Assembly (NCBI GenBank): GCA_003217735.2
Contig: CP031585.1
Coordinates: 2,529,501-2,593,500, forward strand
Source of the DNA: Marinibacterium anthonyi
Lineage (GTDB): Bacteria > Pseudomonadota > Alphaproteobacteria > Rhodobacterales > Rhodobacteraceae
Length of the DNA stretch: 64,000 bases
Direction: 5' to 3'
The translations under genes were made by a program, and so were the position numbers. Shown one piece after another: positions 1-64,000 of the stretch (its first letter is position 1; every line of letters begins with the position of its first letter). Under the pieces are notes generated by a model. The model did not search any database and had not been told where the DNA came from. It was given only the letters and a program-made list of their open reading frames with translations.

Positions 1-257
1 ACGCCGCCAGAGTTCGTGTCCAGTCCGATGGGGTGAACTGCGACTGCTTCGATGCGCGGTCGGTCTCGGCGGAAGAATGGCCAGCACTTTTCACCGCGTC
101 CGCGTGTGATCCGGCATCCTGTAGGTCGGGTCCGGAGTTGCCATGTTCGCCTCTTTTGTTCGCCGTAGCGTCCTGTCGGCCACGCCGTTGAGGCTGCTTG
201 TTGTCTGAGCGGGACGAAAACGTCATGGGTGATGCAGATCCTCTACGATTGAATGTA
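1..257. other. window-edge stretch without a confident gene
   Basis: No convincing reading frame was found. A reverse-strand frame beginning with GTG at 94 runs off the left edge for about 31 codons, and a forward frame is open from 3 to 188. Neither has a clear ribosome binding site or a recognisable domain. It may be intergenic, or the start of a gene lying to the left of the window. Confidence 0.4.
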
Positions 258-500
258 TCATGCTGGTGGTCGGTACACTGAATTGCCCTGAGTGATGATC
301 TGATTGATCAGGGCTGCCGCGGCCCGGTGGATTTCCGCGTCAGGCTCAGTGTCGATGGTGTTCTCGTGGATGGCCGCGGCGTCGCGGAGAACTCCGACGA
401 TCTCGTTCTCCGGCAGCAATCCGCAATCGTTCATGGCCAGTAGAAGCGACTCGCAGATCGACAGGGCGGCCAGTCCTGCAGCGTCGTTCGACGTAGGCAT
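258..500 (-). CDS. small hypothetical protein (80 aa)
   Basis: This short acidic, Ala/Leu-rich, probably all-helical protein was not recognised. The start at 500 (MPTSNDAAG) is preferred because an AAGGAA ribosome binding site lies about nine bases upstream. The frame also allows an ATG at 518 that would add six residues but would begin on the binding site itself. It is transcribed divergently from the Crp/Fnr regulator at 651, with about 150 bp between them. That gap contains an inverted repeat GGACTG/CAGTCC (586-605) that could serve either gene. No membrane segment or signal peptide is visible, and the function is unknown. Confidence 0.6.
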   Translation of the reverse strand: MPTSNDAAGLAALSICESLLLAMNDCGLLPENEIVGVLRDAAAIHENTIDTEPDAEIHRAAAALINQIITQGNSVYRPPA

Positions 501-650
501 CCAGTGTGTTCCTTTCATCGCGTCACAATCTGACGGTGAAGCGTGCCTGATGTGTTCCCCCTTCTTGCATGAAATGCTCTATGCTGGACTGATCAAGAGC
601 AGTCCCTGAGCTCATCTCGAAATATCCCCCGCAACCGAAAGGAAAGGGTC

Positions 651-1385
651 ATGACACCGGCCGCGGCAAGCCCGCTCACCCGAAAGCTCTCGGCATTTGT
701 CGCTTTGTCAGAGGCCGAACTTGCGGTGCTGGCGCGTCTGCACGGGCGTCGGCGGTCTTTTGTCGCCGGGCGAGACATGGCCCATCAGGGACAATCGGAT
801 CAGGCCGCCTACATCCTGTCCGCGGGCTGGGTCTGCTCCTACAAGATCCAGCCGGACGGAACGCGGCAGATCGTTGATTTTCAGGTGCCGGGCGATTTTC
901 TGGGATTGCGAAGCGTGCTTTTGCGTACCTCGGACCACAGTTTCGAGCCAATCGTGGACGTAGAGGCTGCAGAAGTCTTGACGGGCGATCTGCTCGAGGC
1001 GTTCGCGCAGACACCGCGGCTCGCAACCGCCATCCTTTGGGCGGCGTCCAGGGATGAGGCGATGGTGGTTGAACATCTCGTCGGGATTGGGCGGCGGGAC
1101 GCGGGGGCACGGATGGCGCATTTCCTGCTGGAGTTGGGATCGCGGCTGGCTCTGGTGGGCATGGGGAGCAAGGAGGGGTACGACTGCCCGCTCACGCAAT
1201 ATCACCTTGCCGACGCACTTGGATTGAGCGCGGTCCATGTGAACCGTGTATTGCGGCAATTGCGTGAACGCGGTCTGGTGACTTTCCGCGATGGTCACGT
1301 GACATTTCACGACTACAGCGGGTTGGCGGAGCTTGCCGGGTTCGATCCGGCGTATCTGGATCAGACCGGGCCGCTTTTGAAATGA
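651..1385 (+). CDS. Crp/Fnr family transcriptional regulator
   Basis: This 244-residue protein has the two-domain layout of the family. An N-terminal cyclic-nucleotide-binding-like beta barrel (about residues 20-130, with GRDMAHQGQSDQAAYIL and VPGDFLG motifs) is followed by a C-terminal winged helix (about 165-225, LTQYHLADALGLSAVHVNR then LRERGLVTF). It lacks the N-terminal cysteine cluster of oxygen-sensing FNR and the exact cAMP-pocket residues of Crp, so the effector cannot be named. The ATG follows a good AGGAAAGG binding site. It stands alone: the left neighbour is divergent and the downstream gene convergent. Family members control stress, anaerobic or nitrogen-oxide responses, but no specific regulon can be assigned here. 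Confidence 0.9.
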   Translation: MTPAAASPLTRKLSAFVALSEAELAVLARLHGRRRSFVAGRDMAHQGQSDQAAYILSAGWVCSYKIQPDGTRQIVDFQVPGDFLGLRSVLLRTSDHSFEPIVDVEAAEVLTGDLLEAFAQTPRLATAILWAASRDEAMVVEHLVGIGRRDAGARMAHFLLELGSRLALVGMGSKEGYDCPLTQYHLADALGLSAVHVNRVLRQLRERGLVTFRDGHVTFHDYSGLAELAGFDPAYLDQTGPLLK

Positions 1386-1541
1386 CCGAGTCGCCCTCAG
1401 TCTTCAGCAAGCGTCTCAGGAGGTCGCGACAGACGCCGTAATGCGACGCAAGCGCGTGTTTGGCGGCGCCGAGTTCCAGGTTCATCTCGGCTTCCTGCCC
1501 TGCTGTCTAGGAATCCAGGAGCAGGCCATGCAGCGGCTGTC

Positions 1542-3323
1542 TTAGAAGGGAAAGAACACCGGAATTGTCAGAACTGCGGCGGCTCCCACGATGATGTTCA
1601 TTGGCAGGCCGATCTTAATGAAGTCCGTGAACTTGTAGTTGCCCGCACCATAGACCAGTGTGTTGGTCTGATAGCCGATCGGGGTCGCGAAGCTTGCGCT
1701 CGCTCCGAACATGACTGCGACAACGAAGGGGCGCGGATCAACCCCGATCTGGACCGCCAGTCCGATCGCTAGAGGGGTCACGACGACCGCGACCGCACTG
1801 TTGGTGACCGCCTCCGTCAAGGTCGAAGCAAGCAGATAGACCGCGGCCAGGGCGATGATCGGGGGCATGTCCGCAAGCAGAGGCGCAACGGCACCGACGA
1901 TCAGGGCAATCGCGCCCGAGTGCTGCAGCCCCGCACCCACCACCAGCATCGAGAAGATCAGAACGAGCACGCCCGCGTCGATGGAACTCCAGGCCTCGTC
2001 GTTGTCGATGCAGCGCAGGACGAGGATGAACGCCACGGCGACGAGGGAAACAAGGCTGATGTCCGCCACACCGATGGCGGCCAGGGCCACCACCGCAAAC
2101 AGCGCCGTAAGCGCGAGCGGGGCCTTGCCTCGTCGAAAGGGACGCCCTCCGGCCATCGTGACGCCAGCCAGGTCCCCGGCCTCGATCAGGCGGTCGTAGC
2201 TTTCGTCGGTTCCCTCCAGTAGCAGTTTGTCCGCAGGTCTGAGGAGCGTGGTCGAGAGGTCGGGGCCGAGGCTTTCCCCATGGCGATGGGCGCCCAAGAC
2301 ACGCATGCCATACCTGAACCCGATGGTCAGTTGCGCGATCCGTACACCGCGGCTGCGATGCGATAGCGTGACGATCGCCTCCGCGACTGTCGTTTCAGCA
2401 CTATCCCCGGCTGTCGGCCCCTGACGCAGTCCGACATCCCATCCTTTCCTGTTTCTCAACGTCAGCAGTTCGAAGGTGCGGATAACCGCGATCAGCCGGT
2501 CTCCAGCGACGAGGATGTGATCGAGCACATCGTCACGCCTAACCTCTGCACCGGAACGTATTCCGACCACCGTCACACCCGGACGGGTCAGATCGTCGAT
2601 ATCGCCCAAGGAGTGGCCCAGCCCCCAGTAATCATCCTTTGGGCGCAACTCGGTCAGGAAATCCGCCTCACCTGCCGCACCCAGATCCGTCTGATCCTTG
2701 CGGTTGGGAAGCAGAAGCGGTCCGAGTAGCAGCAGGGTCAATCCGCCGGTAGCCGCGGCCGCCAGACCGACCGGTGTGATTTCCAGAATTGAGAAGGGCG
2801 CCAGCCCGATCTCTCTGGCAACGCCATCGACCAGCAGATTGGTCGAGGTTCCGATCAGCGTGCAGGTCCCGCCGAGCACCGCCATGTAAGAGAGCGGGAT
2901 CAACAGACGCGTCGCTGCGAGGCCGAGGCTTTGGGCCAGTCTTATGGCGACCGGGATCAGCACGAGGACGACAGGTGTGTTGTTCATGAGCGCCGAGGCC
3001 ACGAGGGTCGAAGCCAGAAACACGCCGGTAGCCGCAATGGGGCGCTGGCCGGCGGCGACGACGACCCGGTTTGCCAACGCATCGAGCAACCCGGTGCGGA
3101 CGAGGGCGCCGCTGAGGATAAACATCGCGGCGATGGTGATCGGTGCGGGATTTGAAAAAACCGATAGAACAGTGTCTTCCGGCACCAGTCCAAAAACGAC
3201 AAACAACGCTGCAACCGCCGCGGCCGTCACCTCGGGTGCGAACCGCTCGTAAAGGAAACCCGCGAAGAGAACCAGAAGAAGCGCGAGCGCAAGATAAGGC
3301 TCAAAGGGGTACAGGTGTGTCAT
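1542..3323 (-). CDS. SLC13-family permease with two RCK_C (TrkA-C) domains
   Basis: This 593-residue inner-membrane transporter of the divalent anion:Na+ symporter (SLC13/ArsB-like) superfamily has about five N-terminal helices up to residue 210. A soluble insert of about 180 residues follows, holding two TrkA-C-like regulatory domains (around VTVVGIRSGAEVRRDDVL and the LLEGTDESYDRL region). A second helical bundle runs to the C-terminus. The characteristic paired loops are present: SALMNNTPVV and GGTCTLIGTSTNLLV in the first half, LTEAVTNSAVAVVV and SFATPIGYQTN in the second. This architecture is common in proteins annotated as sulfate/sodium symporters, but the substrate cannot be read from sequence. 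It is read alone, convergent with the Crp/Fnr gene. Confidence 0.9.
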   Translation of the reverse strand: MTHLYPFEPYLALALLLVLFAGFLYERFAPEVTAAAVAALFVVFGLVPEDTVLSVFSNPAPITIAAMFILSGALVRTGLLDALANRVVVAAGQRPIAATGVFLASTLVASALMNNTPVVLVLIPVAIRLAQSLGLAATRLLIPLSYMAVLGGTCTLIGTSTNLLVDGVAREIGLAPFSILEITPVGLAAAATGGLTLLLLGPLLLPNRKDQTDLGAAGEADFLTELRPKDDYWGLGHSLGDIDDLTRPGVTVVGIRSGAEVRRDDVLDHILVAGDRLIAVIRTFELLTLRNRKGWDVGLRQGPTAGDSAETTVAEAIVTLSHRSRGVRIAQLTIGFRYGMRVLGAHRHGESLGPDLSTTLLRPADKLLLEGTDESYDRLIEAGDLAGVTMAGGRPFRRGKAPLALTALFAVVALAAIGVADISLVSLVAVAFILVLRCIDNDEAWSSIDAGVLVLIFSMLVVGAGLQHSGAIALIVGAVAPLLADMPPIIALAAVYLLASTLTEAVTNSAVAVVVTPLAIGLAVQIGVDPRPFVVAVMFGASASFATPIGYQTNTLVYGAGNYKFTDFIKIGLPMNIIVGAAAVLTIPVFFPF

Positions 3324-3456
3324 TCCGGGGTCTCCAGTGCATTGACGGCGGAGAGGTCCTGACGTCGCGCAATATGTGCTCTTTCGTTCTCACTCTGTCC
3401 CGAAAACTGGCGCGGAGCGCTCTTTGATCGGTCGCTGCAGATCGAGGTCGCGATGA

Positions 3457-4329
3457 TCAGTATGCGATGACCATGTGGCGTACCTCTACGGTCATGCTTC
3501 GCAGGGCGTTTCCCGACCCCGTGAAGCTCCCGGTGACCGGGACGACCTGATGAATGCCACGGGTGACCGCCACGGGAATGAGGTTCTTTGATCCGACGCT
3601 CCGGTTTGTAGGGTCGAACGCGACCCACCCGGCACCGGGAACGAACACTTCGGCCCAGGCATGGGTAGAACCCGCCCCTTCGGACCCGACAAGGCGCGTT
3701 TCGGGATCAAAGAGGTAGCCGGAAACGATGCGGGCCCCGAAGCTGAGCATGCGCGCGGCTTCGGCAAACAACACCGCAAAGTCACGGCATGAGCCCCAAC
3801 CGCGGGAAAGTGTTTCCAGCGGCGACTGTGTCCCTTCCATCTCTCGCCCCTGATATGCGATCTGCGTCGACACCCCGTTGGCGATATCCTTGAGCAGAGA
3901 CAACGTATCCGTGGGGCGCTTAAGGATGAAGGCTTCGACCCAGCTGGAAAACTTGCCGTCAGGGTCGGGATATTGTGGTGCCGTCAGGGCGCCGAGGTCG
4001 GCCCAATCGTCGCCTGAATAAAGGAAGGGAAAGCTGATTGCCTCCGCCGCTATGGCGAATACCGGCCAGACCGCGGCGGTCAGATCGACCGTGGCACGGC
4101 TTTCGATGATCAGATGGTCGCTCGGCTGATTAAACTGTGCCGTGGCGACCGCATTGCCCGCAACGTCATGGGCCCAGGTGATATCGGCATGGGGCGTGAG
4201 GGTGATCTCATGCGACACCAGCCGCAGGTCCCGGGCTTCGCGCGGGCGCAGCATCATCCGATGAGGTCCAAGCAGAACGGGTTCGCCGTAGCGGTATTCG
4301 GTCTTGTGATAGGTCGTCAGCGTGGTCAC
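3457..4329 (-). CDS. transglutaminase-like (cysteine protease fold) family protein
   Basis: This 290-residue protein has an N-terminal beta-rich domain typical of bacterial transglutaminase-like proteins ([22 protein letters not shown]) followed by the catalytic core. The triad is visible: Cys in GWGSCRDFA, His in [10 protein letters not shown] and Asp in AFDPTN. No signal peptide is evident, so a cytoplasmic location is likely. The gene starts 72 bp after the stop of the NdvB remnant on the same strand and may have been its operon partner. In related genomes such proteins often sit next to large glycan-synthesis genes. The substrate is unknown; peptidase or amidase activity is as likely as cross-linking. 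Confidence 0.88.
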
Positions 4330-4401
4330 GTTAGGTGCCTTTCGGCTGCAATGCGGTCACCCGGCGTCGGGTCGCTTGAGTGGCGTCGGTTGGACAGGCG
4401 G

Positions 4402-7400
4402 TCAATCCGGCGGGATCGGGAGCGCAGAGCTGTCGATTCCGGCTGCCGTCTCGGTCGACACAAGGCGGCCGAGAGTCAGGTTCAGGTCGTGAGACCCGCC
4501 GTCGAGGGGCAGGAACACCACCGGCCCGGCCGTGATGGGGTGGCCATCCAGCGTGGCTCTCGGATGATCCGCTCTCTCGATCCGGATCCTGCACGACGTG
4601 CCCGCCACCCTCAGCGTCATGGAAAATCCCGGCCAGTCGGGTGGCATGGTGGGGGCGATCCGCAGACGGTCTCCGTCCTGGGTCACGCCGAGGATGCCTT
4701 CGATGGCCGCGCGGTGCATCCACGCGGCCGAGCCCGTGTAACCGCGTAGCGTCCATTCGACATGAGATGGGTGACCTGGGGGCCGCTCGGGCGGCCGGCA
4801 ATCCGGCGGCCCCGGTCCGCTTCGGACGGCGTCGGACCGCCGGACCTGGCGTCCTCAAGCGGCGGCAAGGCGCGGTCGATATCGCGCGGCAGCCGTTCCT
4901 GGAGCAGCAGTTCGCTGGCATGGATCATCGGTTCATGGTGGAACCTCTGGCGCATCAGGCCGCCGGTCAGGGCGTTGGCGATGGCTACGATGGTCATCCC
5001 CTGATGATGCGCCATGTAGCTTTGCACCACGGCAACGCGGCGACCCGGCAGCACACGGTCGGGGGTAAAGTCGAGGGCTTCATAGAAGCCACAGAGCCCA
5101 AGGCCACCCATGGCCTCCAGGTCGTCGTAGTTCCGCCGTGCAGCACCGGGATCCAGCATCGCCGCCAGCCCGGTTGCATAGGGCGCGATCACCAGATCCC
5201 CGGCAAGCCCGCGCTTGAGCCCAAGTCCCGGAACACCGAAGGTGGAATACTGGTAGTTGAAATCCACATCCCGTGCGTTGAAGCCGGATTCCGAAATGCC
5301 CCAAGGGACGCCTTGCGCCCGTCCGTAGGCGATCTGTTTCTCGACGACCAGTCGACAGGTGTGACCCAGCTGACCGCCTTCGGGTTCTCGCATCACCAGT
5401 CCAGGCATCAGGTATTCGAACATCGAGCCGGCCCAGGAGACGAGAACGGCGCCGCCACGGGTTGCGGTGACCGTCCGCCCCAGGCGGAACCAGTGGCGCA
5501 GCGGCAGATCCTGTTTGGCGACGGCGAAGAGACTGGCCAGACGCGCCTCTGAGGCCAGGAGGTCATAGCAGGACGGATCGAGACTGCTCTCATGGACCGA
5601 GTAGCCAATGGACAGCAGCTTGCGCTCGGGGTCGAGCAGGAAGCCGAAATCCATGTCCACTGCGAGCCGGCGGGCCTGCACTCCCAGCCGATGCAATTCT
5701 GCGGCCAGAGCGGCATGGTCGGCCTCGGTTGACGCGGTATCTGTCGCGGCTTCGGCCAAGCCGTCGCGAAGCAAGGACAGCCATCGGGGCGCATGGGGGA
5801 GCATAGCCGCCGGCGGCGGAGTGGCGTGTTCGGCCTTGGCCGCCAGGCGTTGCAGGAAGGGCCAGTTCACTTCAGCCTGTTTCAGGCCATCGCGCAGCGA
5901 TCCAATCGCCTCGGAGCAGGAGTCACTGAGCGGGGACTTTAACCGCTCTGCGTCACGCTCCACCAGGTCAAGAAGATCGGTCAGCCCCTGAGATCTCTGA
6001 CGTGGCGTCGCGCCGGAATGGGCGGCCCAGTCCTCGCAGGCGTTGGCCAGTGCGATCAGGTGGCCGGCCAGATTGCCGCTGTCCACCGACGAGACATAGG
6101 GCGGGTCGAGAACCCTGCCGTCTCGCGTGTCGTACCAGTTGTAGAAATGCCCCTTTACCCGCGGCAGCGCTTGCATCGTGCCAAGGGTCGCGGCGATCCG
6201 GCTGGCCGCCTGACGCATGCCGATCCAGCCGAGATCGCAGGCTGTGACAGTCGACAGAAGGTAAAGCCCCATATTTGTGGGCGACGTGCGGTGCGCAAGC
6301 ATCGCGTGTGGCTGCTCCTGAAAGTTGTCGGGGGGCAGATGGCTGTCTTCTGGCGTGACGAAGGTCTCGAAATAGTGCCATGTCCTGCGTGCGATCAGGC
6401 GCAATTCCTGGGCGTCTTGCGGGGTAAGGGCGGCGTCGGGTTGTGCGCGGGAAGGCTGACTGACCCGAAAGGCGATGAGCGGCGCGGCAAGCCAGAGGGC
6501 TGCAATGGGAAGGATCAGGGGGAGCGCACCGGGGGCGGCCAAGCCGGCCAGGCCTGTGGCTGACAGTCCCAGCAGGATCCCCGGCGCCATGGCACGGGAA
6601 AATCCCCGCAGATCGGGGCGCGGAGCGGCCGAGGCCGAGGCCGCCGTGGTCCATTCCAGGAGATGCCGCCGTGAAACCGTCAACCGCCAGAGTGTGCGGG
6701 CGATGGCATCGAGCGCGCGCCAGGCGGCGTCGGCGAGAAAGCTGACCGCCAGCCCGGTTTGCAGCACGGCAAGCGACAGGTCTTCCTGCATCAGGCGCAG
6801 GTGGTTGCCCATGTGAAGGCGGCGCTGATGCGGAACGGCGGAAAGGGCTGCGTGTAGGAAAGCGGGCAGGCTCATGGCGACCAGCGCCAGAGCCGTCGCC
6901 AGCAAGGCCGCCGGGCCAGGCAGAAGCCACCCCAGTGTCAGCAGGATAAGCGTAGCCGGGGCCAACAACGAGCGGCGCAGTGTATCCAGCACCTTGACCC
7001 GTCCCAGCGCGCCCAGCCCGCCTTCCTGGCCAAGCCAGGGCAGCAGTTGCCAGTCGCCGCGACACCAGCGATGGATGCGCCGCGCAGCGAGGTCCTGTCG
7101 GTCGGGGAAGGACTCGATCAGTTCCACGTCCGAGACGAGCCCGGCCCGGGCGAAGATGCCTTCAAGCAGGTCATGGCTGAGAAGAGCGTTTTCGGGCACG
7201 CGCCCGGCCATCGCCGCCTGGAAGACATCGACGTCGTAGATACCCTTGCCGGTAAAGGAGCCCTCGCCGAAGAGATCCTGATAGACGTCCGACGCAGCAG
7301 CAGCATATGGATCCATCCCGCCCGGACCCGAGGTCGCGCGCTGAAATGCCGTGCCGTGCCGTTCCGGTGTCAGGGCGGGGGTGATCCTCGGCTGTAGAAT

Positions 7401-9416
7401 GGCGTGACCGGCACTGACCCGGCTGAGGGCCGTATCGAAGATCGGCTGGTTCAGCGGGTGCGCCATCTTGCCGATCAGCCGCAAGGCCGCGTCACGCGGC
7501 ATCCGGGTGTCGGAATCGAGCGTCAGGACGTAGCGCACACCGGGGGGCACGGCTGGCACATGACCCTCTGCCGTGCGGTAGTCGGTATCATCGGCACCGC
7601 GCAACAGACGGTTGAGCTCGTGCAGCTTGCCGCGTTTGCGCTCCCATCCCATCCAAATCTGTTCGGCGGCGTTGTAACGGCGGTCACGATGCAGGTGCAG
7701 AAAGCGGGCACCGGCGGGACCCGCGCCGTAGACCTGGTTCAGTCGGGCAACCTCGACGTCGATCAACGCGACAAGTGGCGCATCCTCCGGCATGTCCTGT
7801 CCGGGGGCGTCCAGCCCGTCGGTCAGGATTGCAAAAGTCACGTCTCCTTGGGCGCCGGACAGATAATGGACTTCCAGCCCTTCGAGTTGTTCGGTCAGCT
7901 CTGCGCCATTTGTCAGCATTGTCGGCACAACCACGAGCGTGCGCAGCGAAGACGGCACGCCGCTCTCAAGCGCCAGTCCCGGCAGTGCCGTGGCAGGTAC
8001 GGCCCAGGCCACCATGCGATCAACGATAGGTTGAGCGACGGCGCTGGCCGGGATGACCGCTGCGAGGAGCCAGAGCGCAAGCATGGTCCATGACGCGGAT
8101 GGGCCGGAAAGAGCCACCAGACTCCATGCGCTCAGCGCGAGCAGCCCAAGAGTGACACAAAGAATGCTGCCAAGGTATCCTGCGAGAACGGGCCGGACCT
8201 GCGGGCGATGCCATCCCCTATATCGATAGCCGATCTGGCGTTCGAACGCCTCCCGGCCCTCGGCGAGGAGATGCCAGCCCGGATCGCTTCTCCGCAGGAT
8301 TTCCGGCTCGGAAATCCGGTCGCCATCCGCTTCCGGCGCAGCCACCGCCGTCGCCAGCACCTGCTCGGCCAGATCCAATTCGCTGTAGTCACTGTGACGA
8401 GCGAGATCCTCGAGGGCATCGCGATAGAGGTTGCGGCTGGCGAAATCCATCGCCGAAAATCCCGGATGCTCCCGCAACTTCGCATCGACCAGGCTGACAC
8501 TTTCAAAGAGCTCTGGCCAGTCCGTCTCAGCGATCGTGCGCAGGCTGGTGATGACGTTTCGAACCGTGACGTTCGAGGCGCCCTGACGCTCCTGTGCATG
8601 CCGGACCGCCAGGTCGACATTCGACCCCTGCTTGGCCAGCCGATCCTCCAGCCAGCCGATGGCCGGTGTTGTGACAGGGTCGCAATCACGTAGCCGCTTC
8701 GCCAACTGCGCAGCAAAGATCTCAGAAAGTGGCTCGGACGCGCCAATATCTGCAGGGATCCCGATCTCGGTCTGGCCGGCCTCCAGGAGCCGATCCGCAA
8801 GGGCATCCGCCGACAGGCGCATCCTGTGACCGAAGGTGATCTGGTCGGCCAGCCGCCGCAGGTTTTCCAGAAGGACGAGGCGGAGCGTTATCGGAACCGC
8901 CCAGAGCTCTCCTATTGTTAGGGGCTGGACCTGCTGATAGGCGCGCAGAAAGCGGGACAGTGCGGGGGCGTCGAGATGGCTGTCCGTATGGGCGACATAG
9001 GCCCAGATCAGTTCGAACACTCGCGGATAACCGTGAAACGGCCCTTGGGCAAGTTTCGGCAGAAGCTTGTAGTAGCTGGGCGGCAAATCCGTACGGCAGT
9101 CGCGCACCTGCGCCTCGACCCTGTGAAAATTGTCCACCAGCCATTGGGCGGCGGGGACAATAGGTTTTCCCGACGCCAACTCTGAGAGACAGGCCTTGCG
9201 AGCGGCCCTCAGAGCCGTCGCATTGTCGTCCAGTCGCTGGCGCAGTGATGCGACACGCGGTGAAGAGGCGCAGATACGCTGCACCTCGGCCAGGCTGGCG
9301 GCGTGTTGCTCCAGCCTTTCGATACCGAAAAGCTCCGCGCGCACCGGCGCGACGCTCTTCCAGGGTGAGGTGCGGGTGCCGCGGAGGTTGAGTTGAGGTA
9401 GCGTCCAGGCCCTCAT
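4402..9416 (-). pseudogene. ndvB: cyclic beta-1,2-glucan synthase (NdvB-like) with a large internal deletion and frameshift
   Basis: The main frame (9416 to 4683) keeps the N-terminal region, the membrane-embedded GT84-type glycosyltransferase (VVPTMLTNGAELTEQLEGLE, TLDSDTRMPRDA, RRIHRWCRGDWQLLPW) and the glucoamylase-like domain (HFYNWYDTRDGRVLDPPY, GISESGFNARD). It then reaches LMSNGRY, the conserved opening of the C-terminal GH94 phosphorylase-like domain, and terminates after about 20 unrelated residues. The extreme end of GH94 (VEWTLRGYTGSAAWMHRAAI onward) continues in another frame from 4761 to the stop at 4402. NdvB proteins are usually around 2,800 residues; here about 1,000 between these points are missing. 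The start at 9416 (MRAWTLPQ) is preferred over an upstream ATG at 9497. The gene probably no longer makes a full cyclic-glucan synthase, although the GT84 part might still be made. Confidence 0.85.
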
Positions 9417-9512
9417 GCTAGAATCCTGTCGGCAAGCTGGCAATTCTGTCGACTTGCCGCATGGATGCACGCTCTGCGGCCAGGCCCAGGCGATCACACA
9501 AGAAGAGTTGGG

Positions 9513-9644
9513 TCAGGCCTTTTTCCCCTTTGGCTTTGTGTCGATCGTCAGGCCCTTGCTGAAGGAGGGCGCCGGAACCGGTTCAGCCTTCTTCTGCTTG
9601 GGCTTCTTGTCTTCTCGGCCGCGACGGCTTTTGCCCTTCGCCAT
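9513..9644 (-). CDS. small lysine-rich basic protein (43 aa)
   Basis: A 44-codon frame starts with ATG at 9644, eight bases after a strong AGGAG ribosome binding site. It encodes a highly charged, probably disordered peptide (MAKGKSRRGREDKKPKQKK...KPKGKKA). It lies just upstream of ndvB on the same strand, with about 96 bp between. Lys/Pro-rich peptides of this kind are common hypothetical proteins in alphaproteobacteria and may bind nucleic acid, but no function is known. A comparable peptide lies at 16638 on the other strand. The strong binding site and clean frame support expression. Confidence 0.65.
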   Translation of the reverse strand: MAKGKSRRGREDKKPKQKKAEPVPAPSFSKGLTIDTKPKGKKA

Positions 9645-9791
9645 GGTGTTCTCCTAAGTGCTTTGTGTACGTGGAAAATTCTCTCGCCTCGACGAGGCGA
9701 AGACCGCATGCGTCGCGGGCCAGGATTCCGAGGGCCGCGCAGGTCCGCAGCGGTGCAATTTAGGAGTATCGCCGAGGTCGGCCGCTTCCAT

Positions 9792-9807
9792 GCTGATCCA
9801 GATCAGC
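9792..9807. promoter_or_regulatory. perfect 16-bp palindrome resembling an FnrL/Crp-Fnr box
   Basis: GCTGATCCAGATCAGC is a perfect dyad. Its core matches the FNR-family consensus TTGAT-N4-ATCAA at eight of ten positions, with the outermost T and A replaced by C and G. It lies about 150 bp upstream of the small basic-protein gene and 500 bp upstream of the Shango operon. Whether it is a working site is inference only. Confidence 0.35.
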
Positions 9808-10256
9808 GTTCAACGAGGAGTTTTTCTGCTGCGTGTTCCTCTCGCAGCGAGACCGGTCGTCAGTCGTGCAGAAGCACTGGAGGCGGGCCGGGGTATTGGA
9901 AACATGTCGCGTCCGCACTGGCCCGGTTTGCCTCCGGCGGACGGTCGTCACGATCACTGCGGCCGATTTTGTTCCCGGGCCCTGGCCTCACTCTATGCCT
10001 TCGCGGGCATGCAGAGCCATGTACAACTGATGTTCACAGTCATGATTAGTACTCCGGTCTTTGTGAAGCATGACATCGGTATCCCCAACGCCACCTACTG
10101 CCTCAATGATCATCTCCGTGGTGGCGAGCTCAGATGAGGGGTTCGCTGAAGTGCGCCAAGTGCTTGGGGCATGATCTCTGTCACCTTATCGGGCAGTGGA
10201 CGCTGGCCGGAAAACTGTTCAGGCTCTGCTTTAATGATTGAAATGGTGTTCGTGTA

Positions 10257-10284
10257 AAATAGTGTGACTGAAATAGTGTGACTG
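10257..10284 (+). repeat. 14-bp tandem duplication just upstream of sngA
   Basis: AAATAGTGTGACTG occurs twice head-to-tail, ending two bases before the GGGGGAGGGG ribosome-binding region of sngA. The duplication creates two GTG codons in the neighbourhood and could change the spacing of promoter or leader elements. Confidence 0.7.
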
Positions 10285-10301
10285 AAGGGGGAGGGGCGAT
10301 A

Positions 10302-12845
10302 GTGTCTTCATTACTCAAGTTTTTCCGAATTACATTCTTTCTTTTTGTCTACTTCATCTTTTGCATGATCGTGGTGGTCACAGTCCTCCAGGGGTGGCCG
10401 GTGGGTGGCCAAATGTTGTTCGCATTCGGTGCTCCTATCATTTTGGTCTGGTGGCAAGAAAAGCGGAGATCGCGGAAAGTCGCTGCAAAAGCGCCAGCCG
10501 GGCAAAGTTCCGAAACTCGAACATCGCGGCCTGAGTCGGTGCCGCGCCCAAGTGCCTACGACAAGCGTATCGAGCGTGAGCGCGAACGAACTCGCGAAGC
10601 CATTGCGTCCAAAGCGCCGGCTGCCGTTCAAGCCTATTCCCCACCAAAGCAGGACTACGGTGAAATCGTTCGGGTTGGAAAGTCCGCGGCGCCGGCACTT
10701 GCAGCGGTCGCTGAACGAAACCAGCCCTCGCGAGTGGCATCGAGCGCATCGGCCCGATCAACGAAAAGCGGGTGGGTCCGGTCTAACGAAACAGCTAGCG
10801 TCGCCGGCCGCAACATCGGCGGGATGGTCTATGTCGGCACGCCTCCCTTGCTGAACACCTACGGGTATCGAGACAAGTGCCGAGCCTATATCGATCCATC
10901 CCTGTCTGTCGCGCGCTCTGGAGCAGACAAAGCTGGTGAAGGTATGCCCTACTGGCCCGGATACTCGGATATCTCACCTCAGTGCCGGGCGACCTACCTC
11001 GACTGGTTGGCGAGCGGGCGCAACGACGCCTCCTACAACCCCGGCTACATGTTCCTGTACTTCTACGGGCTGGAGCGTCGCTTCTTCGTCGATCAGTCCA
11101 ACGAAGATGCCAAGGATATAGTCCAGGAAGTTCGGCGGCTGCAGTCACTTTACCCTGAAAACCACTCCGTCAGGCGCTATTTGGGCGAGTTCCTCGACAT
11201 TGCGATGCTTGCCGAAACCGACCTCGACGCTATCGAGCCGATTTTCGAGAAGCAGGGCTGGGAACTTCCGTTCTCACTCAAATACGCAATCGGAGCTCGG
11301 ATCGACAAAGGCGAGAACCTGACAGCTGATTGGTTGCTGAGTTGGTTCATCTGCCATCCGGAAACAAACCTGAGAACTCCCGCGACGCGGTGTCATGACG
11401 AGTTCGTCGCTCTTTTCCGTATGCGGTTTGATCGGCGTTTTCCTGATGGGCTCAAAGTTACAAAACCCCGGAAATCACTCACGGCATCCTATCGGGCCGC
11501 CTCCAGCGAGTTTCAGGGGTCCGCCAACCCAACCGTCGACGGCAAGCCGGTTCCCGATATTTCCGGCCTGCGCAAGCCGGTAGAGATTGCCCAGGAGTTG
11601 GCTGACGAGGTGATGACCGACCTCGACAAGCTCAGTCGCTTCCTGGGCCGAAACCCTGATGGCCGCGGAAGCGTTGAAGCTCATGCATTGCTGCCTTCTG
11701 AACTGTGGGATGCCTTCCCATCCAAGGAAATGGACCGCTTGAAATCTTGGGCAAGCACTATCGTCGATCGGGGGGGATTGGTGCCGCTTGAGGAGGTAAT
11801 CGGACGTCTGGAGGGAGAAACGAGCGAGAAAATCGGGAAACGGCAGATGACAGGAGCGGCCGATGCGCTCGCCCGCCTCGGTTTCGGTCTGGCGCCCGAC
11901 CCTCGGTTTGCGCTCCGGTCGCCCAAGGCGGAGGAGCCTGTTGTCCTGTTCAGCCTGGGCGAACCCATCGAAAGACTGGAGGAAGTTTCCGACAGCTATC
12001 GAAGCGCGCTGATTGAATTGGCACTTGGGTCGTTCGTTGCTCACGCGGATGGTCGCATCGCGGATCCTGAACGCAGGGCACTGGAAGATCAGGTTTCTGC
12101 CGCGTCCCTCAGCGATCAGGAACGCCGCAGGCTGCGTGCAAACCTTGAATGGTTTCTGGCCGTGCCACCGGACATGACGCTTCTGCGGCGCAAACTGAAG
12201 GAGGTGGACCAAGACAGCCAGGCCGCAATGCGAGCAGCGCTGGTTGGTGCAGCACATGCCGATGGCATTATTCATTCCGACGAAGTCGCAAGCATCGAGA
12301 AAATGTACAAGGCTTTGGGTCTTGACCCTGCGCTTGCCTACTCGGACCTGCATGCCGGCGAAGTTGTGGATGGTCCTCGCACTGTGCGTGCCTCGCAGCC
12401 GGGTCGTCCAGGCGAAGCGATACCCGATCTTGAGAAAGCCAGCGGACCCAAGCTCGACGCTTCGCGGATCGCAGCGATCCGTTCGGACACCGAGCGCGTG
12501 TCGTCCGTACTCGGTCAGATTTTTGATGTCGAAGAGAACGAAAGCGGTGCCTCCACACCTGTCTACCAAAGCCAGGTGGCAGGGCTTGACCCGAAACACG
12601 GCGCCCTTGTCCTCGAAGTACTTACTCGGGAGCATTGGTCTGAGACCGAGTTCGAGAAGATCTGCGCCTCGCATGGTTTGATGGCATCCGGGGCTTTGGA
12701 AGTCGTGAATGAATGGGCTTTTGAGACCTACGATGAAGCGCTTCTCGACGAGTATGATGGATATGACGTGTCTCCGGAGATTGCGGAGGCGGTAAAAGAA
12801 AAGATGAGTGCGGAGGGCAGGAATGTCGAAGTTGAAACCACGTGA
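10302..12845 (+). CDS. sngA: Shango defence protein SngA (TerB_N-TerB-TerB_C, membrane-anchored)
   Basis: This 847-residue protein begins with two hydrophobic segments (about residues 4-45), then a low-complexity basic linker. A TerB_N-type domain lies near 185-260 (YGYRDKCRAYIDPS...GYMFLYFYGLERRFF). A central TerB helical domain carries two acidic metal-binding motifs (FVAHADGRIADPE near 575, AAHADGIIHSDE near 650), and a TerB_C region occupies the last 130 residues. GTG at 10302 is chosen because GGGGGAGGGG precedes it; an earlier GTG at 10278 lacks a binding site. Its 3' end overlaps sngB by 23 bp. TerB protein, ATPase and helicase in this order are the known Shango composition. SngA is presumed to sense or tether the complex, which is inference. 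Confidence 0.85.
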   Translation: MSSLLKFFRITFFLFVYFIFCMIVVVTVLQGWPVGGQMLFAFGAPIILVWWQEKRRSRKVAAKAPAGQSSETRTSRPESVPRPSAYDKRIERERERTREAIASKAPAAVQAYSPPKQDYGEIVRVGKSAAPALAAVAERNQPSRVASSASARSTKSGWVRSNETASVAGRNIGGMVYVGTPPLLNTYGYRDKCRAYIDPSLSVARSGADKAGEGMPYWPGYSDISPQCRATYLDWLASGRNDASYNPGYMFLYFYGLERRFFVDQSNEDAKDIVQEVRRLQSLYPENHSVRRYLGEFLDIAMLAETDLDAIEPIFEKQGWELPFSLKYAIGARIDKGENLTADWLLSWFICHPETNLRTPATRCHDEFVALFRMRFDRRFPDGLKVTKPRKSLTASYRAASSEFQGSANPTVDGKPVPDISGLRKPVEIAQELADEVMTDLDKLSRFLGRNPDGRGSVEAHALLPSELWDAFPSKEMDRLKSWASTIVDRGGLVPLEEVIGRLEGETSEKIGKRQMTGAADALARLGFGLAPDPRFALRSPKAEEPVVLFSLGEPIERLEEVSDSYRSALIELALGSFVAHADGRIADPERRALEDQVSAASLSDQERRRLRANLEWFLAVPPDMTLLRRKLKEVDQDSQAAMRAALVGAAHADGIIHSDEVASIEKMYKALGLDPALAYSDLHAGEVVDGPRTVRASQPGRPGEAIPDLEKASGPKLDASRIAAIRSDTERVSSVLGQIFDVEENESGASTPVYQSQVAGLDPKHGALVLEVLTREHWSETEFEKICASHGLMASGALEVVNEWAFETYDEALLDEYDGYDVSPEIAEAVKEKMSAEGRNVEVETT

Positions 12846-14130
12846 ACGCGATGCAATCGTGCAGGCGCTTCGGGCAGGGGTCGTGCCCAAGCTCGGCCTG
12901 CGTCACATCCAGGTCGGCCGCGTCCGCGAGATTGAAGAGCTCGTCAAGGACATGGACCGGATATCCGATGGCGGATCGGCGATCCGGTTCATCATCGGAG
13001 AATACGGATCGGGAAAGACGTTCTTCATGAATCTGATCCGTCTTGTCGCGCTTGAAAAGGGTCTGGTGGTGATGTTCGCGGACCTGGCGCCAGACCGGCG
13101 CATTCACGCGACCGGCGGTCAAGCTCGAGGCCTCTATGCAGAGATGGCCAGAAACCTGTCGACACGGACAAAGCCAGATGGCGGGGCCTTGGCCAGCGTG
13201 GTGGAGCGTTTCGTCAGCCAGGCACATCGCGATGCTGAGGAACGCGATGTGCCCACGGGGTCTGTCATTCGTGAACGCCTTGGTCACTTCGAAGATCTCA
13301 CCGGGGGGTTTGAATTCGCAGAGGTGATCCGGCGATATTGGGAAGGTCATGAGACAGGAGACGATGACCTGAAATCCGCTGCCTTGAGATGGCTGCGCGG
13401 TGAATTCGCCACACGCACCGACGCGCGCAAGGCGCTAGGCGTGCGAACGATCATCGATGACTCGAGCGTCTATGACCATCTAAAGCTGATGTCGGCATTC
13501 GTGTGCGAGGCCGGTTACAAAGGTTTGCTCGTCGGCCTTGACGAGATGGTGAACCTCTACAAGCTCACCTCGTCTCAAGCCCGCAATGCGAACTACGAGC
13601 AGATCCTCCGGATTCTTAACGACGTGCTGCAGGGCAGTGCTGAGAACCTCGGATTTCTCATGGGCGGCACACCGGAATTCCTGATGAACACCCGTCGAGG
13701 GCTATACAGTTACGAAGCCCTTCAATCGCGTTTGGCCGAGAACACATTCGCGCGAGATGGATTGGTCGACCTTTCAGGGCCCGTTGTCCGGCTGGCCAGC
13801 CTGACCCCTGAAGACCTCTTCGTTCTTTTGGCCAACGTTCGGCGGATCATGCAGGACGACGCCGGTGCTTTGCCGGACACCGCGCTCGAGGCCTTCATGG
13901 CACATTGTTCGGATCGGATCGGCGAGGCGTATTTCCGGACACCGCGCAATACGGTGACGGCCTTCGTGAACCTGCTTTCGGTGCTCGAGCAAAACCCCGG
14001 TGTCGAATGGAGCGATCTGATCGAAAAGATCGAGGTTTCCGAAGACCGCGGCGAAGACATGACCGAGGTCGACGAGTCCACTGGTGCCGAAACGACCGGT
14101 GACGATGATCTGATCAGCTTCAAACTCTGA
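12823..14130 (+). CDS. sngB: Shango defence ATPase SngB (DUF2791-type P-loop ATPase)
   Basis: This 435-residue AAA-like ATPase of the family also seen as BrxD in BREX loci has Walker A GEYGSGKT at about residues 60-67 and Walker B LLVGLDEM near 235. Sensor and arginine-finger-like regions follow (LGFLMGGTPEFL, YEALQSRLAENTF), and the C-terminal tail is acidic. The start at 12823 (MSKLKPRERD) has a GGAGGG binding site six bases upstream and lies inside the end of sngA, indicating translational coupling. ATPase and helicase genes are separated by five bases. The protein likely uses ATP to load or regulate the helicase; this is inferred from family and context. Confidence 0.85.
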   Translation: MSKLKPRERDAIVQALRAGVVPKLGLRHIQVGRVREIEELVKDMDRISDGGSAIRFIIGEYGSGKTFFMNLIRLVALEKGLVVMFADLAPDRRIHATGGQARGLYAEMARNLSTRTKPDGGALASVVERFVSQAHRDAEERDVPTGSVIRERLGHFEDLTGGFEFAEVIRRYWEGHETGDDDLKSAALRWLRGEFATRTDARKALGVRTIIDDSSVYDHLKLMSAFVCEAGYKGLLVGLDEMVNLYKLTSSQARNANYEQILRILNDVLQGSAENLGFLMGGTPEFLMNTRRGLYSYEALQSRLAENTFARDGLVDLSGPVVRLASLTPEDLFVLLANVRRIMQDDAGALPDTALEAFMAHCSDRIGEAYFRTPRNTVTAFVNLLSVLEQNPGVEWSDLIEKIEVSEDRGEDMTEVDESTGAETTGDDDLISFKL

Positions 14131-14135
14131 CGCCG

Positions 14136-16319
14136 ATGACCAGTGCTTTCGACAAGCTGGCGAGGCCTGTGCAGAAATGGATACGCCAGCAAGGATGGCG
14201 CGAGCTTCGCGACATCCAGGTGCGATCCATCCGGACGATCTGCGAGACCGATGCCGATTTGATCGTTGCGGCTTCCACGGCAGGCGGAAAGACCGAGGCG
14301 GCGTTCCTGCCGTTGATTTCACAGGTGCTTGACGAGCCGTTCGGCGGCATCGGCTTCGACCTGCTTTATATCGGTCCGCTGAAAGCCTTGATCACGGACC
14401 AGGCCATGCGGCTGGAGGGCATCTGCCAGGAAGCAGAGCTGCCGGTTGTTCCATGGCACGGGGATGTTTCTCAATCGATCAAGACGCGCGCGCTGAAATC
14501 TCCAAAAGGGATCCTGCTGATAACTCCAGAGTCCCTTGAGGCACTTTTCATTCGTCGCGGTTTGGAAATCGCCCGTCTGTTTGGGGCGACGCGCGCGGTC
14601 GTTATCGACGAGTTGCACACGGTTCTGGATAGCGAGCGCGGTGTCCAGCTCCGTTCGTTGCTCACAAGGCTCGAGCTCACGATAAAGCGTCCAATTCGTC
14701 GGATAGGTCTGTCAGCTACGCTGGGGGACATGGACCTCGCCAAGGCCTATCTTCGCCCTGACGCTGCAGGCTCTGTTCAACTGATCGAAGCAGAAGGCGG
14801 CGAGGCGGAATTGAGGCTCCAGCTTCGCGGTTACGTATCATGCGATGAGGACGAAAACAGCCCATCCGCAACGGATGCCATCGCAGCCCATCTGTTCAAG
14901 CACCTTCGAGGCAGCGACAACCTCGTCTTCGCTGGGGCGAGGCAACGAGTCGAGATCTATGCAGATCGGCTGCGGGAACTCTGCGAGAGGGAACATCTGC
15001 CGCAGGAATTCTATCCTCACCACGCTAGCCTCTCCCGCGAACACCGAGACTTCGTGGAACGCCGCTTAAAGGACGCCGCAAAGCCGACAACTGCCGTCTG
15101 CACGTCGACGCTCGAGCTTGGAATCGACATCGGTGATGTGACCTGCGTGGCCCAAATCGGCGCGCCATTCAGCGTTGCCGCGTTGCGACAACGTCTCGGC
15201 CGGTCCGGCCGACGCGAGGGACAGCCAGCCGTCTTGCGGCAGTATGCCGTCGAGACTCAGTTGACGCCAGAAAGCAGCTTCGTTGATCGTCTTCGCCTTG
15301 GTTTGATCCGGTCTATCGCGATGATAGACCTGTTGCTTGAGGGGTGGTGCGAACCGCCAAGACCGCAGGCGCTTCATCTTTCGACGCTAGTCCATCAGAT
15401 ACTGTCGGTCATAGCACAACGTGGCGGTGCTTCTGCCAGTGTGGTCTACAGTATCCTGTGTCGCGAGGGCCCCTTTCGCAAGGTCACAACCGAAGTGTTC
15501 GCGGATGTGTTGCGTGCGATCGGTCATACCGAAACCGGTTTGATCGAACAGTCCGGAAGCGGACTGCTACTCTTGGGACCTGCAGGCGAAAAGCTGGTCG
15601 AGCATTACAGCTTCTATGCAGTGTTCCAGACGCCTGAGGAGTTCCGCTTGGTAGCCGAAGGGAGGGATCTTGGTACCCTGCCGATCGACAACGTTCTTGC
15701 CCCAGGGATGCTTCTGATTTTCTCTGGGCGGCGGTGGGTGGTTCAGGAAATCCATGACCGCGAGAAGGTGATCATGGTCAAGCCCGCGAAAGCGGGCGTG
15801 CCTCCCGTCTTTGGCGGTGATCCAGGTGACATTCATGACAAGGTGATTGATCGAATGTTCGCAGTGCTCGAAGGAGGCACCCGATCGGCATACATGGACG
15901 CGGCTTCTCTAAAGATGCTGGCCGAAGCGCGTGCAAATTATGACCAACTTGGGTTTCGAGCCACGAATATCCAGGCTCTCGGCGAGCGTACATCGATCAT
16001 CGCAACGCGAGTGGGGACGGTTAAGACGTCAACCCTGGCGCTCGCACTTAGAAGTGAGGGATTTTCAGTAGAGCAGCATGACGGGTTTCTGCTGGTGGAG
16101 GTCGGCGATGAAACACCTGATCTTCGAGCACTCCTGGCCGATCTTCGATCCGGCGAACCTGTCGACTTGTTCGCGGGAGCAGGGAACCTGATGTCGGAGA
16201 AGTTTCATCCATATCTGTCTAGCGCGCTCTTAGTTCTGGATGCAGCATCCTCAAAGTTGTCGGTACAAGCGCTTCCCGATGTGGTCGCAGCTATTGTCCG
16301 AAAAGGATCCTTCAATTGA
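14136..16319 (+). CDS. sngC: Shango defence DEAD/DEAH-box helicase SngC
   Basis: This 727-residue superfamily II helicase has motif I ASTAGGKTEA (about 46-55), motif II DELH (about 157), motif III SAT (about 192) and motif VI LGRSGRREG (about 353-361), with a helicase-specific C-terminal extension of about 350 residues. LELGIDIGDV before motif VI is typical of Lhr/BrxHI-like helicases. It is the last gene of the operon, five bases after sngB, with no strong binding site of its own, so coupling is likely. Length and order match a complete Shango system; I see no frameshift or lost motif. It would act on phage nucleic acid, but the trigger is unknown. Confidence 0.87.
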   Translation: MTSAFDKLARPVQKWIRQQGWRELRDIQVRSIRTICETDADLIVAASTAGGKTEAAFLPLISQVLDEPFGGIGFDLLYIGPLKALITDQAMRLEGICQEAELPVVPWHGDVSQSIKTRALKSPKGILLITPESLEALFIRRGLEIARLFGATRAVVIDELHTVLDSERGVQLRSLLTRLELTIKRPIRRIGLSATLGDMDLAKAYLRPDAAGSVQLIEAEGGEAELRLQLRGYVSCDEDENSPSATDAIAAHLFKHLRGSDNLVFAGARQRVEIYADRLRELCEREHLPQEFYPHHASLSREHRDFVERRLKDAAKPTTAVCTSTLELGIDIGDVTCVAQIGAPFSVAALRQRLGRSGRREGQPAVLRQYAVETQLTPESSFVDRLRLGLIRSIAMIDLLLEGWCEPPRPQALHLSTLVHQILSVIAQRGGASASVVYSILCREGPFRKVTTEVFADVLRAIGHTETGLIEQSGSGLLLLGPAGEKLVEHYSFYAVFQTPEEFRLVAEGRDLGTLPIDNVLAPGMLLIFSGRRWVVQEIHDREKVIMVKPAKAGVPPVFGGDPGDIHDKVIDRMFAVLEGGTRSAYMDAASLKMLAEARANYDQLGFRATNIQALGERTSIIATRVGTVKTSTLALALRSEGFSVEQHDGFLLVEVGDETPDLRALLADLRSGEPVDLFAGAGNLMSEKFHPYLSSALLVLDAASSKLSVQALPDVVAAIVRKGSFN

Positions 16320-16637
16320 ACGCTACGTCCGCCCCACATCTGCTGTCTTCGCTAGTAAGGCCGTTTCTGCTCCAAGGATTTGATGCAAAGGGCGGAAAGC
16401 AGACGATCAGTGCCGTCGCCTTGACGACATGTCCCATCGCCCGCCCCGAGATCTGAGTGTAACCCTCTAGTACGCGCCTCTTCTCTCGGTGCCATTTTCT
16501 GTTTGGTGGCGGCTCCATTCAACTGTCGATTTATCCTTGACTCTATTCTAGCTTCGCGTGGACGATGAAGATGTCTTGATCACCGGTCAAACGACAACGC
16601 CGGCCCAACTTGTTGAAAATAAAATTGGAGATCCTTC
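16320..16637. other. 318-bp gap after the Shango operon
   Basis: No gene was found. A TTGACT hexamer at about 16537 could be the -35 of a promoter for the small gene at 16638. No strong intrinsic terminator was seen after sngC. Confidence 0.4.
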
Positions 16638-16778
16638 ATGGCACTCAAGCCAGGACCAAAGCCTATAGCAAAATCAACCGGAAAACCGGATCAGCGTCGC
16701 CGTGACAACAAAAGCACGCCTGGGAATACACCCTCTCTCAAGCCGAGCAAGTCAAGTAAGCCCCCCAAGAAAAAATGA
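16638..16778 (+). CDS. small Lys/Pro-rich basic protein (46 aa)
   Basis: A 47-codon frame opens with ATG eight bases after TTGGAG. The peptide (MALKPGPKPIAK... ending KPPKKK) is almost entirely Lys, Pro, Ser and Arg, so it is probably disordered and could bind nucleic acid. It lies between the Shango operon and an IS5-family element, about 110 bp left of the insertion sequence. It resembles in composition, but not in alignable sequence, the peptide at 9513-9644. No function can be assigned. Confidence 0.6.
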   Translation: MALKPGPKPIAKSTGKPDQRRRDNKSTPGNTPSLKPSKSSKPPKKK

Positions 16779-16884
16779 GCGACGGCTCTCATTTGCCGAC
16801 CTTATAACCCTACGGACCACAAGCTTTTGGCGCTGCGCCGGCGGAGGCGGACAGGTAGAGTAGAAGATGCCAAGCGGCCGAAAC

Positions 16885-17934
16885 GGCTCTGTTGCACAAA
16901 TTCCGTGTGGGATTCATCTCATGAATCCAGCGTGGTAGCTGGGATGCATGAGCAGACCTACACCCGCAACCTACAGGACCAGGAACTGGCCAGCATACAA
17001 TGAGGCGCTCAAGCGCCGGGGCTCTCTGTCGATCTGGTTTGACCCCGACATGAGCTGGGATGCCGCGCCGTCAAGCAGGCGCGGCCGTCAGCAGAGCTAC
17101 AGCGACGCCGCTATCCAGACGTGCCTTACGATGAAGGTTTTGTTCGGCATGGCGCTTCGGCAGACGACAGGCTTCGTCGAAAGCCTGTTGCGGTTGGTCG
17201 GCCTCGACTGGGCGGTGCCCGACTTCAGCACGCTGTCCCGCCGCCAGAAGACCCTGGCCGTCAACATCCCCTACCGTGGGTCGAAGGGCCCGCTCCACCT
17301 GTTGATCGATAGCACCGGGATCAAGGTCGAGGGCGAAGGCGAGTGGCACGCCCGCAAGCATGGTGGCCCCAAAAGGCGCGTCTGGCGCAAGATCCACTTG
17401 GGGATTGATGAGGAAACGCTGGAGGTTCGGGCCGTCGAAATCACAGGGAGCCACATCGGTGATGCGCCGGTGTTACCCGACCTTCTCGATCAAATCCCGC
17501 AGGACCAGGAAATCTGTAGCGTCACCGCTGATGGCGCCTACGACACGCGCAAATGCCACGATGTAATCGCTGACCGCGGTGCCCACGCTGTCATCCCGCC
17601 CCGCAAGAACGCGAAGCCCTGGAAGGCGATCAGCGCCGGAGCCGTGGCGCGAAACGAAGCACTGCGAGCATCGAAATACCTCGGTCGTGCCCTCTGGCGA
17701 CGATGGAGCGGATACCACCGCCGAAGCCGCGTCGAGACAAAGATGCATTGTGTGAAACTGCTGGGGCAGCGCCTCATGGCACGGGACTTTGACCGACAGG
17801 TCGCGGAGCTTCAGGTCCGTATCGCCGTTCTGAACGGGTACACCGCGCTCGGCATCCCTGTCACTGAGCCCGTGGGATAAGTCTGTCCGGGGAAAGGGGA
17901 ACTTCGGCCATAAGCCGATTTGTGCAACAGAGCC
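16885..17934 (+). mobile_element. IS5-family insertion sequence (1,050 bp)
   Basis: The element is bounded by inverted repeats GGCTCTGTTGCACAAAT (left, 16885-16901; right, its reverse complement ending at 17934). It contains a single transposase gene, the usual layout of the IS427/IS1031-like members of IS5. The flanks (CCGAAAC on the left, GCGCGCC on the right) show no target duplication, so the neighbourhood was probably rearranged after insertion. Its right end interrupts the reverse-strand gene at 17935-18446. Confidence 0.9.
16948..17880 (+). CDS. IS5-family DDE transposase
   Basis: This 310-residue transposase has an N-terminal DUF4096/helix-turn-helix-like part (KVLFGMALRQTTGFVESLLR). 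The DDE catalytic core contains HLLIDSTGIKV (first Asp), VTADGAYDTRKCH (second Asp) and YHRRSRVETKMHC (Glu). The frame is intact and fills the space between the inverted repeats, so the copy looks potentially active. The ATG lies 63 bp inside the left end. Confidence 0.92.
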   Translation: MSRPTPATYRTRNWPAYNEALKRRGSLSIWFDPDMSWDAAPSSRRGRQQSYSDAAIQTCLTMKVLFGMALRQTTGFVESLLRLVGLDWAVPDFSTLSRRQKTLAVNIPYRGSKGPLHLLIDSTGIKVEGEGEWHARKHGGPKRRVWRKIHLGIDEETLEVRAVEITGSHIGDAPVLPDLLDQIPQDQEICSVTADGAYDTRKCHDVIADRGAHAVIPPRKNAKPWKAISAGAVARNEALRASKYLGRALWRRWSGYHRRSRVETKMHCVKLLGQRLMARDFDRQVAELQVRIAVLNGYTALGIPVTEPVG

Positions 17935-18446
17935 GCGCGCCGTGGCCAATCAGAAAATCGTCGTGCCTTGACACTCTTCATCAACTCCTTGGCAATTCCG
18001 ATCGCCTCTGCAAGCAGCACTCGATCATTTATCGGGCTGTTTTGGGCATGGCTGATGTCGATCTCGACATTAGGGGCCGCCGAGGGGTTTTCTGGCAGCA
18101 CTATTCGCCAGCCCTCACCTTCCATATGAACGTCGCCGAGCATTGTTTTCAACTCGTATGGATGCCCCCGTACATCTCCCCGAGTAATTGCATTGGGCCC
18201 TCCGAATACATGGTCAAAGGCCGCGCCCTCGTAGGAAGTAATGCGTTCCACAAACGCCTTGATTGAGGCGACTTGTGCTTCGGATGGGGTCCACTCTCTA
18301 TTGGCGCTTCCTGTCAATGCGTTCCAATGAGGAAAGCCCAAACGATTGGCAACAAAGTCGAGTGCCACATGTTGCGGCTGCCCCATCGCTCTGGCGCAAC
18401 GCTTTGCTAGGAGCTTCAATGTTTTAAGCTTGTCGTTCTCTGTCAT
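17935..18446 (-). pseudogene. 3'-truncated gene with a HWNAL-type N-terminal domain, cut by the IS5 element
   Basis: Starting at 18446, the product begins MTENDKLKTLKLLAKRCARA and contains VALDFVANRLGFPHWNALTG. This N-terminal helical motif is shared by a family of mostly uncharacterised alphaproteobacterial proteins (DUF5623-like and some glyoxalase-superfamily fusions). The native sequence stops at KARRFSDWPRRA. Reading then continues into insertion-sequence DNA and ends at 17811 after about 41 foreign residues. I could not find the missing 3' end left of the insertion sequence. The family assignment is tentative. Confidence 0.7.
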
Positions 18447-18869
18447 GATCCATGTCCAAGCTGGATCCGACTAGGTGCCCGCTGCTAATCAGACCCGCCG
18501 ATGGCATGAAGTCTGCTGTTCGAAGTCAAGATCGCTGCAAAGCTTCGCATGGCGGGCACACCGGCCTGCGAGAAAGGCCGTGATCAACATCTGCCATTTT
18601 CGAGCGCAGGTCAACACCGATGAATTTCAGGCGTGGGAGCCCAACAACTAAGCATCGTTTGCCAGAAAGTGTACCAGTTTGACCGGTTTCACGGCGACGG
18701 GTTGAGGCCTGGGAGAGTGGTTCCCGGCGCCTGTCGCGGGAGATACCCAGATGATGTCCCGGCAACTTGTGTAGCTCCCCGCGGGCCTCGCGCTTTTAAG
18801 CAGGCCATCGCGCTTGAACTTCGACGCGGCCGCTAGAGCGGTTGAGCATCGCCCTAGGGACAGGGCTCA
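18447..18869. other. 423-bp gap between the truncated gene and dgt
   Basis: There is no intact gene. Apart from the orphan leader at 18694-18760, nothing recognisable was seen. The region looks like a scar between two leftward transcription units. Confidence 0.5.
18694..18760 (+). promoter_or_regulatory. orphan radC-motif-like structured leader with a dead start
   Basis: GACGGG at 18696-18701 opens a stem-loop (CTGGGAG...TTCCCGG inner helix, GGCGCCTGTC right arm ending at 18735). It closely resembles the leaders of ardC, parB and others in this window. It is followed by ATGATGTCCCGG, but the frame closes after a few codons. It is probably the relic of a lost backbone gene. Confidence 0.55.
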
Positions 18870-20210
18870 CTAAAGCTTGTCGAACACTGAGCCCATCCTC
18901 GGCTCGAACAGCCTTTCATAGGTCTTTAGCAGATAGGTGTCTGTCATACCGGCCACGAAATCGCTGATTTGCCGGAGGTCGCCACCTGCTGCTTCCAATT
19001 TCGCATGCGCATCGCGCGGCAGCAAACGTTCTGGATCTGATTGCATTGCTTCAAAGACCGATACAACCATGGATTGCCCCTTGAATTCGAGATGTTGTAC
19101 GCCCGGACTGCGAATAACCACCTGCATTACAAGCTCTTTCAGGGCCTTGAGGAAGCGGGCGTGACCTTCTGGAATCTCGACGCGCCAGCGGAGCAAGGGG
19201 TCTTGGAATTCGGGGCGTTCGATGAAACGGACGGGTGTAATCAGATGATTGACCCACCGGCTGATCCAGCGCTTGCGCGTGTTGCTGTCGCCAAACAGTC
19301 CGTCGACCATGGCCTCGTATGGGGCGTTGCTCTCGGTGGGGCCCTTCAGCCGCCTTTCTTCGACAAAGCTCTTGCAGGATTCCTCAGGAACGAGGTCTCT
19401 GAATTGGCGCTCTGTGACGAGCCGAAGGGCAATGGCATCCTCCAGATCATGGACCCCGTAGGCAATATCGTCTGCGACGTCCATGATGCTGCAATCGAGA
19501 GACTTATGTAGAGTGCGGGCATGCTTGCCTTCGCGCTTTTCGATAGAAGTGAAGGCATCTTGATCAGCATTGCAGAGCGGTTCGAGAATCCAGTCGACGA
19601 CGTCGGTTTCGCTGTCGAGATAGCCCTTTGGCGGCGTCGAGGCTTTCAAGTCAATCGTTCGCAGAACCGAAGGGCCCTCCTGCAACTGCGGGCGCAGTTC
19701 GGAGTTTCGCAACACTGAGAGTGCAACAGGGTATTTCAAGACGCCAAGCATGGAACGGCGTGACAGGTTGGCCCCCGCAGCGGCAGAGAAGTTTTCGAGC
19801 CGTGCCAGGAGACGCAGGGTCTGGCCGTTGCCCTCGAACCCTTCCGCATCGCGCATGCAGTAGTTCAGTGCGACTTCACCGCCATGGCCGAAAGGAGGGT
19901 GGCCCAGGTCGTGGGAGCAGGCGATCGCATGGATTTGGCTGCGATCCGGGAGAGTTACCGTTGCCGGGTGATCGGCGAAACTGCGCGCGAGCTGGACTGC
20001 GAGCCCGCCGGCGATCTGAGCCACTTCCAAGGAATGCGTCAGGCGCGTGCGATAAAAATCACTGTCGCCGAGATTCAGGATCTGGGTCTTGCCCTGCAAT
20101 CTTCTGAATGATGCCGAATGGATCACCCGGCCATAGTCGACATCCCCGATATTTCGGGCGTCTTCCTTCTGCGGGTTCCAGGCCTCTCGGCGAGCATTCC
20201 AGGTACTCAA
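18870..20210 (-). CDS. dgt: deoxyguanosinetriphosphate triphosphohydrolase (dGTPase, HD superfamily)
   Basis: This 446-residue enzyme should cleave dGTP (possibly other dNTPs) to the nucleoside and triphosphate. HD-domain residues are visible: RLTHSLEVAQIA (His59), SHDLGHPPFGHGGE (His100-Asp101) and the later DVADDIAYGVHDLEDA. The start is TTG at 20210 with a GAGGAG binding site, giving MSTWNARREAWNPQKEDARN. It lies 24 bp after the yhaN stop in the same leftward operon. That linkage is unusual for a housekeeping dGTPase and suggests a joint role with the YhaON nuclease, perhaps in phage defence, where dNTP depletion is an established strategy. Confidence 0.9.
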   Translation of the reverse strand: MSTWNARREAWNPQKEDARNIGDVDYGRVIHSASFRRLQGKTQILNLGDSDFYRTRLTHSLEVAQIAGGLAVQLARSFADHPATVTLPDRSQIHAIACSHDLGHPPFGHGGEVALNYCMRDAEGFEGNGQTLRLLARLENFSAAAGANLSRRSMLGVLKYPVALSVLRNSELRPQLQEGPSVLRTIDLKASTPPKGYLDSETDVVDWILEPLCNADQDAFTSIEKREGKHARTLHKSLDCSIMDVADDIAYGVHDLEDAIALRLVTERQFRDLVPEESCKSFVEERRLKGPTESNAPYEAMVDGLFGDSNTRKRWISRWVNHLITPVRFIERPEFQDPLLRWRVEIPEGHARFLKALKELVMQVVIRSPGVQHLEFKGQSMVVSVFEAMQSDPERLLPRDAHAKLEAAGGDLRQISDFVAGMTDTYLLKTYERLFEPRMGSVFDKL

Positions 20211-20234
20211 ATCAACTCTCCTCGGCGCGATGTC

Positions 20235-23200
20235 TTAAAGTTCATGAATGACCGGAGGCGTTGCGCAAACGCTCTTTGCGATCTCGACCACGTGACGGTG
20301 GTGGGTCAGGTAAATCGCTTGGCCGCGTCCGCCGATGGCTTCCATGACGCGGCAGGCGGCGCTGGTGCGCGCCTCGTCGAAGGTTTCGAAAATGTCGTCG
20401 CAAAAGAACGGGAGCCTCGTGCCCTGCGCGACCAGTTGTTCATGGGCCGCTGCCCGCAGCGCTAAGTATAGCTGGAAGCGCGTGCCCTTCGACATTTCAG
20501 CCGCACGCTTGCTGACCCCGTTGCCATCGACGGCGAGCAAAATCTCGGACTCCTTGTCCATCTGGGTGCTCAGCGTCGGATAGGCGCCTTGCGTGAGACT
20601 GGCGAAGCATTCTTCCGTCGCGGTCAACATGCCACTGCGATGGCTGTCACGGTAGCGCCGGATGGCGCCGGAGGCGAGGTGATGGCCCAGGGAAAGTTCG
20701 AGATGCTCCAAGGCAGCGTCTTCGAGCTGCAGTTCCAGCGTCGCTTTCTGCTCGACCAATTCCGCAACCCTGTCGTCTCCCTTCACCTCGGCAAGGGCAT
20801 ACTCGGCGGCTGTGCGGTTCTGAATGGCCTGGGTTAGCTCATCCTCGGCATGGGTAAGATCGGATCGGTTGCTGTCGAGTTCGCCCTCCAATGCGGCGAC
20901 CGAGGTCTCTGCAAGCTGGGCGCGGGCTGTCTCGATGTCGGTCGTGTCCAGTTCGGACAGGACTTGGCGGGTGATTTTCTCCAGCGCGACGCGGTTCTCG
21001 ATTGCTTTCTGCGTGCGGATTGCGGCCTCGCGCAGGGCGTCGATGTCGCCCGATGTAATCGTATCGGGGAAGAGCGTGGCGATTGTCTCGACCTCTTGGT
21101 CGATGGCGTTTTGCCTATCCTTGTTTTTGATCAACTCGGCCTCTGCAGTGTCTGTGGAGGTGTCGAGTTTTCTGGCGGCCTCCTGGGCCGTGCGCGCTTG
21201 TTCCGCCAGGGCTTTGAGCGCGGCGAATGTCTTTGCCGCCGTTGCGTGTGGGTCCTGCTCATGGGCGCGTGCCAGGCTGTCGACCTCCTGGGCGAACTGT
21301 TTTTGATCTGCCTGCATGGTTGAGATCCGACGCTCGCCCGCGGCGCGTGCGTTTTCGTGTTCGCGCAAAGCGCGCAGGGGCTCCAGCGAGGCCTCCAGGC
21401 GTTCGGGGGGCAATGCCTCTCCGAGAAGGTCGTGGATCATTGCGAGCCAAGTCCTCTTCGCATCCTCCCTTGCCTTAAGCGCGTCTGCGTGACGCTCTTC
21501 GCGCCGGGCAAGATCCCGCTGCGCCTGTCGCAGGGTCGCCTCAGCCTTCGTATGGGCGTCGACTTGCTTGCGGTCTTCCTCGGCCTGGCGCCGGGCCGCA
21601 GCTAGGGCGCCGGTCAGGTCTGCTGGGGGAAAGGGCAGGGTCCGGGTCAGCTCGGCCAGCAGGGCGTCCGCTTGTTGGAGGATGGAATGATTGACCTCTT
21701 CTGTGTCGCGCAGGGCCTGGGCATCGTCGTTGGCCGCCTCGTGATTTAGCCTCCAGTCCAACCATTCGGCAGGCGTGATGCTGTCTGGAAGGCCAACCTG
21801 AGCCGCCGCCGCGCTGACCGAGGCCTCGATATTGGTGCGTTCTTCACGAAGGGTTTCCAGGCGTTTGTCCGCCTGAGCCGCACGGGCGCGGGCCTGGGCT
21901 TCGGCCTGGCCGATTTCGCGGAGCTGTGCCAGTTCGCGGGACTGCGCCAATCGCGCTTCGGCAGCGATATCATGCCCTTGCATCGCCTCGTGGAAGTCGG
22001 CGGCGGTCTGTCTGTCCAAGGCGGCAAGATGCTCCGCCCAGCGTGCATCGCGCCGCGCGCGCAGATCCTCAGCATCGGCATCCGAGATGAGCTTCGCGTC
22101 CCGGGCCAGTGATTTGGCCTGAGCCCCGCGGGCCTCCGCATCCTCCAGATGCTCGTCGCGCTTCTCCGTCGTCGTGCGCAGGTCGTGAAGCAAGTCCTGG
22201 TGGCGCTCGGCCCAGCTCGTTGCTTGGTGGCGGGAGGTCGGGCAGGCAGGCAGATGATCGAAAGTGACGCCTGCGGATGAGAGCGCAGCCAGGGATCGCC
22301 GCGCCTTGATCTTCATATCCGCGATCGCCTGTTGCGCTGCGGCGTAGGCAGGGGCGAGGGTCTCCGCATCGAAGCGCAGCAGAATATCTGCTACCCGTGG
22401 GCGTTCCGCATCCGCGGGCGCGCCATCCTGCATGGCTTCGGTCGCGGCGATCACCCGCTCTTTCAATTCGGCGGTTTCGCGAGCCTCGATCTTCTCTTGG
22501 GAAATAGTCTCGCGGAAAGTTTCCCTGGCACTCTCCAGAGACGCAAGATCGGCGCCCGACAGGACCAGCCTTTTCAGATCGACGTCAGGCGGGGTGACCC
22601 CAAGATCCCATGCGGCCTGCTGCATAGATGCCTCCGCGGCCTGCCGTTCGTCCTCGCGCCTGTCGAGGTCGAGCTGTGCGGTGCGATCCCGCGCGGCGAG
22701 GTCCTCTAGCGCCGCTAGCGTGGTCGAGAGATCAAGAAGTTTCGGATCCAGAGCGAGGGATTCGCGATCTGCCGTGAGGCTCGCGATCTCCTCGGTCAAG
22801 CGTGCGATATTCTGTGTGGCCAGCCCGCGATCTCTGTGTAGCTCGATCAGCCGTTCCGGATCGAAATCCAGATGATCGGGATAGGTCGCGAAAGGGGCAA
22901 TCGCCTGTTCCAGGTCCCGTATCTCGCCCATCAGGGGCAGGGCACGCCGCTGCGCCTCCATGCGCGCCTTTGTTAGATTCAGCGCATCCCGCGTCTTGCG
23001 CGTCTCCCGTTCGGCCTCTTGCGCCTTCCCCAGATCCCGCTTGAGGGCCTTCCAGGCGCTGACGGTCACGTCTCGGTCTTTGATCTGCTTTTCCACATCG
23101 GCCAAGGCGCGTTTCAACTCGGCCATGCGGGTGGTGCGTCCGCGTTTTTTCCATAGCGCGTCGGCCCGCTCGCGGACGCCGTCCAGAACGCTGCTAAGGT

Positions 23201-23672
23201 CGGCCACGCCCGCTGCAGCGGAGAAGAGCAGGCGCCCGATATCCCCTTCGGCATTCGCGATCTCTTCGCCGCCGCGTTCGATCGTCTCGTCGTCGAGGCA
23301 GAGCAGGCGGCGGTAATCCTCTTCGGACAATCCCGCGAGATGGGCTGACAGGGCAGCCTCCGGCAGCGCGGTGCCGGTCGCGTCGACCAGCGATCCGCTG
23401 CGCGTCGGCAGCCGCGTGAAATCACGCAAGACACCGTCGATATCCAGCCTGGCCGAGACTTGGAGGTTATTGCGCGGATGCTTGAAAGCATAGCCCTCGC
23501 GCAGTGGGAAACCGTAGAATAGCCGTAGGACGGCTTCCATCGTGGTGGTCTTGCCGGCTTCGTTCGGGCCATAGATGATGTGAAAATCATGGCCATCGGA
23601 GGCCGATCCAAAGTCGAATCGCCGGTCGGTGAAATGGCCGAAACGGTCCAGGGAAAGGCGTTGGATCCGCAT
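20235..23672 (-). CDS. yhaN: YhaN-like SMC/SbcC-type AAA ATPase
   Basis: This 1,145-residue protein has an N-terminal Walker A (GPNEAGKTT, 35-43) and a very long Ala/Glu/Arg-rich coiled coil (about 190-1000). The C-terminal half-ATPase carries the ABC signature MSKGTRFQLYLALR, Walker B/D-loop FFCDDIFETFDEARTSAA and the switch His in IYLTHHRH. No CxxC zinc hook was noticed at the coil apex, as in YhaN rather than Rad50. ATG at 23672 overlaps the yhaO stop (ATGA). Together with YhaO it should form an SbcCD-like complex acting on DNA ends or abnormal DNA. Confidence 0.9.
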   Translation of the reverse strand: MRIQRLSLDRFGHFTDRRFDFGSASDGHDFHIIYGPNEAGKTTTMEAVLRLFYGFPLREGYAFKHPRNNLQVSARLDIDGVLRDFTRLPTRSGSLVDATGTALPEAALSAHLAGLSEEDYRRLLCLDDETIERGGEEIANAEGDIGRLLFSAAAGVADLSSVLDGVRERADALWKKRGRTTRMAELKRALADVEKQIKDRDVTVSAWKALKRDLGKAQEAERETRKTRDALNLTKARMEAQRRALPLMGEIRDLEQAIAPFATYPDHLDFDPERLIELHRDRGLATQNIARLTEEIASLTADRESLALDPKLLDLSTTLAALEDLAARDRTAQLDLDRREDERQAAEASMQQAAWDLGVTPPDVDLKRLVLSGADLASLESARETFRETISQEKIEARETAELKERVIAATEAMQDGAPADAERPRVADILLRFDAETLAPAYAAAQQAIADMKIKARRSLAALSSAGVTFDHLPACPTSRHQATSWAERHQDLLHDLRTTTEKRDEHLEDAEARGAQAKSLARDAKLISDADAEDLRARRDARWAEHLAALDRQTAADFHEAMQGHDIAAEARLAQSRELAQLREIGQAEAQARARAAQADKRLETLREERTNIEASVSAAAAQVGLPDSITPAEWLDWRLNHEAANDDAQALRDTEEVNHSILQQADALLAELTRTLPFPPADLTGALAAARRQAEEDRKQVDAHTKAEATLRQAQRDLARREERHADALKAREDAKRTWLAMIHDLLGEALPPERLEASLEPLRALREHENARAAGERRISTMQADQKQFAQEVDSLARAHEQDPHATAAKTFAALKALAEQARTAQEAARKLDTSTDTAEAELIKNKDRQNAIDQEVETIATLFPDTITSGDIDALREAAIRTQKAIENRVALEKITRQVLSELDTTDIETARAQLAETSVAALEGELDSNRSDLTHAEDELTQAIQNRTAAEYALAEVKGDDRVAELVEQKATLELQLEDAALEHLELSLGHHLASGAIRRYRDSHRSGMLTATEECFASLTQGAYPTLSTQMDKESEILLAVDGNGVSKRAAEMSKGTRFQLYLALRAAAHEQLVAQGTRLPFFCDDIFETFDEARTSAACRVMEAIGGRGQAIYLTHHRHVVEIAKSVCATPPVIHEL

Positions 23673-24907
23673 CAGTGTCCGGCCCCCTTCATCTGCGCCA
23701 GGACGAGATCGGCGCCCGCCTTGGTCAATTTATCCACCAGCGCATCGCGCGCGGCCTCATCCGCCATCAACCGTTCGCGCAGGGCAACGGGCAGATCCTG
23801 CATGACGGTCTCGACCTCGTCACGGGCGAGGGCTGCAAACCCGGGGTCGTCGCGGATCGTTGCCATGATCGTCGCCAGTTCGTCGGCGGCGCCGCTTGCG
23901 CCTTCGGTTGCGTCCGGCGGCGAAAGGTCGAACAGGAGTTTGTCGATCCAGAGATCCCCGGTGGCCTGGGCAAGCACGTTCAACTGTTCGATCCAGACAT
24001 CGCGATCACGTAGGATTTGCCAGTGTCGCTTCGGCTTTCCGGTCAAAATCAGTCGGATCACGCCGATCGGCGCCGCGATCTCGTTGTGCATCGCACTCAG
24101 GTGGGACTTCAGCAGCCCGCGCAGAGCCTCGTCGCTCTCCGTCTCTGTCACATCCAGTTCGCTTTGGGCGAATTCAACGACGGAACTGGGCACTTCGCTA
24201 ATGTCGATCCGGCCCTGATCGATGGTCAGCAGCGTTGCGGATTTTGGGCCGTACTCGCCTATATCGCGCCCCTGCGGGGTGCCGGGCATTACAATCCAGG
24301 GAGCGGCCGAATGGACCTGCCGTTTGTGGATATGGCCGAGCGCCCAATAATCGAACCCCATGCCGGCCAGATCGGCGAGGCTGCAGGGGGCATAGATATC
24401 ATGGCCCACCGCACCGCCCAGCGAGCTGTGCAGCATGGCGATATTCACCGCGCCCGGGACCGGCGGTTTGAAGCGCGGCAGAAGGCTGTCGGGCGCGTGA
24501 CGGTCCGCGAAGCTGACACCGTGGATCACGATGTCGTCTGTCAGCGGTTCCATGCCGCCGCGTGCATCGAAAGGGTGAACGTGGGCAGGCAGATCGAGCG
24601 TTCCGGTGATCGGGTTCTCGGCATCATGATTGCCTTTGATGTAGAAAACCCTGATCCCCGCATCGCCAAGGCGGTCGAGCTCGGCCATCAGGAAGGCGCC
24701 CGTTCTTGCGCTGCGCTCTTTCCCATCGAACAAATCGCCGGAAATCAGAATGGCCGAGACGCCTTCGGAAATGGCGAAGTCGATAAGTCGGCTAAAGGCG
24801 GACCGGGAGGCCGCGGCAATCGTGTCGCGCAGGTCGGAGTTGCGCAAGGCCAGTGACCTGAGGGGAGAGTCCAAATGGACGTCAGCAGTGTGAAGAATCT
24901 TAATCAA
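23672..24907 (-). CDS. yhaO: YhaO-like metallophosphoesterase (SbcD/Mre11-type exonuclease)
   Basis: This 411-residue calcineurin-like phosphoesterase has metal-binding motifs in order: HTADVHLDSPL, ISGDLFDGKE, IKGNHDAENP, MLHSSLGG and LGHIHKRQ. TTG at 24907 is preferred (MIKILHTADVH), with AGGGGT upstream. The first ATG in the frame (24940) would add eleven residues that are not family-like. It is the first gene of a three-gene operon with yhaN and dgt and should supply the nuclease activity of the YhaON complex. Confidence 0.88.
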   Translation of the reverse strand: MIKILHTADVHLDSPLRSLALRNSDLRDTIAAASRSAFSRLIDFAISEGVSAILISGDLFDGKERSARTGAFLMAELDRLGDAGIRVFYIKGNHDAENPITGTLDLPAHVHPFDARGGMEPLTDDIVIHGVSFADRHAPDSLLPRFKPPVPGAVNIAMLHSSLGGAVGHDIYAPCSLADLAGMGFDYWALGHIHKRQVHSAAPWIVMPGTPQGRDIGEYGPKSATLLTIDQGRIDISEVPSSVVEFAQSELDVTETESDEALRGLLKSHLSAMHNEIAAPIGVIRLILTGKPKRHWQILRDRDVWIEQLNVLAQATGDLWIDKLLFDLSPPDATEGASGAADELATIMATIRDDPGFAALARDEVETVMQDLPVALRERLMADEAARDALVDKLTKAGADLVLAQMKGAGH

Positions 24908-25191
24908 GATCGAACCCCTGACATAGATCAAGTGAGCCAAGCGCTTGCGTATTGAGCAGGAGGGGAAATTTCATTGGGCTCCGGGCGCGAGAGGTTGCTC
25001 GATAGTGATGTTTCTGTGGCACGTATCCTCCTGCGGGCCACCATGCCATCCTCCACCGAAATTATGCGATAGTGGCCTGTTGCTTCATGAAGTGACTGGG
25101 GTGCGTCAACGGCTTTTCAGCTAAAATTCTGAGGCGGCGGGTCATGCGGTGGGGGACCGCAAGTGCGGCAGCCACGATCGTCACCCATACA
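24908..25191. other. upstream region of the yhaO-yhaN-dgt operon
   Basis: No gene was recognised. The stretch presumably holds the operon promoter, read leftwards, but no clear -35/-10 pair could be named. Confidence 0.35.
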
Positions 25192-25857
25192 CTATCCTCC
25201 GAACAAATCTCCTGTTTTGGATCGTTCATCGAGGAGATCATAGAAGGTTTCCATGTGCTTTATGAAGCCCTCTTCAGCAACTCTGTAGCGAAAATCAAAG
25301 GTTTCTGCTCTGAATTTTCGTATCCCGGACAACTCCGGGTACTCTGCCAATATTAAGAAATGCGGGGCTTGCCTCTCAGTCGCGGCAATGGCGTCAACGA
25401 TTGCATGTCTCTGTTGCTGCTTGAGCGGAGGTGACTTATAGGGATAAATGAAGACTTCGAAAATTTCCTGGTCTGCCTTGAAGCTGAAATCAGGTGAAAC
25501 GTCGACCTCATGTTTTCCGAAGACGATAGTCCGTCGCTCACGTTCGATGAAATTTGCCTTACCAATTGGAATATATCCGCAGATTCCGTCGAAGATTCCT
25601 AGTTTTGCAGCGGCCTCTCCAGGCCCATCCAGGGCCGCAATCGTGGCACGCGCCTTATCTGCGGGGTATCCTTTCAGGATCGTAGTCAGGATATGATAGA
25701 GATCCTCGTAGTTCCAAACGCCGCCGCGTTGTGCATCATATGCGGCGATTTTTTCTTTTAGTCGTTGCCGCTCTGAGAACGTTCCCGAAGGCCCATGTGC
25801 GCCGGGATTATATTCGCCTAACCCTCTGAGAAATTCGGTCTTGGACGTTCGTCGCAC
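25192..25857 (-). CDS. hypothetical protein (221 aa) between YhaO and AbiE
   Basis: I do not recognise this protein. The N-terminal third is charged (MRRTSKTEFLRGLGEYNPGA, FSERQRLKEKIAAYDAQRGG). A central mixed alpha/beta region contains GICGYIPIGKANFIERERR, VDVSPDFSFKADQEIFEVF and PHFLILAEYPELSGIRKFR, and there are no membrane segments. The VSPDFSF...EIFEVFIYPYK order loosely recalls PD-(D/E)xK nucleases, but spacing and residues are not convincing. The frame uses a GTG start. Its base composition is lower in GC than the neighbours, suggesting recent acquisition. Context between an SbcCD-like operon and AbiE makes a defence-related role plausible but unproven. Confidence 0.7.
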   Translation of the reverse strand: MRRTSKTEFLRGLGEYNPGAHGPSGTFSERQRLKEKIAAYDAQRGGVWNYEDLYHILTTILKGYPADKARATIAALDGPGEAAAKLGIFDGICGYIPIGKANFIERERRTIVFGKHEVDVSPDFSFKADQEIFEVFIYPYKSPPLKQQQRHAIVDAIAATERQAPHFLILAEYPELSGIRKFRAETFDFRYRVAEEGFIKHMETFYDLLDERSKTGDLFGG

Positions 25858-25985
25858 GCGCGCCTCGGATGCAGGATGGAATACAGATTTGAAGTCAAAA
25901 CGACCCTTGGCATTGCGTCAAGACGTGACATTGCCAAGATCATCGGATCTCCGCTATCTGGCGTGAAATATGTATGCCCACCTGC

Positions 25986-27020
25986 TCAGGTGCAGATGTG
26001 CTGGTTGTTTGCTGCGAGCTTTGCGCGCTCGGCAATGGATGCGCAACGTTCGATGAGGTCGTCGAAACGCTCAGCGTCTTCAAGCAGGAGGCCGTCGTCG
26101 ACCATATGCGCGTAGTCGGCCGCGAGCGCGGTGCGAGCCTCGCCGTTTGGGACCAGTTGCAGATTGCCGTGAACCGCGGCTTCATAGTCCACGGGCGTTC
26201 CGTCGATCGTCTTCTCCGGGAAGAACATACGCTTGTGCCGCGCCACTGCTGAGGCGAGGTCTCGGTCTGAAATAGCCACATCCGCGATGCCTGCATCGTC
26301 GAGGCGTACCAGGTCATGCCAATGGCGCGCGAAGCGTTCCCCACGGAGCCGCCCCTGTACGCAGAAGACATGGATCGCCGTGGCTTTCTCCCAAAAGGTC
26401 CGCTCGGCATGCATCACGCGCGGTGTCGCGGTCGGAAAGGCCACGCCCTCGATCAGCCCGTTCGCGTCGCAGGCGACGTCACGCAGGCTCGCCGGTTCGC
26501 CCGTCGACCTCGCGCCGAATTCCAGCATGACGCTCGGAGCGACATAGCCGGAGCCAGAAGAGGCGGCCTCGTAATCGATGAAAAGCCTGTCACCATCTGT
26601 CCGTGTCGAGGCTGAGAGCCCTTGCGCTGCAATGGCGTCCTGAATCAAGGGCTGCGTCGTTTCGACGACCCATTTCGGCAATCGATCCCGGACAGCTTTC
26701 GACCAGCGCTTTTCCTCACTGCGTGTGGTTGGCAGGGCTTCGGCGCGTTCGCCCACCAGATCCGGCGCGATTGCCCGAATGTCATAGGTCAGATCGACAT
26801 CTTCAGAAAAGCGCTGGATCACCCCATAGGCCTTGGAAAGGGAGGTTCCGCCCTTGAAAACGAGGTGCTCACCGAGCTCGGATCTGAAGAGGGTCTGAAG
26901 GGCCCAGACAACCCAGACGTCCTTTTCGAGCAGGTGCGCGGGCCGCCCGGAGCGATCTGCAACTACGGCCAGGGCCTCCTTGCGGTCTTCAGACGACAAA
27001 GAGAGGAAGGGCTCAGACAT
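25986..27020 (-). CDS. abiEii: AbiEii-type nucleotidyltransferase toxin
   Basis: This 344-residue member of the AbiEii/AbiGii toxin family (DUF1814 nucleotidyltransferase-like) has the minimal-nucleotidyltransferase signature: FKGGTSLSKAYG (57-65), then FSEDVDL with the two metal-binding Asp (74 and 76). Family members transfer nucleotides to RNA targets such as tRNA acceptor ends and block growth. The start at 27020 (MSEPFLSLSS) overlaps the last codons of the antitoxin gene by eight bases, the standard antitoxin-first order of type IV AbiE loci. Acting with AbiEi it would give abortive infection or stabilise the element. Confidence 0.88.
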   Translation of the reverse strand: MSEPFLSLSSEDRKEALAVVADRSGRPAHLLEKDVWVVWALQTLFRSELGEHLVFKGGTSLSKAYGVIQRFSEDVDLTYDIRAIAPDLVGERAEALPTTRSEEKRWSKAVRDRLPKWVVETTQPLIQDAIAAQGLSASTRTDGDRLFIDYEAASSGSGYVAPSVMLEFGARSTGEPASLRDVACDANGLIEGVAFPTATPRVMHAERTFWEKATAIHVFCVQGRLRGERFARHWHDLVRLDDAGIADVAISDRDLASAVARHKRMFFPEKTIDGTPVDYEAAVHGNLQLVPNGEARTALAADYAHMVDDGLLLEDAERFDDLIERCASIAERAKLAANNQHICT

Positions 27021-27606
27021 GCGCCGCCTTTCCGACACTGCGTGCAAGCCAGGTCGGGAACTGCGGTGCAGCGGTTACCAATTCGTCAAAGGCCGCTGCG
27101 GGCAGTTTCTGCTTCAGCGATCTAAGAGCTGTCTCTGCCTGTTCCGGCCCGAGCCAGGCCAGGGCGCGAACAGCACTGCCTGCCGGCCTCTTCCCAAGGG
27201 CGAGCTGCCATCGGGGGGCGTGGCGCAGTTCCACGAGTTGTTTGCCCAATGAGAGCGTGCGGCTGCGACCCGAGGTCAGGAACACGGAGCGAACAGGCAC
27301 TTGCGTGGTCAGGCCGAGTGCATTCGCTTCGGCTGCGCCGGTTGGAACGATGACTTCGCCGCGTTGCGCCGCGAGGGCCTCGACGGCCTGTTCTACGGAC
27401 GGTGCGCGCGTTCCAAACCGGCTTTTGACCGGTCGCAGGTAAACCCCGCGCCCGGCACGGATCAGCTGGCCGCGCTCGGCAAGGCGCGACAAGGCCTGAT
27501 CCACACCGGCACGGCTACCGAGGTGCAGCAGGCCCTTTGCGGCAAGTGGCGCTCCTTCCGGAAGCCCTTCTGCATGGGTCAATATCTGTTCGGCAAGGCG
27601 CTGCAT
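27013..27606 (-). CDS. abiEi: AbiEi-type antitoxin/autorepressor (DUF6088)
   Basis: This 197-residue antitoxin has an N-terminal winged helix (AAKGLLHLGSRAGVDQALSRL, RAGRGVYLRP) and the AbiEi C-terminal domain with conserved VIVPTGAAEANALGLTTQVP and VFLTSGRSRTL. AbiEi proteins neutralise AbiEii without binding it and repress their own promoter through inverted repeats. A perfect inverted repeat lies directly upstream at 27617-27646, consistent with this. The ATG at 27606 has AGGAGAAC upstream. Confidence 0.88.
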   Translation of the reverse strand: MQRLAEQILTHAEGLPEGAPLAAKGLLHLGSRAGVDQALSRLAERGQLIRAGRGVYLRPVKSRFGTRAPSVEQAVEALAAQRGEVIVPTGAAEANALGLTTQVPVRSVFLTSGRSRTLSLGKQLVELRHAPRWQLALGKRPAGSAVRALAWLGPEQAETALRSLKQKLPAAAFDELVTAAPQFPTWLARSVGKAAHV

Positions 27607-27616
27607 GATCGTTCTC

Positions 27617-27646
27617 CTGTCAGAAATATACGAAGTTTTCTGACAG
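27617..27646 (-). promoter_or_regulatory. abiE operator: perfect 10-bp inverted repeat
   Basis: CTGTCAGAAA (27617-27626) and its exact complement TTTCTGACAG (27637-27646) are separated by ten bases and lie 10-40 bp upstream of the abiEi start. Autorepression through inverted repeats is established for AbiEi, so this is the likely operator. Confidence 0.75.
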
Positions 27647-27745
27647 AATTCAATCCGTGCTGTCGAACGTGGTGAGGAGGGTGGTCGCTTTGCGCCAAGG
27701 GTAGGTAGCAGGCTGGCCTTCGGCGATTTTGAGAGGGGAACACGC

Positions 27746-28009
27746 TTACCGAAGGCCCTGCAGTTGCAGGCATTCCTTGACGGCTGCAGCCCGCCTCTTG
27801 TCCAGGTACTCGGCCAGATCGTCGATATGGACGCCTTTGGCGCATTTCTGCGACGCTTCCATGCGGACGAGGGGCAGGGCGATGGAACCAGCCGAGACTT
27901 TGCGGATGAACTTGTCGGTACTCAGACCGAAAAAATCCCTGGCGACATCCTCAGCGGGAATGATCGGTCGCCCGGAATACATCGCTATCAAGAGAAACGC
28001 CGTGTTCAT
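27746..28009 (-). CDS. PrtN-like (pyocin activator family) regulator
   Basis: This 87-residue protein opens MNTAFLLIAMYSGRPIIPAE, matching the start of the PrtN family, and continues VARDFFGLSTDKFIRKVSAG, a helix-turn-helix-like segment. In Pseudomonas PrtN activates pyocin genes, while small homologues scattered on alphaproteobacterial islands have unknown targets. No pyocin or tail genes are visible in the window. ATG at 28009 is chosen; longer readings upstream are not family-like. It is read leftwards, about 100 bp after the AbiE operator. Confidence 0.75.
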   Translation of the reverse strand: MNTAFLLIAMYSGRPIIPAEDVARDFFGLSTDKFIRKVSAGSIALPLVRMEASQKCAKGVHIDDLAEYLDKRRAAAVKECLQLQGLR

Positions 28010-28337
28010 GATCCCGGAATGAAACACGATCGCATAGATGGGAGAAGGGCGCGCAGCCGGTTGTCGGGGAGACGGATAGCATAGAGCGCAAATCGGACGG
28101 GAGCGTTGGATCGGGGAGATTATCTGAAGCGTGTGAAGGGATAGGGAACCCGTGCCTGGGTAAGTCGGTCGGGAGCCTCGACGCCAGGCAACGCTACTGG
28201 AAAGAACGCGACACCAGTGCAGCATTTGCGGTGCAGACAGCCCAATATTCGGCTGGAGGCGTTGCGACACTGATGATGCCGGCAGGAGGAGGGTCATCCA
28301 GGCCCTGGCAGCGCCTTGAGAGGTCAGCTCTAAGCGC
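28010..28337. other. 328-bp gap at the left edge of the mobile backbone
   Basis: No gene or clear repeat was found. It separates the defence-type genes from the H-NS/ArdC block and could contain an old element boundary, but I could not identify an attachment site. Confidence 0.35.
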
Positions 28338-28955
28338 TCACTGACCAGCAGGCTTTGGCCTGGGCTGATGCAGGCGTCGGCTGGTGTTCTTGCGGAAGGT
28401 GTTGCGCAGATCCTTGTTGATCAGGTCGATGTCGAACCAGCCCGGGTCGAAATGCCCGCCGGCCCAGCGAAGGTTGGAGCTGTGGTCCTCGTGGTTCGGA
28501 TCGCGGATGGTCTCGAGGAAATTGGCATAGGACCAGGGGCCGCCGACGTCCTCGGGTGGCCGGGCACGGGCACCTTCGGTGCATTCTGCGTGGCGGGGCA
28601 GGGGATCGAGGGATAGCCACTCCTCAATCCGGATCACATGGGTCCAATCATCGCCAAAGTCGTAAAGGTAAGTGAAGGTCAGATCCTGGCCGGTGAAATC
28701 CGCCAGCCTGACCCCGGTGTAGTCGAAGGTCTGCGGTCCGCCGAAACCATCCTCAAGCTGATTGGGGTCGCCATAGCGCAGCCCGCCGATCCGGAACTCA
28801 TGCAGATGGCTGTCGGTCCAGCTGAACGCGGCCTGCAGCACCAAGTGCAGCCTGTCGAGCGTCCAGTCCGACGGCACGACAAGTCGCCGCCAGATCGGCG
28901 GGTCAATCTCCGCCAGAGAGACATGCAGGCGGACGGCATTCGCGGGCTGGTACAA
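28338..28955 (-). CDS. plasmid pRiA4b ORF-3 family protein
   Basis: This protein of about 205 residues has hallmark motifs LHVSLAEIDPPIWRRLVVPS, LHEFRIGG, TYLYDFGDDWTH, the ARARPPEDVGGPWSY segment and a C-terminal FDPGWFDIDLINKDL. The family is common on agrobacterial and other alphaproteobacterial plasmids and also as a passenger of IS1096-type elements; its function is not known. The likely start is TTG at 28955 (LYQPANAV) behind a G-run. A longer frame from ATG at 29024 would overlap the upstream gene. It is read just after the H-NS-like gene, 14 bp apart, probably as one operon. Confidence 0.85.
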   Translation of the reverse strand: MYQPANAVRLHVSLAEIDPPIWRRLVVPSDWTLDRLHLVLQAAFSWTDSHLHEFRIGGLRYGDPNQLEDGFGGPQTFDYTGVRLADFTGQDLTFTYLYDFGDDWTHVIRIEEWLSLDPLPRHAECTEGARARPPEDVGGPWSYANFLETIRDPNHEDHSSNLRWAGGHFDPGWFDIDLINKDLRNTFRKNTSRRLHQPRPKPAGQ

Positions 28956-28969
28956 GACAGGCCCCCCGG

Positions 28970-29287
28970 TCAGATCGCAAAATCGTCCAGCGATTTTCCC
29001 GAAGCCAGCGCCTCGGCGATCCATGCCGGTTTGCGCCCACGGCCAGACCAGGTGATTTCGGCGTTCTCCGGATGGCGGTACTTGGGCGCGGACGCCGCGC
29101 GTTTCCGGGTGGGAGCCGCTTCCGCAAGCTCGTCGAAACTGAAACCGAGTTCGCGGGCCAAGTCGTCAACCTTGGCGCGGGCCTCGGCCTTGCGACGGTC
29201 CTCGAAACTGGCGATGGCCTTCGCAACATTCTTTTGCAACTGCTTCAGCTCGGGAAGCGACAAGGCGTTAAGATCGATATCCGTCAT
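28970..29287 (-). CDS. H-NS/HvrA-family nucleoid protein
   Basis: This 105-residue protein has an N-terminal coiled-coil oligomerisation region (LSLPELKQLQKNVAKAIASF) and a C-terminal AT-hook-like DNA-binding domain (KYRHPENAEITWSGRGRKPAWI, with the TWSGRGRKP signature). The family silences horizontally acquired DNA. On mobile elements it often limits the cost of the element to the host. ATG at 29287 (MTDIDLNALS) follows AAGAGGAC. It is divergent from the ardC gene, with 359 bp between. Confidence 0.92.
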   Translation of the reverse strand: MTDIDLNALSLPELKQLQKNVAKAIASFEDRRKAEARAKVDDLARELGFSFDELAEAAPTRKRAASAPKYRHPENAEITWSGRGRKPAWIAEALASGKSLDDFAI

Positions 29288-29591
29288 CTGGTCCTCTTTT
29301 ATTGCCCGTTGGCTTTGAGCCCGAGCTCGCGGGAAGGAAGGCGTCTGGCGCTGGAAAACAGGCACCGCGATTGCGTGTCAGATAAGCGCAGATATCCTGG
29401 GGATTACAACACGTCGGGGATTGACGGCTCGCGGTTGGTGGCTTTTGCCTTTTTATGCCTGCCTCGGCTGAATACGAGGATTGTCTGGGGAAAGCCTTCC
29501 CCCTGGTCGGCACTGGCGTTGCCGACACACCCCCATCAGCGGGGAGACCCCGCAACGCCCCCGAGAGTGAAAGTGCGGGTGGGTTTTCCGT
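29288..29591. other. divergent region between hns-like gene and ardC
   Basis: No gene was recognised in these 304 bp. The region should contain the leftward H-NS promoter and the rightward ardC promoter. The latter would lie before the structured leader at 29592. Confidence 0.4.
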
Positions 29592-29631
29592 GACGGGTTG
29601 AGGGCTGGAGGAGAGGCCTCCGGCGCCCGTC
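29592..29631 (+). promoter_or_regulatory. radC-motif-like structured leader of ardC
   Basis: GACGGG (29592-29597) pairs with CCCGTC (29626-29631), and an inner hairpin CTGGAG/CTCCGG encloses GAGAGGC. It ends 15 bp before the ardC ATG at 29647. The same design recurs before other backbone genes. The known radC RNA motif of alphaproteobacteria lies upstream of genes for DNA-interacting and anti-restriction proteins, which fits. Confidence 0.65.
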
Positions 29632-29646
29632 GCGGAGATCATCCCG

Positions 29647-30384
29647 ATGGCGAGAGAGCATCGCGCGGCCCGCAAGGGCGGCCCGCGCACGAACCTTTAT
29701 GACGACATCACCGACAAGATCATCGCAGAGCTGGAGGAGGGCCGGCTGCCCTGGGTCCAGCCCTGGGGGACGGCGGCGGCGCAAGCGCCGCTCGCCATGC
29801 CGCGCAACGCCAGCACGGGTCGGCAGTATTCCGGGATCAATGTCCTGATCCTCTGGGGCGCCGTGATCCAGCAGGGCTATCCAACCCAACACTGGCTGAC
29901 CTTCCGCCAGGCGCTGTCGCTCGGCGGCAATGTCCGCAAGGGTGAGCGGGGCACAACCGTCGTCTATGCCGACCGTTTCACGCCAGAAGACGAGAAGCGT
30001 CGCGCCCGGGAGACAGGGGAAGACGCAAGCAGCATCCCGTTCCTGAAGCGCTTTACCGTGTTCAACGCGGCGCAATGCGAGGATCTGCCCGACGACATCG
30101 CCGTCGAGGCACCGCCACCGCCGCCCGGGCTGATCGAGCCGCGGGTCGAGGAACTGATCACCGCGACTGGTATCGACTTCCGGATCGGTGGCAACCGCGC
30201 CTTCTATGTTCCCGCGCTCGATTATGTGCAGGTGCCACCTCCGCAGGCCTATTTCGAGCCGATCAACTGGCACCGGACCGCCCTGCACGAGATGGGGCAC
30301 GCGACAGGACATGCCTCACGGTTGGGGCGGGACTTCTCGGGCGGTTTCGGCACGAAGAAATATGCCTTCGAGGAGCTGATCGCC
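29647..30384 (+). pseudogene. ardC: ArdC-like antirestriction protein, 5' part (split gene)
   Basis: These 246 codons hold the N-terminal ssDNA-binding domain (NLYDDITDKIIAELEEGRLP, WLTFRQALSLGGNVRKGERG) and the zincin active site HEMGHATGHASR near residue 217. The frame is intact to AFEELIA at 30384, then enters the recombinase element and stops at 30393. The missing 3' part (EISSAFCCASLG...) reappears at 36922-37146, exactly in phase. ArdC proteins protect incoming conjugative DNA against restriction. The truncation removes the end of the metallopeptidase domain, so activity is doubtful. Confidence 0.88.
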
Positions 30385-30447
30385 TTATCTTGACAGTCTG
30401 CACCGCATGCCACCCTGCCGTAGGATGGGTGACAGGCGTCGACGGTA

Positions 30448-30511
30448 GGCAGTTTTCAGGCTGGCCGCCGCGCTTACCAAAGAGCTGGCGGCGGCCAGCC
30501 TGAGAACTGCC
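30448..30511 (+). repeat. large inverted repeat (24-bp arms) near the left end of the recombinase element
   Basis: Left arm 30448-30471 and right arm 30488-30511 are complementary at 23 of 24 positions around a 16-base loop. It lies 63 bp inside the element and 48 bp before the first recombinase start. It could be an anti-readthrough attenuator or an accessory recombinase-binding structure. Confidence 0.8.
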
Positions 30512-30558
30512 GGGCCGAAGCGTGCACCGGGTGGGGGCATGGGGAGGGTTTTGCGCTG

Positions 30559-31908
30559 GTGTCGATTATTTCTGTTTGCGAGCGTCGCGTGGCCGGGGGT
30601 CTCGACGCGCATGTGCCGTTGATCCTGCGCGGTGACGCGCTCTACGACCCCGATCTGGATCGCTTCTTTCTCGACCTGCCGCTATCGGGGATTCGATCGC
30701 GGCATTCGCTTCGCGCCCAGGCCTATGATGTGACAGTTTGGCTTCGCTTTCTCGATGCCTGCGGCAAGACCGTATGGGCTGCGACCCGCGACGATGTTGA
30801 GGCTTATCATCGTGCGCGCCGGCGCGGCGATGCTGGTCAGCGGATCACGGCGGCAAGCTGGAACAGGGCCGTCGCCAGCCTTGATCGCCTCTATCGCTGG
30901 GGCGAGCGGCAAGGGCTGATCGCCGAGGCACCGTTCAACCGTCGTGCCGTGTGGCGACCGGCGCAGGGTGGACGTCGCGGAATGATCGCCGCGCGCAACG
31001 ACGCCTATGAACGCGTTGCGAAGCGGTCGGATGTCCGGTTCGTCACGATGGACGACTACCGCATCTTCCGCGAGGTCGGTCTGCGCGGCCTCGCGCCTGA
31101 CGGCAGCGAACGCCCCGGCGCACGTGATCGGAACGGATTGCGCAACGCACTCTTCGCCGATCTGCTCGTCACGACAGGTTTGCGACTGGAAGAGGCCTCA
31201 GGTCTGCTCGCCGGTGATCTCGCGGTTATCGTTCCGGACGGCGATGAGAACCGGCAGCTCTGGCTGCGCCTGCCGCCGCCGCTCACCAAGGGCGATCGCG
31301 GACGAAGTGTTCTGGTCCCACGCCGGCTGCTTCGTCAGATCGCGGCCTATATCGATGTCGAGCGCGCGGCAGGCGCGGCCAAATTCGTCGCGCGCGATGG
31401 TGCGGCGTGCTTTGACCGGCCGATCCATATCACCGACGCCGGTCTCGACCGCATGCGCGATGTCTGCACGCCAGAAGAACGATGCCGTCTGATCCTGTGC
31501 AGCGAGAACGGAACGCCGCGCGAGCCCGCGGCGCTATGGCTGACCGAGGTTGGACAGCCCGTTCGACCCAATTCCTGGGAGGTGATCTTCGCCCGCGCCT
31601 GCAAGCGCTGTAGAGACTATGGTTTCTCGTTGTCGATCAGCCCGCACCAGCTGCGCCACACCTTCGCGGTCCATATGCTCGCCTTGCTGATCCAGGAGCG
31701 TCTGCGCGAAGCCGCATTGCCGGCGGGGCCGATGGAGAGCTACCGGCTGATCCTGGGCGACCCGCTGCAGCAGGTGCAACGCCTGCTCGGCCACGCGAGT
31801 CTCGCCACCACCTATATCTATCTCGACCATATTGCGACCCGCGCCGATACGGTGGATTCGGCGGTCGAGGAGTTGCTGGCACTGCTGCCGGGACCGCAGG
31901 GCGCATGA
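30559..31908 (+). CDS. tyrosine recombinase, first of three
   Basis: This 449-residue recombinase has all canonical catalytic boxes. Box I is TTGLRLEEASG (Arg near 208), box II HQLRHTFAVHML (near 363), and box III LLGHASLATTYIYLDH (His near 410, nucleophile Tyr near 419). The N-terminal part is a SAM-like core-binding domain. The GTG start at 30559 has a GGGGAGGG binding site eleven bases upstream. Its stop overlaps the next ATG (ATGA), so the three recombinases are translationally coupled. Confidence 0.9.
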   Translation: MSIISVCERRVAGGLDAHVPLILRGDALYDPDLDRFFLDLPLSGIRSRHSLRAQAYDVTVWLRFLDACGKTVWAATRDDVEAYHRARRRGDAGQRITAASWNRAVASLDRLYRWGERQGLIAEAPFNRRAVWRPAQGGRRGMIAARNDAYERVAKRSDVRFVTMDDYRIFREVGLRGLAPDGSERPGARDRNGLRNALFADLLVTTGLRLEEASGLLAGDLAVIVPDGDENRQLWLRLPPPLTKGDRGRSVLVPRRLLRQIAAYIDVERAAGAAKFVARDGAACFDRPIHITDAGLDRMRDVCTPEERCRLILCSENGTPREPAALWLTEVGQPVRPNSWEVIFARACKRCRDYGFSLSISPHQLRHTFAVHMLALLIQERLREAALPAGPMESYRLILGDPLQQVQRLLGHASLATTYIYLDHIATRADTVDSAVEELLALLPGPQGA

Positions 31909-33692
31909 GCGGGCGTCCCCGCAAGGGCAGGCCCGTCGCTTTCGTACCCGTCACGCCGGAGCGAGCCAATCCCGATCCGGTGCTCGGCCTCAGGTTCGTC
32001 ATCGAGGCGCGGCATGGCGGGACCGTCCTGGTCGACATGACCGATCTCGATCCTCGTCCGCTCGCTATCGCCTTTGCCAGCGCGTTGCGCCGGTCGGCCG
32101 CGCTCGGCGGCCGGATCGGTGCGGCCAGCGTCATCAAACAGTATGTAAACTCCTATCGCCGTTTCTTCACCTGGCTTTCCGATGAGGCGGGGGAGGTGGA
32201 CGGGCCCGAAGACGTGCGCGCAGCCCATGTCGACGGTTTCGCATCGGCACTCGAACGCGGGGGAATGGGCGCGATCTACCGGCATGTGACGGTCAGCAAG
32301 ATCGTCAATACGCTGCGTGCGATAGAGGCGGATCGGCCCGACAGGATCACGCCCGACCTCCATGAGCGGTTGCGCTATACAATGGCGACCTCGGCGGGAC
32401 GCTCGACCCCGCGTGATGCCTACAGTCCCTTCGTCGCCCGCGCGCTGCGCGACGCGGCCCGTACGGACGTGGAAGCGATATTCCGCCGGATCGGCGCCGA
32501 GGATCGGACCGATGAGGGCGATCCGGTCATTGCCGGAGCGCGGGCCGATGTCGAAGCTCTCATCGCGCGCCATGGAGCCGTTCGGACCGAGAGCGTCGAG
32601 CTGCGCCGTCTCTATTTCATGCGCTTGCGGCGCGGTTTGCCGATCAGCACGCTGATCGACGACCTGCATCGCCGACATCATCTGCACGTCACCGATCTGC
32701 CGCCATTGCTCGTGCTGCTTGCTCTCGATACCGGCCTCGAGCCGGAATGCCTGAAGGCGCTGACGGTCGATTGCCTGGCCAATCCCTCCGCCGGAACCGT
32801 TGAACTTCGATACCTGAAGCGACGCGCCGGCGCCGCCGGGCACAAGAGCATGCGCGTGCGCGACGGCGGCCTCGGCACGCCGGGTGGCCTTCTCCGCCGG
32901 CTGATCGAGATCACGACCGTCGCCCGTCAGCATCTGCCCACCGATTGTCTCTGGGTTTACCACAACGTCGGCGGTCTCCATGCCGGCATCCGTCATCCGC
33001 GCGAACGCCTCGACGCCTGGGTGGCACGGCACCGGATTGTCGATGAGGAGGGCAAGCCGCTCCATCTTCTGCTGTCCCGGCTTCGCAAAACCCACAAGGC
33101 GCTGTGGTACACCAAAACCGAGGGGTACATCGCCCGCTTCGCGGTCGGCCACACGCCCGAGGTCGCGGCGCGCCACTACGCCGATCTGCCATCGCTGCGG
33201 CCCCTGCACGAGGCCACCGTCGCCGATGCCTTCCGCGACGCTGTCGTCGCCGCGATGCCGACCATCCTCGCGCCAGCAGCCGAGAAGACGCTGCGCGAAG
33301 CGCCCGAACAGGCCGGGCCGCTGATGCCGCCGGATGCGGTCGGTTCCATTCTCGATGGGGAGCAGGATCTCTGGCTCGCCGCCTGCGCGGGGTTCCATAG
33401 CAGCCCCTTCGCCGAGGCCGGCTCGCCATGCCAGCAGCCGTTCTGGGGATGCCTCCATTGCCCCAACGCCGTCATCACCGCCCGCAAGCTCCCCGCGATC
33501 ATGGCCTTCCTGTCCTTCGTCGAAGACCAGCGGCAGGGGCTTCCCGGTCCCGACTGGATGGTCAAGTTCGGGCAGGTTCATGCCCGGATCGTCCATCAGA
33601 TCTTGCCCGCGTTTTCCGATGCCGTTGTCGCCGAAGCGCGGTTACGCGCCGTGGAGGAGCGCCTCTATCTGCCCCCCGAGGCGCGCGCATGA
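31905..33692 (+). CDS. tyrosine recombinase, second of three (atypical catalytic boxes)
   Basis: This 595-residue recombinase resembles Tn554 TnpB-type proteins in length. Box III is recognisable (VGHTPEVAARHYADL near 415-428). Box I reads LDTGLEPECLKAL, with Glu where the catalytic Arg is expected, and box II reads SRLRKTHKALW, lacking the leading His. The C-terminus has a Cys-rich segment (CQQPFWGCLHCPNA) that may bind zinc. It overlaps both neighbours by ATGA. It may act as a structural or DNA-binding partner rather than an independent strand-exchange enzyme. Confidence 0.85.
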   Translation: MSGRPRKGRPVAFVPVTPERANPDPVLGLRFVIEARHGGTVLVDMTDLDPRPLAIAFASALRRSAALGGRIGAASVIKQYVNSYRRFFTWLSDEAGEVDGPEDVRAAHVDGFASALERGGMGAIYRHVTVSKIVNTLRAIEADRPDRITPDLHERLRYTMATSAGRSTPRDAYSPFVARALRDAARTDVEAIFRRIGAEDRTDEGDPVIAGARADVEALIARHGAVRTESVELRRLYFMRLRRGLPISTLIDDLHRRHHLHVTDLPPLLVLLALDTGLEPECLKALTVDCLANPSAGTVELRYLKRRAGAAGHKSMRVRDGGLGTPGGLLRRLIEITTVARQHLPTDCLWVYHNVGGLHAGIRHPRERLDAWVARHRIVDEEGKPLHLLLSRLRKTHKALWYTKTEGYIARFAVGHTPEVAARHYADLPSLRPLHEATVADAFRDAVVAAMPTILAPAAEKTLREAPEQAGPLMPPDAVGSILDGEQDLWLAACAGFHSSPFAEAGSPCQQPFWGCLHCPNAVITARKLPAIMAFLSFVEDQRQGLPGPDWMVKFGQVHARIVHQILPAFSDAVVAEARLRAVEERLYLPPEARA

Positions 33693-35905
33693 CCGCGCCC
33701 GCCCTTGCCCGCGCGCATGCGTTCGATGATCGGCCCGTGCTGGCGTGCGCGCCGCTCAAGCCGGGCCATGCCCGCGAGGACCTGTCGCGCGTCGGCGATC
33801 CAAGCTGGAATCTGGGTCCCGCCGTCTTCCGTGAGAACGCCCGGCGCTGCCACGTCACCGTGCATTTCGACGTGCTCGAAGATGCCGATGTGCAGGCAAT
33901 GATGCGCGCCTATCTCTATGCGCGTCTCAATGTCGACCTTCCCGGCCATCGTCCGAAGCTGCCGCCCAGCTGCGTGCGGCAGGCGTTCAACCGGGCGCGG
34001 CGCTTCTTCGGCTTCGTCCGCGAACGATTGGGCGCGCTGGACCTTGCCCGCATTGATCCTCCGCTGATCGACGCCTACGCGCGGCATCTCCGAGAGGACC
34101 CGGCAAGGCGGCCCGTCATTGTCGGGCAGCTTCTCGAGGTCGTCATCGACTTCTATCTCTACCGCGAGCACCTTCCCGGCGGCGGCTTGTCGTTCGAACC
34201 GTGGGACGGGCGGCCACCCGCGCGCGTCGCGGGCTATCGTCATGTTCCCGAGAACCGGACCCCGCGCATCCCCGAGCCGATCATTGCGCCGCTTCTGGCA
34301 TGGTCGCTGCGCTACATCACGGTATTCGCAGGGGACATTCTCGCCGCCCGGCGTGAGCTTTCCCGGCTCGAAGCGCGCCGCGACCGGCTCTTCGTTGCGG
34401 AACAGGGATTGCCGCATGCGGAGCGCCGCCGCCGGCAACGGCAGCGACTGGTGCGCTATTTCCGGTCCCGCGCGCGGCAAGGTCGGGGCGTGCCGGTCTG
34501 GGCAAGTCCGCCCAACGGTTCCGCATCCGTCGATCCGGTAAGCGGGGAGCTTCTGCCCGTCGTCAACGTGCAGCTTCTGCATCTTCACGTAGGCGTCGAT
34601 GCCGCCAGGGAGCCGGCGATGCATCTCGCTCTCGCCGGCGGCGCGTCCGATCTCATCGCCGCCGCCATCGCGGATATCGGGATCGAACCCGGCGGCATGG
34701 ATACGCCGATCTCGGTCGATGCCGATCTCGACCGGCCATGGCGGCTCCGCTTCGATGCCAAATCCCTCGTCTTGGAAGAGCGCATGCTGCAGGCAGCGGC
34801 TTATGTGGTCTGCGCCTATCTGACCGGTATGCGCGATTGCGAGGTGCAGGCGATGCGCCGGGGATGCCTGACGCTTGCGCGCAGCGAGGACGGCACCGTG
34901 TCACGACACCGCGTCCGTTCCACCGCCTACAAGGGAAAGGGGGCCCGGGGAGCGCAGGCGGAGTGGGTGACCATCGAGCCCGTCGCCGATGCGATCGGGG
35001 TGCTCGAACAGTTGACCCGGCGCGCGGCTGTTGCCCATGGCCTCGATACGCTCTGGCCCGTGCTGTCTGTGACGCGAAGTAGCAAACCGCACGTCTCCGC
35101 CGAGATCGTGCGCCAGATCAACGCCTATCGTGACCACCTGAACAGGCTGTTCGGGACGGAAGAGGCGCCCGCCATACCGCCCGGGCCGGACGGCAAGCCC
35201 TGGCGGATCACGACCCGCCAGTTTCGTCGCACGATCGCATGGCACATCGCCAACCGTCCCTTCGGAACGGTGGCCGGCATGATCCAGTACAAGCATGCAT
35301 CCGTCGCCGCGTTCGAAGGCTACGCGGGTAGCAGCGCCTCGGGTTTCCGCGCCGAGGTCGAGGCGCAACGCCGGCTCGGCCAGATCGATGATCTGCTCGA
35401 GTATTTCGACAGGCGGCGCGGCGGGGCCGACCTTGGTGGGCCGGCCGGTCCTCGTGTCGCGCGTACCCTCGACGAGACATCCACCGAGCTTGGGCCATTG
35501 CCGCCGATGATCGCCGACCGGTCCCGTCTGCGCACCATGCTCGCCAGTCTGGCCCGCACCCTGCATGTCGGACCGCTTGCCGATTGCTTCTTCGATCCGG
35601 CAACCGCCCTGTGCCTCAAGCGCGTGACAGATGCCGCGGCAGACCGCCCGCTGACAGCACTTTGTGAACCGACCCGCTGCCCGAACGCCTGCATCGCGGA
35701 ACATCACAGGCCAGTCTGGGAGCGGAGTGCCGATGAGGCACGCATGTTGCTGCGCGAGAAGCGACTGCCCGGATTGCAGCGGGCCGCGCTCCAGCAGGAG
35801 GTTGACCGGATCGAGGGCGTGCTGGCCCGGATCGCGCCTGAGGGCGCGGCGCCGCCCGTTCGGGCGGCGGTAAAGGGAGAGGAAGCTTGGGATCGGGGTG
35901 AGTGA
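33689..35905 (+). CDS. tyrosine recombinase, third of three (large)
   Basis: This 738-residue protein from ATG 33689 (MTAPALARAHAFDD) is coupled to the second recombinase by ATGA. Box I is LTGMRDCEVQAM (Arg near 378), box II RQFRRTIAWHI (Arg in place of His) and box III QYKHASVAAFEGYAG (His near 535, Tyr near 543). A C-terminal Cys/His patch (DCFFDPATALC, CEPTRCPNACIAEHH) may be a zinc module. A longer upstream reading exists in the same frame but lies inside the second gene and is not needed. Its 3' end runs into the structured leader of the cargo gene. Confidence 0.88.
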   Translation: MTAPALARAHAFDDRPVLACAPLKPGHAREDLSRVGDPSWNLGPAVFRENARRCHVTVHFDVLEDADVQAMMRAYLYARLNVDLPGHRPKLPPSCVRQAFNRARRFFGFVRERLGALDLARIDPPLIDAYARHLREDPARRPVIVGQLLEVVIDFYLYREHLPGGGLSFEPWDGRPPARVAGYRHVPENRTPRIPEPIIAPLLAWSLRYITVFAGDILAARRELSRLEARRDRLFVAEQGLPHAERRRRQRQRLVRYFRSRARQGRGVPVWASPPNGSASVDPVSGELLPVVNVQLLHLHVGVDAAREPAMHLALAGGASDLIAAAIADIGIEPGGMDTPISVDADLDRPWRLRFDAKSLVLEERMLQAAAYVVCAYLTGMRDCEVQAMRRGCLTLARSEDGTVSRHRVRSTAYKGKGARGAQAEWVTIEPVADAIGVLEQLTRRAAVAHGLDTLWPVLSVTRSSKPHVSAEIVRQINAYRDHLNRLFGTEEAPAIPPGPDGKPWRITTRQFRRTIAWHIANRPFGTVAGMIQYKHASVAAFEGYAGSSASGFRAEVEAQRRLGQIDDLLEYFDRRRGGADLGGPAGPRVARTLDETSTELGPLPPMIADRSRLRTMLASLARTLHVGPLADCFFDPATALCLKRVTDAAADRPLTALCEPTRCPNACIAEHHRPVWERSADEARMLLREKRLPGLQRAALQQEVDRIEGVLARIAPEGAAPPVRAAVKGEEAWDRGE

Positions 35906-35943
35906 CGGGATGAGGAGAGCGGGAGAGGCCTGCTCCGCCCGTC
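35904..35943 (+). promoter_or_regulatory. radC-motif-like structured leader of the cargo ardC-like gene
   Basis: GACGGG (35904-35909) pairs with CCCGTC (35938-35943), and the inner hairpin GAGCGGG/CCTGCTC encloses AGAGG. It starts on the stop codon of the third recombinase and ends 13 bp before the ATG of the ArdC-like gene. Confidence 0.62.
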
Positions 35944-35956
35944 CTGGAGACCTGTC

Positions 35957-36859
35957 ATGTCCCGATCTTTCTCATCGGCCGGGCGCGCCGATGTTTATAA
36001 CCGTATCACCTCCGAGATCATCGCCGCCATCGAGGCCGGCGCCGGCGACTGGCGTGCGCCCTGGTTCCACAACGGGAGCAGCATCGCGCGTCCGACCAAC
36101 GTTTCATCCGGCAAGCGCTATCGCGGCATAAACACCTTGGCGCTCTGGGCCACGGGCTTTGCCGCCGGATATGACGACGGTCTCTGGGGCACCTACAAGC
36201 GATGGCAGGATTCCGGCGCGCAGGTGCGTAAAGGAGAACGCTCCACCACGGTCGTCTTGTGGAGGGAGATCAAGGTTTCCCAGCAGGCCGACGACGAAGA
36301 CGATGATGACGGGCATCGACGGATGTTCGCCCGCGCATTTTCTGTCTTCAATATTGCTCAGGTGGACGGGTACGAGCGCCCGGCGACCCCTGTGCTGCCC
36401 GAAGATGAACGCCTTGCCCATGCGGAAGCGTTCATTACAAACCTGGGCGTCAAGACGGAGTTCGGTGGATCGGAAGCCTATTACCGCCCGTCGTCCGACA
36501 CCGTGTTTATGCCGCCGTTCACTTCGTTTCGCGATGCCGCGTCATTCTACGGTGTCTGGCTACACGAGAATGGTCACGCCAGTGGCGCAAAGCACAGGCT
36601 CGACCGCGACCTTTCCGGTCGCTTTGGTTCGGCCGCCTATGCCGCCGAAGAATGCTGCGTGGAAATTCTCAGCGGGCTCGTCTTGGCAGACCTCGGGATC
36701 GCCCACCATCCGCGCCCCGATCATGCCGCCTATATTGCCTCGTGGCTCAAGGTCCTGAAAGACGACCCCAAGGCCATCTTCACAGCCGCCAGCAAGGCGC
36801 AGCAGGCGGCCGACTGGATGCATGCGCAGCAGCCCCATGCAGAGGAGGTAGCGGCATGA
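35957..36859 (+). CDS. ArdC-like zincin metallopeptidase/antirestriction protein (element cargo)
   Basis: This complete 300-residue protein has the N-terminal ArdC domain (DVYNRITSEIIAAIEAGAGD, YKRWQDSGAQVRKGERSTTV) and a C-terminal zincin domain with HENGHASGAKHRLDRDLSG and the downstream YAAEECCVEILSG glutamates. It is homologous to, but clearly diverged from, the ardC gene that the element interrupts. The element therefore replaces the function it breaks, at least potentially. The stop overlaps the ATG of the next frame (ATGA). It was probably carried in by the recombinase element; its own structured leader supports independent control. Confidence 0.88.
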   Translation: MSRSFSSAGRADVYNRITSEIIAAIEAGAGDWRAPWFHNGSSIARPTNVSSGKRYRGINTLALWATGFAAGYDDGLWGTYKRWQDSGAQVRKGERSTTVVLWREIKVSQQADDEDDDDGHRRMFARAFSVFNIAQVDGYERPATPVLPEDERLAHAEAFITNLGVKTEFGGSEAYYRPSSDTVFMPPFTSFRDAASFYGVWLHENGHASGAKHRLDRDLSGRFGSAAYAAEECCVEILSGLVLADLGIAHHPRPDHAAYIASWLKVLKDDPKAIFTAASKAQQAADWMHAQQPHAEEVAA

Positions 36860-37146
36860 CCAAAACCGTTCTCATTGCCGAAAAATTTCAGAATGGGGCT
36901 GGACTGTCAGGATATATTGCCGAGATTTCGAGCGCGTTCTGCTGCGCCTCGCTTGGGATCGTCCCGACTGTGCGCCACGCCGATTACATCGGCTCCTGGC
37001 TGGAGGTGATGCGCGAAGATTCCCGGGCCATCGTCCGTGCCGCCTCGCAGGCCAGCAAGGCGGCCGACTGGCTGCTGGCCCATCTGCCCGACGACAGCAC
37101 CGATGTTGAGCGGCAGACCCCGACGGAAGGGAGGGCCGCGGCATGA
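36856..37146 (+). pseudogene. ardC: ArdC 3' fragment fused to element-derived start
   Basis: This 96-residue frame has first codons (MTKTVLIAEKFQNGAGLSGY, 36856-36915) from the right end of the recombinase element. From 36922 it is the missing C-terminal part of the interrupted ardC (EISSAFCCASLG, VRHADYIGSWLEV, ASQASKAADWLLA). It begins on the ATGA overlap with the cargo ardC-like gene and ends in an ATGA overlap with the DUF2958 gene, so the original coupling at the 3' side is kept. It lacks the HExxH site; the product, if made, is probably inactive. Confidence 0.8.
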
Positions 37147-37538
37147 TCCTCCTGACCGACACACAGCGTGACCGTTTGCTGGCGAATGGCCGCGATCGCG
37201 ATCAGGATCACATTCCGGTCGTGAAGTTCTTCAATCCCTTCGGCGCCGGTGTCTGGCTCGCGACCGAGCTCGACGAGGACGGCGACATCATGTTTGGACT
37301 GGCCGACATTGGCTACCCCGAGCTTGGCTCCTGGAGCCTCAACGAACTGCGTTCCATTCGGCTGCCCTTCGGCATGGGCATCGAGCGGGATCTGCTGTTC
37401 ACGGGGGACTTCCCGATCTCGGTCTGGGCCGAGGCCGCCCGCGAAACCGGCAGCATTCGCGATGCCGAGCGGCTGCTTTATCGCTCGGGCCGCCTGCCAG
37501 GCGGGAAACATCCCGATATGGAGCCCCCGCGTTCCTGA
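37143..37538 (+). CDS. DUF2958 family protein
   Basis: This 131-residue protein has the family start MILLTDTQRDRLLANGRD and conserved segments VVKFFNPFGAGVWLATELDE, MFGLADIGYPELGSWSLNEL and LPFGMGIERDLLF. The family is almost always found on alphaproteobacterial plasmids and integrative elements next to ardC and radC. Its function is unknown. Here it is coupled by ATGA to the ardC 3' fragment, which shows that ardC and DUF2958 originally formed one unit. Confidence 0.88.
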   Translation: MILLTDTQRDRLLANGRDRDQDHIPVVKFFNPFGAGVWLATELDEDGDIMFGLADIGYPELGSWSLNELRSIRLPFGMGIERDLLFTGDFPISVWAEAARETGSIRDAERLLYRSGRLPGGKHPDMEPPRS

Positions 37539-37652
37539 GGTCCACGCTCTGCAGCTTTCGCGCCGCTCACTTCGCAGGAAGAGGGCGGCGCTTCTCCTTG
37601 TGACGCGGTGAAAGTTCGGCGCCCGGCCGGCTGCCCGTCGGGGAACAGCACC

Positions 37653-38141
37653 ATGATACGAAACACGAGAACACCCGCCGTCGAACCGCAGAGACTCCGC
37701 TTCTCTGCCCAGGAGCAGGCCGTAGTCTATGAGGCCCGGCAGATCCTGCTGCGTCACCTAAACCAGAACCCTGTCCTGACGTCCTGGCAAGCAGTGCTCG
37801 ACTACTGTGCTCTCACCATCAGGGGCGATGTGGAGCGCTTCCATGTCCTCTATCTCGACCGCAGGAACCGGCTGATCTCCGACGAGTGCCTCGCCACCGG
37901 CACGGTCGATCATGTCCCGGTCTATCCCCGGGAGGTGCTGCGGCGATGCCTGGCGCTCAATGCCTCGGCGCTGATCATCGTGCACAATCATCCGGCCGGC
38001 GATCCCGAACCCTCGGCCGCCGATCTCGCGATGACGAAAGAAATCCGAAACGCCTGCGCGTCCCTGGGGGTGATACTCCACGACCACATCATCACCGGCG
38101 CTGGCCGGGAGACCAGCCTGCGCGCCCGAGGTGAGCTCTGA
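37653..38141 (+). CDS. radC: RadC/JAB-domain protein
   Basis: This 162-residue protein of the MPN/JAMM fold has the motif HNHPAGDPEPSAAD (about 110-123) and an ASLGVILHDHIITG C-terminal strand. Despite its name no role in recombination repair is established; most copies are on mobile elements. ATG at 37653 (MIRNTRTPAV) behind GGGGAAC is preferred, though a GTG at 37608 is in frame. The bases before it (37602-37639) contain a degenerate relative of the repeated leader, with GACGcGG and CCCGTC arms. Confidence 0.85.
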   Translation: MIRNTRTPAVEPQRLRFSAQEQAVVYEARQILLRHLNQNPVLTSWQAVLDYCALTIRGDVERFHVLYLDRRNRLISDECLATGTVDHVPVYPREVLRRCLALNASALIIVHNHPAGDPEPSAADLAMTKEIRNACASLGVILHDHIITGAGRETSLRARGEL

Positions 38142-38201
38142 TGGGTCTGCGTGTTCATCCTCGGCTCGGCCTAGAGAGGGAAAGGAGGGTGGGGGTTTTG
38201 T

Positions 38202-38243
38202 GACGGGCTGGTTGCCGGAGAGAGAGGCTCCCCGGCGTCCGTC
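38202..38243 (+). promoter_or_regulatory. radC-motif-like structured leader of parB
   Basis: GACGGG (38202-38207) pairs with TCCGTC (38238-38243, one G-U), and an inner GCCGG/CCGGC helix encloses AGAGAGAGGCTCC. GGAG (38246-38249), about ten bases before the parB ATG at 38258, is the binding site. This is one of the two clearest copies of the leader. Confidence 0.68.
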
Positions 38244-38257
38244 ATGGAGATACTGAC

Positions 38258-40372
38258 ATGGCCATTGCCAATCAGAAAATCACCCTGTCGTCCTCGCGCG
38301 ACATCCCCTTCAACAAGCTGGTGCTCAGCCAGTCAAACGTCCGGCGGGTGAAGGCCGGCATCTCGGTCGAGGAACTGGCCGAGTCCATCGCCCGCCGGGG
38401 GCTGATCCAATCGCTGCATGTCCGGCCCGAACTCGACGCCGAAGGGCAGGATACCGGCCTCTTCGAGGTGCCGGCTGGCGGCCGCCGCTATCGTGCGCTG
38501 GAGCTTTTGGTCAAACAGAAGCGCCTCAACAAGACCACGCCGGTGCCCTGTATCGTCTCGGAGGCCGGAGACGGTATCCTGATCGACGAGGTGTCTCTGG
38601 CCGAGAATATCGAGCGCGCGCCGCTGCATCCGCTCGACCAGTTCCGCGCCTTCCAGGTGCTGCGCGAGAAAGGCATGAGCGAGGAGGAAATCGCCGCCGC
38701 CTTCTTCGTCGACGCCAGGGTGGTGAAGCAGCGCCTGCGCCTGGTCTCGGTCTCGCCGGCGCTGCTCGAGACCTATGCCGAGGACGGCATGACGCTGGAA
38801 CAGCTCATGGCCTTTACCGTTTCTGACGACCACACCCGCCAAGAACAGGTCTGGGAGGCGATCAAGGATGGCTGGCAGAAGGAGCCATACACCATTCGTC
38901 GCATGCTGACCGAGACCACGGTGCGTGCTTCCGACAAGCGGGCGCTCTTCGTCGGCATCGAGTCCTATGAGGCGGCGGGCGGCTATGTGCTGCGCGATCT
39001 CTTCCAGCAGGACGATGGCGGCTGGCTCCAGGATCCGGTGCTGCTCGACCGGCTGGTCGGTGAGAAGCTGAAGGCCGAGGCGGAAACCATCGCCGCCGAA
39101 GGCTGGAAGTGGATCGAGGTCGCGGCGGACTTCCCCTATGGCCATACCAGCGGCATGCGCCGTCTGGCCGGTACCACCATCGACCTGACTGACGAGGAAC
39201 GCGCCGACCGTGAGAAGTTGCGGGACGAGTTCGAGGCGCTGGAGGCGGAGTATGCCGAGGCCGACGAATTGCCCGACGAGGTGGACGCGCGGCTCGGAGA
39301 GATCGAGGAGGCGCTGGAAGCCTTCGAGACCCGGCCGATGCGCTACGACGCCGATCAGATGGCCCGCGCCGGTGTCTTCGTCAGCATCCGCCATGACGGC
39401 CAGCTCGCCGTCGAGCGCGGCTATGTCCGTGCCGACAACGAGGCGATGGAAGGTCAGGAAGGGCAGGGTGCTGATGGGTGTTCTCCCGAGGGAGGCGAGT
39501 CCGGTGGTGTGCAGCGCGCGGTCATCATGGTGGGTGGCACGGCGACCGAACCCGAGGAGGACGATGAGGTCGAGACCATCCGGCCTCTGCCCGATCGCCT
39601 CGTCAGCGAGCTGACCGCGCATCGCACGCTGGCGCTCCGCGATGCCGTGGCGGCGAACCCGCATGTCGCCATGACGGCGCTGCTGCATCGGCTGGTCACG
39701 GATTGCTTGCTGCCGCACTCCACCAAGGGCTGCCTCGAGGCTCATGTCCGGGAAGTTCATTTCCCGGCGCAAGCCGACGACCTCGGCGAAAGCGTCTCGG
39801 CGCGCGCCATCGCCGAGCGGCACGAACGCTGGGGCGATCACATCCCTGCCGAGGATGCCGCGCTCTGGGACTGGCTGGCCGATCAGGACGATGACACTCG
39901 CATGGAGCTGCTCGCCCATTGCGTCAGCTTCGGCGTCAACGCGCTGCACGAGAAGCCCAACCCCTATGGCGGCATGGGCGTTAGCCAGCACGGGCTCGAC
40001 GTGCGCCTGTCCCAGGCCGACAGGCTGGCCCGGGCGACGGGCCTCGACATGGTGGCGGTGGGCTGGCGCCCGACCGTCGCCAACTATCTCGGCCGCGTGA
40101 CCAAGCCGCGGATCATCGAGGCGGTGCGTGAGGGCGCCGGCGAGCGAGCGGCCCAGCTCATCGATCACCTGAAGAAGGGTGACATGGCGGAGGAGGCCGA
40201 GCGCCTGCTGGCCGAAACCGGCTGGTTGCCGGAGCCGCTGCGCATGGTCGATCCCGATGCGGACGCCGGGGGCGACACCGAGGCGGATGATCTGCCTGAA
40301 TTCCTTGCCGGCGATGGCGAGGATGAAGAAGTCGCGGAGGACGAGGAGAAGTCGATGGTCGCCGCCGAATGA
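38258..40372 (+). CDS. large ParB/Spo0J-family protein of plasmid/ICE type
   Basis: This 704-residue protein has the N-terminal ParB nuclease-like domain (about 15-130; LVLSQSNVRRVKAGISVEEL, VPAGGRRYRALELL, SLAENIERAPLHPLDQFRAF). An HTH of KorB/ParB type follows (MSEEEIAAAFFVDARVVKQR). A long C-terminal part, with an acidic Glu-rich helix near 310-360 and an Asp/Glu-rich tail, has no counterpart in chromosomal ParB. No parA gene is next to it, so it may regulate transcription or transfer rather than partitioning. It is preceded by a structured leader and followed by two hairpins. Confidence 0.88.
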   Translation: MAIANQKITLSSSRDIPFNKLVLSQSNVRRVKAGISVEELAESIARRGLIQSLHVRPELDAEGQDTGLFEVPAGGRRYRALELLVKQKRLNKTTPVPCIVSEAGDGILIDEVSLAENIERAPLHPLDQFRAFQVLREKGMSEEEIAAAFFVDARVVKQRLRLVSVSPALLETYAEDGMTLEQLMAFTVSDDHTRQEQVWEAIKDGWQKEPYTIRRMLTETTVRASDKRALFVGIESYEAAGGYVLRDLFQQDDGGWLQDPVLLDRLVGEKLKAEAETIAAEGWKWIEVAADFPYGHTSGMRRLAGTTIDLTDEERADREKLRDEFEALEAEYAEADELPDEVDARLGEIEEALEAFETRPMRYDADQMARAGVFVSIRHDGQLAVERGYVRADNEAMEGQEGQGADGCSPEGGESGGVQRAVIMVGGTATEPEEDDEVETIRPLPDRLVSELTAHRTLALRDAVAANPHVAMTALLHRLVTDCLLPHSTKGCLEAHVREVHFPAQADDLGESVSARAIAERHERWGDHIPAEDAALWDWLADQDDDTRMELLAHCVSFGVNALHEKPNPYGGMGVSQHGLDVRLSQADRLARATGLDMVAVGWRPTVANYLGRVTKPRIIEAVREGAGERAAQLIDHLKKGDMAEEAERLLAETGWLPEPLRMVDPDADAGGDTEADDLPEFLAGDGEDEEVAEDEEKSMVAAE

Positions 40373-40377
40373 TGCTC

Positions 40378-40450
40378 AGGCGGGGTGGCCTTCGCTGCCC
40401 CGCCTCATCCCTTCCGTTTCCGCAACTTGGCCGGTCCTCGTGACCGGGCT
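40378..40450 (+). terminator. two hairpins after parB, the second terminator-like
   Basis: AGGCGGGG (40378-40385) pairs with GCCCCGCCT (40397-40405). A second hairpin, CCGGTC/GACCGG (40431-40447), is followed by GCTTTTGC. The second could be a weak intrinsic terminator or the leader hairpin of the gene at 40470. Confidence 0.5.
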
Positions 40451-40469
40451 TTTGCATTGGAGAACCCTG

Positions 40470-40775
40470 ATGCCTGATACGATCGATATCGACCGAATAT
40501 TCCGTGAGAACCGCGCCATTCCGCCATCCGAACGCACGCTGCCCTGGGAGGAAACCTGCGACGGCATCACGGTGGTGGTGGAGCCGAAGCCGCATTGGGC
40601 GGATGACATGCGCGCCTTTCGTCTCGAAAGGCGAGAATACTGCCGCTACACCGATTGGGCCGCGAATGGCGGTCATGCCCGGTTCTACGGTCATATCGAC
40701 ACCAGCGGCGATGAGGTGATGATGAGAGCGCGCGCGATGATCGCCCGCGAGATTGCCGATGGACTCTGGGACTGA
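40470..40775 (+). CDS. small hypothetical backbone protein (101 aa)
   Basis: This 101-residue soluble protein (MPDTIDIDRIFRENRAIPPS, GITVVVEPKPHWADDMRAFR, ARFYGHIDTSGDEVMMRARA) was not recognised as a named family. Proteins of this size and composition are common between parB and DUF2493 genes on alphaproteobacterial mobile elements. ATG at 40470 has TTGGAGAA upstream and sits 23 bp after a hairpin. The same frame is open further upstream inside parB, but only this part looks like a protein. Confidence 0.6.
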   Translation: MPDTIDIDRIFRENRAIPPSERTLPWEETCDGITVVVEPKPHWADDMRAFRLERREYCRYTDWAANGGHARFYGHIDTSGDEVMMRARAMIAREIADGLWD

Positions 40776-41192
40776 AGGCCTGTTCACGTCCGACGATAGC
40801 CGCCACCGTCTTCCTGTCATGGGCCTCCATGGTTCCAGTTCCAGCATCACCACGGTGCCGCTCATCATGTTCGGCATCGGTTTCCGCCCCTGTCCTCGAA
40901 CACACTCCTGATGCCAGCATGGCGGCAAGGCTGGCAGGGCGAAACATCTGCAGTGGGGGTCTCCGGCGCCTGTCGGATGCAAAACACCACCCCCGCTTCC
41001 ATTCGCTAACCTTGGTCTGATCCGTCTCTTTGACATTCAACCCCGGAGGGGTCGGCTTACGCAGACGTGCCGCCCTCGGGGATTCGGAAAAAGTCCGAAC
41101 GCCCGAGGGTGAGTGCAGATCCGGTCAGACACGTCGGGCGCCTGTCGCGCGGGGGATGGTCCCCCGCCTCCCAGTGACAGGAGCCAATCCCG
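40776..41192. other. 417-bp gap in the backbone, with leader-like fragments
   Basis: No intact gene was seen. CCGGCGCCTGTCG at 40971-40983 resembles the right arm of the repeated leader. A second leader-like structure precedes the frameshifted gene at 41193: outer CTGTC/GACAG, inner GCGGGGG/CCCCCGC. This looks like two small genes or leaders in decay. Confidence 0.45.
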
Positions 41193-41400
41193 ATGTCCTA
41201 TGCAGATGCCACCGCTTTCGCCGCCAGCCTCGCCACCTCGCTGATGGTCGTAATCGTCGTGTTCCAGGCCGGGACGGAACCCACGGTGCCATGCCCGCCG
41301 ACGAGTTCGACGGCGACGAAGACATGGTGAAGCTGGAACTGGATCCATGGAGTAAGGCGCGAGAGCGCCTCACCCCAAACGGCCCGAGCGCGGAGACCCG
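41193..41400 (+). pseudogene. frameshifted small backbone gene
   Basis: ATG at 41193 gives MSYADATAFAASLATSLMVV then VVFQAG, after which the frame collapses to a stop at 41330. Restoring one G in the GGGACGG run near 41271 gives a continuous acidic sequence (AGDGTHGAMPADEFDGDEDM, then VKLELDPWSKARERL) that looks like the natural continuation. I infer a one-base deletion. The true 3' end is unclear because the shifted frame stays open to 41509. Confidence 0.5.
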
Positions 41401-41499
41401 CGCTTCGGGCCTTCAGTGCCTCACGATGGTCCCCCATCGTCGGCAGCGGAACCGGGAACAAGCCCGGTCAGAGAGGAAGAGTGCGGGCCGTTCGGCCGT

Positions 41500-41541
41500 G
41501 ACGGGTTGAGGGCCGGAGAGAGAGGCTCACCGGCGCCCGTC
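41500..41541 (+). promoter_or_regulatory. radC-motif-like structured leader
   Basis: GACGGG (41500-41505) pairs with CCCGTC (41536-41541), and an inner GCCGG/CCGGC helix encloses AGAGAGAGGCTCA. GGAG follows at 41544-41547, then the ATG at 41556. It is nearly identical to the parB leader. Confidence 0.68.
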
Positions 41542-41555
41542 ATGGAGTGCTTCCG

Positions 41556-42104
41556 ATGACCTTTGCCCGTTCCGAAACCTTCCGCTCCATCGGCCAGATT
41601 CTGGCGGCCGATGTTCTGCCCGCGCTTTATCGGTCGCAAAAGCTGCCGCTGCGGATCTCTTGCCTCGGTGTCGCCAGCTATGACGCCAGTGACGAGGCGA
41701 ACAGCTTCGACCGCGTGATCCCGCTTGGCGAATGCCCGTCACCGGAGGAGGCCATCCAGGCCGCAGCCTTGCCCCTGTCGCGCGGTGATATTTGCATGGG
41801 GCCGAATAGCTTTCCGTATTTTCAGCCGCGCATCATGCTCATTCAGGACCGCGATCAGCGCCTGGTCCTCGCCGGCGAAATCCGCGCCGGCATTATCCTC
41901 TGGCAACAACCGGTCGCATCCGATGCCGAGGCACGCAGGATTGTGACCGAGGCCAGCCGACTGCGCGGTATGGCATTCCGAGCCTCGGAGCCCGGTGATG
42001 CGAGACGGCTGCGTTACCGCGCCGCTGCGCTGGAGACACGGTTGGTTGATCCCTTCTGGCGCGAGACCGCGGCCGGTCTGCTCCGCCTGCCACAGGCCGC
42101 CTGA
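41556..42104 (+). CDS. hypothetical backbone protein (182 aa)
   Basis: This soluble protein begins MTFARSETFRSIGQILAADV and contains LGVASYDASDEANSFDRVIP, FPYFQPRIMLIQDRDQR and a C-terminal helical Arg-rich part. It was not recognised as a named domain. The start at 41556 follows GGAG and a well-formed structured leader, which supports real expression. It is followed at 66 bp by another small backbone gene, probably in the same transcription unit. Confidence 0.65.
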   Translation: MTFARSETFRSIGQILAADVLPALYRSQKLPLRISCLGVASYDASDEANSFDRVIPLGECPSPEEAIQAAALPLSRGDICMGPNSFPYFQPRIMLIQDRDQRLVLAGEIRAGIILWQQPVASDAEARRIVTEASRLRGMAFRASEPGDARRLRYRAAALETRLVDPFWRETAAGLLRLPQAA

Positions 42105-42169
42105 GCTTCACCCTTTCCATCCCATTCGGCTCGGTTTCACGCCGGGCCATGTCATGCCCGGAGACCATC

Positions 42170-42586
42170 ATGGCTGGCTATTTCACCCATTTCTCCTGCC
42201 TGCTTGACGTGGGCACCCCCGAGCGGGCCGCCCGCGCGCTCGATCTGTACAATGCGCTCTTGGATGAGAATGCCGCTGGGGATCCGCCTTCGGACGGGTT
42301 TCAGCTTTCCATTCAACCCGAGCATGGCGGAACCCAGCTCTGGATGCGCGATGATGGCACCGGCGATCCTGAGCATGTCATCCAATTCGTCAAACGCTGC
42401 GCGAAGGAGTTCGGGCTGACGGGCCTTTGGGGAATGCAATACGCGACTACCTGCTCGAAGCCGCGTGTGGACGGGTTCGGTGGAGGCGCCCATGTGCTCG
42501 ACCTCGCCACCGGAGAGACGGTGGACTGGATCAATACCGATGGCTGGCTTGCCAGCGTGCTGGACGGAGGCAACCCCTATGCCTGA
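42170..42586 (+). CDS. hypothetical backbone protein (138 aa)
   Basis: This acidic protein (MAGYFTHFSCLLDVGTPERA, SIQPEHGGTQLWMRDDGTGD, HVIQFVKRCAKEFGLTGLWG, GGGAHVLDLATGETVDW) has an alpha/beta look and no membrane segments; the family is not known to me. The ATG at 42170 is preceded by a hairpin CCGGGC/GCCCGG (42142-42161) that could hide or regulate the start. Its stop overlaps the next gene by eight bases, indicating coupling. Confidence 0.68.
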   Translation: MAGYFTHFSCLLDVGTPERAARALDLYNALLDENAAGDPPSDGFQLSIQPEHGGTQLWMRDDGTGDPEHVIQFVKRCAKEFGLTGLWGMQYATTCSKPRVDGFGGGAHVLDLATGETVDWINTDGWLASVLDGGNPYA

Positions 42587-43223
42587 TATTATCGAAACCA
42601 CTGCCTATCGCCTCAACGAGTTGTCCGGGGACGCGAAGGACAAGGCCCGCGCCTGGTATCGTGAGGGCAACTTCGACCATGACTGGTACGATGCGGTCTA
42701 TGAGGATTTCCAGCGCATCGCGGAAATCCTCGGGCTGCACCTCAAGACCCGAACCGTCCGGTTGATGGGCGGCGGCACACGGCAGGAACCCTGCATCTGG
42801 TTCCGAGGCTTCTGGAGCCAAGGCGATGGCGCCTGCTTCGAAACCTTCTATGCCTACCGCAAGGACGCGCCACGGCGGATCAGGGAATACGCGCCGCAGG
42901 ATACCGAGCTGCATCGCATCGCTGATGTTCTTCATGCGACCCAGCGCCGCAATTTCTACCAGCTTCGCGCCGAGGCTACCCATCGCGGCTATTATTACCA
43001 TGAGTATTGCATGGGGATCTCGGTCGAGCGCGACAGCCCGTCGCATCAGGTCATGACCGCCGATGCCGAGGACATCATGATTGAGGCGCTGCGCGATCTC
43101 GCCCGCTGGCTCTATCGCCAGCTCGAGCGCGAGTTCGACTATCTTTCGTCGGATGACGTCGTCGATGAGACCATCGTCGCCAACGGCTACACCATCACTG
43201 AAGCCGGCCAACGGTTTGGGTGA
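42579..43223 (+). CDS. hypothetical backbone protein (214 aa), antitoxin-like annotation in relatives
   Basis: This 214-residue soluble protein has MPDIIETTAYRLNELSGDAK, DKARAWYREGNFDHDWYDAV, FWSQGDGACFE and a C-terminal helical part (EALRDLARWLYRQLEREFDY). Homologues on alphaproteobacterial elements are often labelled antitoxin of a stability system, without experimental support I can cite. GGAGG precedes the ATG, and its start overlaps the previous stop. It ends 11 bp before the end of the convergent Fic gene. Confidence 0.68.
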   Translation: MPDIIETTAYRLNELSGDAKDKARAWYREGNFDHDWYDAVYEDFQRIAEILGLHLKTRTVRLMGGGTRQEPCIWFRGFWSQGDGACFETFYAYRKDAPRRIREYAPQDTELHRIADVLHATQRRNFYQLRAEATHRGYYYHEYCMGISVERDSPSHQVMTADAEDIMIEALRDLARWLYRQLEREFDYLSSDDVVDETIVANGYTITEAGQRFG

Positions 43224-43234
43224 GGAGGCTCGTC

Positions 43235-44779
43235 TCAGAACTCGTCCTGCAACTCCGCATAGATGGCTTCGATCCGGTCGGCCTCCTCGTCGGCCAGAGC
43301 AGCGAATTCCTTCGCTCTGGCGCGTCCGGAAAGCCTGCCACCGTTCTGGTGCAGGAAACGAAACAGCAGGTCGAGCACGCGGTCCGGCATGTCGATCAGG
43401 CCCGAGACGTGGGACTTGAACCTGTCATAGGCACGCAGGAACCGGGTCTCTGCTGGCAGGTCCTGGTCGATGGTCTGGGCCACGCAGGCGAAGAGGAATT
43501 CGGCATGGGGCGTGGCATCGAAGAAGCGATAGAAATCGCCGGTGTCGTTCAGCACCTCGACGTTCCCGCGATCGGTTGGGCGCCAACTGACATGGGGCAG
43601 CAGTCGACGCGAATAGCTCTCGAGGACCTGTCGGTAAGCATCGATCCGTTCGAGGATCACCGCCGACACCGGGAAGACCAGCCCGGGCGGATTGAAGCCG
43701 CGTGCAGCCAGCACGTGGTGGATCAGGTAGCGATGGAGGCGCCCGTTGCCGTCCTCGAACGGGTGGATATAGACGAAGCCGAAGGCGAGGCCGGCGGCGG
43801 CCAGAACAGGATCGAGCCCCGGGGCGACGTTGCGGTCGAACGCTTCGAGCCCGGCGATCAGCGCAGGCAGGTCTTCATGCCGGGCGCTGACGTGATCGGG
43901 CAGGGGGGCGCCGGTCGCGCGGTCATGCTCGCCAATGAAGCCGCCCTCCTGCCGCAGGCCCAGATGGACGAAGCGGGCATCGCCGATGACGATGCGTTGG
44001 AGGCGTTCCAGCTCTGCCTGATCGATCGGATGCCGCCCGGCTTCACCGATGATCTGGCCCCATCTCCGGATGCGATCCTGGGGCGGGTTCTCGCCTTCGA
44101 TCTGGAAACTCGACCGTGAATCCTTGAGCAGCAGGAAGGCCGCCGTGCGCGCGAGCAGATCTGCGGGCACCTCGGCCAGCACCGCGCGGGCCTCGGCCGC
44201 CAGATCGCGGGCGATGAAGGCCTCGATTGCCGGAGTGCGGAAGATCATTGGGCAGAAATCCGGGGTGCCAGGCAGGTTGTTGCGGACCCGGTGGCGCGGC
44301 GAGGGGGCGCCCTCTGCATCCCATTGCAGCCTGGCATCGACCACGGGCGCGTAATTGCCGCGTGTGGCGTCGGGCAAATCCAATTCCTCGCCGAGAAGCC
44401 ATTCGTAGAGGAACCAGATCCTGCGCGCGTAACTGCCCGTCGGCGCAGCCTCGACAATGGCCTGGATCGGCTCCGGCCCGGTTGCCTTGAACAGCCGCTT
44501 GAGAACTGCCAGATCCAGCCCCTCGTAGCGTAGCGCGAAGGTCAGGTGACCGATGAGGCTCGCCTCGGGTTCATGGCGGGGCGTGTAGAGGCGCCAGGCG
44601 TCGGCCTCGTAGACCTTGTGACGTGGGCCGATGGCGGAAAGTGTCCGGGGCAGGGGCGTTGCGAGCGCATAGGCATCGATCAGCGCAGCATAGCCCGCAG
44701 GCGTGGCCTCCTCGGGGAGCCAGCGCTCGTGAAAAACGGTTACGGAGCCTGAAAACGGATTCCTTTGCGCCTGCTCCAT
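43235..44779 (-). CDS. Fic-family protein (AMP-transferase type, class II self-inhibited)
   Basis: This protein of about 514 residues has the Fic active-site loop HPFEDGNGRLHR near residue 339 (catalytic His, phosphate-binding GNGR). The N-terminal inhibitory helix motif SFQIEG near 220 fits (S/T)xxxE(G/N), so activity should be self-restrained as in class II Fic enzymes. A C-terminal winged-helix-like part follows. Targets are unknown; Fic proteins modify host proteins with AMP or related groups. It is the only leftward gene in the backbone. The start is uncertain: ATG 44779 or 44848. Confidence 0.88.
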   Translation of the reverse strand: MEQAQRNPFSGSVTVFHERWLPEEATPAGYAALIDAYALATPLPRTLSAIGPRHKVYEADAWRLYTPRHEPEASLIGHLTFALRYEGLDLAVLKRLFKATGPEPIQAIVEAAPTGSYARRIWFLYEWLLGEELDLPDATRGNYAPVVDARLQWDAEGAPSPRHRVRNNLPGTPDFCPMIFRTPAIEAFIARDLAAEARAVLAEVPADLLARTAAFLLLKDSRSSFQIEGENPPQDRIRRWGQIIGEAGRHPIDQAELERLQRIVIGDARFVHLGLRQEGGFIGEHDRATGAPLPDHVSARHEDLPALIAGLEAFDRNVAPGLDPVLAAAGLAFGFVYIHPFEDGNGRLHRYLIHHVLAARGFNPPGLVFPVSAVILERIDAYRQVLESYSRRLLPHVSWRPTDRGNVEVLNDTGDFYRFFDATPHAEFLFACVAQTIDQDLPAETRFLRAYDRFKSHVSGLIDMPDRVLDLLFRFLHQNGGRLSGRARAKEFAALADEEADRIEAIYAELQDEF

Positions 44780-44936
44780 GAAATTCAGTTCTTGGTCCTG
44801 ATGGTTGAGCTTAAGTCGGTGTATCTCATGAATATTGATTACAATCAATGAGGTCTTGCGAAAGTTGATGGAGGAGCGCTGTCGCCCTCGGGTCTGCGAG
44901 GTGATGGGGCATGAGGTGCCGAGTCAGAGAGGGGCC

Positions 44937-44988
44937 GGGACGGGGTGAGCCCCGGCGGTTGAGAGAGAGCGCCGTCCGGGCTTGTCCC
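44937..44988 (+). promoter_or_regulatory. structured leader of the methylase-helicase gene
   Basis: GGGAC (44937-44941) pairs with GTCCC (44984-44988), and the inner CCCCGGCGG/CCGTCCGGG helix encloses TTGAGAGAGAGCG. Architecture and the GAGAGAGAG loop match the radC-motif-like leaders, although the stem sequence has changed. The gene starts at 45013. Confidence 0.55.
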
Positions 44989-45012
44989 TCCCGCTCTCCG
45001 AGGATCCCCAAC

Positions 45013-48000
45013 ATGAACATCTCGCCTCCCGTGACCGATCCGGTCACGCCGGTCGACGCCGCACCCGCGATCCTGGCCGCCGCCCATCTCATCCTTCCCC
45101 ATCTCGAACGCGGTCAACGTGTCGATACCGCAGACCTGCAAAGCGCCATGGAGACCGCTTTCGGCGCGTCCGACGCCAGTGGCGCCTGGGACTGGAAGCT
45201 CGCCTATGAGGCCTGCGAGGTCGCCACGGTTCTGTTCCTGCGCAAATACGGAAAGGCGCTGTTCCGCAAAGCCGCATCTCCGGTTTCGCGGCTCAATCTG
45301 CTGGCGAAGATCGCGGGGTTGTTGCCGACGCAGACCCGGCGCTCCGAGGAAAGCCAGAGCTTCCAGCAGTTCAGCACACCTCTGCCTCTCGGCCTTGCCG
45401 CGCTGGCGGCGGCCGCAATCACGCCGGACGATGTGGTGCTGGAGCCCTCAGCCGGCACCGGCCTTATGGCGATCCTGGCGCAGGCTGCCGGCGGCTCGCT
45501 GATCCTCAACGAACTCGCCGAGACGCGCGCCGATCTTCTTGGTCAGCTCTTTCCGGCCTTTCCCGTCACCCGGTTCGACGCCGCCCAGATCGACGACTAT
45601 CTGGCCACGGACGCCATGCCGTCTGTGGTTCTGATGAACCCACCTTTCTCGGTCATGGCCAATGTCGAGGGACGGATGGCGGATGCTGCGTATCGTCATG
45701 TCGCCTCGGCGTTGGCCCGTCTCACCCCCGGCGGGCGGTTGGTCACGATCACCGGCGCGAATTTCGGACCGGAAGCCAAGGCTTGGCGCGACGCCTTCAT
45801 ACGCCTGCAAGACCGCGGCCGCGTGGTCTTCACCGCTGCCATCGACGGAGCGGTCTTCGCCAGGCATGGCACCAGCATCGACACGCGGCTGACGGTGATC
45901 GACAAGCTGCCCGTCGACGATCCGTCAGTCTTCCCGGCCTCGGCAGGAACCGCACCCGACGTTGTCACGCTGCTCGGCTGGATCGAAAACCAGCTTCCGG
46001 CGCGCTTGCCGGTCTCGCTGCGGAAGGTCGCTTCTCCCGTTCCGGCGGCTGCCCCGAAGACCGTGCGCGGTTATCTCGCTCGCGCCGCAGCGTCCCGACC
46101 TGTCGCCGCACCGGCGTCCGATCCCGAAGGCGAGGACCTCGTCTATGAGACCGTGGACTGGATGCCGCCCGAGGGCGCGCGCCTGTCCGACGCCATCTAT
46201 GAGGAATATGCGCTGCAATCGCTACGCATCCCCGGCGCCGAGCCGCATCCGACCAAGCTCGTGCAGTCTGCCGCCATGGCCTCGGTTGCGCCGCCACAAC
46301 CCTCCTACCGGCCGATGTTGCCGGCCGACATCCGTACCCGGCTCTCCGACGCGCAGTTGGAGACGGTGATCTACGCCGGCGACGCCCATGCCGATCATCT
46401 CGCCGGCGCCTGGACTGTGGACGAGCATTTCGACAACGTGAGCGCCGCGCCCGAGGATGCCGCTGGCGCTATCCGCTTCCGCCGGGGCTTCATGCTCGGT
46501 GACGGCACCGGTGCGGGCAAGGGGCGCCAGTCTGTCGGCATCATCCTCGACAACTGGCTGCGCGGGCGCCGCAAGGCGGTCTGGATCTCCAAATCCGACA
46601 AACTGATCGAGGATGCGCAACGCGACTGGTCGGCGCTTGGAATGGAACGCCTGCTCGTCACACCGCTCTCGCGCTTCCCTCAAGGCGCAAAGGTCACGCT
46701 GTCGGAAGGCATCCTGTTTACCACCTATGCCACGCTGCGCTCCGATGACCGCGGCGAGAAGGTTTCGCGCGTGCGTCAGATCGTCGAATGGTTGGGCTCC
46801 GATTTCGATGGGGTCATCATCTTCGACGAAAGCCATGCCATGCAGAATGCCGGAGGCGGCAAGGGAGACCGCGGTGATATCGCCGCCAGCCAGCAGGGAC
46901 GGGCGGGCCTGCGGCTCCAGCACGCGCTGCCCGACGCCCGCGTGGTTTATGTCTCGGCGACCGGCGCCACCACAGTTCACAACCTCGCCTATGCGCAGCG
47001 GCTCGGCCTCTGGGGTGGCGAGGATTTCCCGTTTCAGACCCGCGCCGAGTTCGTCGAGGCGATCGAGGCCGGCGGTGTGGCGGCGATGGAGGTTCTGGCC
47101 CGGGATTTGCGTTCTCTCGGCCTCTATACCGCCCGCTCGCTCTCCTATGACGGCGTCGAATACGAGCTGGTCGAGCACAAGCTCACCGACGAGCAGCGCC
47201 GCATCTACGATGCTTACGCGGCCGCATTCGCCGTGATCCATGGAAACCTGGACGCGGCGATGGAGGCGGCCAATATCACCGGCAGTGAAGGCACGCTGAA
47301 TCGGCAGGCCAAATCCGCCGCGCGCTCGGCCTTCGAGAGCACCAAGCAGCGTTTCTTCGGCCACCTGCTGACCTCGATGAAAACCCCGACGCTGATCCGC
47401 TCCATTGAGGCCGATCTGGAGGCGGGCCATGCCGCTGTCATCCAGATCGTCTCGACCGGCGAGGCCCTGATGGAACGGCGGCTTTCCGAGATCCCGACCG
47501 AGGAATGGAGCGATATTTCTGTCGATGTCACGCCTAGGGAGTACGTAGGCTCGTATTTGCAGCATTCCTTCCCGGTGCAGCTCTATGAGCCCTTCACCGA
47601 TGGCGAGGGCAATCTATCGTCGCGGCCGGTGTTCCGGGATGGTCACCCGGTCGAAAGCCGCGAGGCAGTGGCCCGGCGCGACGAGATGCTCGAACAGCTC
47701 GGCTCATTGCCGCCGGTTCCCGGCGCGCTCGACCAGATCGTCCAGCACTTTGGCTCCGATCTGGTGGCGGAGGTCACGGGCCGCTCGCGCCGGATCGTGC
47801 GCAAGGGCGAAGGCGCATCGGCCCGCCTGGTCGTCGAGAACCGCGCACCCTCCGCCAACCTTGCCGAGACTTCGGCCTTCATGGATGACCAGAAGCGCAT
47901 TCTGGTCTTCTCGGATGCGGGGGGCACCGGGCGCAGCTATCATGCGGACCTTTTGGCGCGGAACCAGCGCCTGCGGGTGCACTACCTGCTGGAGCCGGGC

Positions 48001-49335
48001 TGGAAGGCCGATGCCGCCATTCAGGGGCTCGGGCGCACCAACCGCACCAATCAGGCGCAACCACCGCTCTTCCGGCCGATCGCCACGGATGTGAAGGCCG
48101 AGAAGCGGTTCCTCAGCACGATCGCCCGTCGTCTCGACACGCTGGGTGCGATCACGCGCGGGCAGCGCCAGACCGGCGGCCAAGGCCTGTTCCGGCCCGA
48201 GGATAATCTGGAATCCGCCTATGCCCGCGATGCGCTGCGCCAGCTCTATTTGGCTGTAGTGCGCGGCAAGGTCGAGGGCTGCTCGCTCGAACGGTTTGAA
48301 TCGGCCACCGGCCTGAATCTGATGGACAGCAACGGTGTGAAGGACGACCTCCCGCCGATCACCACCTTCCTGAACCGTCTTCTGGCGCTGACCATCGAGT
48401 TGCAGGGCATCCTGTTCTCGGCCTTCGAACAGCTTCTGCAGGCGCGGATCGACGGGGCGATTGCATCCGGCACCTATGATATGGGTCTGGAGACGCTGAA
48501 GGCCGAAAGCTTCATCGTCACCGACCGGCAGGTGATCCACACCCATCCGGGCACAGAGGCAGAAACCCGGCTCCTGACGCTCACCGAACGCAAACGTAAT
48601 CAGCCGGTCACGCTGGATGCCGCTCTGGCGGAACTGGACGATCCTCGCGCGAGGCTGCTCGTCAACGAGCGATCCGGTCGCGCCGCCGTGCAGATCCCGA
48701 CCACCAGCGTCATGCTGGACGATGGCGAGATCGAGCGCCGCGTCCGGCTGATCCGGCCGATGGAAGCAATGAACCTGCCCATGCGGGCGATGGGCGAGAC
48801 CCACTGGATCGAGGCCGAGCGCACTGCCTTCGCCTCAGCATGGCAGGCCGAGTTGTACGAAGTGCCGGAGTTCACCGACAGCATCCTGCACATGGTGACC
48901 GGGCTCCTGCTGCCGATCTGGAAGCGCCTGCCGCAGGAGACCTCCCGGGTCTATCGGCTCCAGACCGACGAGGGCGAGCGCATCATTGGTCGCCGTGTCT
49001 CGCCCGCATGGGCAGCAAATGCCGCTACCAGCGGCGTCGCAACCACCATCACGCCGGACGAGGCCTACACGGCACTCATCGAGGGCCGGACGATCTTCGA
49101 TTTGGCCGAGGGACTGCAACTACGCCGGTCCCGTGTCATGGGCGCGAACCGGATCGAGCTCACCGGCTTCACCGATACCATGCGCGATCGGCTGCGCGCC
49201 TATGGGCTCTTCAGCGAGATCATTTCCTGGAAACTTCGCTTCTTTGTGCCGGTCGGGGAAGTCGGGCCGGAGATCATCGGCAGACTGCTCGACCATTTCC
49301 CGGTCGAGCGCATCTCCGGGCGGGAGGCTGCATGA
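45013..49335 (+). CDS. giant methyltransferase-helicase fusion (strawberry-notch-like)
   Basis: This 1,440-residue protein has an N-terminal N6-adenine-type methyltransferase (LEPSAGTGLMAI near 143, NPPF near 209). A superfamily II helicase of the strawberry notch family follows: GDGTGAGKGRQ near 496, DESHAM near 606, SATGAT near 650 and GLGRTNRTNQ near 1006. An approximately 400-residue C-terminal extension completes it. The 45013 ATG (MNISPPVTDP) is chosen. Such proteins are conserved on alphaproteobacterial plasmids and ICEs and probably modify and remodel element DNA during transfer, helping it escape restriction. The Toprim gene follows with an ATGA overlap. Confidence 0.87.
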   Translation: MNISPPVTDPVTPVDAAPAILAAAHLILPHLERGQRVDTADLQSAMETAFGASDASGAWDWKLAYEACEVATVLFLRKYGKALFRKAASPVSRLNLLAKIAGLLPTQTRRSEESQSFQQFSTPLPLGLAALAAAAITPDDVVLEPSAGTGLMAILAQAAGGSLILNELAETRADLLGQLFPAFPVTRFDAAQIDDYLATDAMPSVVLMNPPFSVMANVEGRMADAAYRHVASALARLTPGGRLVTITGANFGPEAKAWRDAFIRLQDRGRVVFTAAIDGAVFARHGTSIDTRLTVIDKLPVDDPSVFPASAGTAPDVVTLLGWIENQLPARLPVSLRKVASPVPAAAPKTVRGYLARAAASRPVAAPASDPEGEDLVYETVDWMPPEGARLSDAIYEEYALQSLRIPGAEPHPTKLVQSAAMASVAPPQPSYRPMLPADIRTRLSDAQLETVIYAGDAHADHLAGAWTVDEHFDNVSAAPEDAAGAIRFRRGFMLGDGTGAGKGRQSVGIILDNWLRGRRKAVWISKSDKLIEDAQRDWSALGMERLLVTPLSRFPQGAKVTLSEGILFTTYATLRSDDRGEKVSRVRQIVEWLGSDFDGVIIFDESHAMQNAGGGKGDRGDIAASQQGRAGLRLQHALPDARVVYVSATGATTVHNLAYAQRLGLWGGEDFPFQTRAEFVEAIEAGGVAAMEVLARDLRSLGLYTARSLSYDGVEYELVEHKLTDEQRRIYDAYAAAFAVIHGNLDAAMEAANITGSEGTLNRQAKSAARSAFESTKQRFFGHLLTSMKTPTLIRSIEADLEAGHAAVIQIVSTGEALMERRLSEIPTEEWSDISVDVTPREYVGSYLQHSFPVQLYEPFTDGEGNLSSRPVFRDGHPVESREAVARRDEMLEQLGSLPPVPGALDQIVQHFGSDLVAEVTGRSRRIVRKGEGASARLVVENRAPSANLAETSAFMDDQKRILVFSDAGGTGRSYHADLLARNQRLRVHYLLEPGWKADAAIQGLGRTNRTNQAQPPLFRPIATDVKAEKRFLSTIARRLDTLGAITRGQRQTGGQGLFRPEDNLESAYARDALRQLYLAVVRGKVEGCSLERFESATGLNLMDSNGVKDDLPPITTFLNRLLALTIELQGILFSAFEQLLQARIDGAIASGTYDMGLETLKAESFIVTDRQVIHTHPGTEAETRLLTLTERKRNQPVTLDAALAELDDPRARLLVNERSGRAAVQIPTTSVMLDDGEIERRVRLIRPMEAMNLPMRAMGETHWIEAERTAFASAWQAELYEVPEFTDSILHMVTGLLLPIWKRLPQETSRVYRLQTDEGERIIGRRVSPAWAANAATSGVATTITPDEAYTALIEGRTIFDLAEGLQLRRSRVMGANRIELTGFTDTMRDRLRAYGLFSEIISWKLRFFVPVGEVGPEIIGRLLDHFPVERISGREAA

Positions 49336-50381
49336 TGGCACGTCTCAACGCTTCCGAACTGGCGCAGCGTCTCGGCCGAGAGGCCGAGGCGGTATGCCGC
49401 CACTATCTCTCGAATGGGCGCAAACAGGGCAATTACTGGCAGGTCGGCGATGTACGGAACACTCCCGGCCGCTCCATGTTCGTTCGCCTGACCGGGCCGG
49501 AATCGGGCAAGGGCGCGGCCGGCAAATGGACCGATGCGCAGAGCGGGGAACATGGCGATCTGCTCGACGTGATCAGCGAAAGCCTCGGCCTCATCGACTT
49601 CGCGGATGTCGCCGAAGAAGCCCGCCGCTTCCTAAGCCTGCCGCATCCCGAACCGGAGCCAAAGTCCCACCGATCCCGAACACCGCAAGCACCATCAGGA
49701 TCGTCCGAGGCGGCCCGTCGCCTCTGGCGCATGACGCAACCGCTCGCCGGCAGTCTCGCAGAGACGTATTTGCGGATACGCGGCATTATGGACTTACGCG
49801 GAACCGAAAATCTGCGTTTCCATCCGACGTGCTACTGGCGGCCGGAGGGCGATGGGCCGACAGAGGCATGGCCCGCCATGATTGCCGCGGTGACCGACCT
49901 CGATGGCAAGATCACCGGCGCGCATCGCACCTGGCTCCTCCGCGACGGCTCCGGGAAAGCGCCGGTCGATCCGCCGAGGAAGGCGATGGGGGACCTGCTC
50001 GGAAACGCTGTCCGGTTTGGTGAGGTGCAGGATGTCATGGCAGCGGGTGAAGGGATCGAAACCATTCTCTCGCTGCGCCAGGCATTGCCGATCATGCCGA
50101 TGGTCTCCGCACTCTCGGCCGGACATCTCGCTGCTATCCTGTTCCCGCCGCAACTGCGCAGGCTCTATATCGTCCGCGACAACGATCCGGCAGGCGACGC
50201 CGCACGGGACAGCCTGGTGGACCGGGCCATCGAGGGCGGGATCGAGGCGATCACGCTTTCGCCCATGCTGGGAGATTTCAACGACGATCTCGTCAGTTTC
50301 GGCCTGGAGGCGCCTCGGGCGCAGATCCGGGCGCAGATCGCCCCCGAGGACGTCAGCCGTTTCATGCCGCGCGCACCATAG
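49332..50381 (+). CDS. Toprim-domain protein (DUF7146/primase-like)
   Basis: This 349-residue protein has an N-terminal CHC2-like/DUF7146 region (LNASELAQRLGREAEAVCRH, YWQVGDVRNTPGRS, GKWTDAQSGEHGDLLDVI). A Toprim domain has GEGIETILSLR (catalytic Glu near 240) and YIVRDNDPAGD (DxD near 282). It likely primes or repairs element DNA. Translation is coupled to the methylase-helicase by ATGA, so the two probably act together. A much longer upstream frame is an artefact of overlap. Confidence 0.85.
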   Translation: MMARLNASELAQRLGREAEAVCRHYLSNGRKQGNYWQVGDVRNTPGRSMFVRLTGPESGKGAAGKWTDAQSGEHGDLLDVISESLGLIDFADVAEEARRFLSLPHPEPEPKSHRSRTPQAPSGSSEAARRLWRMTQPLAGSLAETYLRIRGIMDLRGTENLRFHPTCYWRPEGDGPTEAWPAMIAAVTDLDGKITGAHRTWLLRDGSGKAPVDPPRKAMGDLLGNAVRFGEVQDVMAAGEGIETILSLRQALPIMPMVSALSAGHLAAILFPPQLRRLYIVRDNDPAGDAARDSLVDRAIEGGIEAITLSPMLGDFNDDLVSFGLEAPRAQIRAQIAPEDVSRFMPRAP

Positions 50382-50688
50382 CCAGAGAGGGCCGTGATCG
50401 GGGATAACCGATCCCGCCATGGGCAAGGGGTTGCGGCACCTCGGCAAGGGGACTGCGCCTTGGCCTTCTTGAGAGGGCGAGCGGCCCACAAACGCTCCGG
50501 CCCGGCAATGGCGGCGCCCGACTGATTTCCGTCGGCGGGCAAGCCCTCCTTTACAGCGCGAAGCAAATCAGCCGGGCTTTGCCATCAAGGCCCTCGCAAA
50601 GGGCTCGGGCTGCCAGGCCGGAGCGCCCGTGGGCTTGTCGTCGCCATGAAGGCCGCGACGGTCGCGGTCCAGCCGAAGGACACATCCC
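50382..50688. other. 307-bp leader region before the DUF2493 gene
   Basis: No gene was found. A hairpin CCGCGA/TCGCGG (50653-50667) lies 21 bp before the DUF2493 start, followed by GAAGGA as binding site. The long GC-rich leader suggests RNA-level control. Confidence 0.5.
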
Positions 50689-51615
50689 ATGTATGCCCAT
50701 GACGAATTCGAACCCGATCACAGCACGTCTCCCACCGGCCATGTCATCGAAGCGCTCGAACTCTATGGCTACCGTCCCGCCGAAGGCGAGGCCGATCCCC
50801 GGATCACGCCCGAGGACACCGCCATCCAAGGGGCAGTTGCCGACATCTTCGACGCCCTGATCTCCACCATGGCCGACACCAGCCTCGACTTCGACCTCGA
50901 CGAGATCATGTGGTCCACCGTCAACTCCTTCCACCGCGCCGTGGAACGGATCGAACGCAAACTCGATGACAACGAGCAGGCTCAGAAGCGCCTTCAGCGC
51001 GAGCAGAACGGCAGCGAGGTCAAATCCGTTCAGTTGGAGGGCCTGATCGGCATCGGACAAAACCTGATGGAGCGCCGCGACAGCATGGAGACCTTCCGCG
51101 AGACCGCCGCCGACCTCTACCTGCGCAGCACAGGCACGCCCTGGTCGCCGCGCTCCGGATCTCGGGTCAACCATCGCCAGATGACCTCGGCCATGATCGA
51201 CAGCCGCGACTTTATCGCCGCCAAGCGCCGGGCCGACAACGAGGTGCTCTTGCCCGCCGGGCCGAAGATTGCCTTCTCGGGCGGGGACACCACCGATCAC
51301 CGGCTGATCTGGGACAGGCTCGATCAGGTTCATGCCAAGCACCCCGACATGGTGCTCCTACACGGAGGTTCGCCGACAGGGGCGGAACGCATCGCGGCCA
51401 CTTGGGCCGACAACCGCAAGGTCGCGCAGGTCGCTTTCAAGCCCGACTGGACGAGACACGCCAAGGCCGCGCCCTTCAAGCGCAACGACCGGATGCTCGA
51501 CACGATGCCGATCGGGGTCATCATCTTCCCCGGAACCGGCATCCAGGAAAACCTGGCCGACAAGGCCCGCAAGATGGGCATCCCGGTCTACCGCCTCGCA
51601 AAGGGCAGCGCGTGA
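50689..51615 (+). CDS. DUF2493 (SLOG-superfamily) protein
   Basis: This 308-residue protein has an N-terminal helical region (ITPEDTAIQGAVADIFDALI, RIERKLDDNEQAQKRLQREQ coiled coil). The C-terminal DUF2493 domain runs from about 190 (KIAFSGGDTTDHRLIWDRLD, LLHGGSPTGAERIAATWADN, GVIIFPGTGIQENLADKARK). SLOG-fold domains bind nucleotide-derived ligands and are often linked to stress or defence signalling, but this widespread plasmid version has no tested role. The ATG follows a hairpin and GAAGGA. It is the last gene of the recognisable backbone block. Confidence 0.85.
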   Translation: MYAHDEFEPDHSTSPTGHVIEALELYGYRPAEGEADPRITPEDTAIQGAVADIFDALISTMADTSLDFDLDEIMWSTVNSFHRAVERIERKLDDNEQAQKRLQREQNGSEVKSVQLEGLIGIGQNLMERRDSMETFRETAADLYLRSTGTPWSPRSGSRVNHRQMTSAMIDSRDFIAAKRRADNEVLLPAGPKIAFSGGDTTDHRLIWDRLDQVHAKHPDMVLLHGGSPTGAERIAATWADNRKVAQVAFKPDWTRHAKAAPFKRNDRMLDTMPIGVIIFPGTGIQENLADKARKMGIPVYRLAKGSA

Positions 51616-51777
51616 GCGCTGCCTTCGTTTCACAAGGTCCACTTGGAGCCTACTTCGAACGATGCTGCGCATCGCACGGACGTTCGCACTTAAAGGGTAG
51701 CCCAAGAGGTGACAAAATCAGACGCGGTTTTGCCAAGAGATTGTGGAGCAAGTTTTTCAAAGTTTCTGTCGGGGGGC

Positions 51778-52086
51778 ATGATAAAAACGACTGATAGAGC
51801 AACAGAGGAGACTGGCTTGGTGTATGAGGTATTCAACGTGGGGGAGACGATCCTGCTGGACGGCGAGCCACTGTCGCTGGTCACACCACATGGTGTCGAG
51901 AATTGGATCGAGAAAGGCGTGAAGCACAGCTATCGCTACGATCAGGTACGTGATCCGCTCGACGGCAAGATGAAATATCGCTGTCTCTACGAGAAAGAAG
52001 GGGCAGACGTGCCATTCGTGCTGGTCAACGATCCCGACGAGGGCGACGGGCGCGTGGTATTGTACGATGACAAGCCGGACGCGTGA
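51778..52086 (+). CDS. hypothetical protein (102 aa)
   Basis: This small acidic beta-rich protein (MIKTTDRATEETGLVYEVFN, ETILLDGEPLSLVTPHGVEN, YRCLYEKEGADVPFVLVNDP) was not recognised. ATG at 51778 follows a G-run; a GTG at 51709 would add 23 residues of low-quality sequence. It sits 162 bp after the DUF2493 gene in lower-GC DNA and may be a late addition. Confidence 0.62.
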   Translation: MIKTTDRATEETGLVYEVFNVGETILLDGEPLSLVTPHGVENWIEKGVKHSYRYDQVRDPLDGKMKYRCLYEKEGADVPFVLVNDPDEGDGRVVLYDDKPDA

Positions 52087-52145
52087 CCCTCGGTACTTGA
52101 GGGTGCGTTGCGGGTTAATCCGCCTGTCGCGCGATGCGCAGAAAG

Positions 52146-52180
52146 TTATCCCCAGAATCTGGGGATGAAACTGTGGAAAA
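52146..52180. promoter_or_regulatory. cluster of DnaA-box-like sites
   Basis: TTATCCCCA (52146-52154), the opposite-strand TCATCCCCA (52160-52168) and TTTTCCACA (complement of 52172-52180) are packed into 35 bp. The first two form the palindrome ATCCCCAGAATCTGGGGAT. TTTTCCACA fits the DnaA consensus TTWTNCACA; the other two each differ at one base. Confidence 0.4.
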
Positions 52181-52295
52181 TACCCACCTCAGTGATGTGT
52201 TGTTGGCCAATCGCTGTCCCGCTCAGAATTCCATCGCTTTTCGACAGTCGGTCAGCATCGAATCGAAAGTACCAATCGGTACTTGAGCCGGACTA

Positions 52296-52334
52296 CAAGA
52301 AAAAGGCGGCACCCGGGACGAGGTGGATGCCGCC
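52296..52334 (-). terminator. intrinsic terminator for leftward transcription
   Basis: GGCGGCA (52305-52311) and TGCCGCC (52328-52334) form a stem that, read leftwards, is followed by TTTTTCTTG. It lies about 220 bp after the stop of the leftward SDR gene and probably ends that transcript. Confidence 0.65.
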
Positions 52335-52431
52335 GCTTGTTCCGGATTGATTCAGGGAGGAGGAAAGAACCAACCCAACTCTAACTTAGGTGAAATGCTG
52401 CATCTGCACAATGCCTTTCCGGAGATTCTTC

Positions 52432-52442
52432 CTGCATTGCAG
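52432..52442. promoter_or_regulatory. PhaR-like operator CTGCATTGCAG
   Basis: CTGC-N3-GCAG is the site recognised by the polyhydroxybutyrate-responsive repressor PhaR in Rhodobacter/Paracoccus. A related TGCTGCATCTGCA sits at 52396-52408. No phasin or pha gene is nearby, so this may be an orphan promoter fragment. Confidence 0.4.
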
Positions 52443-52556
52443 CATTGTGCCGAGAGGAAGCACCGGAGACCAAGTTATCAACCTGCCGCTGGGCATACCC
52501 CGTTTTCCACTGCAAGGCAGTGATGGTTGTGGTTTTGCCCCCGTTTCGCCGGACCC

Positions 52557-53375
52557 TCACGCACGGGCGCCCGAAGCGTCGATCTCGGCTGCAAGCTGCC
52601 GGCATTTTGCGCTCGCCCATTCATGCGCATCGGCGCCGAACAGGAGCCGTCGGGCGGGGCTGGAAGAGGACGCTTCGGCGACGATCAGGGCGGCAAGCGC
52701 CTCCGGATCGTTCTGTTGCGCGCCATTCGCTTCCGCAATGAATGTGCGAAAGCCGTCAACCGCCTCGGCATAATCCGCGATCTCGATATGACCCTGTCGT
52801 GCGGTGGACGGGTCAAGGAAGTTCGTGCGCATCATGCCAGGTTCCACAATGAGAGAGCGGATACCCAGCGGTGCGATCTCTTCGGCGACGCCCTCCATCC
52901 AGCCTTCGAGAGCGAACTTCGACGCCGAGTAGACCGACCCGCCGGGGTTTGAGACGAGGCCGTTTACCGAAGATATGGTAATCACAAGGCCCGAGCGCTG
53001 CCGGCGCATCGTGGGCAGCACCGCACGCGCCACGTTCATCGCCCCGAAGAGGTTAATCTCGAACTGTCGGCGCACGTGTTCCTCCGGGATCGTTTCGAAC
53101 CACCCAAGCTGGGCACGGCCGGCGTTGTTGACCAGGACATCGATCCGGCCAAACGCCTCCATGGCCGCGTCATGCGCAGCCGAAGCCGCCTGGGCATCGG
53201 TCACGTCGAGGGGCAGCATGAGCAGGCTTCCGTCCGGAGCGGAGAGGCGTTCGGCAAGCCCGTCAACGGTTCGGCTGGTCGCCACGACCTTGTCGCCGGC
53301 GCACAGCGCGTTTCGGGCGAGCAGATACCCCAGGCCGCCGCCCGCGCCGGTGATGAACCATACCTTCTCCGTCAT
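52557..53375 (-). CDS. short-chain dehydrogenase/reductase (SDR)
   Basis: This 272-residue classical SDR has nucleotide-binding ITGAGGGLGYLLA, NNAGRAQLG and the catalytic pair in VYSASKFA, with an LDVTDAQAA acidic segment suggesting its cofactor pocket. The length and the VEPGMMRTNF substrate loop are typical of the family. The substrate cannot be predicted. It is divergent from a LysR gene at 53474 with 98 bp between, the usual layout for LysR control of its neighbour. An intrinsic terminator follows at 52296-52334. Confidence 0.9.
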   Translation of the reverse strand: MTEKVWFITGAGGGLGYLLARNALCAGDKVVATSRTVDGLAERLSAPDGSLLMLPLDVTDAQAASAAHDAAMEAFGRIDVLVNNAGRAQLGWFETIPEEHVRRQFEINLFGAMNVARAVLPTMRRQRSGLVITISSVNGLVSNPGGSVYSASKFALEGWMEGVAEEIAPLGIRSLIVEPGMMRTNFLDPSTARQGHIEIADYAEAVDGFRTFIAEANGAQQNDPEALAALIVAEASSSSPARRLLFGADAHEWASAKCRQLAAEIDASGARA

Positions 53376-53473
53376 TATCAGCTCCTCTTGTTGTGCCGAC
53401 TGGATATTAGCTCATCTATGCAGTGAGGAATTAGTACCTAGAAATTTGTAGGGCAAAGTAGTATGGCTACTGA

Positions 53474-54382
53474 ATGGACCCGCGAAAGTTCTCTGACCTC
53501 GTCATCTTCCACCGGGTTTCGGCAGAGCGCAGCTTCACCGCCGCGGCGCGCAGCCTGGGCGTGACCCAATCCGCCGTCAGCCAGACGGTCAAGCGGCTCG
53601 AGGCCGATCTGGGACTTAGGTTGCTGTCACGCTCGACACGCAGCCTTGCCCCGACCGCGGCGGGCGAGCGGCTTCTGGCCACACTCGCGCCGGTCATCGC
53701 GGAGATCGATGCAGAAATCGAAGATCTGGAACAACTGCGTGAGGAGCCGGGCGGACGCCTGCGGGTGACCTGCGGCAAACACGCCGCAGATACGCTCGTG
53801 TGGCCGGCCTTCTCGCGGCTGATCGCTGCCCATCCCGAAATTGAGGGCGAACTAAGCGTGGAGAACCGCTATGTCGACGTCGTTGCCGAACGGTTCGATG
53901 TCGGGATACGGCTGCGCGATGATCTGGAGATGGACATGGTCTCCGTGCCAGTGGGACCACCCTTGAGAGTCGCCGTGGTGGGGGCACCGTGGTACCTCGA
54001 CAGCTGCGACCCACCGGTCACGCCGCGTGACTTGTCTACCCATCGCTGCATCGGCTTCAGGAACGCGGGTGGCAACCTGTCGCCTTGGTCGTTCGAGAAA
54101 GACGGACTTGCGGAGACGGTAAAGGTGTCGCCGTCCCTCATCGTCAATGACGGCGACGCGCTCATAGGGGCAGCTTGCGCGGGAATGGGCTTGGCCTACA
54201 TGCTCGAAGACCTCGCCGCGCCCGCCCTGAACGACGGGAAGGTCGTCCAGGTCCTCAATGATTGGTGTCCGCCATTTCCGGGCTATCACGCCTTCTATTC
54301 GAGCCGGCGTCATCCGACCCGTGCTTTCACCCTCTTTCTGGAGACTTTGCGGCAGGAGACCAGCCCTAGGACCGGCAAGTAG
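53474..54382 (+). CDS. LysR-family transcriptional regulator (divergent from SDR)
   Basis: This 302-residue regulator has an N-terminal winged helix (FSDLVIFHRVSAERSFTAAA, RSLGVTQSAVSQTVKRLEAD) and a periplasmic-binding-like effector domain (LRVTCGKHAADTLVWPAFSR). It likely binds in the 98-bp divergent region and controls the SDR gene and itself. The effector is unknown. ATG is used at 53474 (MDPRKFSDLV) without an obvious Shine-Dalgarno sequence. Confidence 0.9.
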   Translation: MDPRKFSDLVIFHRVSAERSFTAAARSLGVTQSAVSQTVKRLEADLGLRLLSRSTRSLAPTAAGERLLATLAPVIAEIDAEIEDLEQLREEPGGRLRVTCGKHAADTLVWPAFSRLIAAHPEIEGELSVENRYVDVVAERFDVGIRLRDDLEMDMVSVPVGPPLRVAVVGAPWYLDSCDPPVTPRDLSTHRCIGFRNAGGNLSPWSFEKDGLAETVKVSPSLIVNDGDALIGAACAGMGLAYMLEDLAAPALNDGKVVQVLNDWCPPFPGYHAFYSSRRHPTRAFTLFLETLRQETSPRTGK

Positions 54383-54574
54383 CGCAACTGCCTCCTACCC
54401 GCCGTTTGTCGCAGAGTGAATGAGTGGCCCGTGTCGGACAGAAAATCCTCACCAGAACTGTATGGTTATGAGCGTCGTTTGCCCCGGTGGCAGAAACGCC
54501 TGAGTTTTGGGACATTGAACGTTGCGGAAAATGTCCGGAAGGAGCCCGAAGAGGCCATTGCCGTTACGCTGTGG
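54383..54574. other. gap between two convergent LysR genes
   Basis: I see no gene here; an open frame beginning at 54416 gives a low-complexity, unsupported peptide. The region lies downstream of both LysR genes. Confidence 0.45.
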
Positions 54575-55474
54575 TTACCACCTATGCAGGCACAGATACT
54601 CTACGAAAGCGCGTAAAGGCGCGGGCACATGTTCGCGTCCATGATAGAACAGCAATGGCCCGTCGAAGCTCTGCCACCAAGGCTCCAAGACCGGCACCAG
54701 AACGCCGCTGTCAATCTGCGGCTGCAGCCATTCCTCGTAGAGATGAACAATGCCGCACCCATCGACCGCCATCGAAACCGCCAGATCGACTGCGGTGACA
54801 TCGACTGTCGCAGGACCTTGCACCTCCACGCGGACGATCTCGCCCTCTTTCTCGAATTCCCAAGGCATCGGATGACCGCCCCCGACGAATGCCGGTAGGC
54901 AGGCATGCCGATCAAGATCCTGCGGATGAAGGGGATACCCGTGCCTTGTCAGGTAGGCGGGCGAGACAGCGGTGGCAAATCTCTGGCGCGACGGCCCGAT
55001 GGGCGTAAGCACCATGTTCTTCGTCACCTTATCGTCATAGCGGATACCGGCATCGCATCCCGCAACCAGGATATCGACGATTCCATGCTCCGCGATGATC
55101 TCTACCCGGACATCCGGATAGGCCTTTGAAAACCCGGGCAAGAGGCGTGGCAGCACAAGGCGCGCAACGCCCAAAGGCACATTCAGCCGGAGCGTGCCGC
55201 TCGGCGTGCCCCGATATTCATTGGCACTCTCCAGCGCCGCCTCCATCTCCAACATCGCGCCCTGAAGGCGGTGCAGCAGATGCGCCCCGGCCTCTGTTGT
55301 GGTGACGCTGCGGGTCGTACGGTTCAACAGCCGGACCCCGAGCTGATCTTCAAGACGCCTCACCGCGCCACTCAGGCTGGACGCGCTCATATCGGATATC
55401 TTGGCCGCTTCGCGGAAGCCACCGGCTGTGGCGACCGCAATGAAGGCGCGGGCCGCGGAGAAGTCACCCTTCAT
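54575..55474 (-). CDS. LysR-family transcriptional regulator
   Basis: This 299-residue regulator has a helix-turn-helix at about 8-65 (ARAFIAVATAGGFREAAKIS, SLSGAVRRLEDQLGVRLLNR) and an effector-binding domain with LRLNVPLGVARLVLPRLLPG. It is divergent from the SDR gene at 55563, with 88 bp between. An inverted repeat CAGAAT/ATTCTG in that gap is a candidate operator. ATG at 55474 has no strong binding site, so the mRNA may be nearly leaderless. Confidence 0.9.
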   Translation of the reverse strand: MKGDFSAARAFIAVATAGGFREAAKISDMSASSLSGAVRRLEDQLGVRLLNRTTRSVTTTEAGAHLLHRLQGAMLEMEAALESANEYRGTPSGTLRLNVPLGVARLVLPRLLPGFSKAYPDVRVEIIAEHGIVDILVAGCDAGIRYDDKVTKNMVLTPIGPSRQRFATAVSPAYLTRHGYPLHPQDLDRHACLPAFVGGGHPMPWEFEKEGEIVRVEVQGPATVDVTAVDLAVSMAVDGCGIVHLYEEWLQPQIDSGVLVPVLEPWWQSFDGPLLFYHGREHVPAPLRAFVEYLCLHRW

Positions 55475-55490
55475 TGTGCAAATTTCCGTA

Positions 55491-55521
55491 CAGAATGTAG
55501 ATTCATAACCATCTTATTCTG
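55491..55521. promoter_or_regulatory. candidate LysR operator (inverted repeat)
   Basis: CAGAAT (55491-55496) and ATTCTG (55516-55521) are inverted with 19 bases between, centred in the 88-bp divergent region between the LysR and SDR starts. Confidence 0.4.
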
Positions 55522-55562
55522 AACGAATGCCTTGTCTATGTCTTCCCCACAAGGAGAATATC

Positions 55563-56324
55563 ATGACAAGCACAGCATCTATCGCAATCATCACCGGTGG
55601 CAGCAGAGGCATGGGCCGGGATACCGCCCTCCGGTTGGCTCAACGTGGCGTATCTTCCATCATCACCTATCACTCCCGGCAGGATGAGGCCGACAAGGTG
55701 GTTTCGGACATCCAGAAGATCGGGGCGCAGGCTGCCGCGCTTCAGCTTGATGTCGGCAAGGCGTCCAGCTTCCCGAACTTCGCTGACAGCGTTCGCACCA
55801 CCCTCGCACAAATGAGAGCCGACCGCTTCGACTATCTGGTGAACAATGCGGGGATCTCCTCCACGGCGACCCTCTCAGACGGAACCGAAGCAGAAATAAA
55901 CGCGCAATTCGCGGTGCATTTCAAGGGACCATTCCTGCTGACCCAAGCGCTTCTGCCGCTGATGAATGACGGGGGGCGTATCGTGAATATCTCGTCGGGG
56001 CTGACGCGCTTCGCATTCCCGGGCCGGGCGATCTACGGGCCGATGAAGGCGGCGGTAGAAACCCTGACACGTTACATGGCGCTGGAGCTTGGTCCGCGCG
56101 GTATCGCCGTCAACGTGGTCGCGCCCGGAGCGATCGCAACCGACTTCAGCGGCGGTGTCGCCCGCGACAACCCCGAGGTCAACAAGGCGCTGGCATCCCG
56201 CACCGCACTCGGTCGCGTCGGCGGCCCCGAAGACGTTGGCCCGGTGATCGCCAGCCTCCTCACGGGTGCGTTCGGTTGGGTCAATGGACAGCGGATCGAG
56301 GTCACCGGCGGCATGAATCTCTGA
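55563..56324 (+). CDS. short-chain dehydrogenase/reductase (SDR)
   Basis: This 253-residue classical SDR has ITGGSRGMGRDTA, NNAGIS, VNISSGL and YGPMK (catalytic Tyr and Lys), with a C-terminal GWVNGQRIEVTGGMNL typical of 3-oxoacyl-reductase-like enzymes. AAGGAG precedes the ATG at 55563. It is controlled most likely by the divergent LysR gene at 54575. The substrate is not predictable. Confidence 0.9.
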   Translation: MTSTASIAIITGGSRGMGRDTALRLAQRGVSSIITYHSRQDEADKVVSDIQKIGAQAAALQLDVGKASSFPNFADSVRTTLAQMRADRFDYLVNNAGISSTATLSDGTEAEINAQFAVHFKGPFLLTQALLPLMNDGGRIVNISSGLTRFAFPGRAIYGPMKAAVETLTRYMALELGPRGIAVNVVAPGAIATDFSGGVARDNPEVNKALASRTALGRVGGPEDVGPVIASLLTGAFGWVNGQRIEVTGGMNL

Positions 56325-56504
56325 CGATCACTCGTGGTGCATGAGCCTTTCTCGATGGCCCTTTCCTCGTCAGTGGCCATTGAGGATGAGGGCTCTATCG
56401 GCGGCAGGGAAAGCCACACTGGGCACGGTTTCCTGCTGCCGCGAACGTCCAGAAAGCCCCCACTGCGGACCTCCCGTTCACTTTGCCTCTCGTCCGAAGG
56501 CGAG

Positions 56505-57017
56505 AAATTTGCTGTCGTTTTGGTCTGCGCCATGGTGGTGGGAGGCGCGACCGTTCCAAGTCAAACGGGAGACACCACCACGATCGTTGTCGGATTCCTT
56601 ACATCTTTCGCGGCCATTGCGGGCTTGGGCTGATTGGTGTTCAACCTCGCGGTTTTCGCCCTGCCGTTCCTCGTCGGACTTCATACCGGCATTTGGGCCT
56701 ATGGCACCGGCGCAGGCTGGTTCGGTGCAATCCTCGTCGGCGGCTTCGCCGCAGGGTTGACGCTTGCCATCGGTCAGGCGCTGATCATGATCGAGCGCCC
56801 GCTCTGGGCGCGGTTTGTCATCGCACTGATCTTTGTAGTACCCACAGTCTTGGCTGGGTTCTACGCGACCCTCGGGACCACCAGGACCATGATGCCCTCG
56901 GAGACATGGCAGATGATCTTCGCCGTCATCGGCGCTGGCGCCGTTGGCGTTTCCGCCTTCCTCCGCATTGCCGGCATGGCCGCCGACTCTTCGGACGGAT
57001 CCGCCGTCGGCGCCTGA
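56505..57017 (+). pseudogene. small membrane-protein gene with an in-frame TGA
   Basis: One frame encodes FAVVLVCAMVVGG...TTTIVVGFLTSFAAIAGLG, then TGA at 56631-56633, then without a frame change LVFNLAVFALPFLVGLHTGI and three further hydrophobic helices to 57017. TGA standing where TGG (Trp) would fit suggests a nonsense mutation in a protein with about five membrane segments. The original start is unclear (ATG 56532 is one option). A second product from TTG 56634 (127 residues) could still be made. Confidence 0.55.
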
Positions 57018-57574
57018 AACTGCAGGCGATCCGATGAGGCGGGGCCTGATCAGTGCTGGACTGTCATCCTAATCGTCAGATTGCCGGTATGGGGCGATGC
57101 GCGGATCGGCATGTGGCCCGCGGCGCGACCCGTGGCTGCGCGGTGGGAATGGCGGACCGTTTGAGCGGCAAGTCGCACCTGTGATTGTGGGGGGCAGGTC
57201 GGGCGGGGCGCCTGGCGAGTGATGCGCATGGCCTGTCGCGGGTGAGCAAACCCACCGGTGGGAAGGCCGATCAGGCTGATGAGCATCCGCGTTTGCCATC
57301 GTCTCCGTTCCTTGCCCGTCCCATGTCCGCTCCATACGGCCCTTTCAATGGCCTGATCTGGCCGAAGACCGGCTGTGCCTCGACCGGCTTGGCGCAACAG
57401 CGCCGCCATAACTTTCTTCCCCTGGGCTGCGCCCATTCCGCGCGAAACAAGAAAGTTCTGCCTTTGCTGTCCAGCCCCCGGCAAAGCGGGGGTGCACCGC
57501 CGGTCGTCTCCGGCCTGTCGATCGCCATCGGGCCGCAATGGTGCGGACCCGGAAACGGAAAACGGAGACTTAAA
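57018..57574 (+). other. structured leader region of DUF736 copy 1
   Basis: The leader has a hairpin CCCCCG-GCAAAG-CGGGGG near 57474-57491 and another GGGCCGCA-ATGG-TGCGGACCC near 57531-57551, just before the DUF736 start. In the second copy the first hairpin becomes CCCCCGGC-AC-GCCGGGGG. The change keeps and lengthens pairing, which argues for a functional RNA. Confidence 0.55.
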
Positions 57575-57898
57575 ATGGCAACCATCGGCACCTTCAAGAA
57601 AACCGGCAACGAATTCACCGGCGAAATCGTCACCCTCAGCGTCCAGGTCCAGGGCGTGCGCATCGTTCCCGACACCCGCGCCACCGGCGAGAACGCCCCC
57701 AGCCACCGGGTCCTGGTCGGCCGCGCCGAGATCGGCGCCGCCTGGTCCAAGCGCTCTGGCGAGGGCCGCGACTATCTGGGCCTCAAGCTCGACGATCCGA
57801 GCTTCACCGCCCCGATCTACGCCAACCTCTTCGACGACGAGGACGGCGAGAGCTACGCTCTGATCTGGTCCCGCCCCAACGGTCGCCGCGGCGAATAA
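57072..57898 (+). repeat. 827-bp direct repeat, left copy
   Basis: This copy aligns with 62727-63553 with no net insertion or deletion. Divergence is moderate in the first 250 bp and low across the DUF736 gene. Each copy has a non-coding leader with hairpins and one DUF736 gene. The two copies bound a 4.8-kb cassette. Confidence 0.88.
57575..57898 (+). CDS. DUF736 family protein, copy 1
   Basis: This 107-residue protein begins MATIGTFKKTGNEFTGEIVT, ends IWSRPNGRRGE, and contains APSHRVLVGRAEIGAAWSKR and YLGLKLDDPSFTAPIYANLF. The family is widespread on alphaproteobacterial plasmids and ICEs; its role is unknown. ATG at 57575 follows GGAGACTTAAA. An upstream in-frame extension (from 57185) is judged non-coding because the region forms conserved hairpins. 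A terminator-like hairpin follows. Confidence 0.9.
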   Translation: MATIGTFKKTGNEFTGEIVTLSVQVQGVRIVPDTRATGENAPSHRVLVGRAEIGAAWSKRSGEGRDYLGLKLDDPSFTAPIYANLFDDEDGESYALIWSRPNGRRGE

Positions 57899-57908
57899 CG
57901 CCGTCGCA

Positions 57909-57934
57909 AGGCCCCGGTCGAAAGGCCGGGGCCT
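57909..57934 (+). terminator. hairpin after DUF736 copy 1
   Basis: AGGCCCCGG (57909-57917) pairs perfectly with CCGGGGCCT (57926-57934) directly after the stop. There is no T-run, so it may be a Rho-assisted terminator or an RNA-stabilising end. Confidence 0.6.
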
Positions 57935-58083
57935 CACTCTTCACGCATATGGCCGAAACGCGCTACGACTTCCTGTGCAGCCGCTCAAATCGTCAGCACC
58001 AGAACAAGGCCTTGCAAACTCCGAGAGACGCATCTTGCACAGCCGACGAGATCTACATTGCGCCCATGTTGGCCATGTCTCAT

Positions 58084-58737
58084 TCAAGTCCTGCTTGCGT
58101 GCAGCCCTACAAGTCGCGACAGCAACATCACGGTGTAGAGCGTACCGCCAATGGCTTCGAATGCGACGAAAGACTGGGCGTAGAAGCCGACCGGCGTGAT
58201 GTCGCCATAGCCCAGCGTCGTCAGTGTGACGTAGCTGAAGTACACCATCTGCTGCCAGTCGATCGCGGCACCGGAACTCGCCACGAAAGACCCCGGCACG
58301 CCCCATTCGATGAAGGCGAGTACGGCGGCAAAGCCCGATCCGATCACGAGGTAGAGCGAGGTCGCGGAGATCAGTACGTCGGTCATCACGGTTTTGGCTC
58401 CGAAGGTGTAACGCGCCAACACGACGACCATGCCGAGGTGATAGGCAATGGAGGTCAGGTAAACGGCCAGCGCCGCCCCGTTCGAAGGGGCATAGGAGTT
58501 CAGGAGGCCCGCGATGAGCACGGCGAGCCCTGCGCCTGCAACGAAGGCACGTAAGGGGCGGTGCTCGGTGAGCGCCCATGTCGCCACCACGAAGATCGCG
58601 CCGTAGAAGCCGTAGAACAGGGCAGGCCATAGCCCACCCGCCGCCGACAGCGGATAGGTCAGATTGTGGATCAGGATTGCCACCAGGAAAGCGGCATTGG
58701 CGGCAACCTGATTGCGGGCCGTGGGCAGGGACAGCAT
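58084..58737 (-). CDS. ion channel protein (K+ channel type)
   Basis: This 217-residue membrane protein has about six helices. The last third has a pore region YVTLTTLGYGDITP (selectivity filter TTLGYGD, 173-179) followed by a final helix, as in bacterial potassium channels. There is no cytoplasmic RCK or cyclic-nucleotide domain. It starts two bases after the end of the ltrA-like gene and is the last gene of a leftward operon. Confidence 0.85.
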   Translation of the reverse strand: MLSLPTARNQVAANAAFLVAILIHNLTYPLSAAGGLWPALFYGFYGAIFVVATWALTEHRPLRAFVAGAGLAVLIAGLLNSYAPSNGAALAVYLTSIAYHLGMVVVLARYTFGAKTVMTDVLISATSLYLVIGSGFAAVLAFIEWGVPGSFVASSGAAIDWQQMVYFSYVTLTTLGYGDITPVGFYAQSFVAFEAIGGTLYTVMLLSRLVGLHASRT

Positions 58738-58738
58738 C

Positions 58739-59911
58739 TCAGGCAGCCTTCCGGTGGCTGAGTGCCGCCATGGCCATCATGATCAACAGGACGCCCGCGC
58801 CGAGCCACAATCCGCTCAAATGCAAGCTCAGTGCCAGTCCCCCCCAGACCGCAAGGGCCGCTACGGCCAGAAGGTAGGAAGCGCGCAAGCGTTCTGCTGT
58901 GACACGGTGAAAGATCGTGCAGCCAAGGAGGAAGAGCGATGGCCCGGCGAAGGCGATGATCGCGGTCTCGCCATGGATCGCGTCATGGGGATGGGCCACG
59001 ATCATCTCGATAGCGACGGCCGTCACGATGGCGCCGCAGACCGCGACCCCATGCGCGTAGGCCAGACCTGCACGGGCGAGACGGGTGTGATCGGTCTCAT
59101 GTTCGAACCGATGCTCGCCCGGCTCGGAAAGATCGACGAAGTAAATCCACCACAATGTCACGATCAGCAGGAAGCCGATCAGCGCGGCGAATCCGGTATC
59201 GAGATGGATCTCATGACTGACCAGATAGCCGCCCAGAAGCAGGATGGATTCCCCAAGCGCGATAATAAAGATCAACTGATTACGCTCGAAGAGATGCAAC
59301 CCCTTCAGCGTCCAACTCGACATCGGGGTTGCCCCCTTGCCGGGCAGCCAGAAGCCGAAATAGGGCGCGGCATAGTCGATCAGCACGGCGACGATCCAAA
59401 GTTCCAGACGCGCGGGCGCGATGAAGGCCCCCAAGATCCAGAAGAGGCCGGAGATCGCGCTCCATGCGCCAAGCTGGGCATAGTTCTGCCCCATGACCTG
59501 ACCGCGAAATACAAGAGCCATATAGCCCGCCCGGATCAGGGCCATGGCCACATAGGCAAAAGCGAACAGTTCCGCGCGTTCACTGAAAGCCTGTGGTGCG
59601 GCCACCGCCATCAGGAGCGCGCAGCCCATCAGTACGATCATCAGTCCGCGTCCGCTGGGATGGTCCGGGTTGACCCAATTCGCTGCCCAGGCGGTGTAGT
59701 TCCAGGCCCACCAGACCGCGGCAAACAGCGTCACATATTCCAGCGCCCCAAGCCAACTCGCATGTTCGAGGAGGTAATGCGATAGCTGGATGATGGTGAA
59801 GACGTAGACGAGATCGAAGAACAGCTCCATCGTCGTGACGCGGGGCGTGTCCTCTGGGCGGAGCGCCCGTAGGGCGTTCGTCGGCGCAAGGCGGTGCAAT
59901 AGGTTGGACAT
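58739..59911 (-). CDS. low temperature requirement protein A (LtrA) family
   Basis: This 390-residue integral membrane protein has about ten helices. Family motifs are the N-terminal VTTMELFFDLVYVFTIIQLS, WWAWNYTAWAANWVNP, RNQLIFIIALGESILLLGG and ALIGFLLIVTLWWIYF. The name comes from a Listeria mutant; the molecular role is not established. It is likely co-transcribed with DUF924 upstream and the channel downstream. Confidence 0.9.
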   Translation of the reverse strand: MSNLLHRLAPTNALRALRPEDTPRVTTMELFFDLVYVFTIIQLSHYLLEHASWLGALEYVTLFAAVWWAWNYTAWAANWVNPDHPSGRGLMIVLMGCALLMAVAAPQAFSERAELFAFAYVAMALIRAGYMALVFRGQVMGQNYAQLGAWSAISGLFWILGAFIAPARLELWIVAVLIDYAAPYFGFWLPGKGATPMSSWTLKGLHLFERNQLIFIIALGESILLLGGYLVSHEIHLDTGFAALIGFLLIVTLWWIYFVDLSEPGEHRFEHETDHTRLARAGLAYAHGVAVCGAIVTAVAIEMIVAHPHDAIHGETAIIAFAGPSLFLLGCTIFHRVTAERLRASYLLAVAALAVWGGLALSLHLSGLWLGAGVLLIMMAMAALSHRKAA

Positions 59912-59937
59912 GAATGCTTCCTGTTGAGTTTTCCTGA

Positions 59938-60477
59938 CTATCCCTGAAACCCGCCCGCGTTCAAATACAGGCGTTCCTCGGGTGTCAGCGCGCGTTCGAA
60001 GATCGGCTGCCTGTGGGGAAACCGGCCGAAGCGCGCAATAATGTCGCGGTGACGTCTGGCCCGGTGAAGTCCCGAGGGCAGATAGCGGCGATGCAGCGCG
60101 ACCGATTGGTCCTGATCTTCCAACGTCTCGGAATGCGCGAAGGGCAGCAGCATGAACAGGCGGAGGTCATGTGGCACTCGGTCGATAAAACCCTGCCGCC
60201 AGGCATGACGCGCCACAGACAGGGCCTTAAGATCTGCGCGATACATCTCTGTGGTGCCACGGAACGCATTGCGTGGATACTGATCGAGCAGGATCAACAG
60301 GGCCAGGCAGCCCTCCGGCGTGGTCTGCCATGATGCAAGATCGCCCGTCTTGGCCGCGTCATACAGATGCGCGAAGCGCGTGCGAAAGACGGCGTCAAAG
60401 GCAGGGGCCTGAGAGAACCAATTCTCCGTGGCGCCGCGCCACCAGTTGATCACTTCTGATATCCGGGCGTCTGTCAT
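59938..60477 (-). CDS. DUF924 family protein
   Basis: This 179-residue helical protein has hallmark segments VINWWRGATENWFSQAPAFD, CLALLILLDQYPRNAFRGT and PHDLRLFMLLPFAHSETLED, and a C-terminal GRFPHRQPIFERALTPEE. The TPR-like fold has no established function. ATG at 60477 overlaps the stop of the small membrane protein (ATGA). Longer readings upstream are spurious. Confidence 0.9.
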   Translation of the reverse strand: MTDARISEVINWWRGATENWFSQAPAFDAVFRTRFAHLYDAAKTGDLASWQTTPEGCLALLILLDQYPRNAFRGTTEMYRADLKALSVARHAWRQGFIDRVPHDLRLFMLLPFAHSETLEDQDQSVALHRRYLPSGLHRARRHRDIIARFGRFPHRQPIFERALTPEERLYLNAGGFQG

Positions 60478-60728
60478 TCCGACCGCCACGCCAGAAGCCA
60501 GGCGACAACACAAGGGACGCCGAAGACGACAAGGAAGATCGGCAACTCTTCGGTCACGGAATATCCGGCGCGGACCACGCCGATCCAGAGATTGGCTGCG
60601 GAAGCTATCACCCAGAGGATTGCATAGACAGGAAATGCCCGGCGCAGGGAAATGCCGCGCCAGAGGGCTATGACATAGGTGATTGCCAGCAAGGTAAAGC
60701 CGCCTAAGATCACGAGAACAGTGTGCAT
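60474..60728 (-). CDS. small membrane protein (84 aa)
   Basis: This hypothetical protein has about three hydrophobic segments (MHTVLVILGGFTLLAITYVI, YAILWVIASAANLWIGVV, FLVVFGVPCVVAWLLAW). ATG at 60728 has a strong AGGAG binding site. Its stop overlaps the DUF924 start, so the pair is coupled. The family was not recognised. Confidence 0.72.
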   Translation of the reverse strand: MHTVLVILGGFTLLAITYVIALWRGISLRRAFPVYAILWVIASAANLWIGVVRAGYSVTEELPIFLVVFGVPCVVAWLLAWRSE

Positions 60729-60841
60729 ATTGAAACTCCTGAGCCGGTCGGACCTTTGATTTGATGGACGGCGGAGCACCACTTGGCCCCGCCGCCCCGG
60801 GCGCTATTCGTAAACCGGAACCACTTAACCGCCCTGAGCGC

Positions 60842-61615
60842 TTACTTGGTCGTGTAGCCACCATTCACAAGGATCGTCTGGCCGGTCATCCACCATCCGC
60901 CCGAGACCATGAACGTGATCCACGGGACGATATCCTCGATGTCGGTCAGGCCGGTTTTCGAGAAGGGCGAGAGCGCGGCGGCGGTCTTGTGATATTCGAT
61001 CGCCTCCTTTTCCTCCGCCGGATAGAAGAACGGAGTGTCCATCGGCCCCGGTCCGATTGCGGTCACCGAGATGCCGCGGCCGCCCAGTTCCTTCGACGCA
61101 GCGCGGGTAAAATGCTCGACCGGTGCCTTCAACCCCTCATAGGCCGCGTAGAAGGGGGTATAGGCCCCCAAAAGCGAGGTCACGATGGTGCAAATTTTTC
61201 CATTGTCATTGACGTGCTTGCCAGCCTCTTTCAGGAAGAAGAAAGCAGATTTGACGTTGACCGCGCAGGACTGGTCGAAAATCTCTTCGGTTACCTCGGC
61301 CATCGGCTTCTTCACCACCATACCGACGGTGTTGATCGCAATGTCGGGGCGACCGACGGCAGCGACCGTATCCGCGAACAGCTTTTCCATCGCCGCCGCC
61401 GAGGTCAGGTCCGCTTGAAAGGCCACCGCTTCGGCGCCTGCAGCTTTGATCGCCGCGACGGTGTCTTCGGCAGCCGCCTTGGTGGCGTCGCTGTTGTAGT
61501 GGATCGCGACAGCTTTCGCACCGGAGTTCGCGAACTCACGCGCCAGCAACCCGCCCAGGTTCTTCGCGCCGCCGGCGATCAGAACTACTTTTCCTTCAAT
61601 GCTGTTTCTCGACAT
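60842..61615 (-). CDS. short-chain dehydrogenase/reductase (SDR)
   Basis: This 257-residue SDR has LIAGGAKNLGGLLA as a cofactor loop, NTVGMVVKK in place of the usual NNAG, and the catalytic YEGLK. The C-terminus is TGQTILVNGGYTTK. The first gene of the leftward set, it is divergent from the LysR gene at 61742 with 126 bp between. It ends about 110 bp before the small membrane protein, so the downstream genes may share its transcript. Confidence 0.9.
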   Translation of the reverse strand: MSRNSIEGKVVLIAGGAKNLGGLLAREFANSGAKAVAIHYNSDATKAAAEDTVAAIKAAGAEAVAFQADLTSAAAMEKLFADTVAAVGRPDIAINTVGMVVKKPMAEVTEEIFDQSCAVNVKSAFFFLKEAGKHVNDNGKICTIVTSLLGAYTPFYAAYEGLKAPVEHFTRAASKELGGRGISVTAIGPGPMDTPFFYPAEEKEAIEYHKTAAALSPFSKTGLTDIEDIVPWITFMVSGGWWMTGQTILVNGGYTTK

Positions 61616-61741
61616 CCGATTGTCCTTTCCACGTTGCGTGCGTCGTTCGGAGCGACGCCTTGCATGGAATATGGTCTGTCATGTCATTCAGATAATCAGG
61701 CCATTCTTGACATCATCCGCCAGAAATGACGAACAATAGGT

Positions 61742-62653
61742 ATGGATCGAATTCAACAGATGCAGGTGTTCGTACAGGTCGTGGAAAGCGGGAACTTCAC
61801 CCGCGCAGCGGAGGCCCTTGGGCTCCCGCGCTCAACCGTGTCCAGCACGGTGCAGGCGTTGGAGGACAGGCTCGGCGTACAGCTTCTGCAGCGCACGACC
61901 CGCGTGGTGCGCCCGACGCAGGAGGGGGTGCAATTTGCTGACACCGCCCGTGATCTGGTCGACGCGTTCGCACAGGCCGAAGGACAGTTCCGACTGCGGC
62001 ACGATGACATTTCGGGGCGCCTGCGGGTTGATATGCCCAGCCGGATCGCGCGTCGTCTGATCATCCCGCATTTGCACGAATTCCGTGCCCGTTATCCGGC
62101 GGTGACGCTGGAGATCAGTGCCACCGACCGGATGATCGATCTGGTGTCCGAGGGGATCGACGCGGTGGTACGTTTGGCCGTTTTGGAAGACAGTGAACTG
62201 ATCTGCCGCCGGATCGGTGATGTGCCGATGCTGACCTGTGCCGGGGCGGGGTATCTGGCGCAATATGGTACGCCGCTGACCCCTGCCGATCTCGCGGATC
62301 ATCACCTTGTCAATTACGCCCTGCGCATGCCCGCGCTCTCATCCAAATGGGAAGGTCTTGAGGGCGGACGTGAGATCACCGTCGCCATGCAAAGCCACCT
62401 TTGCGTCGACAATGCGGAAAGCTATGTAGCCGGTGCGCTCCACGGGCACGGGCTGATCCAGGTTCCCGTCTATGACGTCGCCGATGACATCGCGGCGGGT
62501 CGACTGGTCGAGGTGTTGGGCGAGTTTCGGCCCTCTCCTGTGCCGATTTCGATCCTCTTTGCGCGCCGGCGTCATCTCGCCCCTCGGCTCAGAGCATTCA
62601 TGGATTGGCTGGAGGAGGTGTTGCGGCGTGAGGGTGTCACTGCTGCACCCTAG
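61742..62653 (+). CDS. LysR-family transcriptional regulator (divergent from SDR)
   Basis: This 303-residue regulator has the helix-turn-helix MQVFVQVVESGNFTRAAEAL, RSTVSSTVQALEDRLGVQLL and an effector domain with LRVDMPSRIARRLIIPHLHE, similar in type to many aldehyde- or quinone-responsive LysR proteins. It probably controls the divergent SDR operon. ATG at 61742 is preceded by AATAGGT, a weak binding site. Confidence 0.9.
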   Translation: MDRIQQMQVFVQVVESGNFTRAAEALGLPRSTVSSTVQALEDRLGVQLLQRTTRVVRPTQEGVQFADTARDLVDAFAQAEGQFRLRHDDISGRLRVDMPSRIARRLIIPHLHEFRARYPAVTLEISATDRMIDLVSEGIDAVVRLAVLEDSELICRRIGDVPMLTCAGAGYLAQYGTPLTPADLADHHLVNYALRMPALSSKWEGLEGGREITVAMQSHLCVDNAESYVAGALHGHGLIQVPVYDVADDIAAGRLVEVLGEFRPSPVPISILFARRRHLAPRLRAFMDWLEEVLRREGVTAAP

Positions 62654-63229
62654 CGCGGGACGAACTTCGTTCCGGATTGACATTAAGGGATCATATCGGC
62701 AGCACGCTGGAAGAACTGACTACCCGATCGTCAGGATGCCGGTATGGAGCGATGTGCGGATCGGCAAGAGGCCCGCGTCGCGGCACGTGGCTGCGCGGTG
62801 GAGGTGGCGGAGCGTTCGAGCGGCAGACTGCACCTGTGATCGCGGGGGGCACGTCCGGCGGGGCGCCTGGAGTGTGATGCGCATGGCCTGTCGCGGGCGA
62901 GCAAACCCGCCGGTGGAAAGACCGGTCAGGCTGATGAGCATCCGCGGTTGCCATCGTCTCCGTTCTTTGTCCGTCCCATCTCTGCTCCATACGGCCCTTT
63001 CAATGGCCTGATCTGGCCGAAGACCGGCTTTGCCTCGACCGGCTTGGCGCAACAGCGCCACCATAACTTTCTTCCCCTGGGCTGTGCCCATTCCGCGCGA
63101 GACAAGAAAGTTCTGCCTTTGCTGTCCGGCCCCCGGCACGCCGGGGGTGCGCCGCCGGTCGTCTCCGGCCTGTCGATCGCCATCGGGCCGCAATGGTGCG
63201 GACCCGGAAACGGAAAACGGAGACTTAAA
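62654..63229 (+). other. structured leader region of DUF736 copy 2
   Basis: There is no gene. The right-hand repeat begins at 62727. Hairpins CCCCCGGC-AC-GCCGGGGG (about 63129-63146) and GGGCCGCA-ATGG-TGCGGACCC (about 63186-63206) precede the DUF736 start. Confidence 0.55.
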
Positions 63230-63553
63230 ATGGCAACCATCGGCACCTTCAAGAAGACCGGCAACGAATTCACCGGCGAAATCGTCACTCTCAGCGTCCA
63301 GGCCAAGGGCGTACGCATCGTCCCCGACACCCGGGCCATCGGCGAGAACGCCCCCAGCCACCGGGTCCTGGTCGGCCGCGCCGAGATCGGCGCCGCCTGG
63401 TCCAAGCGCTCGGGCGAGGGCCGCGACTATCTGGGCCTCAAGCTCGACGATCCGAGCTTCACCGCCCCGATCTACGCCAACCTCTTCGACGACGAAGACG
63501 GCGAGAGCTACGCGCTGATCTGGTCCCGTCCCAACGGTCGCCGCAGCGAGTAG
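62727..63553 (+). repeat. 827-bp direct repeat, right copy
   Basis: This is the counterpart of 57072-57898, same orientation and same length. Similarity starts at ATCGTCAG and ends at the DUF736 stop; the sequence beyond differs between the copies. Confidence 0.88.
63230..63553 (+). CDS. DUF736 family protein, copy 2
   Basis: This 107-residue near-identical paralogue of the protein at 57575 differs at only a few positions (AKG for VQG, RAI for RAT, RRSE for RRGE at the end). It has the same GGAGACTTAAA-ATG initiation region. Near identity at protein level beside a more diverged leader points to purifying selection or gene conversion over the coding part. Confidence 0.9.
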   Translation: MATIGTFKKTGNEFTGEIVTLSVQAKGVRIVPDTRAIGENAPSHRVLVGRAEIGAAWSKRSGEGRDYLGLKLDDPSFTAPIYANLFDDEDGESYALIWSRPNGRRSE

Positions 63554-63690
63554 CGGCGCCGTGAGGCGCCGGCCGAGAGGCCGGGGCCCGCCCGCCGAAC
63601 CAGGCAACCGAATCAGTTTTCCGGTTCGGCGGCGCCAAGACGAAAACGCGATATAAACGCTGAAGAATTTCGGTGGAGATTCATGCGAAG
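63554..63690. other. gap after DUF736 copy 2
   Basis: The gap has a GC-rich imperfect hairpin (GCGCCGGCC/GGCCGGGGC) right after the stop, matching the position of the terminator after copy 1, and then AT-richer promoter DNA. Confidence 0.45.
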
Positions 63691-63707
63691 ACGACTATAA
63701 TAGTCGT
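63691..63707. promoter_or_regulatory. 17-bp perfect palindrome overlapping a TATAAT -10
   Basis: ACGACTATAATAGTCGT is a perfect palindrome around a central A, and the consensus -10 TATAAT (63696-63701) lies inside it. It sits 42 bp upstream of the XRE-type gene. It is a good candidate for an autoregulatory operator. Confidence 0.6.
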
Positions 63708-63748
63708 AGTTCTGGCGTGCGCGCCGGGCCGGATGGGAGGTGATCTGC

Positions 63749-63997
63749 ATGATCACCGCCCGACAATCGCGGGCCGCGCGCGCGCTTCTTGGCTGGACAC
63801 AGGAGCAGCTTGCGGATGAGGCCCGGGTATCTTTGACCGCGCTCAAGCGCCTCGAGTCCGAAAGCGGGCTCGAGGTCTACGAGACCACGCGCGATCAGGT
63901 TCGACGGGCGTTCGAAGCGAATGGCATTCTGCTCCTGAACTCCGACCAGGGGATTGGAGTCATGCATGTGCAGGCGAAGGCCGTCGCTAAGAGCTGA
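63749..63997 (+). CDS. small XRE-type helix-turn-helix regulator
   Basis: This 82-residue protein has a lambda-repressor-like HTH (RQSRAARALLGWTQEQLADE, ARVSLTALKRLESE) and a short C-terminal tail. The class is common on alphaproteobacterial mobile elements. ATG at 63749 is placed eight to ten bases after GGGAGG; a GTG at 63740 touches the binding site and is less likely. The palindromic operator-like site upstream suggests autoregulation. It lies at the window edge, so its operon partners are unseen. Confidence 0.85.
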   Translation: MITARQSRAARALLGWTQEQLADEARVSLTALKRLESESGLEVYETTRDQVRRAFEANGILLLNSDQGIGVMHVQAKAVAKS

Positions 63998-64000
63998 CTA

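Follow-up and report, generated by a model that had tools for sequence, protein, structure and literature searches.

An anti-phage dGTPase gene adjoining a yhaO-yhaN pair on a mobile defence island of Marinibacterium anthonyi

Gene organization of the locus

The window analysed here, a stretch of 64,000 nucleotides from Marinibacterium anthonyi (contig CP031585.1, positions 2,529,501 to 2,593,500), contains three consecutive minus-strand genes, yhaO, yhaN, and dgt, with uninterrupted open reading frames (Table 1). A sequence-only reading of this DNA had described an SbcD-like, an SbcC-like, and a dGTPase gene as intact, with the last 24 bp downstream of yhaN and the trio lying between Shango and AbiE; the frames and motifs, the measured gap, and the location of SngA, SngB, SngC, AbiEi, and AbiEii on the flanks bore this out. 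The yhaO-yhaN junction, given there as an ATGA overlap, is instead a one-base overlap (TGATG). For yhaO, the TTG at 24907 gives a protein of 411 aa, and an alternative TTG start at 24940 would yield 422 aa. The gene layout suggests that yhaN and dgt are likely co-transcribed.

Table 1. Positions of the trio and neighboring features within the window
Feature	Position	Strand	Description
dgt	18870..20210	-	Anti-phage dGTPase by sequence, stand-alone type; 446 aa; TTG start; NF041026 525 bits, PADLOC dGTPase 470 bits; HD and HxxE motifs
yhaN-dgt gap	20211..20234	-	24 bp; GAGGAG ribosome-binding-like site; length identical in 8/8 relatives
yhaN	20235..23672	-	SbcC/Rad50-like ATPase; 1145 aa; AAA_27; without CxxC motif
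yhaO	23672..24907	-	Calcineurin-type phosphoesterase similar to SbcD/Mre11; 411 aa; starts at TTG; shares one base with yhaN
221-aa ORF (context)	25192..25857	-	Family not assigned; part of island block; disrupted by a stop in L027 and by an insertion in L030
AbiEii toxin-like nucleotidyltransferase (context)	25986..27047	-	
AbiEi antitoxin-like regulator (context)	27013..27606	-	
Shango SngA-SngB-SngC (context)	10278..16319	+	PADLOC

Protein families and motifs

Dgt matched the NCBIfam model NF041026 ("anti-phage deoxyguanosine triphosphatase"; cut-off 400 bits) over residues 4–435 of 446, as well as the PADLOC dGTPase model PDLC02374 (scores in Table 1). It contains the Pfam domains HD and HD_assoc, with an intact HD metal site (H100-D101) and catalytic HxxE dyad (H109-E112), together with H59 and a DVADDI stretch at 244. 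The closest solved sequence was 9p8w (347 bits, residues 6–446), probably SpdGTPase; chains 9p8s–9p8v, probably CloA, scored 78–85 bits, and 4x9e, which we take to be E. coli Dgt, only 76 bits. Judged by its sequence, Dgt is a full-length member of a known anti-phage dGTPase family and would be expected to hydrolyze dGTP and protect against phages. The earlier link between the dGTPase and phage defence is therefore upheld by membership in NF041026, but the operon cannot be called unrecognised, as the dGTPase is already named by NF041026 and PADLOC.

YhaO matched Metallophos (54.1 bits) with intact Mre11-type phosphoesterase motifs (DVH, GDLFD, GNHD, LHS, and GHIH), and YhaN matched AAA_27 (218.3 bits) with an intact Walker A motif at 35–42 and the ABC signature MSKG at 1060. 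Against the SbcD model TIGR00619, YhaO scored 56.7 bits, under the cut-off of 77.65, so that it appears to resemble SbcD without being filed as SbcD. The zinc hook defines the Rad50/SbcC family, and no zinc-hook CxxC motif was found in the 1145 residues of YhaN. From these family relationships, yhaO-yhaN would be a separate SbcCD/Mre11-Rad50-like nuclease-ATPase pair that is solitary elsewhere.

The trio travels on a mobile island

The block containing the trio is 93–96% identical at the DNA level in eight named genomes whose hosts cross orders, including Salipiger mucosus (Rhodobacterales) and one labelled Stappia (Hyphomicrobiales). The island is mobile and plasmid-like, and the cargo downstream of dgt differs: Gabija in L027 and L034, DUF4297 in L028, HerA in L029, and Shango. 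With Shango and AbiE in the window and these systems in the relatives, the trio does sit in defence islands, as the earlier reading had proposed to check, for this lineage only.

In L027 and L032, homology breaks off no more than about 10 bases from the stop codon of dgt, and the trio thus behaves as part of one block in these two loci. The yhaN-dgt gap is nearly the same in sequence in all eight relatives. dgt is open in every relative and yhaN has an open frame from end to end in seven of the eight, with one gap in L032; these uninterrupted frames, like those in the window, ruled out an artefact or broken ORFs. The trio has no visible lesion in seven of the eight relatives, whereas other block genes are broken in some copies (AbiEii by a stop in L026, and the 221-aa ORF in L027 and L030). 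This difference mildly favours retention of the trio as a set, although it counts little because all eight relatives share recent ancestry. Across the nine copies, dN/dS was 0.14 for dgt, 0.21 for yhaO, and 0.25 for yhaN; each gene is under purifying selection, and the block has spread.

Distribution and neighborhood of YhaON

YhaON is patchily distributed, being present in 45 of the 292 genomes sampled from the order, and is also found on some plasmids (49 of 72,556 records at a coverage of at least 80%; 38 of 40 among the matches listed belong to one genus). One solo copy, L038, adjoins Gabija-type genes. These observations are consistent with YhaON being an independent defence or anti-plasmid pair that was recruited to the island beside an independent dGTPase, a reading we consider possible but rather unlikely. 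The Pfam families of 116 proteins flanking solo YhaON argue against it, being mostly metabolic, transport, or regulatory among the best 25 of 75 families, as do the three annotated plasmid YhaN loci read, which have metabolic, rfb, or efflux neighbors. Furthermore, the enrichment near defence genes that had been proposed as a check failed to appear for YhaON: PADLOC matches at solo YhaON flanks were no higher than at distal controls, the top family among those listed accounting for 2 of 116 and 3 of 104 proteins, respectively, in a coarse comparison that used the best 25 of 52, 88, and 123 families and counted per family rather than per distinct protein. For the flanks of Dgt relatives, the top family listed reached 3 of 113, no higher than the control (3 of 104), which gives no clear signal in either direction. 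These sets, with ORFs called by a simple longest-ORF rule, comprised 116 of 128 proteins by YhaON (12 over 900 aa were dropped), 104 of 106 distal proteins, and 113 of 117 by Dgt relatives. Finally, no SbcD above the family cut-off was found in the genome, and YhaON may therefore simply be the genome's repair nuclease, which also argues against a defence role for the pair.

Association of dgt with yhaON

dgt was present at 8 of 76 YhaN loci, all from one recent lineage in which YhaN is 89–97% identical to that of the window; at the remaining 68 loci, one of which ends too soon to tell, no dgt was seen. YhaN relatives at 71–74% identity (L039, L049, and L090) had no dgt, and since these proteins are 1145–1151 aa long, no added domain for partner coupling is seen in YhaN. 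At none of 59 loci of Dgt relatives (41–69% identical to Dgt) did the sequence read contain YhaN or YhaO; on YhaN loci outside the training set, the search profiles detected 63/63 (YhaN HMM) and 59/63 (YhaO HMM). Three sampled genomes outside the lineage (G497, G531, and G818) had both genes, on different contigs in each. Co-occurrence was not above chance in the order sample (2 seen vs 1.5 expected, n = 291 genomes) and was below chance in the phylum sample (1 seen vs 4.8 expected, n = 397 genomes; Fisher p 0.034).

Independent recurrence of yhaON-dgt beyond this lineage was not found in named genome contigs, in class, order, and phylum samples, on plasmids, or in viral contigs. In this search, class YhaN loci L004–L025 were read with about 1.5 kb of flanks, coordinates served to relate the YhaN sets of the order and phylum to Dgt, 40 of 46 non-own Dgt places were fetched for the phylum sample, and 9 of 262 Dgt-bearing plasmid records and three plasmid YhaN loci were read; the viral contigs yielded no YhaN in the scan and three Dgt loci. 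Within the sequences sampled, the association is limited to a single lineage. The expectation that dgt follows yhaON across genomes thus held beyond this strain (the window and eight genomes) but not beyond one lineage.

Interpretation

A true three-gene system, in which YhaON would recognise or resect phage DNA ends and these ends or single-stranded DNA would switch on Dgt to empty the dGTP pool, seems improbable to us. The tight same-strand layout with its conserved gap, the travel of the trio as part of a block, and the purifying selection on all three genes would fit such a system, and some dGTPases are activated by DNA. However, its restriction to a single lineage, the failure to see either partner near relatives of the other in the loci read, and co-occurrence no higher than chance speak against the two-armed system of the sequence-only reading, as do the lack of an added domain in YhaN and the end-to-end alignment of Dgt with a solved dGTPase. 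SpdGTPase is, moreover, reported in PMC12265719 to act on dGTP by itself. A narrower version, in which YhaON of the island lineage resects ends and the resulting DNA activates Dgt, so that damage triggers dGTP depletion, appears slightly less probable still; if such coupling were true, dGTPase defence would gain a DNA-damage trigger. A limited literature search found no description of a trigger of this kind, and no report joining YhaN or YhaO with a dGTPase in defence. Nothing in the data calls for coupled action of Dgt and YhaON.

That dgt is a housekeeping dGTPase is very improbable and was rejected: a Dgt-type protein does occur in 291 of 292 genomes of the order, but a second, more distantly related Dgt-type gene lies elsewhere in this genome, at C1:3536155, and Dgt passes NF041026 and the anti-phage model NF003701 while not reaching the threshold of any of the eight equivalog dGTPase models listed.

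We consider it probable that dgt encodes a stand-alone anti-phage dGTPase that was placed once behind a separate YhaON pair and then spread as island cargo. Dgt would most likely hydrolyze dGTP on infection and starve phage DNA synthesis, in the manner of SpdGTPase, which is reported to hydrolyze dGTP and to inhibit phage. The juxtaposition with yhaON would have occurred once, in an ancestral form of a single mobile defence island. The genes would since have been carried together, with AbiE, and Dgt and YhaON presumably act independently. Because relatives of each partner are found without the other, the trio looks like adjacent items of cargo, not like a single new defence machine. The anti-phage dGTPase family thereby gains a marine member, and one defence-island block is now seen in several genera. 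More generally, a tight layout in one lineage can pass for a new system unless the occurrences of each part on its own are tallied.

Comparison with known systems

Among known systems, Dgt is most similar to the anti-phage dGTPases (NF041026, PDLC02374, and SpdGTPase of Shewanella putrefaciens), with which it shares a full-length match and the HD and HxxE motifs; its plasmid relatives are annotated under that name. The phage-inhibition result for SpdGTPase reportedly originates from Tal et al. 2022. The locus differs in that dgt directly follows yhaN, whereas the 59 relatives read have other neighbors. According to PMC12265719, SpdGTPase hydrolyzes dGTP on its own, and the regulation of defence dGTPases is called unknown, Clover aside.

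Clover consists of the CloA dGTPase and the CloB nucleotidyltransferase, as described in PMC12265719, and resembles our locus in that a defence dGTPase is encoded next to a partner. However, the partner in the window is an ATPase/nuclease pair, and Dgt is far nearer to 9p8w than to 9p8s–9p8v, which are probably CloA. The genes adjoining dgt, namely yhaN, a 211-aa remnant, and a 380-aa gene in five relatives, gave no nucleotidyltransferase-type Pfam match in scans that did not include a CloB model; the latter two had no family match at all, and the 380-aa protein matched nothing in Pfam, PADLOC, or solved structures, so that a Clover-type partner may still be present. AbiEii lies 5.8 kb from dgt, beside its own AbiEi.

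The yhaO-yhaN pair resembles YhaON, SbcCD, and Mre11-Rad50 in its intact motifs and in its gene order, with the phosphoesterase gene first and then an ATPase gene that overlaps it. It differs from SbcD in the below-cut-off score of YhaO and from SbcC/Rad50 in the missing CxxC motif of YhaN, and this copy is located on a mobile island.

Organization of the yhaO-yhaN-dgt trio

The three genes were intact, as the sequence-only reading had described them, with minus-strand open reading frames and unbroken active-site motifs in YhaO, YhaN, and Dgt, and they lay between Shango and AbiE (see table). The yhaN-dgt spacing was confirmed as 24 bases, containing a GAGGAG motif, whereas the yhaO-yhaN junction proved to be a one-base TGATG overlap rather than the ATGA overlap claimed. 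A simple scan of the trio region gave one promoter-like and five terminator-like sites, none of them in the yhaN-dgt gap and no more than the shuffle means of 1.6 and 6.2. YhaO is an Mre11/SbcD-like phosphoesterase scoring under the SbcD cut-off, and no SbcD above the family cut-off was found in the one genome searched, that of the window. YhaN is an AAA_27 ATPase, in which a search for a CxxC motif found none.

Features of the window and of related sequences
Feature	Sequence	Coordinates	Strand	Remark
yhaO	window	24907 or 24940 to 23672	-	transcribed first
yhaN	window	23672 to 20235	-	transcribed second
dgt	window	20210 to 18870	-	transcribed third
Shango	window	10278-16319		
Region with DDE transposase gene and truncated ORF	window	16948-18446		between dgt and Shango
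Truncated ORF	window	17811-18446		first part of a 380-aa gene
221-aa ORF	window	25192-25857		between AbiEii and yhaO
AbiE	window	25986-27606		
ardC-type fragments	window	within 29647-30393 and 36652-37146		split by insertion
Insertion	window	30385-36915		6,531 bp
Shared stretch	window	36916 to ~40.5 kb		
ParB-type, strawberry-notch-helicase, toprim genes	window	38258-40372 and 44911-50381		ArdC nearby
Shortened yhaN	L032	1296-4731		record named Stappia indica
Solo YhaON pair and Gabija-like genes	L038	13500-17300		Pacificibacter marinus
Second Dgt-type match	C1	3536155-3536550		contig of the window's own genome

Association between dgt and YhaON

The proposal that YhaON and Dgt form one two-armed system was not borne out by their distribution. 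Scanning genome contigs for YhaN and keeping the best 80 of 87 relatives yielded 76 distinct loci, and dgt followed yhaN, again by 24 bases, in only eight (L026–L032 and L034), whose YhaN and Dgt were 89–97% and 95–98% identical to those of the window. The other 68 loci, with YhaN identities from 74% down to 36% in the best segment, had no Dgt relative on the DNA read (up to 10 kb each side, with only 164 bases after yhaN in L033 and 1.2 kb in L063), and phmmer agreed. Leaving out yhaN and yhaO themselves, the neighbor clusters met most often were present in 23, 19, and 12 of the 76 loci, anywhere in the flanks read.

Conversely, neither YhaN nor YhaO was found at E ≤1e-3 beside Dgt relatives (0 of 59 loci; 41–69% identity, mostly 8–10 kb read each side). 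These loci came from 9 of 262 plasmid records, all 10 order loci (E ≤1e-50) and 40 of 46 phylum places outside the window's own genome. The YhaN and YhaO HMMs recovered 76 and 72 of the 76 YhaN loci, respectively (63 and 59 of the 63 outside the training set).

Co-occurrence was assessed at E ≤1e-3 for YhaN and E ≤1e-50 for anti-phage-type Dgt in overlapping order and phylum samples. In the order sample (291 genomes besides the window's), YhaN was present in 44, Dgt in 10, and both in 2 (expected 1.5); among 397 genomes of the phylum, the figures were 42, 45, and 1 (expected 4.8), making joint carriage rarer than chance (Fisher p 0.034). The genomes with both (G497, G531, and G818) had them on separate contigs; in G379, YhaN shares a contig with a partial Dgt match that is weaker (E 4e-40) and lies about 480 kb from it.

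In the samples searched, dgt was joined to YhaON once, on a mobile island. Coupled action is possible in view of the tight spacing and joint spread, but each part also occurs alone, no added domain is seen, and co-occurrence is lacking, which makes independent cargo the better reading.

Neighborhoods of solo YhaON

YhaON copies without an adjacent dgt showed no visible defense enrichment relative to distal control proteins among the PADLOC families listed, the most frequent of which reached 2 of 116 flanking and 3 of 104 control proteins. Among the 25 of 75 Pfam families listed for the flanking proteins, formyl transferase (6), amidohydrolase, GntR, and FCD (4 each), and transaldolase (3) led. 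On three annotated plasmids, the neighbors were galactonate genes and lysA, purU and rfb, and purU and efflux genes. GajA was matched once among the 116 proteins, in L038, where solo YhaON is directly followed by genes clustering with the Gabija pair of L034. YhaON is nonetheless patchy within the order (45 of 292 genomes) and may have a separate accessory role.

The island carrying the trio

The AbiE-to-dgt block showed 93–96% DNA identity between the window and the eight relatives, where covered; the L032 sequence starts within yhaO. Homology continued about 0.9 kb past dgt before stopping in six (L026, L028–L031, and L034) and ended no more than about 10 bases from the dgt stop codon in L027 and L032. 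Downstream lay Gabija (GajB 905 bits, GajA 647 bits) and then Shango in L027, the same genes by clustering in L032, another Gabija in L034, and, in L028–L030, common DUF4297 (scanned in L028) and HerA (scanned in L029) genes followed by Shango according to DNA match. By taxonomy looked up from record names, Salipiger mucosus belongs to Rhodobacterales and Stappia indica to Hyphomicrobiales, although the latter contig may be wrongly assigned to that assembly.

Past AbiE, at higher coordinates, ArdC-, ParB-, strawberry-notch-helicase-, and toprim-type genes suggest that the defense genes ride a plasmid-like or integrative element. L026, L027, L030, L031, and L034 have a portion of these sequences in common with the window (shared stretch in the table).

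The dN/dS values over the copies (dgt 0.14, yhaO 0.21, yhaN 0.25, AbiEii 0.14, AbiEi 0.09, and the 221-aa ORF 0.14) were low throughout, indicating that purifying selection acts across the block as a whole rather than specifically on the trio.

The 221-aa protein, which had no match in Pfam, NCBIfam, or PADLOC, is disrupted by a stop in L027 and by an insertion in L030. In L032, yhaN has one gap relative to the others and ends early (1092 aa), through either decay or sequencing error. The transposase gene stands where relatives have other genes; the truncated ORF corresponds to the start of a gene without a family match, which encodes two CxxC pairs and is full-length in L026, L028, L029, L030, and L034. 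The 6,531-bp insertion, missing from the five loci with the shared stretch, is probably a transposon-like element: its termini are imperfect inverted repeats, and its genes comprise an integrase, an ArdC gene of its own, and two long ORFs that matched nothing in Pfam. Roseovarius indicus and Sagittula sp. P11 each have copies of it on two plasmids, at 98% identity.

Comparison of Dgt with known dGTPases

Dgt adds a member to an established defense family: its score against NF041026, the model for anti-phage deoxyguanosine triphosphatase, was 525 bits (cut-off 400), and the PADLOC dGTPase model gave 470 bits. The window's genome carries a second, more distant Dgt-type match (44% over residues 18–160). 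The closest solved sequence was 9p8w (347 bits over residues 6–446), which we infer to be SpdGTPase; 4x9e reached 76 bits. According to a preprint (PMC12265719), Shewanella SpdGTPase hydrolyses dGTP on its own, and its HD motif and H126/E129 are named there; the motifs in the window's Dgt are H100-D101 and H109-E112.
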